Below, in pieces: positions 1 to 37,390 of a stretch of DNA of 37,390 nt. The notes under the pieces are model-generated. The model made no database searches, was not told the origin of the DNA, and worked only from the letters and a program-made list of their open reading frames with translations. The position numbers were made by a program, and so were the translations under genes. The first letter of the stretch is position 1. The number at the start of each line of letters is the position of its first letter. Source of the DNA: Fluviirhizobium alvei (GTDB taxonomy: Bacteria > Pseudomonadota > Alphaproteobacteria > Rhizobiales > Rhizobiaceae); the NCBI RefSeq assembly GCF_030551875.1, contig NZ_JAUOZU010000025.1, positions 1 to 37,390 of the forward strand. Direction: 5' to 3'.

Positions 1-61
1 TCGGCTTTTCCAGCAAAGGTGCGGGGCGCTAAGTTATTGGCCAGTAAAATGAATTTTACAG

Positions 62-76
62 CCTCCGGGCCCACCA
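62..76 (+). repeat. Left attachment core (attL), 15-bp direct repeat
   Basis: The sequence CCTCCGGGCCCACCA is repeated exactly at 31745-31759 in the same orientation. An integrase fragment and arm-type repeats lie just inside. It ends in CCA, as tRNA or tmRNA 3' ends do, but no T-loop (GTTCRANNC) precedes it, so the host target is not identified. Just upstream, 44-59 forms a small inverted repeat (GTAAAAT / ATTTTAC). Confidence 0.7.
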
Positions 77-138
77 TCACTTTGCTATTGCTTTGATTTC
101 CTTAAAAAAATATATAATTCAGGGAGTTGCAGCCAGCT

Positions 139-163
139 TCGGTTCCAACATTGGTTCCAACAT
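139..163 (+). repeat. Left arm-type repeat (two GGTTCCAACAT units)
   Basis: A 25-bp sequence identical to 31670-31694. It contains two copies of GGTTCCAACAT separated by one T. It sits 62 bp inside the left core, and the partner sits 50 bp inside the right core, in the same orientation. This layout suggests integrase arm-binding sites; that role is inferred. Confidence 0.65.
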
Positions 164-185
164 CTCCTATCTTCAGCGAAGATCG

Positions 186-440
186 ATGTCGAAAGTCCCA
201 GGACTGATCAGAAAGAAAAGTGCGTTCTTTTACGTTCGGCGGATCCCCGAAAACATCAGGCAGATATTCGGAAATAAGACCCAACTGACGCTTCCGCTGG
301 GCACCTCGGATCCTCGTTGTAGCTTGCCGCGATTTTCCGGAATTTTGACACGAGGATCCGGACTTTTTGATTTTCCGGAGGGGTGTCAATATTCCGTTGG
401 CATTGCGATCTTTTGTATCGCACTGAAAATCTCATTATAG
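186..440 (+). pseudogene. Tyrosine integrase, N-terminal fragment
   Basis: Translation from the ATG at 186 begins like the N-terminal SAM-like/AP2-like segment of phage and island integrases: a PGLIRKKSAFFYVRRIP stretch followed by LPLGTSDPR. Family resemblance ends near base 315, and the remaining 40 or so residues look unrelated before a stop at 440. The core-binding and catalytic domains are absent. An integrase at the very end of the island, beside the attachment core, is the expected position, so this is probably the remnant of the integrase that brought the island in. A second integrase at about 17640 starts at the equivalent alignment position, so the two may be halves of one split gene. 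Confidence 0.65.
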
Positions 441-1063
441 ACCGAATTGCGATAGTAAAAAATGCCGCCGATTTTACTCGGCCTTCCGGAAGCTGTAAGC
501 AATCCACGGGAAGAGAGCTCGTGAAGCCACTCGTAGCACTTAATCAATGACACATCCTTTCCGGCATCCGCGAAGCTTGCTAACAGATCGTGAGCATCGA
601 TACATATCCAATAGCCATCGCACACATCCGACGCTTGATATATTTCGAATGCCCGCTCGCAGCGAGACAGCGCGACAAGATGTTCTCTCGGCAGCATTTC
701 CAACTTTGAAGCCGCTCGACCGATCTTACCTACGTCAGCCGAAGCAATGTCTCCCTCCAGATCACCCGCAATCAGTTTGGCTAGGACGCTGAGATTGTGG
801 TCGTATTCACCTATCCGAATTTGTTCGAAGAAACGGTAAGCGGCCGGAACATAATAGCTCCATTTTTCATTCGACAATGCAGTCAAGCCGGTTCGAGAAA
901 TCTCTCCTATCAGCAATGCCTGACCCGCCTCCAATCGCTTTTGGATTGCAATGTCAGAAAGTGCTTTGATGACGCTAAGACCGGGAACAAACTCGGTCAT
1001 GATCGCTGAGGTCACTTCGTAGATTTCGAATGCATGTTTGGTAGGCTGAGGAAGTTCAGTCAA
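386..1063 (-). CDS. Hypothetical protein (about 225 aa)
   Basis: An open frame of about 225 residues with no recognised family. I see no signal peptide and no clear membrane helix; the central part is helix-rich with many Leu/Ala. The frame has no nearby ATG. The TTG at 1063 follows GGAG by six bases and is the preferred start; a TTG at 1075 is also possible. Its 3' end overlaps the tail of the integrase fragment on the other strand, so it probably belongs to DNA that replaced the rest of that integrase. The ATP-dependent or catalytic motifs of common defence families are not seen. Function unknown; the frame itself looks coding. Confidence 0.6.
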   Translation of the reverse strand: MTELPQPTKHAFEIYEVTSAIMTEFVPGLSVIKALSDIAIQKRLEAGQALLIGEISRTGLTALSNEKWSYYVPAAYRFFEQIRIGEYDHNLSVLAKLIAGDLEGDIASADVGKIGRAASKLEMLPREHLVALSRCERAFEIYQASDVCDGYWICIDAHDLLASFADAGKDVSLIKCYEWLHELSSRGLLTASGRPSKIGGIFYYRNSVYNEIFSAIQKIAMPTEY

Positions 1064-1230
1064 ACTATGCTCCAAATGTAGGCTGTAGCCGAACGTGAAA
1101 ATTTGCAGCTTTGACGCGCGAATCTGCAGTATTCGATTTCTGCAGCAGCCCTATCAAAGCCACTGTAAAGCCACATCGAAGAGCCATTGAAGGTTGATTT
1201 TGGAATAAACGTCACATGCTACGGCGGCGA

Positions 1231-1572
1231 TCAAACCATCAAATCGAAATCGACGAGGCGCACTTTTTCAACGCCATCCATTTCCACTGCGTTGCCGGAG
1301 CCTTCAGCCTGGGCAGTCACATGCTTGCCATCGCGATGTACCGTCCAGCCTAAATCGCGATCAAGAAACGCGACATCGTAGCCAGCCCCACCGTTCAGAT
1401 AGACCGTATCTTTGGACGAAACAAGGAAGACATCTCTGCCAGCACTACCATAGAGCAGGTCAACGCCGGAAAACGTAAAGAACACATCATTTCCATCGCC
1501 GCCGAACGAGAAATCATCTTTTCGGGTCGTGAAGACGAATTCGTCTGCTTTTGAGATCAGTTTGCCCAGCAT
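1231..1572 (-). CDS. Small RTX-like calcium-binding repeat protein
   Basis: 113 residues. Three degenerate glycine/aspartate nonapeptide-type repeats are visible (GGDGNDVFF, GSAGRDVFL, GGAGYDVAF), the signature of hemolysin-type RTX beta-rolls that bind calcium. Typical RTX proteins are hundreds of residues long with a C-terminal type I secretion signal; here there is only a short N-terminus, the repeats and a 40-residue acidic tail. The ATG at 1572 follows GGAGG closely and is preferred over the GTG at 1587. It lies alone with gaps on both sides beyond the end of the prophage tail genes, so it may be lysogenic-conversion cargo or a broken-off piece of a larger gene. Secretion is not demonstrable. 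Confidence 0.6.
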   Translation of the reverse strand: MLGKLISKADEFVFTTRKDDFSFGGDGNDVFFTFSGVDLLYGSAGRDVFLVSSKDTVYLNGGAGYDVAFLDRDLGWTVHRDGKHVTAQAEGSGNAVEMDGVEKVRLVDFDLMV

Positions 1573-1677
1573 TGCCCCTCCCGCCACACCAAATGTGTGG
1601 ATCTCGTTGGTCCGACATTTATGGGTTGTACCAGAGGAAAAGTAAATGAAGGTTAACCATGCCGGACCTAAAGTCGC

Positions 1678-1926
1678 TCAATCGATCTTTGGTTCAAAAC
1701 CGGGCGCCGAAGTCTGAAAGGCTGGGCTCGGGCCATAGTGCTGCCGGTCAGCCTTGTAGGTCAGTTCGAACTGGTTTTCCAACGCTGCCAAAATGGCTTT
1801 GGCAATTTCATCCTTGGCGGCCTGTTGGTCTGCCATGATCTTGCTCGCATAAGCCCGCTTTGTCGCCGGGGGTATCAACTGCAAGGCGGTCGAGATGTAT
1901 AGGGTGGGATCGTCTGCCTTGCGCAT
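1678..1926 (-). CDS. Hypothetical small prophage protein (82 aa)
   Basis: A short, charged, probably all-alpha protein with no signal peptide or membrane segment. A GAGG motif about nine bases upstream supports the ATG at 1926. It lies downstream of the 71-residue gene on the same strand. I do not recognise the family; the Lys/Ala-rich central segment (RAYASKIMADQQAAKDEIAK) is helical. Function unknown. Confidence 0.55.
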   Translation of the reverse strand: MRKADDPTLYISTALQLIPPATKRAYASKIMADQQAAKDEIAKAILAALENQFELTYKADRQHYGPSPAFQTSAPGFEPKID

Positions 1927-1978
1927 GGGTCGCCTCGAATCGAATTCGAGCCTCAGTTTAGGTCACTTTGAACGCCGT

Positions 1979-2194
1979 TTAAAACGGCGTCATGCGGTGG
2001 ATCGCGCGGATGGCGGAAAGGAGGCTTGAAAGGCGCTCAAGGCGATCATCAATCGAGCACAATGCGCCAATGGCGCTATTGCGTCGGCCTTCTTCCATAT
2101 CCTGGGCGGCGAGGTCGATCCAGTTGGTGACGTCCTCTGCGTCCTGTTGCATAGCCTTGATGATCTGGGTGAAAGCTGCGGCGTTATTGGTCAT
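1979..2194 (-). CDS. Hypothetical small prophage protein (71 aa)
   Basis: A 71-residue acidic, helical protein with a good AAGGAG Shine-Dalgarno seven bases before the ATG at 2194. It starts about 140 bases after the adenine methylase on the same strand and is followed by the 82-residue gene, so the three may form the distal end of the prophage late transcript. No family recognised. Confidence 0.6.
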   Translation of the reverse strand: MTNNAAAFTQIIKAMQQDAEDVTNWIDLAAQDMEEGRRNSAIGALCSIDDRLERLSSLLSAIRAIHRMTPF

Positions 2195-2332
2195 CGGTCA
2201 TCTCCTTGTTGATGGAGATACCATCGCTCCGGGCTGCGGTTTCAGCCAGCAAAGGCCTTCCGGTGTTGCCGCCAAAGTGAAAGGCTTTTGCTAGCTTCGG
2301 TCTGATATTGAAGACGTGAGCAAGAGTATTGC

Positions 2333-3148
2333 TCACCCCGAAATGATCAGCTCACGCGCATCGGTGCTCTTGTTGTTATTGACCGTGTAGCGCAGGCGCA
2401 CCTCCTGGATGTCGAAGGCCGAAAAGATCGTCCGGATCTCGGGAACATCGTTGATGGAGAGAATGAACCGCCCCTTGATCCGCCCGAGGCGCTCGGCGAT
2501 CGCAGCGAACTGATCGCGGTCGAAGATCTGCTTTCCGTAATCGTCCTCGCAGCCCCAATAGGGCGGGTCGAGGTAGAACAAGGTCTGCTCGCGGTCATAT
2601 CGGTCGATGAACGGCGCCCAGTCCAGGCACTCGATCGTCACGCCGGACAGGCGCTCGTGCACCTCTTCCAGCAAGGAGCCAAGGCGGGTGAGATTGAACC
2701 GGCTGCCGCGCTCCAGGGAGACGCCGAAGTTTTGGCCGACAGCCTTACCGCCGAATGCCAGACGCTGGAGATAGAGAAACCGTGCAGCCCGCTCCAGATC
2801 GGTTAACGTCTCCGGGTTTGCAGCCTTGAGCCGTTCGAACTCGCGCCGGCTTGCGATCTGAAACCTCAGCGTATCCATGAACTGAGGATAATGGCGCTGA
2901 AGGATGCGAAACAGGTTTGCGACATCACCAGAGCGATCGTTGATGACTTCGGTGCGAGGCGCTGCCCGGCGGCGAAAGAATATGCCACCCATCCCCACGA
3001 ATGGCTCGCAATAGATCGCGTGCGGCACCTGTTCGATCATGGCGGTGATGCGACCGGCCAGCGCGCGCTTGCCACCCAGCCAGGGTGCCGGCGGGCTCAC
3101 GGGATCGATTTCACGATGAGAAAGAGCAGGGGAAAGTTCAGAAGCCAT
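2333..3148 (-). CDS. Phage DNA adenine methyltransferase (D12/Dam class)
   Basis: 271 residues, about the normal length for the MethyltransfD12 family, which transfers a methyl group from SAM to N6 of adenine. Motif I is PWLGGKRAL near residue 22 with the EPFVGMGGIFF glycine-rich SAM site near 50; the catalytic motif IV is DPPYWG near residue 195. No cognate endonuclease is adjacent, so it is an orphan phage-type methylase. Likely roles are protecting phage DNA from host restriction or altering host methylation. It follows the tail fibre genes in the same direction, after a 138-base gap holding a small hairpin. Recognition sequence cannot be read from the protein. Confidence 0.9.
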   Translation of the reverse strand: MASELSPALSHREIDPVSPPAPWLGGKRALAGRITAMIEQVPHAIYCEPFVGMGGIFFRRRAAPRTEVINDRSGDVANLFRILQRHYPQFMDTLRFQIASRREFERLKAANPETLTDLERAARFLYLQRLAFGGKAVGQNFGVSLERGSRFNLTRLGSLLEEVHERLSGVTIECLDWAPFIDRYDREQTLFYLDPPYWGCEDDYGKQIFDRDQFAAIAERLGRIKGRFILSINDVPEIRTIFSAFDIQEVRLRYTVNNNKSTDARELIISG

Positions 3149-3258
3149 GATTTGTTAACCTCGGTCTGTCAGAGCCTCCGAGCCGCTTTGCGGCCGGGTG
3201 CGACGGAATAAGGCTTGTCCTCTGTCGGGCGGGGCCGGACGCCAATCTAGGCCCGCCA

Positions 3259-3276
3259 CGAGCGAATTAACGCTCG
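3259..3276. other. Hairpin between fibre-assembly gene and methylase
   Basis: CGAGCG / CGCTCG stem with an AATTAA loop in the intergenic gap. No T-tract follows on the minus strand, so it is not a convincing intrinsic terminator; it may be a processing or stabilising stem. Confidence 0.35.
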
Positions 3277-3286
3277 TCACTCGTCA

Positions 3287-3769
3287 TCAAGGCCACGCGA
3301 ACGGGCACGCGGCTTCCACCTCCTCCAGAAATGCTTCGATTGCCGGCTGGATCCTTAGGCCTTCGAGTACGCGATCGAGCTCGGCCGCCGAATAGGTCCA
3401 GACGGCAGAGCGCCAGGCAAAGAGCGCCTCGGCCTCGGCCGCAAATTGCATGTTGCCATCGCCGCGATAGGAGATGGCGGAGGCGATCGAATCATAGCCG
3501 CGCGATCGGGCTTTTTCGTCCAGCATCGACTGGATCACTGCACCATAGGCGGCGCGCGCCTCGGCGGCGGTAATGGGCTGGATATAGGCGACCAGGACTG
3601 GCGGGTTGGACGAGACATCGACGCGCATGCAATCGGGGTCGACCTCCTGCTCAGTCTGAAAAATGGCACGGCCGGTATCTTCCACATGGGCCTCCGCCCA
3701 GGTCAGGCTCGGGCCGGATAGGCAGCGGACTATCTCGCCGGTCGCGCTGTCATAGACGAGAAAATTCAT
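3287..3769 (-). CDS. Tail fibre assembly chaperone-like protein
   Basis: 160 residues. The C-terminal half has the pattern seen in phage tail fibre assembly/DUF4376-type proteins: a helix with KARSRGYDSI, an ISYRGDGN turn, then FAAEAEALFAWRSAVWTY. The N-terminus (MNFLVYDSATGEIVRC) is a short beta segment common in this group. Proteins of this kind sit directly downstream of the fibre gene and help fold or attach it, and here the gene begins three bases after the preceding tail gene stops. Function is from family resemblance and position. Confidence 0.6.
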   Translation of the reverse strand: MNFLVYDSATGEIVRCLSGPSLTWAEAHVEDTGRAIFQTEQEVDPDCMRVDVSSNPPVLVAYIQPITAAEARAAYGAVIQSMLDEKARSRGYDSIASAISYRGDGNMQFAAEAEALFAWRSAVWTYSAAELDRVLEGLRIQPAIEAFLEEVEAACPFAWP

Positions 3770-3772
3770 GGC

Positions 3773-4657
3773 TCACCTCCGGTGCGTGGTGCCGCTTAGA
3801 TAACTGCGATTGATCGATTGGCCGGCTGCCGTAGCGGTGACATAAAGCCGAAATGTCGTGGAGGCGCCCGATAGCGAGGCCTTGGCGATGGTCCGCGAGA
3901 CTTCGAAGAAATCGGCCGCGCTCTTTTGTACTGTCGGCCAGATGAAATAGCTGTTGCCTGAGCCGTCGCGCAGTTCGACGGTGAACGTCGCCGTCGCTCC
4001 GCTGGTGTTTTTGAAACCCAGATGGATCTCGACTGCATCGCAATCGGAGCCATGTTCGACCAGCACAGACTCGACGAGGACCTCGGTGGTACCGATCGTC
4101 TTGGCGGTATTGGTCGCCGACTGATAGCGCTGGACGAATTCCTGTGACAACACCTTGGAGAGTACGATTGCATTCTCGGCGATGAAGCCGGTGACGGCGA
4201 GACCTTGGGTGACCGTTACCCCCGCGTCATTGTTCGGTCGCTTTTCCGACCGCCTACCTGATTTTGAGACCAGAACCACCCAGTATTTATAGGTGAAGCC
4301 GAAAAGGCCTGAGCCTCCAGTTTGCCCATAGTTGATGAAGGAACAGCCATAGGCGGGGTATTCGCCGAACAAGGTCACGGAGGTATTGTAATCTAGGCCC
4401 GTGCCGCCATCAGTTATGATCAGTGCGTGATCATAGTCTTCATCGGCCGGGACATCCCATGCCAGGACATGGCAACCACGGCCAGAAAACCCGAAAAAAT
4501 TGACTGCAGGTACTACGGTATTGTTGCGCTTAGGCGGTTTGACACCAACGCTCGTATAGTCTGACCAGGCTCCGACTATGTTGATGAATGAAAGCGCGCG
4601 GCATCGTGCTTTATGGTATTTCAGGGCGCTGGCCTTGAAGTCGGTAGTCAGGTCCAC
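3773..4657 (-). CDS. Putative tail fibre / receptor-binding protein
   Basis: 294 residues, rich in Gly, Ser, Thr, Tyr and predicted beta strands, with no catalytic motif seen. Its place between the tail tip proteins and the fibre-assembly protein argues for a distal tail or host-recognition protein. The N-terminal half is less GC-rich than the neighbouring tail genes, which fits the mosaic exchange common in receptor-binding genes. The frame has only a GTG at 4657 as an early start, overlapping the upstream gene by 10 bases with no clear Shine-Dalgarno, so the true N-terminus is uncertain; the upstream gene may itself be truncated into this one. Confidence 0.5.
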   Translation of the reverse strand: MDLTTDFKASALKYHKARCRALSFINIVGAWSDYTSVGVKPPKRNNTVVPAVNFFGFSGRGCHVLAWDVPADEDYDHALIITDGGTGLDYNTSVTLFGEYPAYGCSFINYGQTGGSGLFGFTYKYWVVLVSKSGRRSEKRPNNDAGVTVTQGLAVTGFIAENAIVLSKVLSQEFVQRYQSATNTAKTIGTTEVLVESVLVEHGSDCDAVEIHLGFKNTSGATATFTVELRDGSGNSYFIWPTVQKSAADFFEVSRTIAKASLSGASTTFRLYVTATAAGQSINRSYLSGTTHRR

Positions 4658-5016
4658 CGAGATAAAAGATCGCCATCTGGTATATTGTAGGCGCGGGCGG
4701 CATTGATCATCGCCGAGTTGAGGCTTGAAACCGGTATCGAGACCTTGCGGACCTTGAGCGACATTTCCATCGGGATCGACGGGATTTTGATCCGGTCGCC
4801 GATGCCATGATAGACCCGGTTGACCACGGCTCCTGTGTCCGGCCGGATGACCGGCACCGTCATGGCCGTCTGGCCGGTCCAGATCCCGATCGTCTCTTTG
4901 ACCGAGGTCAGCTTGTTGATGCCGGTCAGCCAGATGAAATAGCGCGGGATGATGATGCCGGTCGATCGGGCAGCCTGCAGCGCTGCATAAGTGTTTGTCG
5001 ATACCGAAAGCACCAT
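4648..5016 (-). CDS. Phage tail tip protein, probably shortened
   Basis: 122 residues. The opening (ALQAARSTGIIIPRYFIWLTG, then IGIWTG) resembles the N-terminal part of phage tail proteins in which a Trp-x-Gly motif is followed by a strand-rich domain. Relatives I can recall carry a longer C-terminus after the equivalent of INAARAY; here the frame stops after 15 more residues. A deletion joining it to the fibre gene is possible. It starts one base after the stop region of the upstream tail gene, consistent with translational coupling. Exact family not settled. Confidence 0.5.
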   Translation of the reverse strand: MVLSVSTNTYAALQAARSTGIIIPRYFIWLTGINKLTSVKETIGIWTGQTAMTVPVIRPDTGAVVNRVYHGIGDRIKIPSIPMEMSLKVRKVSIPVSSLNSAMINAARAYNIPDGDLLSRWT

Positions 5017-5675
5017 CAGAACACCTGCACCATCTTGAGGCTGCCGCCGGGTGTCAGCTGGCCCTGACCGGTGCCCGCCTCATAGCCGTTGGCGATAAGC
5101 CGCCAGAGCGGCGACGGCCGCGCAAACTCGACGATATCGTTGACCGCAAGGCCCGGGCTTACATGAGGCCGCACGCTCACCCAGCCCAACGTCTCGCCGG
5201 CACCATTGGCCTGCGCATCTGAGGTGATGCGATGATAGGCGCGGTGGACCGGATCGGTGCCGATATCGGCATGCCAGCGGTCGCCGGCTGTGAGCTGGTA
5301 GCCGCCGGGAAGCCCCTTGAACCGGACGCGCTTGTTATCGGCGGCAATCTCGGCGATCCTGCAGGTGCCCGTATGCGCCTTGATGATGGTACCGCCCGGA
5401 TCGGCGATCGGATATTGCAGACGCGGGTCGTACATATAAAACCGACCGATCACGCCGTCGAGCATCTCGATGCGGGCCTGGGCGGCGGCGGCCTGGGCGT
5501 GGGTCAGCTTGGGGTCGATCGTGATTTCGGCCCGCCAGACCGGATCGGCAAGATCGGCCGCGAGATCGTCGCCGGCACCGGTCTTTCCGGAATCCTCCTG
5601 ATAATACTGGATCCACATTTTAACCTGGTAGTAGTCCAGCTGGTTGGCCAGATCCTGCAAGCTCAAGGTCGCCAT
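5016..5675 (-). CDS. Phage tail protein (hypothetical, tip region)
   Basis: 219 residues from the ATG at 5675, one base after the tape measure stop (TGATATG), which favours this start over the longer in-frame GTG/ATG options inside the tape measure gene. The protein is mixed alpha/beta with no catalytic motif I recognise. In siphoviruses the genes just after the tape measure encode distal tail and tail-tip subunits, and position is the main evidence for that role here. Confidence 0.6.
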   Translation of the reverse strand: MATLSLQDLANQLDYYQVKMWIQYYQEDSGKTGAGDDLAADLADPVWRAEITIDPKLTHAQAAAAQARIEMLDGVIGRFYMYDPRLQYPIADPGGTIIKAHTGTCRIAEIAADNKRVRFKGLPGGYQLTAGDRWHADIGTDPVHRAYHRITSDAQANGAGETLGWVSVRPHVSPGLAVNDIVEFARPSPLWRLIANGYEAGTGQGQLTPGGSLKMVQVF

Positions 5676-5676
5676 A

Positions 5677-8600
5677 TCAGCCGCTCCATCTCGCATTCGG
5701 ATCGCGGCGCCAGGCCTCAATCATTTCGGGGAACGATGCCACCCAGGCGCGATCGCGCTCCTCAAGAGCGGCGCGCGTGCCCTCATTGGCCTGGCGCAGG
5801 ATCTCCTCGTTGGTGGTGCCGTAGATGTGGAGCGTGTGCGACGTCGATAGCGCCATGCGCATCTCGCCGCCGGATTGACGCACCGCGCGCGGTACCACGT
5901 TACGGACGCCGAGGCGTCCATCGGCGCCGCGCGCCAGCGGCATGATTGCCTCTTCGCCGGCCTCGCCCATCAGGCCTGTGCGACCGCGTGACATCGGAAA
6001 GAATGTCGGCCGATCGACGACACCGCCATTGGCGAAAGCAACGACGGAGCCCGAAGAGAAGGCAGCACCATCCGCAAAGAGGTTCGAAAAGATGCTGCTG
6101 AAGATCGACGAGATCGCCGAACCGATCCCGGAAACAGCGCCGCCGATGCCGGAGATCAGCCCGGAGAACAGGCCACCGGTCGAGTTGATTGTCGTTGCCG
6201 GCGCGGGTGTCTGAGCCGGCAGCGCCTGGCTCGTCTTGTTGATCGATGACAGCAACGATCCGGAGCCGTCCGTAAGAGCCTTGGACGCATCGACCGAGGA
6301 GGATGCCATTTTGTCGACATTGGCGGCGGCATTGGTGCTGGTGGTCGAAAGCTTGGCCAGCTGGCCGTTGAACTTGTCGACATATTGCCGGCCGGTCGTC
6401 CCCAGCACGTCAGCCGAGTTGGCACCCTGTGCCTGCGGTCGGCCGGTAAACCAGACCGAGGCCGCGTCCTGCGGGGTGCCGTATTTCGCCATCGATGCCG
6501 AAAACTGCTGGTTAAAGACAGCATCCTGTGCCGCCGGATTTGCCAGAAACTGGTCGGGCGTCATGCGCTGGCCGAGCGCCTGCTCGGTCCATGGGCCGAT
6601 ATTGTTGCCCATGACCTGATATTTGCCATAGGCGCGGTCGCCATTGGTCCAGGGACCGAGGGCGCCATAGTTGCCGCCGCTCTCGATCGCTGCGATCGCC
6701 TGCTGGTACATTGCCATGTTGCCGGTCGTCGCAGCGGCAATGTTGGTGTTGGCGGCATTGCCAAAGAGCGAGGTTGTGCCAAGTCCCGGCAGGCCGAGCG
6801 GCGAACCATTGATCATCACCGTGCCGGCGGTCACGGTCATGGCGGCCGTCGAGGTGGTCGAGAGCGGGCTTGCACTCTTGCCGGCGAATAGGTCGCCAAG
6901 CGTCGGCAGATTGGTGCCGAGCAGGTTGTTTTTAAGTGGATTGGCAAAGGCCAGCTGCTGGAATGTCGTCAGCAGCGTCGAGGTCACGGATTTGAGGCTG
7001 TCTTTCAGCGATCCGGTCCCGACCACCAGCGAGTCGATCGCGCTGGAGCCTGCATTCTGCACCGTCGACCAGGCGCCTTGCTGGCGCTCCAGTTCGAGCT
7101 TGAGGTTGGCCATCTGGGCCGCATTGGTGCGAAGCTGCTCGGCCTCTTTCGACATGGTCGCGAGGCCAAGTTCGCGGATCTTGATTTCGGCCTCATAGGC
7201 GGCAATGGCGCGCGCCCGCTCGTCGGCCGATTTGCCGACCAGCGAGATTTCGAGCTCGAGGCGGCCGATACTGTCGCTTTGGGTCTTGAGATAGTCCTGT
7301 TGCTTCTTGATCTCGCGCTCGAGCTCATCGGCCGCCCGCTTGCGCTCCTGCTCGAGCTTCTTGTTGAGCTCTTCGTTTGGGTCATAGTCGAGGCTGTTCG
7401 GGCGGCTTGCCGGCACGGCGGGCACGGTCAGTTGACCGTCCGAGTTGATGACGGTCGGGCTTTCGTTTTCGATCCGGAGGCGGGCGTCCCGGTAGACCCG
7501 TTCGATTTCGCGGACGCCGGCCTCGGTGCGACCGAGCGTCGAGCCGAGGAGGTCATTATAGATCTTGTCGAGATTGGCCTTGTCGTTGGCCGTGACCATG
7601 TTGCCGATGCCATCGGACATGGCCTTGAGCTGCGCGGCGTGATCACCACCGGCGACGCGGTTTTGAATGGTTTCGAGCTCGCGGTACTTGTTGGCCAGAT
7701 CAACGAGCTTATCGCCCAACAGGATGACCTGGTCGGCCTGGCGCTGGAAGCCGGATTGCTGGCCAAGTTTTTCCACCTCGGCCTGGAAGGCGGCGAGATC
7801 CGGTTTGATCCCCGTTGCGATCTGAGCCCGCAATTTGTTGATCGGGCCGGAGAAGGCCTCGAACCCGGAACCAACCTGCAGAGCGTCTTCTGCCATCGCC
7901 CGCAATTGCTCTGCGAACGCATGGACATCGCCGCTGGCGCCGGCCATCTTGAGCGACGTTGTAACCGCCTCATCGATCTTCGCATTGAAACCGTCGAGGT
8001 CGGCTGCGCCTGCGGCGGCTGTATCGAGCAGGTACCGGATCGAGTCGGCAAAGACCTTGTTTGTTTCTGCCGCCCTGGCCAGCGCACCGAGATCGCCGGT
8101 CGTGCCGTTCGTTGCGTCTGTGGCCCCTTCGGCAACAGCCGCAAACATTGCCGCATATTGCTCGCGCATTGCGGAACTCAGGCTCGTGAGGCTGTTGCGC
8201 AGCGAGGCGTCGGAAAAACTGTCGCTCGGCCCGAAATTAGCGCTCCTGGCCAACTCGCCATAGGTCGCCTTCAGCGCATCGAGCGTTGCCCGATGCTTGT
8301 CGAGCGCCGCTTCAAAATTGTCGACGCCTTCCTCGCCGGATGCGAACCACTGCGCTGCCGCCGTACCGAGTGCGATCGAGCCGATCGTCAGCAGGCTCAT
8401 AGGCGAGATCAGCGAGGTTAGCGCCGCGCCGATGCCCTTGATTGGCGAGTCCATCGACGCGAAGACCGCCGACAACTGGGTACCCTGCTGAAGCGCAATC
8501 TGGAGCGGCGACATCCCCATGGCGGCTGAGACGCCGATATCCTGAAACTGGGCGGCAATATTGGCCGTCTGAAACCCTTGTGCGCCGCTGACGGCTTGGC

Positions 8601-9024
8601 CAGGCATGGCGGCAACCGCAGCATTGCGACCACGGATCGCGGCGATCGACGCATTGGCTGCAGCCCGTTCGCGCTCCATCGCAGCTGTCATTTCCGAGGC
8701 CGAGATCGCTCCGATCTTGTGGGCATCACGGATCGCCGCGACCTCTGTGCGATAGCGCTGCACGGCAGCGAAGAGCGGATTGTACCTGGCGCGCAGCGCG
8801 TCCATCTGAGCGCCGTAGGCGGCGAGATCGTCGGCGCGCAGATTGCTGTTGGCGCCAATGTTCCGGACACCGGTTTCCGCCTCGATCATCGCCTGGATGG
8901 ATCGTGCCGTCTTCTGGGCGGTCTGGCCGACCTTGTCGATCGCGCGTTCGGCCTCGGCGCCGCCAGCCTTGGCGCCGCTGGCATCCGCGCCGATCAGGAT
9001 CGACAGTTTCATAGCCTGGGTCAT
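5677..9024 (-). CDS. Tail length tape measure protein with lysozyme-like domain
   Basis: 1115 residues. The N-terminus (ILIGADASGAKAGGAEAERAIDKV) and long Ala/Gln-rich helical stretches are typical of siphovirus tape measure proteins, which set tail length. Hydrophobic Gly/Ile/Val-rich segments lie near residues 155-225 and 955-1000. Residues about 530-650 are coiled-coil with repeated Glu/Arg/Lys. Residues about 770-890 contain AIESGGNYGALGP and AYGKYQVMG, the pattern of a transglycosylase/lysozyme-like fold with the catalytic Glu in AIESGG; such domains help the tail cross peptidoglycan. The start overlaps the upstream stop (ATGA); an ATG at 9012 is an alternative. The frame is intact, so the loss of head genes has not yet damaged it. 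Confidence 0.9.
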   Translation of the reverse strand: MTQAMKLSILIGADASGAKAGGAEAERAIDKVGQTAQKTARSIQAMIEAETGVRNIGANSNLRADDLAAYGAQMDALRARYNPLFAAVQRYRTEVAAIRDAHKIGAISASEMTAAMERERAAANASIAAIRGRNAAVAAMPGQAVSGAQGFQTANIAAQFQDIGVSAAMGMSPLQIALQQGTQLSAVFASMDSPIKGIGAALTSLISPMSLLTIGSIALGTAAAQWFASGEEGVDNFEAALDKHRATLDALKATYGELARSANFGPSDSFSDASLRNSLTSLSSAMREQYAAMFAAVAEGATDATNGTTGDLGALARAAETNKVFADSIRYLLDTAAAGAADLDGFNAKIDEAVTTSLKMAGASGDVHAFAEQLRAMAEDALQVGSGFEAFSGPINKLRAQIATGIKPDLAAFQAEVEKLGQQSGFQRQADQVILLGDKLVDLANKYRELETIQNRVAGGDHAAQLKAMSDGIGNMVTANDKANLDKIYNDLLGSTLGRTEAGVREIERVYRDARLRIENESPTVINSDGQLTVPAVPASRPNSLDYDPNEELNKKLEQERKRAADELEREIKKQQDYLKTQSDSIGRLELEISLVGKSADERARAIAAYEAEIKIRELGLATMSKEAEQLRTNAAQMANLKLELERQQGAWSTVQNAGSSAIDSLVVGTGSLKDSLKSVTSTLLTTFQQLAFANPLKNNLLGTNLPTLGDLFAGKSASPLSTTSTAAMTVTAGTVMINGSPLGLPGLGTTSLFGNAANTNIAAATTGNMAMYQQAIAAIESGGNYGALGPWTNGDRAYGKYQVMGNNIGPWTEQALGQRMTPDQFLANPAAQDAVFNQQFSASMAKYGTPQDAASVWFTGRPQAQGANSADVLGTTGRQYVDKFNGQLAKLSTTSTNAAANVDKMASSSVDASKALTDGSGSLLSSINKTSQALPAQTPAPATTINSTGGLFSGLISGIGGAVSGIGSAISSIFSSIFSNLFADGAAFSSGSVVAFANGGVVDRPTFFPMSRGRTGLMGEAGEEAIMPLARGADGRLGVRNVVPRAVRQSGGEMRMALSTSHTLHIYGTTNEEILRQANEGTRAALEERDRAWVASFPEMIEAWRRDPNARWSG

Positions 9025-9398
9025 TGTTCGACCTCATTCAAAACGGGCAGGGCAGCGGCTTCCATGACCCGAACATTTTCCCAGATGTCTTTCGACCAGG
9101 ACTCGAGGCGGGCGATGACGTCGACAGCGGAATAATCGAGCCCCAGCCAGAAGAGACCGGCCATTGTGCCGCTGACGCGCCATTGCGTTTCGCAGCCAAG
9201 GAAGGCGATGAGCGATGGCCAATTGGCAGGATGGATCGGCATCCGGTCGGTCTCCTCGTCGCGGGTTTGGGGTTTGCGCGGGATCTGCAGGCCCCAGGCG
9301 GCTAAATCTGACCTCATCTGATCGTTGAGCTTGACAGCCTTGGCTCGATCGGCGCGGCCGCACTTGGCATGAGCCCAGGCAGCGGCCGCCTCGGTTAG
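9021..9398 (-). CDS. Tail assembly chaperone T extension (-1 frame, DUF1799-like)
   Basis: This frame is open from the slippery site at 9398 to a stop at 9021, 125 codons. It matches the small Trp-rich protein (DUF1799-like) that sits before tape measure genes in many alphaproteobacterial phages. An internal ATG at 9317 could give a 98-residue product, but the reading continues in frame upstream to the A AAA AAC heptamer, so it is best read as the T part of a G-T fusion of about 261 residues made by -1 frameshifting. In lambda-type phages, G and GT bind the tape measure and tail tube subunits during assembly. It overlaps the tape measure start by four bases. Confidence 0.75.
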   Translation of the reverse strand, partial: LTEAAAAWAHAKCGRADRAKAVKLNDQMRSDLAAWGLQIPRKPQTRDEETDRMPIHPANWPSLIAFLGCETQWRVSGTMAGLFWLGLDYSAVDVIARLESWSKDIWENVRVMEAAALPVLNEVEQ

Positions 9399-9404
9399 TT
9401 TTTT
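9354..9404 (-). promoter_or_regulatory. Programmed -1 ribosomal frameshift signal
   Basis: Read on the minus strand, the zero-frame codons AGA AAA AAC TAA contain the canonical heptamer A AAA AAC (9404-9398) immediately before the stop of the upstream gene. Eight bases later GCGGCCGC (9389-9382) can pair with a second GCGGCCGC (9361-9354) across a 20-base loop, an 8-bp all-GC stem. Slipping back one base gives codons CTA ACC GAG and continues in the downstream frame without a stop. Confidence 0.85.
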
Positions 9405-9805
9405 CTCAGGCCCTCGCCGGAGGCCATCGCCTGATAGGCATCGAAAATTGCCTTGCGAATGTGCGGGCGCTTTAGCGCCTGGCGCAGGATGGCCTCGGAA
9501 AACGGCACTTCTGCCTTGCGTTCATCCTGGATGCCGCGCCAGTCCGAGATCACGCCAACGAAACTGTCATCATCGAACTGCTCGATTGCCCGCATGCGCT
9601 CGTTGGCGGAACTGAGCGAGGTTACGGACGCATCGCCCTCGATGAGCCGGGCGCGGGCATCATTCTGAGCGCGGGCCTCGTCACGATCGAGCAGCCGGAA
9701 CAGCACTTCGAACTCATAATCGGCAAAGTGACCCGGGATGGTTTCGTCCGGCTCGCTCACCTTGACCGGCCACCAGGCCTTGATCTCTTTTTTCAACACA
9801 AACAT
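9395..9805 (-). CDS. Tail assembly chaperone G
   Basis: 136 residues, an acidic helical protein starting MFVLKKEIKAWWPV, the style of phage tail assembly chaperones found between tail tube and tape measure genes. GAGG about eight bases upstream supports the ATG at 9805. It terminates with a TAA directly after the slippery heptamer, so most ribosomes make this short form and a minority the fused form that includes the downstream frame. These proteins coat the tape measure before tube polymerisation and are not in the finished tail. Confidence 0.8.
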   Translation of the reverse strand: MFVLKKEIKAWWPVKVSEPDETIPGHFADYEFEVLFRLLDRDEARAQNDARARLIEGDASVTSLSSANERMRAIEQFDDDSFVGVISDWRGIQDERKAEVPFSEAILRQALKRPHIRKAIFDAYQAMASGEGLRKN

Positions 9806-9862
9806 TTCAGGACCTCAAAAGACGTTTAAAGGGGGAATGAAGCCGGTTTGAGCCGGCACCCA

Positions 9863-10135
9863 TCACTTGCAGACGATGGTCAGTTCGTTGTTGCCGGCGG
9901 CGCCGGGCTGCAGGATCAGCGGCAATGTGTCGGTGAGGATCTTCTGGGACTGGCCAATCTTGGTGCGACCGATCTGGGTTTTGGGGCAGTTGATCCGGAC
10001 GATGTTGCCGGCAACGGTGCCATGTTCGAAGAACATCATCCCGGTCGTGTGGGCCTTGGCGATCGCCAGCCAGTTCACTTCGCCGATCAATGCTGCCTCC
10101 AGCACGACTTCACCGGTGACGCGGCGGTCAGGCGG
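9863..10135 (-). pseudogene. Major tail tube protein, 3' fragment
   Basis: About 80-90 residues. The frame is open from a stop at 10136-10138, with a GTG at 10105 the first possible start. The part from VTGEVVLEAALIGEVNW to the end (AGNNELTIVCK) resembles the C-terminal half of siphovirus tail tube proteins, in which a run of strands ends with a GN(D/N)ELxI motif. The N-terminal half is missing and the DNA upstream is the DnaA-like early gene in another frame. It marks the right side of the deletion that removed the head region. Confidence 0.6.
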
Positions 10136-10392
10136 TCATCGATCGTGCGGATCGCGCGGTGGATCGACTCCCGAGAACGACCGCTATGTTCGGCGATCCG
10201 CCGCCTGGGCCATGCGAAGAACTGGTTCATCAGGTGGATGACGATCTGGCGGGCGAGCGCTGCGTCGAAATATTCATGGGGCGGCTCGATGATCTGCCGA
10301 ACGGTCAGATGCGGAAAGGACTCTCGAACGGCGATGTAGCTGCAGGTGATATGCAGGCTATAGCGTTCGTCTGAGGAATGGACGTTGATCAT
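10087..10392 (-). CDS. DnaA C-terminal-like HTH protein, 3' end fused to tail DNA
   Basis: 101 residues. The segment ALARQIVIHLMNQFFAW followed by RRRIAEHSGRSRESIHRAI resembles the DnaA domain IV helix-turn-helix that recognises DnaA boxes. Prophages of this group carry small stand-alone versions in the early operon, probably for phage replication or regulation. The start overlaps the preceding stop (ATGA), so the two are translationally coupled. The last dozen residues (SPVKSCWRQH) are read out of frame from the tail tube remnant, so the natural C-terminus has been lost at a deletion junction around 10100-10135. The HTH itself seems complete. Confidence 0.65.
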   Translation of the reverse strand: MINVHSSDERYSLHITCSYIAVRESFPHLTVRQIIEPPHEYFDAALARQIVIHLMNQFFAWPRRRIAEHSGRSRESIHRAIRTIDDRLTAASPVKSCWRQH

Positions 10393-10679
10393 TTCAGCAC
10401 CGCGATTTCCGAAAGCGCCCAGAGCCCGAGAGCAAGATCCACCAGGACCACGCCGAAGATGAGCGAGAACAGGCAGCCCTGGTTCTGGCTCGACGGGCTG
10501 AAATGGTTGTCGATTTCGCCATGTCGTTTCGACATTGGCGCCGCTGAGCGAATGCGCGATGTTTGCCGGGTGGCGAGGCCATCGACGACGGACAGCCGGG
10601 GCTGAATGATGGCCCTGCCGGTCGGGGAAGCCCGGTACCGGATGCCAAAGGCTAGAACGGCGCAAAGGTCTCGCCACAT
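10389..10679 (-). CDS. Small membrane-anchored early prophage protein (96 aa)
   Basis: 96 residues, basic N-terminal half and one strong hydrophobic helix near the C-terminus (LFSLIFGVVLVDLALGLWAL), so probably a single-pass inner-membrane protein. The ATG at 10679 follows the stop of the Ner-like gene by one base, and its own stop overlaps the DnaA-like gene start, placing it in the middle of a three-gene early operon. No family recognised; similar small proteins of unknown function occur in rhizobial prophages. Confidence 0.6.
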   Translation of the reverse strand: MWRDLCAVLAFGIRYRASPTGRAIIQPRLSVVDGLATRQTSRIRSAAPMSKRHGEIDNHFSPSSQNQGCLFSLIFGVVLVDLALGLWALSEIAVLK

Positions 10680-10680
10680 A

Positions 10681-10995
10681 TCAAGCAGCCTCCAGCGAAG
10701 GCGGGCGGCGGCTGTGCCGATAGTTCGCGGTGGGCTGGGGCGCCAGGCGACGACCATCGGCATGATACCGCGACCGCCAAAGCAGTTCCGGCCGGGTCTT
10801 GAGCGCGGCGGCGATCGCCCGCTCGCCGGCAAGGTGAGGCTCGTGGACCGCATTTCCTGCGGTACCGGAAGGGAGGTTATAGGCCTTGTCGATGTCGGAG
10901 AGGGTTAGCTTGGCTACAATGAGCTTGGACTTGATGCGGGCAACCTCTTCGAGGCGGCGCCGTTCGGCCTTGTCGTCGTGTGCAACGGAGGGCAT
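10681..10995 (-). CDS. Ner/Nlp-family winged-helix regulator (Cro-like)
   Basis: 104 residues. The stretch from IKSKLIVAKLTLSDIDKAYN to ERAIAAALKTRPELLWRSRY matches the Ner/Nlp DNA-binding family (Mu Ner, SfsB-like), including the closing P-E-x-x-W-x-S-R-Y motif. Ner proteins act as Cro-like switches that turn down early transcription. It is transcribed away from the repressor gene at 11123, and the two share the 127-base control region with a palindromic operator. It heads the early operon that continues with the membrane protein and the DnaA-like gene. Confidence 0.8.
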   Translation of the reverse strand: MPSVAHDDKAERRRLEEVARIKSKLIVAKLTLSDIDKAYNLPSGTAGNAVHEPHLAGERAIAAALKTRPELLWRSRYHADGRRLAPQPTANYRHSRRPPSLEAA

Positions 10996-11017
10996 AAGTA
11001 ATCCTTAATCCAGATTG

Positions 11018-11043
11018 GGAGGCCCTGGCCGGCCTCCTTTTTT
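11018..11043 (+). terminator. Intrinsic terminator in prophage control region
   Basis: Perfect 7-bp stem GGAGGCC / GGCCTCC with a 6-base loop, then six Ts, oriented for plus-strand transcription. No plus-strand gene lies to its left, so it may shield the repressor promoter from transcripts antisense to the early operon. Confidence 0.7.
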
Positions 11044-11079
11044 GGGCTGTTGAAATCTGCGAACACAGAAAGGACTACT

Positions 11080-11112
11080 CCAAAAATGGGTATTTAACAA
11101 CCCTGTTTTTGG
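11080..11112. promoter_or_regulatory. Palindromic operator of the prophage switch
   Basis: CCAAAAATGGGT at 11080-11091 and ACCCTGTTTTTGG at 11100-11112 are near-perfect inverted half-sites around an AT-rich spacer (ATTTAACA). It lies 10 bases before the repressor gene and between the divergent Ner-like gene, as expected for a repressor operator covering both promoters. Which protein binds it is inferred. Confidence 0.6.
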
Positions 11113-11122
11113 GTTATTTTGA

Positions 11123-11638
11123 ATGGGCGACGATAAGAACAATCTGAAATTGATCGGAGATCGGCTGACCTTGGTAAGGAAGACGCGCGGCTTTCCGTCT
11201 CGCGAGGCCTTCGCTGAGGCATTCGGAATCCCAAAGAGAACGCTTGAAAAATACGAGCAAGGCGTATCGGAATTGCCCACAAGGCTGCAGCAGTGGCTTG
11301 CAACTGTTCATGGCGTCAATCTGACGTGGTTGATGACTGGAGCGGGAGACATGTTCGATGATCCGTCCAAAGCCCCGCCGCCGGCTGCCAATTTCGATAT
11401 CGTTCTACTCCAAAAGCTGCACGACGCAGTTCAGGCCGTCTATGTCGAGTGCAAGCGAACGCCGCCGCCGCGCGCGATCACGGCTGATGCGGGCGAGCTC
11501 TATAACGAGTTGCTCGGGATGGTCGGGGATATTCGGGACAAGGCCGTCGTAACAGCAGTCATTCCGATCTTGCGGGACCGTTTCAAGGAACGGATCTCCA
11601 AAGCCGAGCCAGGGTCGACCAAAGCCGTGGGCTCATGA
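11123..11638 (+). CDS. Prophage CI-like repressor (XRE HTH)
   Basis: 171 residues. Residues 8-65 form an XRE-type helix-turn-helix: LIGDRLTLVRKTRGFPSREA, then the FGIPKRTLEKYEQG recognition region, ending with VNLTWLMTGAGDMF, a common ending of phage repressor DNA-binding domains. The C-terminal half lacks the Ser-Lys protease motif of LexA-type repressors, so SOS-driven self-cleavage is not evident. Start chosen at the ATG right after the operator palindrome; no strong Shine-Dalgarno is seen, which is frequent for maintenance-promoter repressor transcripts. It faces the Ner-like gene. Confidence 0.85.
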   Translation: MGDDKNNLKLIGDRLTLVRKTRGFPSREAFAEAFGIPKRTLEKYEQGVSELPTRLQQWLATVHGVNLTWLMTGAGDMFDDPSKAPPPAANFDIVLLQKLHDAVQAVYVECKRTPPPRAITADAGELYNELLGMVGDIRDKAVVTAVIPILRDRFKERISKAEPGSTKAVGS

Positions 11639-12107
11639 TCGTACTGCCGGCTGACTTCTGCCATTAATGCAATTGGTTGAAGCACAATCAATCGCGCTGA
11701 TTAAGATTGTAATTTTATCGTTAAGGTCGAAAATGCAATGAGGAGCAACTAATATTAGGGGTTTGTTTCTGAGCGTAGACAGAACTGGTTAGTGCGTTTG
11801 GGCGGTGGTGGTGGTTATCGATTGGCGGGTTGAGGTTGAGCTTGTTCGCGTTAAAGCGTTAGGTTCGGAAGCAAGAAATCATCGATAGTTGGCCAAACGG
11901 AGTTATGGGGCAGACAATAAAAAGGTTCGCTTCACGCCCCGGGTCGGCCATGCGATTGGAATTTTTTGCGGCCTGAGATGCTGATATACTGCTACTTTCT
12001 AATCCACCGTATACAAGCCCTATGGCGCAAGAAAACAATACGTTTAGTCAGGTAGTGCTTCACTTGCCGGAATTCCATCATAAGATGTGTCGAAGGGACG
12101 GATTCGG
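11639..12107. other. Intergenic region, AT-rich
   Basis: About 470 bases with no gene I can support. GC falls here compared with the prophage. A 38-codon frame starting ATG at 12022 overlaps the thymidylate synthase-like start in another frame and is too short to call. The promoter of the TS-like operon should lie here, but no clear -35/-10 pair stands out. Confidence 0.5.
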
Positions 12108-12115
12108 GAGGTGGC

Positions 12116-13105
12116 ATGTATCTTTGCGGTGAAGGCATCGATGAAATATTGATCGAACTCTATCCGCTCCTTCTCGCGGGCGGGGTGGCTAACGTTGGCA
12201 GCCGCGGTGAAATGCGGGAAGAGCTAGGGGTAACGTTCCGTATGACGAAACCTAGGGCTCGGATCAGTCGATCACAAGATCGTGGCAAACCGTTTAGCGC
12301 CCTAGGGGAACTACTGTGGTATCTTGGAGGTCTCAATACGCTTGAGTTCATCAAGGAATACATCCCTGACTACGCAGAGGATGCTGAAGAAGGTATATTG
12401 GCTGGAGCCTATGGTCCACGGATCCATTCGATGCGCGGGAGCATCAACCAGCTTGAGAACGTCACCACGCTTCTAAAAGCCAATTCTACATCCAAGCGTG
12501 CAGTAATACAGCTCTATGACGCTGCGGACATAGCAGTTCATCACAAGGAGATTCCGTGTACAACTGCATTGCAATTCATTGCGCGGGACGGCCGTCTTCA
12601 CATGTCCACGACGATGCGGTCGAACGACGCGTACAAAGGCCTTCCGCATGACGTGTTCTGCTTCACCATGCTCCAGGAGATGATGGCAACTCGCCTTGGC
12701 CTCGATCTGGGTGAATACATTCACTTTGCCTCTAGCATGCATGTATATGACGGCTCGATCGAAGCGATGAAGCAGTATGTGCGCGAAGGACATCAGAAGA
12801 CAGTACAGATGCCCGAAATGCCCCCGGGCGACGCATTCTCCATTACCGACATCTTGTTGCGGGCTGAGGGGGAGATCAGAGCGGGAAAGAAAATCAGCGC
12901 GGCCGACTTCTCGAGCGAACACTATTGGGCTGACATAATTCGTCTTCTTCAGGTATTCTGGGCTACTAAAAGGCGGAATGCGCCGGGTTTTGAAGATCTC
13001 ACCGAGCTAAAAGCCGAATTCCAGGACGATGTTTATCGAGCCTATCTGGATAGACGATTGAAGACCCGAATCCTGCGAGACGCCAAAATAATTGGAGCAG
13101 TTTGA
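12116..13105 (+). CDS. Divergent thymidylate synthase-like enzyme, candidate deoxypyrimidine hydroxymethylase
   Basis: 329 residues, thymidylate synthase superfamily. Conserved features: ELLWYLGG with Glu65, phosphate-binding Arg128, nucleophile Cys148 in IPCTT, R168-S169-N170-D171, GLPHDVF, and H209-x-Y211. These enzymes use methylene-tetrahydrofolate to methylate or hydroxymethylate C5 of a pyrimidine deoxynucleotide. Two changes from ThyA stand out: the His after the Cys is Thr, and the Asn of PFNI that reads the uracil ring is Asp179 (PHDV). T4 dCMP hydroxymethylase has Asp there, so a cytosine nucleotide or hydroxymethyl product is possible (inference). GGGAGG precedes the ATG. The next gene starts one base after the stop, so this is a coupled operon and unlikely to be the host ThyA. 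Confidence 0.85.
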   Translation: MYLCGEGIDEILIELYPLLLAGGVANVGSRGEMREELGVTFRMTKPRARISRSQDRGKPFSALGELLWYLGGLNTLEFIKEYIPDYAEDAEEGILAGAYGPRIHSMRGSINQLENVTTLLKANSTSKRAVIQLYDAADIAVHHKEIPCTTALQFIARDGRLHMSTTMRSNDAYKGLPHDVFCFTMLQEMMATRLGLDLGEYIHFASSMHVYDGSIEAMKQYVREGHQKTVQMPEMPPGDAFSITDILLRAEGEIRAGKKISAADFSSEHYWADIIRLLQVFWATKRRNAPGFEDLTELKAEFQDDVYRAYLDRRLKTRILRDAKIIGAV

Positions 13106-13106
13106 C

Positions 13107-14024
13107 ATGTGGCCGACTAGGCAGCAACAACGTGAGCGAATTTCCAAAGCTCTTCATATCCATTCGGTCAACATCCGGCACCTTCCCGGTGTGGCGGAGA
13201 ACCTTGGGAGAGACACGCTCGCAATGCAATTCGTCGCAAGCCTGCGACGCGAAGATTATTACAGGTACGTCCAAGAAAAGGCCGTTTCGGCAAGAAAAGC
13301 AGATCCGAATTCAGGGACTTTCGACGCGGAGCGGGCAGTTGCATATCATATGCAGAACGGCAACGTCGAAGAGGCCGCATGGCTTCTATTTCTTATGACG
13401 CATTTCGCCCGGCCAGCGTCGTCCGGATGGCTCCGACTGCAACAGGTATACGGCCGCCTTGGGACGGGCGTTTGGGACTGGCAGACTGTATCAAATAATC
13501 CTCTGGCAATGATTTCTTGGCTCGCTGCGAATTGGATGAGCATCGGCGGGAAGTTCGGAAATCATCGGAAGTACGAAAGCCTGCGTCCGAATTCCAATAG
13601 GAGCTTCAGCGACGTTCTGCTCAGCTACCTAGGCTGGATAGGACCTGCCGGACACCAAGCATTTTTCGCGGCGAAAACACAGCAGGCGGGCAACAATCCC
13701 GCGACTATATTTGATGCTCTCTATAGGAGCATGAATGTGACAACCTTTGGGCGCCTTGCGAAGTTCGACTACCTGACACTGATCGGGCGGTATGGAATTG
13801 CTCCAGTCGAGCCGGGATCGGCCTATTTCAAGGGTGCAACGGGCCCTGCATCCGGAGCCCGGCTTCTGTTCACCGGGGCACGCACAAGTTCTGCAACGGA
13901 AACGCAGCTCCAGATCTGGGTGGACGAGCTCGATGCCAGTCTTCACGTAGGGATGGCCGTAATGGAGGATGCCTTATGCAATTGGCAAAAGAGCCCAACC
14001 GCTTTCGTCCATTTCAAAGGATAG
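13107..14024 (+). CDS. Alpha-glutamyl/putrescinyl thymine pyrophosphorylase clade 3-like protein
   Basis: 305 residues from the ATG one base after the TS-like stop; GGAG lies about nine bases upstream. I recognise the aGPT-PPlase clade 3 family from the C-terminal half: FGRLAKFDYLTLIGRYGI, then EPGSAYFKGATGPASGARLL, and MEDALCNWQKSP near the end. The family is related to helix-hairpin-helix DNA glycosylases and was predicted by comparative genomics to attach amino groups to pyrophosphorylated hydroxymethylpyrimidines in DNA, in phages and some bacterial loci. Pairing with a TS-like enzyme fits such a pathway. The expected DNA base kinase is not present in the window, so either it is elsewhere or the activity differs. 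No Zn ribbon or membrane segment is seen. Confidence 0.75.
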   Translation: MWPTRQQQRERISKALHIHSVNIRHLPGVAENLGRDTLAMQFVASLRREDYYRYVQEKAVSARKADPNSGTFDAERAVAYHMQNGNVEEAAWLLFLMTHFARPASSGWLRLQQVYGRLGTGVWDWQTVSNNPLAMISWLAANWMSIGGKFGNHRKYESLRPNSNRSFSDVLLSYLGWIGPAGHQAFFAAKTQQAGNNPATIFDALYRSMNVTTFGRLAKFDYLTLIGRYGIAPVEPGSAYFKGATGPASGARLLFTGARTSSATETQLQIWVDELDASLHVGMAVMEDALCNWQKSPTAFVHFKG

Positions 14025-14030
14025 TAGCCC

Positions 14031-15131
14031 TTAGACTGTAGCCGGATTGATCTGGCTCCAGTCCCATGTACGCTTTAGATAGTTCAGCTTGTTGGGTTCT
14101 ACCATTCCGCGATGCTGCATTTGGCCGACAGTCAGGCCTGGAGCCACTCCGATCGAGACACTGAACCGTACGATATCGTCACGTTCGGGTTTGATGCGTT
14201 GGAATTCTGACTCGCGAAGCGGAGGAATTACGCATTCCGCCGCAAACTCATTCGCTTCGCTTTCCCGATCGGCGTCACCAGGCAATGCATCGCCATCGAC
14301 GAAGGTGTTCGCTTTATGAAGCACCAGATGTCCGATTTCGTGGAAAACAGTAAACCAGAACTGGTCATCGCGCTTGTAGCGAAAGCTCAGCAAAAGCATT
14401 GCCTTGTCGGGATCAACCATGCGTATCGCTCCGCTTGCACGACAGCCATCCGGAGCCTTCACGACAACTAGAGCAACTCCAGCTTCTGCGCATAGTGTTT
14501 TTAGCTTCGGCAGGAACAACTGCGGATGGCGAATCATGGAAAGCTTGCGGATTTCTCGGAGTCGATCCAACAAATTTTCGGCGCTCCATACTCGCGTCTG
14601 GACCATATCGGCTTCGAGTTCACCACGCCGAAGCCAGAGAAGGGTCGCATCTTCTTTTGATGCGTAGGTCTTCGAGGTGCGATAATCCGTTTCTCCGACC
14701 AGACGTCCATAGCGGCCAGCCCAAGATTGTGCATCCGGGACGTTGAAGAAAACTAGTCTCCTACGCAGCTCAGCAGCGCGGCGTTCCAAAGACAGCTTTC
14801 CTCGCGCCTTCGGGCCAGGGGCAGGCAGGCGTAACAACAGCTCCTCTTGACCACTTTCTTGAACTTGAGAGACTGCACGATCGACCGCGATATCGAAATT
14901 CTCCTGCCGCTTCAGCCAGAATTTTGCTGTCGCGCCAAGCATCGCCGAAAGCGTCGACGCCGTGGGACCATCGATTTGCCGCGACCCGTCTATCAGGCCG
15001 CGAACGGCGTCAAGGCCATCCTCGAAGCTCTCAGCAAGATCATGCGCGGAAATGTTTCGTTGCTGCATAATTACACGGATCGAGTCGCCAGGTTTCGAAA
15101 ACCAATTGGCCGTAGCGTTCTCGTCAATCAT
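14031..15131 (-). CDS. HigA-like antitoxin fused to ImmA/IrrE metallopeptidase
   Basis: 366 residues. Residues 15-78 are an XRE/HigA-type helix-turn-helix ending in ATAKFWLKRQENFD, a segment typical of HigA antitoxins. Residues about 205-330 form an ImmA/IrrE peptidase with zinc motif HEIGH at 264-268 and a downstream Glu in ESEANEFAAECVIP. In ICEBs1, ImmA cleaves a repressor; in this fusion the protein probably represses its own operon and could be inactivated or activated by proteolysis. The start overlaps the toxin stop (ATGA), so toxin then antitoxin are translated together, the HigBA order. It converges with the aGPT gene, leaving six bases between stops. Confidence 0.85.
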   Translation of the reverse strand: MIDENATANWFSKPGDSIRVIMQQRNISAHDLAESFEDGLDAVRGLIDGSRQIDGPTASTLSAMLGATAKFWLKRQENFDIAVDRAVSQVQESGQEELLLRLPAPGPKARGKLSLERRAAELRRRLVFFNVPDAQSWAGRYGRLVGETDYRTSKTYASKEDATLLWLRRGELEADMVQTRVWSAENLLDRLREIRKLSMIRHPQLFLPKLKTLCAEAGVALVVVKAPDGCRASGAIRMVDPDKAMLLLSFRYKRDDQFWFTVFHEIGHLVLHKANTFVDGDALPGDADRESEANEFAAECVIPPLRESEFQRIKPERDDIVRFSVSIGVAPGLTVGQMQHRGMVEPNKLNYLKRTWDWSQINPATV

Positions 15132-15454
15132 GGTACTTCCGATATGGCTGTGAGCTTCACAAATTCAACACTGGCCCAGTCAATTCGTCCAGCGTCGGTC
15201 AGTGCGACGTTTTGGTCCACGTTCACGAACGTCGCCCTGTACCTTGAACCGATCGCTACTTCAAAGCTCTCATCGCTGTTAATGGTCACGTTTCCCCCAA
15301 GAAATTCATGCCACTCGTGAACATTTTCGAATGCCTCCGCGTTGGCGAGTTCGGTCACTAGGCGGTCAGCATACGTTCTTCCAAGCCGCTGCTCAGCTAT
15401 ATCCCGATTCAGGCAACAGTGCTTAAGGCCGGCCGTTCCATATGAAATCTGCAT
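15128..15454 (-). CDS. HigB/RelE-like toxin
   Basis: 108 residues from the ATG at 15454. The pattern GLKHCCLNRDIAEQRLG, a LVTELANAEAF helix and a C-terminal VAIGSRYRATF strand fits a divergent RelE/HigB-superfamily ribosome-dependent mRNase. The fold assignment rests on this and on the coupled HigA-ImmA gene downstream. The frame continues upstream to 15634 into the MazG-like gene, but that extension is low-complexity and overlaps a real gene, so the ATG at 15454 is chosen despite a weak ribosome site. It could also be a different small toxin; active-site residues cannot be assigned with confidence. Confidence 0.65.
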   Translation of the reverse strand: MQISYGTAGLKHCCLNRDIAEQRLGRTYADRLVTELANAEAFENVHEWHEFLGGNVTINSDESFEVAIGSRYRATFVNVDQNVALTDAGRIDWASVEFVKLTAISEVP

Positions 15455-15524
15455 TCGTGATTGAGCGTCCGCTTCCGCAATATTCAGTGTTGAGGCTTGC
15501 GCCGCGCTGTTTGACTGGGTTTTG

Positions 15525-15890
15525 TTATTGCGGCAGGGCTGATCCTTGGGCTTTGGCCGCTTGCTTCGCGCGGATGCGATCGATGTGTGCCCAGTTTCTA
15601 TCGAGCTCGTGCTCTCCCGCTTCGTCCATACCAACCCCTGAGGCGTTGCAAAGTGCCGCCAACGTCACCATCACTCCGCCAACCTCCTGGTGGATATCGC
15701 CTGGCGGTCTTCCGAACACATATTCCACAAGTTGGTGAGCTTCTTCCTTAGTACAGGCGTTCGCCTGCGCGAGTTCGAGTGATTCCTCAAGGAAGCGATG
15801 ATTACGCTCGCGCAAGTCAAGGTGCGCCGACTTCGGGAAACACGCGACAACCCACTGCCGCACACGGTATTGAAACGAGTTGGACTGCAT
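15525..15890 (-). CDS. MazG-like nucleoside triphosphate pyrophosphohydrolase
   Basis: 121 residues, the usual size of single-domain MazG-like proteins. The metal-binding motif EESLELAQA (E-E-x-x-E) near residue 33 and a second acidic helix (DIHQEVGGVMVTLAALC) near 73 fit the all-alpha NTP pyrophosphatase fold, though the usual Asp of the second motif appears to be Gly, which may alter activity. Such enzymes hydrolyse (d)NTPs to monophosphates and diphosphate. AGGAG precedes the ATG at 15890. It is the first gene of a minus-strand set followed by the toxin and antitoxin, and it lies 1.5 kb from the TS-like pair, so it could control a modified-nucleotide pool (inference). Confidence 0.75.
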   Translation of the reverse strand: MQSNSFQYRVRQWVVACFPKSAHLDLRERNHRFLEESLELAQANACTKEEAHQLVEYVFGRPPGDIHQEVGGVMVTLAALCNASGVGMDEAGEHELDRNWAHIDRIRAKQAAKAQGSALPQ

Positions 15891-16167
15891 CTCTACTCCT
15901 CGAACACGGTTATAGAAGACACTGAGTCTGAGATACATGCAAGTTCAAGGAGTGCAGCTAGGTCCTCTAGGCAATATAGGTTGTGCATAAGGTGTAGATT
16001 TGCCTTGCGACCGACCTGGTTCTCTTTCGACAGATAATGCATTCTGAATAGCCCCTAGATTTGCAGGCGCCTTTTCCCATAAATTTTGAGGCAGGAGAAC
16101 TACATCGGCAAAGTCAGTTTCACGGAAGAGGCAGGCTAAGGGCCATGTTCTCAAGCCTGAGGGACCC
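15891..16167. other. Intergenic region upstream of MazG-like gene
   Basis: 277 bases between the minus-strand MazG-like gene and the plus-strand membrane protein genes. It should hold divergent promoters. A 77-codon minus-strand frame (15945-16178) has no ribosome site and no protein-like composition, so no gene is called. Confidence 0.4.
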
Positions 16168-16380
16168 ATGGCTCGCATGTTTAATATCTCCGCCTTGATT
16201 CACGCCTATGATTATGGATATCGGTTTGATCGCGAGAAACTCCAAGTACAGGCAGTGATTTGGGGGCTCGGGGCGGCAACACTAGTTTTGGGGATCGAGA
16301 CATGGCGGTTTCTCCGAAGAGTTCGGATACTTCGACTGGTGAGCAGAATAAGGCTGTCGTTGAGGCTTTGGCGAAGCTAG
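16168..16380 (+). CDS. Possible small membrane protein (70 aa)
   Basis: GAGGGA five bases before the ATG gives it a better ribosome site than the larger gene it overlaps (16302, other frame, by 79 bases). One hydrophobic helix (VQAVIWGLGAATLVLGI) is visible, followed by an Arg-rich tail that may be out-of-frame reading. It could be a leader peptide, or the true 5' part of the following gene joined by a frameshift. Weak call. Confidence 0.3.
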   Translation: MARMFNISALIHAYDYGYRFDREKLQVQAVIWGLGAATLVLGIETWRFLRRVRILRLVSRIRLSLRLWRS

Positions 16381-17177
16381 CAGCTCAAAACGAAATTGTT
16401 GCAAACGTTCAAGCGCAGATCGGGCATATGAATGCATCTATGGCCGCGTTTATGTCGCGTTTGGGCCAGCTTATGGCCGTCGTGTCTATTGGTGTAGGTC
16501 TCGTTGGAGTCTGGCAACTTAGTCAACAAAACCAACGGATCACGGACGCGGTGGCTCAATCAGAACGAAACGAGCGTGAGCGAGAGGAGAGGTTTAAGAA
16601 ACTCACTGAGTTTTGGTCTGTGTCGGAGATTATAATAACAAACCAAAGAAATCTGACAGATTACATCTATGCTGTTCCTGAATTGGTAATGACGCCTCTT
16701 GGTGAAAATGCTAAGGTGTGGAGTGCGAAGATATCGTTTAATGTGAAGTTAGAGTTTAGAGGATCGACGACAGCTAAGTTGAATTCATTAAATATCATAT
16801 TGAACAGGGAGTTTGTTGATAATTTTTACCTGGGAAATGAGCAAACTAGGAGGATGGAGGAGGCCGAGAAGACCTTCGACCTTGGATCTATAACCATGGT
16901 TAGCGGGGCGCCGAAGAGTCCCGTAATTAACCTTAGAGTTCTAGTTGGAAGTTGTGAAGCAGCGAAAGCGCATTTGGAAAAGCTTAGTCGGCTGGATTTT
17001 TTTGGCGACATAAGAATTTCTCCAGTTTTTGAAGTGGCAAATCAGCCTCCTACCGCGCAGATGTTCAAAGTAAAATTGGTGATGGACCCGTCCATACTTA
17101 ATTGTGATATGTTAACCGGAAAGGTATCGCCAACGATTTCCATGCCATCAAATTCCAGCGATCAATCACCAAACTGA
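16302..17177 (+). CDS. Membrane-anchored coiled-coil protein of unknown function
   Basis: 291 residues from the ATG at 16302. An Ala/Gln-rich coiled coil spans roughly residues 12-45, then a transmembrane helix (LGQLMAVVSIGVGLVGVW) near 52-70, a second charged coiled coil (QRITDAVAQSERNEREREER), and a predicted beta-rich C-terminal domain. Topology suggests one pass with a large C-terminal domain. The gene is clearly AT-richer than its surroundings (many AAT, TTT, ATA codons), so it was acquired separately from the prophage. It stands alone between the MazG/TA set and the integrase. I recognise no family; a membrane-bound sensor or effector is possible but unsupported. Confidence 0.65.
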   Translation: MAVSPKSSDTSTGEQNKAVVEALAKLAAQNEIVANVQAQIGHMNASMAAFMSRLGQLMAVVSIGVGLVGVWQLSQQNQRITDAVAQSERNEREREERFKKLTEFWSVSEIIITNQRNLTDYIYAVPELVMTPLGENAKVWSAKISFNVKLEFRGSTTAKLNSLNIILNREFVDNFYLGNEQTRRMEEAEKTFDLGSITMVSGAPKSPVINLRVLVGSCEAAKAHLEKLSRLDFFGDIRISPVFEVANQPPTAQMFKVKLVMDPSILNCDMLTGKVSPTISMPSNSSDQSPN

Positions 17178-17640
17178 CTGATGCTCTGACTTTGACTTAG
17201 CAAAATGTCGTTTCGGGTAGAGGAGGGCAGCCTATACCCTAGCCCTCTATCAATGGCGGGAAACCTTTTTTATCGCTGCGACCTCTATTTTGTTGAATTC
17301 GTTCTTTAAATTACGATTATTCGTGTTTTCCGCCACGGTGCGGGAATCCCATTTGGCTTTTTGCCGTGTTTTTTGGTGGAGCAGGCTGGGTTGGTTCGCG
17401 GGTCTGAAGTTCTGAACGCTTGGTTTTCAATGGCTTAAAGATGCCTTGAAGCCTCTTTGAGGATCAGGCCGCAATTTTGAGCCCGTCGTGCTCGAGGGCG
17501 TGATTGCAGGTGCCTGGGTGCGCTGCCGGCGTCTGCGATATCAAATTCAACGATCGCGCCTCTCGCGCAGAGATCCCCGCAAGGCCGAGATTTTCAGGCC
17601 TTTCCCGCGCCTTCCCGATTAATCCCGGTTATTCCCGGTT
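17178..17640. other. Intergenic region before the broken integrase
   Basis: About 460 bases. An inverted repeat GAGGGC / GCCCTC lies at 17223-17247, not followed directly by a T-run. Short tandem-like CCCGGTT/TTCCCGG motifs lie near 17600-17640. The apparent open frame from 17504 to 17640 has no integrase character and is probably non-coding. No tRNA seen. Confidence 0.45.
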
Positions 17641-18844
17641 TGTCCGGATCTCTGTGTCAAACAACACTCGTGTTGCAGCAAATCGTGCGCGGGCAAAGGC
17701 GGTCGAGGTAGATGCTGCCTTCCAGAAGGCAAAGCTGGGACTGCCTAGTGAGCTGACGACGGCTTCCAAAGTAGCGATCAGCCAACTCGAAACAGCGGCG
17801 CGACTTTATCTGTACGACCAAGAACGCGCTCATCGAGGTTCAACGCCCGACGAAAATGACCAGATGGATGCTTCCGAAATGCTGACCTATCTCGGAAGCG
17901 ATTATGAAGCCTGGGCCGGAATGATTCACAAGCTGGCGGAAGAATTGGCAGACAATTACAAGCTGCCCATAAAGCCGGGCGATAAGAACTGGCTTGAGTT
18001 TATCGACCTCCTCCACCGCGCAGAAGTTGAGCATCAGCATCGACGGCTAGATCGGGCACGCCATCTGCGGAGTTTTAAGACCCATGATAAGTTCTTTGAA
18101 GAAGTGTACGACGGAGCCGCCAGACCAAACATTCAGGTCCTGACAGCGAATACCCTCGGAGACGTTATCAATCGTTTTGAGAGCGATCCCCACAGAAAAC
18201 ACCTCACGGAAAGTGCAGGAAAAAAATACATTATTCCGTTGGCTGCATTGCGCGAAGTGGTCGGTGACGAGATCCCGATTTCAGCAATCACACGGGCCCA
18301 ATGCGCCGAGACAATAGATATCATTGCGCGCCTACCATCAAATTATACGAAATACAGAGAATTCAAAGGGAAGACGCTACGAGATATAAGTTTGATTTCC
18401 GAAGAGAGCGGACGGAAACTTTTGGCGAGAGGCACTGTCGAAGTATACGCTCACCACCTCTCCGCATTTTTCAACTTCGCGCTACAAAAGGGGCTTTGCG
18501 AAACAAATCCCGCAACGCGATTAACACCAAAAGGCGTCAATAGCGAAGGGGGAAGAGTACCATTTCTTCCCGATGAACTGCAGCGGATGATTAACGGTCT
18601 ACCCGAATGGTGTGATTGGGAGCGTAATGGGCGGTTTTGGGTGCCGATGATAGCGCTGTATTCAGGTATGAGAATAGGCGAGATCATCTGGCTTACCCAA
18701 GAGGATCTGCAGATCGATAGTGGTCATCATGTGTTTGTTCTCACGCGAACTACCGACCGCAGTTTAAAAACACCGGGCTCAGCTCGCAAAATTCCGATAC
18801 ACTCGACACTTATTTATTTAGGTATTTTATCATTGATGACCTGA
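17641..18844 (+). pseudogene. Tyrosine integrase lacking N-terminal arm domain and catalytic C-terminus
   Basis: The frame is open from 17504, but integrase-like sequence starts near 17655 with NTRVAANRARAKAVEVDAAF, the helix that normally follows the N-terminal arm-binding domain. The core-binding domain follows (RAQCAETIDIIARLP, then VYAHHLSAFFNFALQKGLCETNPA). The catalytic domain opens with ALYSGMRIGEIIWLT, giving the first catalytic Arg, and KIPIHSTLIYLGIL, after which an IS3-family end (TGACCTGAGACCC from 18837) supplies the stop. The HxxR box and the nucleophilic Tyr are missing, so it cannot recombine DNA. It may be the downstream part of the integrase whose start survives at 186-315. 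Confidence 0.8.
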
Positions 18845-19142
18845 GACCCAAATTCCCTCCAGTTTTCGGGAGAGTCTCGGGTTTCTAATCTGGCCTCATG
18901 CGGCCTGTTTTTCCATAGCTATTCTCATTGCAAACTCGCTGGGGGTTATGTTGCCCAGCGACGAGTGGGGTCTGTTCCTGTTGTAATCCTCCTTCCATGT
19001 GGTGATGACGGCTCTGGCCTGGGTGAGCGACGAGAACAAGGTCTCGTTGAGGCACTCGTCGCGGAAGCTGCCGTTGAAGCTTTCGACGAAGCCGTTTTGC
19101 ATCGGCTTGCCGGGTGCGATGTAGTGCCATTCGACCTTGCCT
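18837..19142 (-). mobile_element. IS3-family insertion sequence remnant
   Basis: One IS end (TGACCTGAGACCC at 18837) and the last 80 or so codons of an IS3-family OrfB transposase on the minus strand remain: [21 protein letters not shown], then [10 protein letters not shown] and the closing [15 protein letters not shown], stop at 18896. The last part of the DDE rve domain is visible, but the first two acidic residues are gone. The frame breaks at about 19142, where unrelated DNA begins. The element interrupts the integrase and has itself been cut, probably during arrival of the resolvase segment. Confidence 0.85.
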
Positions 19143-19206
19143 CAATGGGAAAACTGAGAATGCAAAACATTCGTCCCACACAAATCATTCTTGCTTTTTG
19201 GAACGC

Positions 19207-19250
19207 TTCGTCCCAATATGTCTTGGATGCTATGAAACATTTGGGGCGAA
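19207..19250. promoter_or_regulatory. Possible res/operator dyad upstream of resolvase
   Basis: TTCGTCCCAATATGT (19207-19221) and ACATTTGGGGCGAA (19237-19250) form an imperfect inverted repeat ending just before the resolvase ATG. A further TCGTCCCA copy lies at 19171. Serine resolvases commonly bind such dyads next to their own gene for recombination and autorepression; binding here is inferred. Confidence 0.5.
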
Positions 19251-19252
19251 AA

Positions 19253-19816
19253 ATGATAGTCGGGTACGCGCGCACCTCAACAGTCGAACAGGTTGCCGGG
19301 CTGGAGGCTCAGGAAAGAGACTTGGCTGCAGCGGGAGCCCAGAAGCAGTTCAGCGAACGCGTTTCCTCTGTTGCGGAACGAGCCGAACTCAAAAAGGCGC
19401 TCGACTACTTGCGAGATGGAGACGTGTTCGTCGTCACTAAACTGGATCGGCTCGCTCGGTCGGTACCGGACTTGGTCAGCATCGTGGAAGTAATTGCCGC
19501 GAAGGGCGCATCGCTGAAGATCCTGAATCTTAATCTCGATACCACCACCCCGACCGGAAAACTCATGTTGAACCTGCTGGGGAGCATTGCTCAGTTCGAA
19601 CGCGAACTCATGCTTGAGAGGCAAAGAGAAGGAATCGCTAAAGCAAAGGCCGAGGGAAAATACAAAGGTCGGGCGCCAACTGCCCGGAACAAGACTTCTG
19701 AAGTCTTGGCCCTGTCTCAAGACGGAATAGGACCGGCAGAGATTTCTCGTCGCTTGGGCATCGGCAGATCCTCCGTCTATCGCATCTTGGAAAATGCCGA
19801 CGTTTCTGGATCATAA
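19253..19816 (+). CDS. Serine recombinase (resolvase/invertase family)
   Basis: 187 residues, normal for small resolvases. The catalytic domain starts MIVGYARTSTVEQ with the nucleophilic Ser in YARTST, and has the KLDRLARSVPDLV active-site Arg segment and the long E helix (SIAQFERELMLERQREGIA). Residues 140-185 are a C-terminal HTH (GPAEISRRLGIGRSSVYRIL). The ATG at 19253 follows a GGGGCG ribosome site and matches the family N-terminus; the frame is open further upstream but reads through IS DNA. It abuts the IS3 remnant, so it is probably from a different transposon or plasmid fragment. All key residues are present, so it may be active on the adjacent dyad. Confidence 0.9.
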   Translation: MIVGYARTSTVEQVAGLEAQERDLAAAGAQKQFSERVSSVAERAELKKALDYLRDGDVFVVTKLDRLARSVPDLVSIVEVIAAKGASLKILNLNLDTTTPTGKLMLNLLGSIAQFERELMLERQREGIAKAKAEGKYKGRAPTARNKTSEVLALSQDGIGPAEISRRLGIGRSSVYRILENADVSGS

Positions 19817-19839
19817 AATTTTGAATCCGGGTGCAAAAA

Positions 19840-20250
19840 ATGAAAACCTATAACGGCTTCACACACAAGGAGCGTGTCGCAGGCGGCGCTGCTCAAAGGC
19901 GGGCTGCAGCGCTCGGAGAATTCGTGTTTCCCACCGAATGCTCTATTTGTGGTCTCTTGGTTCCAGTCGAAGCAAATCAACGAAGGCGCTACATCGTTGC
20001 GCATCTCGAAGACTACAGACGCCCCCTCGAATGCCTTCCGTGCTGCAGGCGATGCCATTTCGCACTTCATAGCCGTTTTGCGCGGCCGACAGCTTGGCGG
20101 AAGATCCTCGCCTTGCATGCACGCCCCGACGCCTGGTTCACAAAACTGTCCATGGACCCGGAGGCTCAGACCCGTCCATTCGATGAAACGTATCCTCGCA
20201 ACGGAGTGAATGGGCATCTGGCGAAAGGCCTATGCATTTCCATCAAGTAA
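19840..20250 (+). CDS. HNH-like zinc-binding protein
   Basis: 136 residues. Two cysteine pairs frame the core: C-S-I-C-G near residue 33 and C-L-P-C-C-R-R-C-H near 63, with HLEDYRRPLE between. This is the layout of small zinc-ribbon HNH-type proteins of the form CxxC...HHEDYxxPL...CxxCHxxLH. The first catalytic His pair is partly changed (AHLED), so nuclease activity is uncertain. The ATG at 19840 is chosen; a GTG at 19831 is in frame. It lies 23 bases after the resolvase and shortly before hsdR on the same strand. Role unknown: homing-type nuclease, defence nuclease or non-catalytic Zn protein. Confidence 0.6.
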   Translation: MKTYNGFTHKERVAGGAAQRRAAALGEFVFPTECSICGLLVPVEANQRRRYIVAHLEDYRRPLECLPCCRRCHFALHSRFARPTAWRKILALHARPDAWFTKLSMDPEAQTRPFDETYPRNGVNGHLAKGLCISIK

Positions 20251-20313
20251 CGCACGCAAAATATCCATTTACTTACAGCAAAAGCGTGTGCCACATTCCT
20301 ATACGGGTAGAGA

Positions 20314-23300
20314 TTGCATTCGGGTGGGGCATTGTCGGCAAATTTTGGTCATCTGCAGCAGATTAGTCCCGAGCTGCATCGTCTCGGCACGCTGGCCGAA
20401 CGTTTCTTTTCCGAGGACGCCAACACCTCGCTGATGAAAAGCCGCCAGTTCGGCGAGTACATGGTCAAGGAGATCGCGGCCCTTTCCGGCGTCTATGATC
20501 CGGCTTCGCGGGAGGGAACCAATATCCTCGTGCGACGCCTCGCGACACAGCAAATCTTGCCGCGCGAGGTTGCCGAGATCTTTCATGCCGTGCGTAAGAG
20601 CGGCAACGATGCGGCCCATGAGTTTACGGGCTCGTCGGCCGAGGCGCTCGCTGCGCTGAAATTTTGTCGGTCTTTGGGCGTCTGGTATCGTAGGACATAT
20701 GGACGCGACCCAAACTTCAAGCCGGGTCCATTCGTGCCGCCTAGGGCGGCCGCTGTTTTGGATGAGGCGACGAAAGCCGAGCTGGAGGCGTTGAGATCGC
20801 GGGTTCGGGAAGCCGAAGAGCAACTGGCCGCCGCCCATGCTTCGGCCGAAGACCTGGCGAAAGCCCGCGCCGCTGCCGAAGAGCTTGCCCGACAGGCCTC
20901 GGCCGATAGCGCCGTTTGGGAACAGACGGCCGTTGAGATGGAGGCCAATCAGGCAGCCCTTGCCCGCAAACTGGCTGACCTGCAGAAAGCTGCCGTTTCG
21001 CAGCCGGAACAGGTACAAATCGAATTCAAATTGGCCGGCCTGCAGGCTGCGAGTCGTATGGAACTCGACGAGCGCCAAACGCGCCGGCTCATCGATGTCC
21101 AGCTTATTGACGCCGGATGGGAGGCAGACAGCGACAACCTGACCTATCAGAAGGGCGCACGACCGGAGGAAGGCCGCAGCCTCGCCATCGCAGAATGGCC
21201 CGCCGAGGGCGGCCGGGCGGATTACGCCCTCTTCGTCGGTCTCACCTGCGTAGCTGTCGTAGAGGCGAAGCGCGGAAGCGTCGATGTGCCGTCCACCCTG
21301 CAGCAAGCCGAGCGCTATGCGCGTACGATCACGCTGCCTGTGGACAGCCAACACCCAGGCGGCCCTTGGAAGCACGGTCTCGATGAGCCCTTCCGCGCCC
21401 CATTCGTCTTCGGCACCAATGGCCGGCCCTATGTGCGGCAATGGCTAACCAAGTCCGGCATCTGGTACCGCGATATCAGGCGCGACACCAACCACGCCAT
21501 TGCGATGACGAGCTGGTTTTCGCCGAAGGATCTTCTCGACAAGCTCTCGACTAATGTCGATGCGGCAGCGCAAGGTTTGGCCGAAGAGAGCTTCGGCAAG
21601 GGCCGGATGCGCCCCTATCAGGAAGAGGCGATTGCGGCGATCGAAAATGCCGTGGTCGCCGGCCAGCGCGACATCCTGGTGTCCATGGCGACCGGCACGG
21701 GAAAGACGCGCACGGCAATCGCGCTGATGTATCGCCTGCTCAAACACAAGCGCTTTCGCCGCATCCTCTTCCTCGTAGACCGCAAGGCGCTCGGCCGGCA
21801 GACCAGCGATGCACTGGAGACCACCGAGATCGAGGGCATGCTGAACTTTGCCCAGATCTACAAGGTCGCCGGGCTGGAGCAGAAGCTGCCGGAGGACGAA
21901 GATCAGGTGCAGGTCGCGACCGTCCAGTCACTGATCGCCCGCATCCTCAACGAGCCGGATCCGGCCAAGCGCCCCACACCCGGCGCCTTCGACTGCATCA
22001 TCGTCGACGAAGCCCATCGCGGCTACACGCTGGATGCCGAACTGCGCGAAAACGATATCGGCTTCCGCAACATCGATGACTATCAGTCGGCCTACCGCCA
22101 GATCCTGGATTACTTCGACGCCGTCAAGGTGGCGCTGACGGCGACCCCTGCCCTGCACACCCGCGAGATCTTTGGCCATCCGGTCTTCCATTATGGCTAT
22201 CGTCAGGCTGTCGTGGAAGGTTATCTCAACGATCATCTGCCGCCGAAGCGCATCACCACGGCTCTGTCGGAAGCCGGCATTCATTTCAAAGGCGGAGAGA
22301 CAGTTGAGATCATCGACCGTAGGACCGGTCAGATCGATTTATTCGATCTGCCGGATGATGTGCCGCGCGACTACGATGTCGGAGACTTCAACAAGAAGGT
22401 CTATTCGGAAACCTTCAACCGCATTGTGTGCCGCGCAGTCGCCACCGAGATCCCGCCGTCGAGACCGGGCAAGACGCTGATCTTCGCCGCCCGCGATGCC
22501 CATGCCGATGACATCGTGCGCTTGCTGGTCGAGGAGCTACAGGAGGAATACGGCGCAGACTCCGTGCCGCATGGCATGGTCATGAAGATCACCGGTGACA
22601 GGAGTGTCGATAACCCGGACGACCTGATCCTGAAGTTCAAGAACGACCCTTATCCGAAATATGTCGTCACCGTCGATCTGCTAACCACCGGCGTCGATGT
22701 GCCCTCCATCTGCAATCTCGTTTTTGTCCGCAGGGTCAAGAGCCGCATCCTCTATGACCAGATGATCGGCCGCGCCACGCGGCTGTGTCCAGAGATCGGC
22801 AAGGAGCATTTCCGCATCTTCGATGCCGTCGATCTGTACGCAGAGCTGCAGGAGATGAGCGACATGCGCCCGGTTGTCGTCAAGCCGGATATCGCGCTCG
22901 GCCAGCTCGTCACGGATCTGCAGAATGCGGAGACGGAAGAGGACAAGAGCTGGGTCGCGGCCCAGGTGATCGTGCGCATGCGCAGCCTCGTCAAGCGCAT
23001 GGGTGCTGAAACCCGAGAGAGTTTCGAGCGCCACACGGGCGAGAGCCCCGACATCGCCCTGCAGCGGCTCTCCACCCGCTCCGGCGCCGAGTTGCAGGAG
23101 TGGCTGGCCGCCCATCCCCGCGCCGTGGAGCTGCTCGAACGCCGCCCGCTCTTCACGGATAAAAACGATGGCGTCGTCATCTCCACCCATGAGGACGAGC
23201 TGCTGCGCATCGAGGAGATTTTTGGCAAGAACACCACGCCGGAGGATTACATCACCGGCTTCGAACGCTTCGTCCGCGAAAACATGAACCAGGTCCCGGC

Positions 23301-23745
23301 ACTGATCGCCGTCACCCAGCGCCCGCGCGACCTCACCCGCAAGGAACTCTCCGAGCTTGCCGGTCTGCTGGATGAGAAAAACTATTCCGAAGCCATGCTG
23401 CGCGCCGCTTACGGCCGCGCCCGCAATGCCGATATCGCCGCCCATATCATCGGCTTCGTCCGCCAGGCGGCGCTCGGCGATCCACTCATTCCCTATGCCG
23501 CCCGCGTCGACAACGCGATCTTGAAGATCGAAGCCTCCAGGGCCTGGACGCAGAAACAGAAAGAATGGCTACGCCGCATCGGTCGCGCCTTAAGGGACAA
23601 GCCGGTGGCCGATCCGACGCTGCTCGACCAGGGCGCTTTTACCGATAAAGGCGGCTTCAAGCGCATCTCGCAGGAGTTCGACGGCGAACTCGACGAGGTG
23701 CTGCATGCCTTCAACGAGGCGATCTGGGCGCCCGGCGCGGCATGA
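20314..23745 (+). CDS. hsdR: Type I restriction enzyme R subunit
   Basis: About 1140 residues. Order: a DUF4145-like helical N-terminus (residues 8-120), a coiled coil (150-240), the nuclease domain with DYALFVGLTCVAVVEAKRG (PD-ExK, EAK near 316), then an SF2 translocase with Walker A ATGTGKTRTA near 458, DEAH box VDEAHRG near 564 and motif VI IGRATRLCPE near 818, and a C-terminal helical part that docks on the methylase. It cuts unmodified DNA after ATP-driven translocation. No ATG is near; a TTG at about 20332 (SANFGHL start) preceded by GGTGGGG is as likely as the TTG near 20314. First gene of the defence operon; intact. Confidence 0.95.
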   Translation: MHSGGALSANFGHLQQISPELHRLGTLAERFFSEDANTSLMKSRQFGEYMVKEIAALSGVYDPASREGTNILVRRLATQQILPREVAEIFHAVRKSGNDAAHEFTGSSAEALAALKFCRSLGVWYRRTYGRDPNFKPGPFVPPRAAAVLDEATKAELEALRSRVREAEEQLAAAHASAEDLAKARAAAEELARQASADSAVWEQTAVEMEANQAALARKLADLQKAAVSQPEQVQIEFKLAGLQAASRMELDERQTRRLIDVQLIDAGWEADSDNLTYQKGARPEEGRSLAIAEWPAEGGRADYALFVGLTCVAVVEAKRGSVDVPSTLQQAERYARTITLPVDSQHPGGPWKHGLDEPFRAPFVFGTNGRPYVRQWLTKSGIWYRDIRRDTNHAIAMTSWFSPKDLLDKLSTNVDAAAQGLAEESFGKGRMRPYQEEAIAAIENAVVAGQRDILVSMATGTGKTRTAIALMYRLLKHKRFRRILFLVDRKALGRQTSDALETTEIEGMLNFAQIYKVAGLEQKLPEDEDQVQVATVQSLIARILNEPDPAKRPTPGAFDCIIVDEAHRGYTLDAELRENDIGFRNIDDYQSAYRQILDYFDAVKVALTATPALHTREIFGHPVFHYGYRQAVVEGYLNDHLPPKRITTALSEAGIHFKGGETVEIIDRRTGQIDLFDLPDDVPRDYDVGDFNKKVYSETFNRIVCRAVATEIPPSRPGKTLIFAARDAHADDIVRLLVEELQEEYGADSVPHGMVMKITGDRSVDNPDDLILKFKNDPYPKYVVTVDLLTTGVDVPSICNLVFVRRVKSRILYDQMIGRATRLCPEIGKEHFRIFDAVDLYAELQEMSDMRPVVVKPDIALGQLVTDLQNAETEEDKSWVAAQVIVRMRSLVKRMGAETRESFERHTGESPDIALQRLSTRSGAELQEWLAAHPRAVELLERRPLFTDKNDGVVISTHEDELLRIEEIFGKNTTPEDYITGFERFVRENMNQVPALIAVTQRPRDLTRKELSELAGLLDEKNYSEAMLRAAYGRARNADIAAHIIGFVRQAALGDPLIPYAARVDNAILKIEASRAWTQKQKEWLRRIGRALRDKPVADPTLLDQGAFTDKGGFKRISQEFDGELDEVLHAFNEAIWAPGAA

Positions 23746-23824
23746 AGACCTGAACTGGCGTTGACCATCCACCGCCGCTCGCTACAACCGCACACACGAT
23801 CCCGGATCAGATGAGAATCAGACT

Positions 23825-25360
23825 ATGAATGCCAATGCCATCGTCCAGAAACTCTGGCGCCTCTGCACGGTCCTTCGCAAGGACGGCATCACCTATCAGC
23901 AATATGTCACCGAGCTGACCTATCTGCTGTTCCTGAAGATGATGGCCGAGCGCAACCGCGAAACGGGGAGCCTGCCCAAGGGCATGCGCTGGACGGATCT
24001 GGTCGCGGCCAATGGTCTGGCTAAGCTGGAACATTACCGCAAGGTTCTCGTCACCCTCGGCGCCGCCAGCACAAGGCTGGGAGCAGACGACGCGCTTGTG
24101 CTTCCGCCAAGCGAAGCCGGCAGCCCGGAAGAGCGCAGGCGTTATGCCGACGCCCGTCCGTTGCCGGAAATGGTGCAAAAGATCTTCGACAACGCCTCCA
24201 CCTTCCTGCGCGAGCCGCAGAACCTGACCACGCTGGTCACCGCCATCGACGAGCTCGACTGGTTCTCCGAAGATCGCGACCAGTTCGGCGATCTCTATGA
24301 AGGCCTGCTGCAGAAGAACGCCGAGGAAACCAAGCGCGGCGCGGGGCAGTATTTCACCCCGCGCGTGCTGATCGAGCTTCTGGTCCGCCTCATGCAGCCG
24401 CAGCCCGGCGAAGTCATCCAGGATCCCGCCGCCGGCACCGGCGGCTTCCTGATTGCCGCCGATCGCTACATGAAGGCGCGCACCGACGACTATCTCGATC
24501 TCGGCGAGAAGGAACAGGACTTCCAGAAGCGCCGCGCCATCCACGGCATGGAAAACGTGCCGGGCACGCTGCGCCTGCTACTGATGAACCTCTATCTGCA
24601 CGATATCGACGGCGATCATGTCGATCTCGGCGACACGCTCTCCGACAAGGGCAAGGGGCTCGGCCGCGCCAACCTCATCCTCACCAACCCGCCCTTCGGC
24701 CCGGCAGGCGGCGCGCCGACCCGCGATGACCTCTCTGTCACCGCGTCGGTCTCCTCCTACCAGCTTCCCTTTGTCGAACACTGCATCCGTGCGCTGCAGC
24801 CCGGCGGCCGCGCGGCGATCGTCGTGCCCGACAACGTGCTGTTCGAAGACGGGCGTGGGCGTGAACTGCGCCGGATGATGATGGACTGGTGCGAGTTGCA
24901 CACCATCCTGCGCCTGCCCACCGGCATCTTCTACGCGCAAGGGGTCAAGACCAATGTCATCTTCCTGACGCGGGCCAAGACCGAGAGTGCCAACACCAAA
25001 TCCGTCTGGATCTATGACCTGCGCGCCCAGATGCCGAAATTCGGCAAGACGACGCCGCTGACGGAGGTCCATTTCGAAGGCTTCGAGAAAGCCTTTGGAA
25101 CAAGCCCGTACGGCAAGGAGCGCGGCCCGGATGAAGGCGAGGCCGGCCGCTGGCGCATGTTTAGCCGCGAGGCCATCGCCGCCCGTAGCGACAACCTCGA
25201 TATCGCCTGGCTGCGCGAGGCGGAGGAAGAGGCGGAAGAAGGCCTCATCGAACCCGACGACATCGCCGCCGCCATCCTCAGCCACCTGCAGGCTGCGACG
25301 CTGGAGATTGAGGCGCTGATGGCGGAGCTGGGCGACGAGTTGCCGGAGGCGGCGGAATGA
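23825..25360 (+). CDS. hsdM: Type I restriction-modification methyltransferase subunit
   Basis: 511 residues. An N-terminal helical HsdM domain (residues 1-140) precedes the N6-adenine methylase domain: GQYFTPRVLIELLV near 175, SAM motif DPAAGTGGFL near 200 and catalytic NPPFG near 288. Two copies with one HsdS form the methylase that marks the host sequence. It follows hsdR by 79 bases and its stop overlaps the hsdS start (ATGA), a coupling that keeps M and S in proportion. Codon use and GC match hsdR. All motifs intact. Confidence 0.96.
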   Translation: MNANAIVQKLWRLCTVLRKDGITYQQYVTELTYLLFLKMMAERNRETGSLPKGMRWTDLVAANGLAKLEHYRKVLVTLGAASTRLGADDALVLPPSEAGSPEERRRYADARPLPEMVQKIFDNASTFLREPQNLTTLVTAIDELDWFSEDRDQFGDLYEGLLQKNAEETKRGAGQYFTPRVLIELLVRLMQPQPGEVIQDPAAGTGGFLIAADRYMKARTDDYLDLGEKEQDFQKRRAIHGMENVPGTLRLLLMNLYLHDIDGDHVDLGDTLSDKGKGLGRANLILTNPPFGPAGGAPTRDDLSVTASVSSYQLPFVEHCIRALQPGGRAAIVVPDNVLFEDGRGRELRRMMMDWCELHTILRLPTGIFYAQGVKTNVIFLTRAKTESANTKSVWIYDLRAQMPKFGKTTPLTEVHFEGFEKAFGTSPYGKERGPDEGEAGRWRMFSREAIAARSDNLDIAWLREAEEEAEEGLIEPDDIAAAILSHLQAATLEIEALMAELGDELPEAAE

Positions 25361-26943
25361 CTGTGGAGCCCCGCTGGTCTGTCCCGAGAGGCTGGGACTG
25401 GACATCTATCGAAACCATCGCCGAGGTCACCGGAGGTGGAACGCCATCTGCCAATGATCCTTCTAACTTCTCGGACGAAGGTGGTATACCCTGGGTTACC
25501 CCCGCTGATCTCACGGGTTACGGAGACACTTACATAGCGCGCGGTCGACGGAATCTGTCTGATCGGGGCTATAAAAGCTCTTCGGCAAAGTTGCTTCCGG
25601 CTGGTGCAGTACTCTTCACGTCTCGCGCGCCGATTGGCTATTGCGCAATCGCTGCCAACCCGATTGCTACAAACCAAGGTTTTAAGAACCTCACGCTGTT
25701 CGGCGATATCTCTGGCGAATTCACGCGCCATTACTTGAAATGGTCAAAGCCATATCTTGAGTCTTTGGCTAGTGGAACAACCTTCCTTGAGCTCTCCGGT
25801 TCAAAGTTCCAGCAAGTGCCATTCCCCTTGCCACCCCTGGCCGAGCAAAAGCGCATAGTGGCCAAGCTGGATGCGCTGAACGCAAAATCCGCCCGCGCCC
25901 GCACCGAACTCGCCCGCATCGAAACCCTCGTCTCCCGCTACAAGCAGGCCGTGCTCAGCAAGGCGTTCAGCGGGGAGTTGACGCGGGAGTGGCGGCAAGA
26001 CCGAGAGTGGCCGGCACTCGTTCGATTAGGGGATATCGCAAGTTCTTTCGCATACGGATCCGCGGCGAAATCGCAGAAGTCAGGATCTATTCCCGTACTT
26101 AGGATGGGCAATATTCAAAACGGTCAGCTCGATTGGGCGGATCTGGTATACACGGACGACAAGGATGAGATTGAAAAGTATCGACTTTTCCCAGGCGACG
26201 TCCTTTTTAACAGAACCAATAGTCCAGCCTTGGTCGGCAAAACGGCTATGTATAACGGCGAGCGCGACGCTATCTTTGCGGGATATCTTATAAGGATCGT
26301 CGCTGGACCTGATCTGGACGCTCGCTACCTCACTTACGCTCTAAACAGTCCGTCCGGCCGTGAATTTTCGTGGAACGCCAAAACGGATGGCGTAAGTCAA
26401 TCAAACATCAGTGCGTCGAAGCTGAAGGAGTTCGCGTTCGCGGCTCCTCAACTCGAAGAACAACACGAAATCGTCCGCCGAATCGAATCCGCCTTCGCCA
26501 AGGTCGACCGGCTGGCGAAAAAAGCAAAGCGCGCCCTGGAGCTGGTGGGCCGGCTGGACGAGGCGATCCTGGCCAAAGCCTTCCGCGGCGAACTGGTTCC
26601 CCAAGACGAAAATGATGAACCCGCTGGCTTGCTGCTAGAGAGGATTAGGCAAGCGCGGAAGGGCGAGCTGTCCCGACCGAAGAGGCGGGCACCCGCAACG
26701 AAGACAAAGGTCCATGATATGGCACGCACGATTATCGAAGCCCTAGCGGAAGCGAAAGATTGGCTCGCAGCGCAAGAACTCTTTGCACGCTGCGGTGTAC
26801 GAGATGGATCCTCGACCGAAGATGTTGAAAAGCTCTACAGGCAGTTGTTGGATCTGGAGCGACAAGAAAAAGTTGAGATAGAAGAGATATCAGACCCCCT
26901 GACCGGAGCGAAGCAGGGTAATAGAGTCAGATTGCGAAGGTAG
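25357..26943 (+). CDS. hsdS: Type I restriction-modification specificity subunit
   Basis: 528 residues. Two target-recognition domains (about 1-150 and 215-365), each followed by a conserved helical repeat: LPPLAEQKRIVAKLDALNAK near 160 and QLEEQHEIVRRIESAFAKV near 365, then a second copy of the SKAFSGELT / AKAFRGELV motif. The two domains read the halves of a split recognition site; the site cannot be deduced here. The recognition domains are visibly less GC-rich than the spacers, the usual sign of domain swapping. About 80 extra C-terminal residues after the second helix (ARTIIEALAEAKDWLAAQEL onward) form an additional winged-helix-like tail. Confidence 0.93.
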   Translation: MTVEPRWSVPRGWDWTSIETIAEVTGGGTPSANDPSNFSDEGGIPWVTPADLTGYGDTYIARGRRNLSDRGYKSSSAKLLPAGAVLFTSRAPIGYCAIAANPIATNQGFKNLTLFGDISGEFTRHYLKWSKPYLESLASGTTFLELSGSKFQQVPFPLPPLAEQKRIVAKLDALNAKSARARTELARIETLVSRYKQAVLSKAFSGELTREWRQDREWPALVRLGDIASSFAYGSAAKSQKSGSIPVLRMGNIQNGQLDWADLVYTDDKDEIEKYRLFPGDVLFNRTNSPALVGKTAMYNGERDAIFAGYLIRIVAGPDLDARYLTYALNSPSGREFSWNAKTDGVSQSNISASKLKEFAFAAPQLEEQHEIVRRIESAFAKVDRLAKKAKRALELVGRLDEAILAKAFRGELVPQDENDEPAGLLLERIRQARKGELSRPKRRAPATKTKVHDMARTIIEALAEAKDWLAAQELFARCGVRDGSSTEDVEKLYRQLLDLERQEKVEIEEISDPLTGAKQGNRVRLRR

Positions 26944-26949
26944 ACTTTG

Positions 26950-28641
26950 ATGAGGCTCGATAAGTTCAAAATTGGCAGCGCCAAAGACAGCCCCACGCAC
27001 ACCTATAAAAACCTCAAAGATGTCAGCATCGATTTTGAGGAAAAGCAGTGGGTGACAGTCGTTATCGGCTGGAACGGCACCGGAAAATCCAACGTTCTGG
27101 AGGCGCTTTCCATTATATTCCGGGAGCTCATCAGCCCTCGAACTCCGCCACGCCCTCAGATCGACTTTGCCTTTGATCTGTCCTACGAGATCGGCAAGGG
27201 TTCTGATGCTCGCAAGATTTATCTCCAAAATGATCCGGACCGTTCTGAGCCGTTGACGGTTGAAGTGCAGCAATTGGCAACTGCGTCTGCAATGGAAAAC
27301 ATGCCTACCAGACGTCCTCTGCGAGTTTCGGAATTTTTGAAGGATGATAAGAACCTACCGCGCTTTGTCTTCAGCTACTATTCTGGAGAAAGCAGTCGAC
27401 TGAAGAACGTCTATGCGCCTTATCTAACTAGGTACGACAAGCAGTTGAGGTCCGGAGAGGATCCTGGCCTCAAGCGCCTGTTTTTCGCGTTACCGGAACA
27501 CAGCCAGTTCGTGCTCCTGGCTTTTCTCATAGTCGAAAGCCCTGTGGTCCGAAAATTCCTGGCGGAACAGCTGAATCTGGACCCTGAGACCGGGTTGGAC
27601 TCGGTTTTGTTCGTTTTGCGGCAGCCTCCTTGGAACTCAAGAGAAGGCGACGGCCGCTTTTGGAACGCGAAGGGCGTTGTGCAAGGGTTCCTCGATCGAC
27701 TGATGAAAATCGCGCTCTGTCCGATCACCATCAAGCGCAGCGAGATCATTTCCCAGTGGGACAACCGCAAGACGCTAGAGTTCAAGTATTTGCTCATCAA
27801 AGACTTGGGTGCCCTACGAACGTTGGTCGGTGGGCAGACGCCAGCGGAGTTTTTTCGCGATCTTGAGAGCACCCATGTTTCTCAGCTTATAGATGAGATC
27901 CGTATCAATGTGCGGGTTAAGAAGAACGCGGCCCCCATCACATTTGCAGAGTTAAGCGAGGGGGAACGACAGCTCCTTACTGTCCTGGGATTGATGCGCT
28001 TCACTGCCGGTGAAGAGAGCCTGTTCCTCCTGGACGAGCCCGACACACATCTAAATCCCCGTTGGAGCGTGGATTATCTCAGATATATCGAGGATTTCAT
28101 TTCAGAAACGGAAGGGAAACCGGATTCGTTCACCAGCCATGTGGTGTTGACCACGCACAATCCCATGGCAATCGCTGAACTGAAGCGCGAGCAAGTCCAG
28201 ATACTGGTCGTGCGGGAAAGCGAAGATCAGCGACAGATCGAAGCAGTTTTTCCCGAAGAGAGCCCAAAAGGTATGGGCTATGCGTCCATCATCACGAGCG
28301 ACATGTTCGGTATTGCGTCCACGTTGGATCGGGACACGCAGGCCCTGTTGGAGAAACAGCGTGAGCTTGGCAGTCGAGACAGGCTGACGGACGGTGAGGC
28401 GGAAGAATTGACCGAAGTTAATCGTGAGTTAGGCGGGCTGGGTTTCAGATTCGACCATCCTGACGACGAGTACAAGAGATATCTCAAATTGAGAAGCGAA
28501 TTGCTTCATCGGCTTTTCGAAAGCCGCGAAACGGAAGACATACTAAAGGGAGTTGTCAGACTGAGCCGAGAGGAGCGTGAGCGGATCGCGAATGAAGCGG
28601 TCGCGCAATTGCTCGACGAAACTGATGATGAGGATGATTGA
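26950..28641 (+). CDS. PtuA-like AAA/SMC-type ATPase (Septu-like)
   Basis: 563 residues. Walker A GWNGTGKSN at about 40-48, ABC-type signature LSEGERQLL near 335, Walker B LFLLDEPDTHL near 358, and an H-loop LTTHNP near 400, in the AAA_15/AAA_21 (OLD-like) class. A helical insertion lies between Walker A and the signature, and an acidic tail ends in DETDDEDD. Adjacent to a TIGR02646-type HNH gene this matches PtuA of the Septu anti-phage system, or the ATPase of related retron modules; no reverse transcriptase is present. It begins six bases after hsdS, and its stop overlaps the next start. Walker residues are intact. Confidence 0.85.
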   Translation: MRLDKFKIGSAKDSPTHTYKNLKDVSIDFEEKQWVTVVIGWNGTGKSNVLEALSIIFRELISPRTPPRPQIDFAFDLSYEIGKGSDARKIYLQNDPDRSEPLTVEVQQLATASAMENMPTRRPLRVSEFLKDDKNLPRFVFSYYSGESSRLKNVYAPYLTRYDKQLRSGEDPGLKRLFFALPEHSQFVLLAFLIVESPVVRKFLAEQLNLDPETGLDSVLFVLRQPPWNSREGDGRFWNAKGVVQGFLDRLMKIALCPITIKRSEIISQWDNRKTLEFKYLLIKDLGALRTLVGGQTPAEFFRDLESTHVSQLIDEIRINVRVKKNAAPITFAELSEGERQLLTVLGLMRFTAGEESLFLLDEPDTHLNPRWSVDYLRYIEDFISETEGKPDSFTSHVVLTTHNPMAIAELKREQVQILVVRESEDQRQIEAVFPEESPKGMGYASIITSDMFGIASTLDRDTQALLEKQRELGSRDRLTDGEAEELTEVNRELGGLGFRFDHPDDEYKRYLKLRSELLHRLFESRETEDILKGVVRLSREERERIANEAVAQLLDETDDEDD

Positions 28642-29456
28642 TGCACTGGATCGATCAGGACAAGATTGAGCTTCCTGAGGGCTGGATAAATGAAGCCGCA
28701 GCAGCCAAGAAAAAGATGGAGGATGAAAAATTAAAACCTGACGATCTGTCCCAGGTGTGGACAGCTCTCAAAGGAGACCTAGGAAAGTTAACCAACAAAA
28801 GGTGTTGGATCTGCGAAGCGCCAGCGACGCGATCTGATAATGCAGTAGATCATTTTCGGCCGAAAAACCGGGTAGCCGAGGCTTTGCAAAGCCCTTCCGG
28901 ATACAAATGGCTGGCTTTTGAATACAAGAATTTTAGGTACATATGCACATTCTGCAACAGTAGGCGGATTGATATCATTGGTGGAACTGACGGTGGAAAG
29001 GCCGATCATTTCCCTTTGCGAGATGAAGCTGCTCGAGCCTACACCGAAACGGATGACATAGATAACGAAGAACCCATGCTTCTTGATCCCTGTGATCCTG
29101 AGGATTGGAAATTGCTCGGCTGCTCGCTGGAATCTGGTCATCCTGTTGCTGCGACTGACGATGTTCATGAACGGGAGCGGGTTGAAATATCAATTAAATT
29201 CTATCATCTCCACCAGGAAGATCTGAAAAAATTACGCCTCACGCAGATCCGAAATCTCGATCAGAAAATATCCGATGCTAAAGATCGGTATTATGAAATG
29301 GACGGCACGCCAAAGCGAAAGAAGAAGTTCATTTCTGCACTGGCACCTATAAAGAGATTGATTACTCCTGGCTCCGATTTCAGTGGCGAAATGTATAACC
29401 ACGTGAAAAGGTGCCGGGACAACGGGTATCCTTGGCTTGAAAAGCTTTTGGGTTAA
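28641..29456 (+). CDS. PtuB-like HNH endonuclease (Septu-like)
   Basis: 271 residues. CWICEAPATRSDNAVDHFRPKN carries the first Cys pair and the H-F-R-P-K motif; then WLAFEYKNF, ICTFCNSRR and HFPL follow. This is the TIGR02646/PtuB HNH pattern. In Septu the nuclease is bound and held by the ATPase until infection. The ATG overlaps the PtuA stop (TGATG), with GAGG about ten bases upstream. A Lys-rich C-terminal segment (GTPKRKKKFISAL) lies near 225. The gene is AT-richer than hsdRM, so the pair was probably inserted as a unit into the restriction operon. Confidence 0.85.
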   Translation: MHWIDQDKIELPEGWINEAAAAKKKMEDEKLKPDDLSQVWTALKGDLGKLTNKRCWICEAPATRSDNAVDHFRPKNRVAEALQSPSGYKWLAFEYKNFRYICTFCNSRRIDIIGGTDGGKADHFPLRDEAARAYTETDDIDNEEPMLLDPCDPEDWKLLGCSLESGHPVAATDDVHERERVEISIKFYHLHQEDLKKLRLTQIRNLDQKISDAKDRYYEMDGTPKRKKKFISALAPIKRLITPGSDFSGEMYNHVKRCRDNGYPWLEKLLG

Positions 29457-29460
29457 ACAC

Positions 29461-30387
29461 GTGGCAATACCTGATTACCAAACCCTCATGCTGCCTGTCC
29501 TGCGCTTCGCCGCCGGAGGCGAGACCCGCGTAGCCGATGTGGCAGAACGCATCGCGGACGATCTGCGCCTCACCCAGGCAGAGCGGGACGAGCTTCTCCC
29601 GAGCGGCCGCCAGCGCCTGCTGCACAATCGCATCCATTGGGCCAAATTCTATATGACCAAGGCCGGGCTGATCGCCTCGCCCGCACGCGGTCGTTTCCTT
29701 GCGACCGACAAGGGCAAGGCGCTGCTGGCGACGTCCCCAGACCGTATCGACGTGGCTCTTTTGATGCAAGACCCTGAGTTCCGCGAATTCTACAGAAACG
29801 AAGGAGGTGCAGGAGAGGAGAATGGCATTCTTGCCAAACCCGTCCAAGACGCCTCTGGGCGTACGACCCCGGAAGAACAGATCGATGCGGCTTATGCGTC
29901 CATGCAGGCAGCACTGCGGGATGAATTGCTCCAGCGCATCCTCTCCAACAGTCCCACCTTCTTCGAACAGCTTATCGTTGATCTCCTGGTTGCCATGGGC
30001 TATGGCGGCAGCCACAAGGATGCAGCAGCACAGCTCGGCCGCTCCGGTGACGGCGGTGTTGACGGAATCGTCAACGAGGATCGCCTCGGCCTCGACCGCA
30101 TCTATGTCCAGGCGAAACGCTACGCACCGGGCAACCCCGTCGGCCGTCCGGATGTCAACGGCTTCGTCGGAAGCCTCGTCGGCCTCGGTGCCACCAAGGG
30201 AGTTTTCGTCACCACCTCCACTTTCAGCCAGCCGGCACGCGATTACGTCAAGCATCTGTCCCAACGGGTCATCCTCATCGACGGCCAGGAACTGGCCGAT
30301 CTGATGATCGAACACGGCGTCGGCGTGCGCAGCTATCGCACGGTTGAGTTCAAGCGGCTGGACGAGGATTTTTTCGGCGAGGAATAA
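29461..30387 (+). CDS. mrr: Mrr-type restriction endonuclease
   Basis: 308 residues. An N-terminal winged-helix domain (residues 1-95, Mrr_N type) precedes the Mrr catalytic domain: ERLILS-equivalent FFEQLIVDLLVAMGY, GRSGDGGVDGIV near 195 and VQAKRY near 217, giving the D...QxK active site. Mrr enzymes cut DNA bearing methylated or otherwise modified bases, in contrast to type I enzymes that cut unmethylated sites. Start is the GTG at 29461, four bases after the ptuB stop. Its GC and codon use resemble hsdRM rather than ptuAB, suggesting hsdRMS-mrr was the original cassette. Confidence 0.93.
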   Translation: MAIPDYQTLMLPVLRFAAGGETRVADVAERIADDLRLTQAERDELLPSGRQRLLHNRIHWAKFYMTKAGLIASPARGRFLATDKGKALLATSPDRIDVALLMQDPEFREFYRNEGGAGEENGILAKPVQDASGRTTPEEQIDAAYASMQAALRDELLQRILSNSPTFFEQLIVDLLVAMGYGGSHKDAAAQLGRSGDGGVDGIVNEDRLGLDRIYVQAKRYAPGNPVGRPDVNGFVGSLVGLGATKGVFVTTSTFSQPARDYVKHLSQRVILIDGQELADLMIEHGVGVRSYRTVEFKRLDEDFFGEE

Positions 30388-30735
30388 CTTTCAGTATCCG
30401 GAGGAGCCAAGCGAAGAGACGAGCTGAATGTTATCGAATGAGCATAGCTGGGGAAGCCGGCTCGGCACGCAAATCATTTCAGATTTGTTTGGCTTCCGGC
30501 TACCACTCGAATTTGCAACCCGGTGCAAAATGGTCTTTTCCTTACGAACACCAAGCCAGAGAGATATTTGCAGCTCACAGTGTCCTTCTTGGCATTAGGC
30601 GTCACGCCCACCCGACACCACAAAGACATTCCCGTTCCATTAATATCCGGTAAACCAAAATCGTCTCCACCACTCTTGCGTCTGCTCGTGAATATGGCGA
30701 ACACTAGGTAGAAATCTTCGTCTGACGAGTGCTAT
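30388..30735. other. Intergenic region after mrr
   Basis: About 350 bases. Several short frames are present but none has a ribosome site or protein-like composition. It contains TTGCAACCCGGTGCAAAA at 30509-30526, similar to elements near 19821 and 31637. No terminator with a clear T-run after mrr is seen. Confidence 0.45.
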
Positions 30736-31410
30736 ATGGAAGTCATTCAAAATCGTCTCGTGCTTGTCCTCTCAATCATAGCCCTCATGGTGGGTGGCCT
30801 TTGGTTCATCAGCGCCCCAAGCCTTGAGACTGCGAGCGTCTTTATCCCGGGTCTGATTGGTGTCGCAGCTAACCTGAGACTTATGATGTCTTTTGGAAAG
30901 CCGCCACGTCACGCGTCCAACGCCGACTTACACAGATACCGGCAGGGCCTTCGCAAACAGTTCTCGGAATACATCAACACGGCTGCTGCTCACGACCTTC
31001 GCGAGGATTGTATCGTCCACGATATCGAACGTCTCGATCAGTATCCTAATATCGACGAGAGAGACGGTGGCGTTTCGCCTTGGTTCCGTGTGGGCTTAAT
31101 GGGGGCCACGGATGAAGGTGTTCTGATAGGCTACCACTGGACATACGCCACGCAGGTCAACGGTGAATGGTATGAGGATCACAGCGAAGACCTTGACAGG
31201 GTCAAGGTGATGCTGATCGGCGTGATACCATATGAGCAAATCGAGGATGTGAATTTTGAGGGCGACGACTTCTACAACAAGCCCCACATTTATTGCCACT
31301 TCGCCTACAACGGGGAGCCAAGCAAACGCATGTTCTTCGGAGTCGAACATAAGGACCCTCATAGCAATCACCGTCACTATTCTGACCTAGGTCCGTTCAA
31401 ATTACCCTAG
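30736..31410 (+). CDS. Membrane protein with two N-terminal helices, unknown function
   Basis: 224 residues. Two hydrophobic helices (LVLVLSIIALMVGGLWFI and ASVFIPGLIGVAANLRLMM) open the protein, followed by a soluble domain of about 165 residues rich in Asp, Glu, His and aromatic residues (IGYHWTYATQVNGEWYEDH, PHIYCHFAYNGEPSKRMFF). The many His/Asp residues in the last third could bind metal, but no known motif is formed. The ATG at 30736 begins a typical membrane N-terminus. It is the last gene before the right attachment site, a place where accessory and defence genes often sit. No family recognised. Confidence 0.65.
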   Translation: MEVIQNRLVLVLSIIALMVGGLWFISAPSLETASVFIPGLIGVAANLRLMMSFGKPPRHASNADLHRYRQGLRKQFSEYINTAAAHDLREDCIVHDIERLDQYPNIDERDGGVSPWFRVGLMGATDEGVLIGYHWTYATQVNGEWYEDHSEDLDRVKVMLIGVIPYEQIEDVNFEGDDFYNKPHIYCHFAYNGEPSKRMFFGVEHKDPHSNHRHYSDLGPFKLP

Positions 31411-31669
31411 CTGGCATACCGTCCAAACCGTTGCCCTTTAATACCAAAAATAATCAGCCTCTCGGGCGCAACTGTTGAATAATGTCACCCAATAAGAGGT
31501 CTGATTTCGGTATTCGGGGGAGGCCGGGGTGAATGGCCCCGTGTAGGCGCGAAGCGGACGGCGTGCCAAGAATCTACTTACGCTCCTCACGACGCTGAAG
31601 CACGCTTCTCTCCGTGTCTCCGTTGCCAAATTTAACTTGCAACCGGGTTCAAATCCGCTACATCATCCA

Positions 31670-31694
31670 TCGGTTCCAACATTGGTTCCAACAT
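31670..31694 (+). repeat. Right arm-type repeat (two GGTTCCAACAT units)
   Basis: Identical over 25 bases to 139-163 and in the same orientation. It lies 50 bases inside the right core, with an AT-rich spacer typical of bent arm DNA. Likely an integrase arm-binding site. Confidence 0.65.
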
Positions 31695-31744
31695 TTGCTT
31701 TTTGATCATTGTTTTTATTAGATAATTTTATGTAGGTTGCCCTC

Positions 31745-31759
31745 CCTCCGGGCCCACCA
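31745..31759 (+). repeat. Right attachment core (attR), 15-bp direct repeat
   Basis: Exact copy of the left core at 62-76. It ends eight bases before the rmlA stop, so the island sits directly behind rmlA. Outside this point gene content changes to sugar metabolism and transport. Confidence 0.7.
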
Positions 31760-31767
31760 CACATTTC

Positions 31768-32646
31768 TCACCGCCCCCGTTGGTTCTGCAGCAAACCCTG
31801 CAGATAACGGCCATAATCGCTCTTGCCATAGCGCGCAGCCTGGCGTTCGAATTCATCGACGGAGATGAAGCCCATCGAAAGCGCGATTTCCTCGGGGCAG
31901 GCGATCTTGAAGCCCTGGCGCTTTTCGAGCGTGCGGACGAATTCGCCGGCCTCGATCAGACTGTCCGGCGTTCCCGTATCGAGCCAGGCATAGCCGCGAC
32001 CGAGAATCGAAACGGTCAGTTTGCCGCGTTCGAGATAGATGCGGTTCACATCCGTGATCTCAAGTTCACCGCGCGCCGAAGGCTTGAGATTGGCGGCAAT
32101 CTCCACCACCGAACTGTCGTAGAAATAGAGGCCGGTGACGGCCCAGTTCGAGCGCGGCTTCTGCGGCTTCTCCTCGATCGACAGCGCCTTCATCTCCTTG
32201 TCGAACTCCACCACGCCATAGCGTTCGGGATCCACGACATGATAGGCAAAGACGGTGCCGCCGGCGCTGGTGGCCTTGGCGGCCTGCATGGCCTGCGGCA
32301 GGCCGTGACCGAAGAAGATATTGTCCCCGAGGATGAGGCAGGATGGGGAATCGCCGACGAAATCGGCGCCGATGATATAGGCCTGTGCCAGTCCATCGGG
32401 GCTCGGCTGTTCGGCATAGGAGAGGTCCAGCCCCCATTGGGAACCATCGCCCAGGAGACGCTTGAAATGCGGCAGGTCATGTGGGGTCGAGATGATGAGG
32501 ATCTCCCGGATGCCGGCGAGCATCAGCGTCGTCAGCGGGTAGTAGATCATCGGCTTGTCATAGACCGGCAGCAACTGTTTGCTCATGGCCAGCGTCATCG
32601 GATGCAGGCGCGTGCCGCTGCCGCCAGAGAGGATAATGCCCTTCAT
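31768..32646 (-). CDS. rmlA: Glucose-1-phosphate thymidylyltransferase
   Basis: 292 residues, the normal size for RmlA/RfbA. It makes dTDP-glucose from glucose-1-phosphate and dTTP, the first step towards dTDP-rhamnose for surface polysaccharide. The nucleotide-binding start is [14 protein letters not shown], followed by [29 protein letters not shown] holds the Mg-binding Asp, and EEKP and [11 protein letters not shown] follow. The ATG at 32646 is chosen because the sequence starts at the canonical MKGI; the longer frame lacks homology. No rmlBCD genes are next to it; downstream is the island boundary, so partners may lie beyond it or have been separated by the insertion. Confidence 0.95.
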
Positions 32647-32738
32647 CGTCTGCCCCTTCGAAACCTTTGGTGCCGAAGGTGGTCGCAAAATCCGTCCGAA
32701 ATAGCAAGTACCGCGACGGATCGCAGGCGGTGCCACGA

Positions 32739-32765
32739 AAATGGCCCGGACGGATCGTCCGGGCC
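32739..32765 (-). terminator. Intrinsic terminator after the ABC operon (distal)
   Basis: A 10-bp perfect stem GGCCCGGACG / CGTCCGGGCC with a 3-base loop, followed on the minus strand by ATTTTC. It ends the transporter transcript before rmlA. Confidence 0.75.
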
Positions 32766-32800
32766 TGTCGCAGACCGACAAGGTGCTGGGCTTGGGAGAA

Positions 32801-32824
32801 ACGCCGGCCTCTTTCGGGCCGGCG
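32801..32824 (-). terminator. Hairpin after the binding-protein gene (proximal)
   Basis: An 8-bp stem CGCCGGCC / GGCCGGCG with a 7-base loop, ten bases after the stop codon of the binding protein, then TTTCT on the minus strand. Together with 32739-32765 it gives a double terminator. Confidence 0.6.
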
Positions 32825-32834
32825 GCACGGGAGC

Positions 32835-33776
32835 TTACTTCAGGAAGTCACCGACATTGGCGGCAGTGACGCGGTCGAGGCCGGTATAGATGATCTGGTC
32901 GACCTTCTCACCCTTCTTGAGGGCCAGCAGCGTGCGCATGGAGACTTCGCCCATTTCATAGGGGCGCTGGCCAACGAGCACATGTGCATAGCCATCCTTC
33001 AGGAGCTGCAGTTCGACCGGCAGCGTATCGGCAACCACCAGCGCGAGCTTCTTGGATTCGACGTCGCCCTTGATCGGGTCAACGAAGTTTTTCCAGCCGT
33101 CCGGAGCAAACAGCGGCCAGCCGCCGATCGGAACGATGGCGCCGATATCCGGGTTGGCAGTGCGCAGGTCGGAGGCCTGCTGTACGGCGAGCGCGATGTC
33201 GTCGTTCGAGAAGGTCGGCGAACCGGCAACTTCCGTCCACTTCGAGCCGGCAAGCGCCTCACGAACGCCATCGACGCGTTCAGCAAGGTTCGGTGCTGCC
33301 GCGCCGCCCGAGATCATGCCGTAGGTACCACCTTCCGGCTTCAGCTTCAGCAACTCCTCCCCGAGTGCCTTGCCGAATTCCTTGTTGTTGGTGCCGACAT
33401 AGGCCGAGCGCTTGGATTCGGGCGCATCCGAATCGAAGGTGATGACGACGATACCGGCTTCGACAGCCTTGTTGATGACCGTGGTTGCGGCTGCCGCGTC
33501 GGACACCGAGATCGCCAGGCCGTCGACGCCCTGGGTGATCAGGTCTTCGATGATCTGTGCCTGGGTTGCCGGCTCATGCTCGACCGGGCCCTGATAGATG
33601 CATTCGACATTGCCGAGCTTTGCAGCTTCTGCCAGGCAACCGTCACGGGTCAGGTCGAAGAACGGGTTGTTCATCGCCTTCGGCACAACGGCGAACTTGT
33701 AGTTCTCTGCCATGGCAGAACCGCTGATGGCAACGGATGCAAGCGCGGCAAGGGCAAACAGCTTCAATGATTTCAT
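32835..33776 (-). CDS. Sugar ABC transporter periplasmic binding protein
   Basis: 313 residues. A clear Sec signal peptide ([22 protein letters not shown]) is cut before ENYKF, and the mature part is a periplasmic-binding-protein family 4 (RbsB/FrcB-like) fold: [10 protein letters not shown], then [26 protein letters not shown] and the C-terminal IGGWPLF and [16 protein letters not shown] regions. It captures a monosaccharide for the permease. The ATG at 33776 follows GGAGGAGAAG; the earlier GTG in frame is less likely. It comes after the permease with a hairpin between, a layout that raises binding-protein mRNA. The exact sugar cannot be named. Confidence 0.92.
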
Positions 33777-33824
33777 AGTCTTCTCCTCCACAATTGCCTG
33801 GAATAGAGCCAGGCCCCCTCATTC

Positions 33825-33840
33825 AGGCGGCAAACCGCCT
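33825..33840 (-). other. Intergenic hairpin between permease and binding-protein genes
   Basis: AGGCGG / CCGCCT with a four-base loop and no T-tract. It probably stabilises or separates the mRNA of the highly expressed binding protein. Confidence 0.5.
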
Positions 33841-33857
33841 ATTCGCCTGCGCTGGCT

Positions 33858-34889
33858 TCAGCCATTGCGCAGAGACCGGAAGCGGTCGACGAGAACCGCT
33901 GCAACGATGATGCAGCCGACCAGAGTCTGCTGCCAGTACGGGTCCACCCGGGCCAGGACGAGCCCGTTGCGGATGACTTCGATGAGAATGCAGCCGATGA
34001 TGGCGCCCGCCGCACCGCCGACACCGCCGGCGAGATTGGCACCGCCGATGACAGCTGCGGCGATGATGTTGAGCTCATAGCCGGTGGCGAGGTTGGCCGG
34101 AGCCGAGCCGAGCCAGCCCGAGATGATGATGCCGTTGAAGCCGGCGGCCATGGCGCAGAGCATGTAGACCTGGATCTTGACCCGGTCGACCGGCACGCCG
34201 GTGAGACGGCCGGCGGATTCATTGCCGCCGATGGCATAGACATGCCGGCCCCAGGCGGTGTGGTTGAGCACCACCCACATGATGACGGCAAGGATGATGA
34301 GATAGATGAAGCCCACCGGCACGCCGCCGAGCTGGCCGGATGTCAGCGCCAGGAACAGTTCCTTGTCAGGACCGGTCGGGCCGGTGCCGCGGCCATAGGT
34401 GAAGACGTAGGTGAGCCCGCGGATGATCGAGAGCGTGCCGAGCGTGGTCACGAAGGGCGAGAGTTTGAGTTTGGCGACGGCAAAACCGTTGCCGAAACCG
34501 ATCACAGCGGCGGCGCCCAGGCCGCCGAGCACGGAAACGATCATGGCTGCGCCGGGGAAGGGGGCAAAACCGATCTTGTTCAGACCCACCATGATCAGCG
34601 AGGTGATGGTGGCCGTAAAGGCGATGGTCGAGCCGACCGACAGATCGATGCCACCGGTGATGATGACGAGCGTGATGCCGAGCGTGGCAATGGCGATGAA
34701 CGAGAAATTGCGCGCGATATTGCCGATATTGCCAGGCGTGAGGAAGTTCGCCGAGGCGAAGCTCATGATGACGATGAGCACCAGAAGCGCCACCAGAACA
34801 TAGGCGGACTGGCTGGCGAGAAAGCCCTTCTGCCAGAACCGCGTCTGGCGGACGTTGGAAAAGCCTTGGGTGGTTGTGTTGCTGCTCAT
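33858..34889 (-). CDS. Sugar ABC transporter permease
   Basis: 343 residues with eight or more hydrophobic helices and the BPD_transp_2 pattern of RbsC/FrcC-type permeases: LGITLVIITGGIDLSVGS early, FVTTLGTLSIIRGLTYVFT in the middle and GGANLAGGVGGAAGAIIGC late. It forms the membrane channel with the ATPase. The start codon overlaps the ATPase stop by one base (TAATG), so the two are translationally coupled. All within the inner membrane; intact. Confidence 0.94.
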   Translation of the reverse strand: MSSNTTTQGFSNVRQTRFWQKGFLASQSAYVLVALLVLIVIMSFASANFLTPGNIGNIARNFSFIAIATLGITLVIITGGIDLSVGSTIAFTATITSLIMVGLNKIGFAPFPGAAMIVSVLGGLGAAAVIGFGNGFAVAKLKLSPFVTTLGTLSIIRGLTYVFTYGRGTGPTGPDKELFLALTSGQLGGVPVGFIYLIILAVIMWVVLNHTAWGRHVYAIGGNESAGRLTGVPVDRVKIQVYMLCAMAAGFNGIIISGWLGSAPANLATGYELNIIAAAVIGGANLAGGVGGAAGAIIGCILIEVIRNGLVLARVDPYWQQTLVGCIIVAAVLVDRFRSLRNG

Positions 34890-35629
34890 TATGCTGCCTC
34901 CAGCGCGCCGGTGATGAGAGCGGTCACTTCCTCCGGCGAGGAGGAGGCGATGGCCTTGTCGGCAACCTTGCTGCCGCGCCGCATGACGATGACCCGTTCG
35001 CAGACCGAGAAGACATCGGGCATGCGGTGCGAAATGAGAATGACGGCAATGCCCGCATCCTTGAGCCGGCGGATGAGGTTGAGCACCTCGGCCACCTGGC
35101 GGACCGAAATGGCGGCTGTCGGCTCGTCCATCAGGATCATCTTGGCATCGGAAAGACGGGTGCGCGCAATGGCGACTGCCTGGCGCTGGCCGCCGGACAT
35201 CTGGCGCACGAAATCGCCGGCGCGGGTCTCGGATTTCAGTTCGGCGAACAGTTCCACAGCCCGCGCATTCATGGCCTTGTGATCGAGAATGCGTAAGGGG
35301 CCGAAGTTCTTTTTCAGTTCACGGCCGAGGAAGATATTGCCGGCGGCGGTCAAGTTGTCGGCAAGCGCGAGATCCTGATAGACCGTCTCGATGCCCAGCC
35401 GGCGCGCCTCACCCGGTGAGTGAATATGGGCGCGCTCCCCTCCGAAGCGCAATTCGCCCGCTGTCGGCTGATAGATGCCGGACATGATCTTGACGAGGGT
35501 GGATTTGCCGGCGCCGTTGTCGCCCATCAATCCCACCACCTGTCCCGGTTCGATCCTGAAGCTGACTTCATCAAGCGCGCGAATGGCGCCGAAGTCCTTC
35601 GTGACTTTGTCGAGTTCCAAAAGTGCCAA
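34889..35629 (-). CDS. Sugar ABC transporter ATP-binding protein (single domain)
   Basis: 246 residues, one ABC domain: Walker A GDNGAGKST, Q-loop region YQDLALADNLTA, signature MSGGQRQAV, Walker B MILMDEPTA and the H-loop ISHRM. Monosaccharide importers of the RbsA type carry two fused ABC domains; this half-length form is like FrcA of the rhizobial fructose transporter, so a homodimer is expected. It opens the operon, GGAGGAGA precedes the ATG at 35629, and the regulator gene ends 83 bases upstream. Confidence 0.94.
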   Translation of the reverse strand: MALLELDKVTKDFGAIRALDEVSFRIEPGQVVGLMGDNGAGKSTLVKIMSGIYQPTAGELRFGGERAHIHSPGEARRLGIETVYQDLALADNLTAAGNIFLGRELKKNFGPLRILDHKAMNARAVELFAELKSETRAGDFVRQMSGGQRQAVAIARTRLSDAKMILMDEPTAAISVRQVAEVLNLIRRLKDAGIAVILISHRMPDVFSVCERVIVMRRGSKVADKAIASSSPEEVTALITGALEAA

Positions 35630-35712
35630 TATCTCCTCCCATTGGCCTTAAATCCATTTCTGAGGTACGTGCCCGTTAGTGATTACAGTTATTTGCGGGC
35701 GAAATTTTTCTC

Positions 35713-36489
35713 CTATGCCTGAACCAGATATTCCTTGGATTGCATGCGGCCGGCGGCGCGCAGGTAACCGTCTTCGATGACGCTGCGCATCGCAATGCGC
35801 GCATCTTCTCCGGAGCCGTCTCGGACGGCAGCCGCGATCTTTCGATGGGCCTCCACGGTGCGGGAATGCGCCACGGCATCCTCCACCGGCGAGGTCATGT
35901 TGAAGGTCGAGGCCAATGCCACTTCCACCAGCGAGCTGATGGATTGCATGAAGCAGTTGCCCGACGCTTCGGCGACGATCTGGTGGAACTGCAGATCGGC
36001 TTCCGCAAACACATCGCGGCTCTCAGCCATCTGCATGCGATCCACGCAATCCATCAGGCCTGTCACCTGGCGGTCGGAGCGGCGGTCGGCCGCAAGGGCT
36101 GCCGCTTCGAGTTCGATGCCGTAGCGGATTTCCGCGAGGCTCCGAATGAACTCGATGTCGGGGCCGGCTTCGAAATGCCAGGCGAGAACATCGGCATCGA
36201 ACAGGTTCCAGCGCTGGCGCGGCAGAACCCGGGTGCCGACGCGCGCCCGGGGCTCGATCAGCCCCTTGGCGGCCAGCGCATTGGTGGCTTCCCGCATCAC
36301 GGTTCGCGACACGCCGAATTCGGCCAGAAGTTCCGGTTCGAGAGGCAGGATCATGCCAACAGGATAGCGACCGGACACGATGCCGATGCCGATCTGGCGC
36401 AACACCTGGTGCCGAAGGCCATGCGCATTCGCGCGGCCGCCGAGCGCCGTTCTGTTCGCAACAATCTGCTTTCCACCCTGGTTGCGCAT
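35713..36489 (-). CDS. FadR/GntR-family transcriptional regulator (FCD domain)
   Basis: 258 residues. Residues about 20-90 are a GntR winged helix (LRHQVLRQIGIGIVSGRYPVG, then LAEFGVSRTVMREATNALAAKG, RARVGTRVLP), and 110-245 an FCD effector domain (DLQFHQIVAEASGN, EAHRKIAAAVRDG) with His/Asp residues that usually bind a metal and a carboxylate or sugar-acid ligand. The ATG at 36489 gives the compact N-terminus; a longer frame to 36525 is less likely. Transcribed in the same direction as the transporter 83 bases downstream, it probably represses that operon and itself through the palindrome at 36532-36554. Confidence 0.9.
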   Translation of the reverse strand: MRNQGGKQIVANRTALGGRANAHGLRHQVLRQIGIGIVSGRYPVGMILPLEPELLAEFGVSRTVMREATNALAAKGLIEPRARVGTRVLPRQRWNLFDADVLAWHFEAGPDIEFIRSLAEIRYGIELEAAALAADRRSDRQVTGLMDCVDRMQMAESRDVFAEADLQFHQIVAEASGNCFMQSISSLVEVALASTFNMTSPVEDAVAHSRTVEAHRKIAAAVRDGSGEDARIAMRSVIEDGYLRAAGRMQSKEYLVQA

Positions 36490-36531
36490 AGTGACCGCCT
36501 CCCGCAGTCGTCGCAACCTAATCACAGGTTA

Positions 36532-36554
36532 AAAAGTAATACAATATTATTTTC
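36532..36554. promoter_or_regulatory. Candidate GntR/FadR operator
   Basis: An AT-rich palindrome (GTAATACAATATTAT core) with 17 of 23 positions symmetric, upstream of the FadR-type gene. It is the only clear dyad in this gap. Likely autoregulatory site; the binding protein is inferred. Confidence 0.5.
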
Positions 36555-36693
36555 GACGCTTCGTCATGTTTTTCTAAAGGACCCGAATGGGGGGCGGGGA
36601 GGGAGCGGAAGTCGCCTGTAGCTGCCCCGGCGAGAACTGTGAACTCGCATATTCGAAGCCATTCTGGTTGTTGAAGAGTTGAAATCCAGTGCT

Positions 36694-37332
36694 ATGACAG
36701 TTGCAGTTCAGTCTCTTCAGAACCGTCAGGAATTTAAATTGGATCCAGATCAGGAACTTCAACGAGGCTTGCAGGCAAGAAGATCCGGGGATCGGGCGCT
36801 GGCCAAAGACATTTTCGCCGGTGTTGTTGCTCAGTTTCCCGGTCACACATGGGCTCGCTATGAGCTCGTCCAGGAGCTTCGGTTCGAGGGCAGCGTCGGT
36901 GAAGCGACCACCGTTGCTGAGGATGCACTGAAGTATCCCGGGGTTTCCCCTCAACTTCTTGGAACGCTTGCTGATTTGCTGGGGGAGGCTTGCGAATTCG
37001 AAAAACAGCGACTTTTCCTGGAAATGGCTGCGGAGAAGTTTGCGACACGGGCCTATCCTTGGATTCACATGTCAAAGAGTCTCGCGGCGAGAGATGAAAT
37101 GGAGGGCGCTTTTGATGCGCTTCATCGCGGTTTCACAAGCTGCATTGACCGAGAGCAGAAAGACCTCGTTGCCGAACAGCATGGTCGGTTAGCTTCGACC
37201 GTTCATATGCATTGTTTGAAATTTGATGCCTGGCCGCCCAAAGCGGGAGCAGAAATTAAAAATGCATGTGTGGTTCAATTGATCAAGGATGAGGAGGATA
37301 TTCTTGGTGATCAGCTAGAGTATCCGTTTTGA
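36694..37332 (+). pseudogene. TPR/glycosyltransferase family 2-type gene, apparently frameshifted
   Basis: 212 codons to a stop at 37332. The first 170 residues are helical repeats of TPR character (RGLQARRSGDRALAKDIFA, then AEDALKYPGVSPQLL). Then ACVVQLIKDEEDILGDQLEY begins a glycosyltransferase family 2 domain, which in relatives continues with a His/Phe-x-QG segment and a D-x-S-x-D-A-T-R segment. Here similar words (FDQG, then DFSGATR) appear in the other two frames after the stop, so the gene looks broken by small frameshifts. The ATG at 36694 is preferred to the TTG at 36679. The rest lies beyond the window end. Confidence 0.55.
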
Positions 37333-37390
37333 TCAAGGGTGTCTTGGCTCCCATTTTTGATTTTTCCGGAGCAACGCGTTTGCGAGGACG

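Follow-up and report, generated by a model that had tools for sequence, protein, structure and literature searches.

A thymidylate synthase-like gene and an aGPT-PPlase clade 3 gene form half of a four-gene cassette and probably act on cytosine

The window considered here is the whole 37,390-nucleotide stretch of Fluviirhizobium alvei DNA that was analyzed. Within it, a thymidylate synthase (TS)-like gene stands directly ahead of an aGPT-PPlase gene, and the locus raises the question of whether these two genes make up a system by themselves and on which base they would act. A first-pass annotation had described them as a two-gene operon at 12116-14024, one base apart, and as a candidate hypermodification system in their own right. 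Both open reading frames were found at these positions. The conserved unit reaches past them, on the minus strand, to about 15890: two operons converge in a cassette of four genes, one being the TS/aGPT pair (arm 1) and the other a HigB-like/HigA-peptidase pair (arm 2). Thus, the pair is indeed conserved, but as a candidate system it was incomplete.

Layout and linkage of the four genes

The four genes, together with a fifth gene found in the closest clade, are arranged as follows.

12116..13105, plus strand: TS-family gene, predicted dCMP hydroxymethylase, 329 aa, ATG start; PF00303 at 5.9e-26; MilA the closest solved relative at 2e-70; Cys148, Ser169, Asp179
13107..14024, plus strand: aGPT-PPlase clade 3 gene, 305 aa, ATG at 13107; PF18746 at 1.2e-120; AlphaFold2 pLDDT 95.1; BFVD fold match at 1.8e-4
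14031..15131, minus strand: HigA-like HTH and ImmA/IrrE (M78) peptidase fusion, 366 aa, likely effector; Peptidase_M78 at 4.6e-10; PD-Lambda-2_B at 8.6e-22; HigA profile match at 4.5e-10; HExxH in 97/97
15128..15454, minus strand: HigB-fold small protein, 108 aa, likely antitoxin of the peptidase; AlphaFold2 pLDDT 95.5; Foldseek match to P. vulgaris HigB; conserved in 102/105 loci
15525..15890, minus strand: accessory fifth gene of the closest clade, 121 aa, possibly MazG-like; 29/83 non-redundant loci; weak MazG-family PDB profile matches

A single base lies between the TS-like stop and the aGPT-PPlase3 start, and 6 bases separate the stop codons of the convergent aGPT-PPlase3 and peptidase genes. 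The HigB-like gene is upstream of the peptidase gene and overlaps it by 4 bases; the fifth-gene ORF has an alternative upstream start at 15938. The TS-like and aGPT genes are under purifying selection, with dN/dS values of 0.05-0.15 in 6 comparisons with loci L011, L012 and L013. The values for all five window genes ranged from 0.04 to 0.15 (15 comparisons with the same loci), and no ratio was obtained for the TS-like and aGPT genes against L045, where silent sites were saturated.

Relatives of the aGPT protein were found by tblastn in 8 of 72,556 plasmid records. Seven of these 8 loci were opened, and each contained TS, aGPT and convergent peptidase genes, the aGPT gene being split in two pieces in one of them. 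A search with the aGPT alignment identified 25 relatives in viral contigs and 200 in genome contigs, the best 80 of the latter being retained. The resulting 112 loci (7 plasmid, 80 genome and 25 viral) are not independent, as L091 is identical to the window in the aGPT gene and some sequences occur in both collections. In a domain-based count of this set, the TS gene was upstream of aGPT in 110 of the 110 loci with room for it, a convergent HigA-peptidase gene was present in 109/109, and a HigB-like gene was present in 102/105, the exceptions being L008, L009 and L114. This recount replaced a geometry count (TS 96/107, peptidase 107/107, HigB-like 97/102) in which most of the misses listed came from overlapping stop-to-stop frames, the others being L061, with a 1.5-kb insert, and three loci that lack a HigB-like gene. 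All four genes were near full length at 96 loci, and removal of rows with more than 95% identity in aGPT left 83 non-redundant loci. Across these 83 loci, the distance matrices of the four proteins were correlated with r values of 0.76-0.90, the largest permuted value being 0.155 (999 permutations per pair). According to the labels in the records, the hosts span at least eight phyla and include Pseudomonadota, Planctomycetes, Acidobacteria and relatives, Chloroflexota, Gemmatimonadales and Bacteroidota (Larkinella), with Spirochaetota and Actinomycetota added by the plasmid loci.

Given that keeping the best 80 matches favors close kin, genomes were also searched with the PF18746 model alone. 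The draws comprised 385 (class), 398 (phylum), 397 (order) and 394 (family) genomes, partly overlapping and each including the source genome. Outside that genome, 17 matches were obtained (class 0, phylum 3, order 8, family 6), some of which may coincide with loci of the 112-locus set. The TS gene adjoined aGPT at 16 of these loci, a HigB-like gene was present at 15, the peptidase gene at 14 and all four genes at 14. L133 holds a lone divergent aGPT copy with an altered C-terminal motif and no adjoining TS gene, near a contig end; L146 has TS and aGPT amid housekeeping genes without the toxin arm; and at L141 the aGPT gene is truncated and the peptidase gene absent. These exceptions imply that arm 1 can be retained in the absence of arm 2. 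The four genes nevertheless travel together nearly always, and the expectation that TS and aGPT form a conserved unit was borne out in both sets.

The defense-island setting that had been proposed for the pair also held, as type I restriction-modification (RM), Septu and Mrr genes lie near the cassette in the window. Other loci were found on plasmids, on one phage-like plasmid and on predicted viral contigs, and the cassette is probably mobile and anti-phage. In a relaxed DNA search with a Pantoea cassette, partial matches were observed in 229 of 5426 complete Escherichia coli genomes. When the E. coli cassette was used as the query, 231 of the 5426 matched and 226 held at least 80% of the cassette, which makes it testable in laboratory E. 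coli; all 239 places were chromosomal. Each of four opened E. coli regions contained TS, aGPT-PPlase3 and a convergent regulator-peptidase gene. A DEAD/DEAH helicase-family gene was nearby in 4/4, type I restriction subunits M and S in 2/4 and SIR2 in 1/4. The HigB-like gene is present but unannotated in all four regions, so constructs that follow the annotation could lose the likely antitoxin.

Predicted chemistry of arm 1

The TS-like protein matched the Pfam model Thymidylat_synt (PF00303) at 5.9e-26 (91.6 bits, cut-off 24.3), in agreement with its initial assignment. It fell below the cut-off of 8/8 NCBIfam thymidylate synthase models listed, the best score being 86.1 bits versus 327. Given that the host's own ThyA is encoded on a separate contig (C42), the TS-like gene is an extra member of the family. 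PADLOC returned 0 matches for either the TS-like or the aGPT-PPlase3 protein. When a profile of eight TS-like proteins was compared with solved structures, the CMP 5-hydroxymethylase MilA was matched at 2e-70 and the best thymidylate synthase at 9e-28.

Structural work on MilA describes positions that govern base and sugar selection in the MilA and T4 enzymes: the base is chosen by Asp (cytosine) or Asn (uracil), and the sugar mainly by Ala (ribose) or Ser (deoxyribose), with a Lys or Arg as helper (PMC5175136). The window protein has Asp179, Ser169, Lys127 and the catalytic Cys148, which is the residue pattern of a dCMP hydroxymethylase; Asp occupies the place of the Asn at E. coli TS position 177 that marks dUMP-type enzymes. 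The Asp, the Ser and the catalytic Cys were each retained in 99/99 relatives, of which 83 come from the non-redundant loci and 16 from the search with the Pfam model. Among the 112 redundant rows, position 179 was Asp in 111 and Arg in 1. Controls placed in one alignment gave Ser and Asp for T4 gp42, and Ser and Asn for both phage M6 and host ThyA. The same Asp was present in phage G gp319 and a Lactobacillus phage ATCCB protein, whose genes lie near glucosyltransferase genes, as expected of hydroxymethylcytosine phages; the phage Send513 relative has Asn at this position. The place of T4 gp42 in a tree of TS proteins was left unsettled by long branches.

At the position of host ThyA Trp84, all 99 relatives have Tyr, which we take to fit a hydroxymethylase and not methylation. 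The helper residue was Arg in 81/99 and Lys, as in the window protein, in 18/99. Lys127 corresponds to the ribose-type state of MilA, which blurs the distinction between dCMP and CMP and may leave room for CMP as substrate. On these residues, the TS-like protein is best read as a dCMP hydroxymethylase, consistent with the first-pass view that a TS-type hydroxymethylase accompanies the aGPT-PPlase. Given the conserved Asp179 and Ser169, and MilA as closest solved relative, cytosine rather than thymine is the probable target of the pair. The thymine chemistry first envisaged for it was set aside, as Asp replaces the Asn of dUMP enzymes throughout the 99 relatives and the controls divide as expected.

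The second protein of the pair matched PF18746 (aGPT-Pplase3) at 1.2e-120 (402.6 bits, cut-off 25) over profile positions 3-279 of 279, and by its sequence the 305-aa product is a full-length clade 3 member, as first assigned. It also matched PF18724 (amino acid:DNA transferase) at 3.3e-71. An AlphaFold2 model from a 43-row alignment was confident (pLDDT 95.1) and almost wholly helical. No solved relative was found by sequence (best E 0.68) or, at E 0.001, by Foldseek. In the viral predicted structures of BFVD, the fold resembles phage amino acid:DNA transferases: four entries matched at E ≤0.001, the one that is named being an amino acid:DNA transferase domain protein of phage LilMcDreamy (1.8e-4), and a second such protein matched at 2e-3. 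Weak matches (E 0.4-0.6) included endonuclease III and 5-hmdU kinase helical-domain proteins. Because of the viral predicted-structure matches, kinship with the phage family holds. An aGPT sequence profile gave no significant protein in 30,001 bases of phage M6 (best E 0.09).

Two clade 3 proteins are reported in Acinetobacter phage SH-Ab15599 (PMC8878043), so the domain is not confined to the cassette. A tblastn search of 50,697 phage records with the aGPT protein gave 0 matches and did not recover the SH-Ab15599 proteins.

Arm 2, accessory genes and regulation

The peptidase protein combines a Peptidase_M78 match (4.6e-10) with an N terminus that matched TIGR02607 (HigA-type, NCBIfam) at 4.7e-7, under the cut-off; the N-terminal part of the family profile matched solved HigA at 4.5e-10. 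The HExxH motif was retained in 97/97 relatives. Its best PADLOC model was PD-Lambda-2_B (PDLC03982, 8.6e-22).

The window copy of the small protein encoded upstream fell into no sequence family of Pfam, NCBIfam, PADLOC or PHROGs, and its best PDB match by sequence (E 0.29) was uninformative. Its AlphaFold2 model (59-row alignment, pLDDT 95.5) was matched by Foldseek to Proteus vulgaris HigB with a probability of 1.00, TM scores of 0.62/0.72 and an E value of 5.1e-3, with nothing at ≤0.001. Judged from the model, the HigB resemblance is visible by fold alone, not by sequence. HigB toxins use histidines. No histidine was retained in at least 35 of the 59 rows of the HigB-like alignment.

In PD-lambda-2, the HigA-peptidase component B is reported to be toxic alone and the HigB-like component A to rescue, while component C, a relative of a P4 phage antitoxin, is required for defense and dispensable for neutralization (PMC9519451). 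A HigB-like protein without a conserved histidine beside a HigA-peptidase fits this arrangement. By analogy, the HigA-peptidase is likely to be the effector and the HigB-fold protein its antitoxin. Thus, component B has a counterpart by profile and component A by fold only; for component C, PADLOC gave no match with the window TS-like, aGPT, HigB-like and fifth genes.

Two accessory genes recur. The fifth gene, upstream of the HigB-like gene, is present in 29 of the 83 non-redundant loci (the closest clade) and had no Pfam match. The best PDB matches of its profile were to MazG-family proteins, weakly (0.013 and 0.2), and it may be MazG-like; it did not match the gene annotated as MazG-like close to the cassette in E. 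coli. In 18 of the 83 loci (24 loci overall), TS and aGPT are separated by an inserted gene that weakly resembles a UDG-type glycosylase. TIGR04274 matched 2 of 20 members (best 8e-4), the Pfam UDG models had no hit, and no similarity emerged when the profile was compared with two of the three UDG matches of the host; the UDG-like reading is no more than a hint. The two accessory genes occurred together in 0/83 loci, and no other neighbor cluster was present in more than 15 loci.

An operator shared by the two operons, through which the HigA-like domain might control the TS/aGPT pair, was sought and not found (0/83 loci): at no locus was the longest match between the operons better than the best one among 20 shuffles. 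This test is a weak one: at the 29 loci that carry the fifth gene, the stretch compared falls within the operon, and no separate shuffles accompanied the comparison of the stretch preceding that gene. Control of one arm by the other is thus without sequence support.

Candidate functions and comparison with known systems

The reading that we tentatively favor is a mobile, probably anti-phage cassette of two arms, in which arm 1 would sense infection through its cytosine product and arm 2 would supply a peptidase effector. Here, the TS-like enzyme would hydroxymethylate dCMP, and aGPT-PPlase3 would convert or use 5-hydroxymethyl-deoxycytidine, either as a free nucleotide or in DNA. The HigA-peptidase fusion would be a toxic effector restrained by the HigB-fold antitoxin that lacks a conserved histidine. 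Arm 1 would take the place of PD-lambda-2 component C, its cytosine product reporting a normal nucleotide or DNA state. Phage infection, by host DNA breakdown, dCTP destruction or dCMP use, would alter this product and free the peptidase, leading to abortive infection. The sensor role, drawn by analogy, is the weakest step of this scheme. A broader formulation, namely an immune system widespread in bacteria with its own hypermodified deoxycytidine (dCMP hydroxymethylase plus aGPT-PPlase on cytosine) that is linked, either as trigger or as weapon, to a peptidase toxin, is possible rather than probable; if true, it would extend the aGPT family to a chemistry new to it and give toxin-antitoxin defense a novel type of trigger.

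A role for arm 1 as the weapon is nearly as likely as a role as the sensor. In this scheme, which as a complete account is somewhat unlikely, a modified deoxycytidine nucleotide would poison phage DNA synthesis, or enter phage DNA and then be excised, with HigB/HigA-peptidase as the switch. The closer linkage of TS to aGPT than of the peptidase in the Pfam-found loci (16/17 versus 14/17) points this way. Removal of glucosylated hydroxymethylcytosine from phage DNA by a UDG-superfamily glycosylase is a known defense (PMC11078745), and a possible MazG-type pyrophosphohydrolase or UDG-type glycosylase would fit the control or excision of an odd nucleotide, but both assignments are weak. The scheme is further weakened by the lack of a nucleotide kinase conserved with the cassette and of a shared operator, subject to the weakness of that test.

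It is improbable that the pair modifies host or element DNA, against restriction or as a mark of self whose loss the toxin arm would punish. The family name and the phage relatives, which are DNA hypermodification enzymes, favor such a mark, as do the plasmid, phage-like plasmid and viral-contig loci and the clade 3 proteins reported in a phage (PMC8878043). However, the predicted base is cytosine and not thymine, and no mark-reading nuclease recurs across loci. The 5-hmdU DNA kinase model (PF18723) had no match in the host genome, although none of 14 control genomes matched either. A plasmid or island addiction module, in which the peptidase would be restrained by the HigB-like partner and the arm 1 product so that loss of the element kills, with defense secondary or absent, is very improbable despite the toxin-antitoxin-like architecture and mobile settings, given the defense genes near the cassette in the window and E. 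coli, the abortive defense reported for PD-lambda-2, the nearest tested relative (PMC9519451), and a costly two-enzyme arm that addiction would not need.

The preferred two-arm defense reading bears on a family so far linked to phage DNA hypermodification. Clade 3 now has regular partners, gains cytosine instead of thymine as a predicted and testable substrate, and is tied to a toxin arm with relatives in PD-lambda-2 that bring about abortive infection. Iyer 2013 and Burroughs 2015 are the likeliest earlier sources. That aGPT-PPlase is a predicted defense domain is already in print: DefensePredictor, which cites Burroughs 2015, places aGPT-Pplase among predicted, unvalidated defense domains (PMC13092281). 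The text of that work does not give partners for aGPT-Pplase, its Fig. 6F may or may not depict the cassette, and one validated system that includes a thymidylate synthase is described there without a tie to aGPT-Pplase (PMC13092281). In the portions of the open-access literature that were covered, neither the four-gene cassette nor the cytosine assignment was found.

Among characterized systems, thymidine hypermodification in phages M6, ViI and phiW-14 (PMC6449724) likewise joins a TS-family hydroxymethylase to amine-transferring enzymes of the aGPT/amino acid:DNA transferase type; by contrast, M6 has the uracil-type Asn and the pathway uses a 5-hmdU DNA kinase, whereas the cassette has Asp and no kinase. 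Acinetobacter phage SH-Ab15599 is reported to have the clade 3 domain in two proteins, but in a phage setting (PMC8878043). T4 gp42 dCMP hydroxymethylase shares Ser and Asp at the two substrate-selecting positions with the cassette protein, although it is very distant in sequence and T4 adds a dCTPase and glucosyltransferases, none of which is seen in the cassette. MilA, on the same TS scaffold with a larger C-terminal region, has the cytosine-selecting Asp, but it has Ala (ribose) at the sugar-selecting position where the cassette protein has Ser, and it serves antibiotic synthesis (PMC5175136). PD-lambda-2 (PMC9519451) has a HigB-like small protein and a HigA-peptidase fusion in the same order, to which the cassette adds a convergent nucleotide-modifying pair.

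Surroundings of the cassette in the window

The left side of the window (2336-9024) is phage-like, and the following genes were assigned there:
2336-3148, minus strand, D12-class adenine methyltransferase
5680-9024, minus strand, tail tape measure protein

A defence island occupies 20314-30387 on the right side of the window, with the following components:
within 20314-30387, type I restriction genes HsdR, HsdM and HsdS
26947 (PtuA) and 28638 (PtuB), Septu pair
29437-30387, Mrr-type restriction enzyme

An aGPT-PPlase3 gene 100% identical to that of the window was observed in a predicted viral contig from IMG/VR (L091).

Related loci in other records

In E. coli, the cassette includes a HigB-like gene, located at 7164-7499 of L116 in strain 23CRST001, that was unannotated in all four of the E. 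coli regions opened. In two of these regions (L117 and L119), a deoxyguanosinetriphosphate triphosphohydrolase family gene was observed near the cassette.

A divergent, solitary aGPT-PPlase3 protein is encoded at 1651-2559 of locus L148, where neither a TS gene nor a peptidase gene adjoins it, and its C-terminal motif is altered. On a Leptospira plasmid (L007), the annotation splits the aGPT gene (7974-8907) in two pieces and the gene looks broken; the neighbouring TS, UDG-like, peptidase and HigB-like genes are present.

The family between the TS and aGPT genes

Analysis of 24 loci (L007 to L106) revealed an uncharacterised family of ∼268 amino acids placed between TS and aGPT, in which the GLNPS and NHN-Q motifs are invariant. 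No Pfam UDG match was obtained for this family, which bears a faint resemblance to glycosylases of the UDG superfamily.
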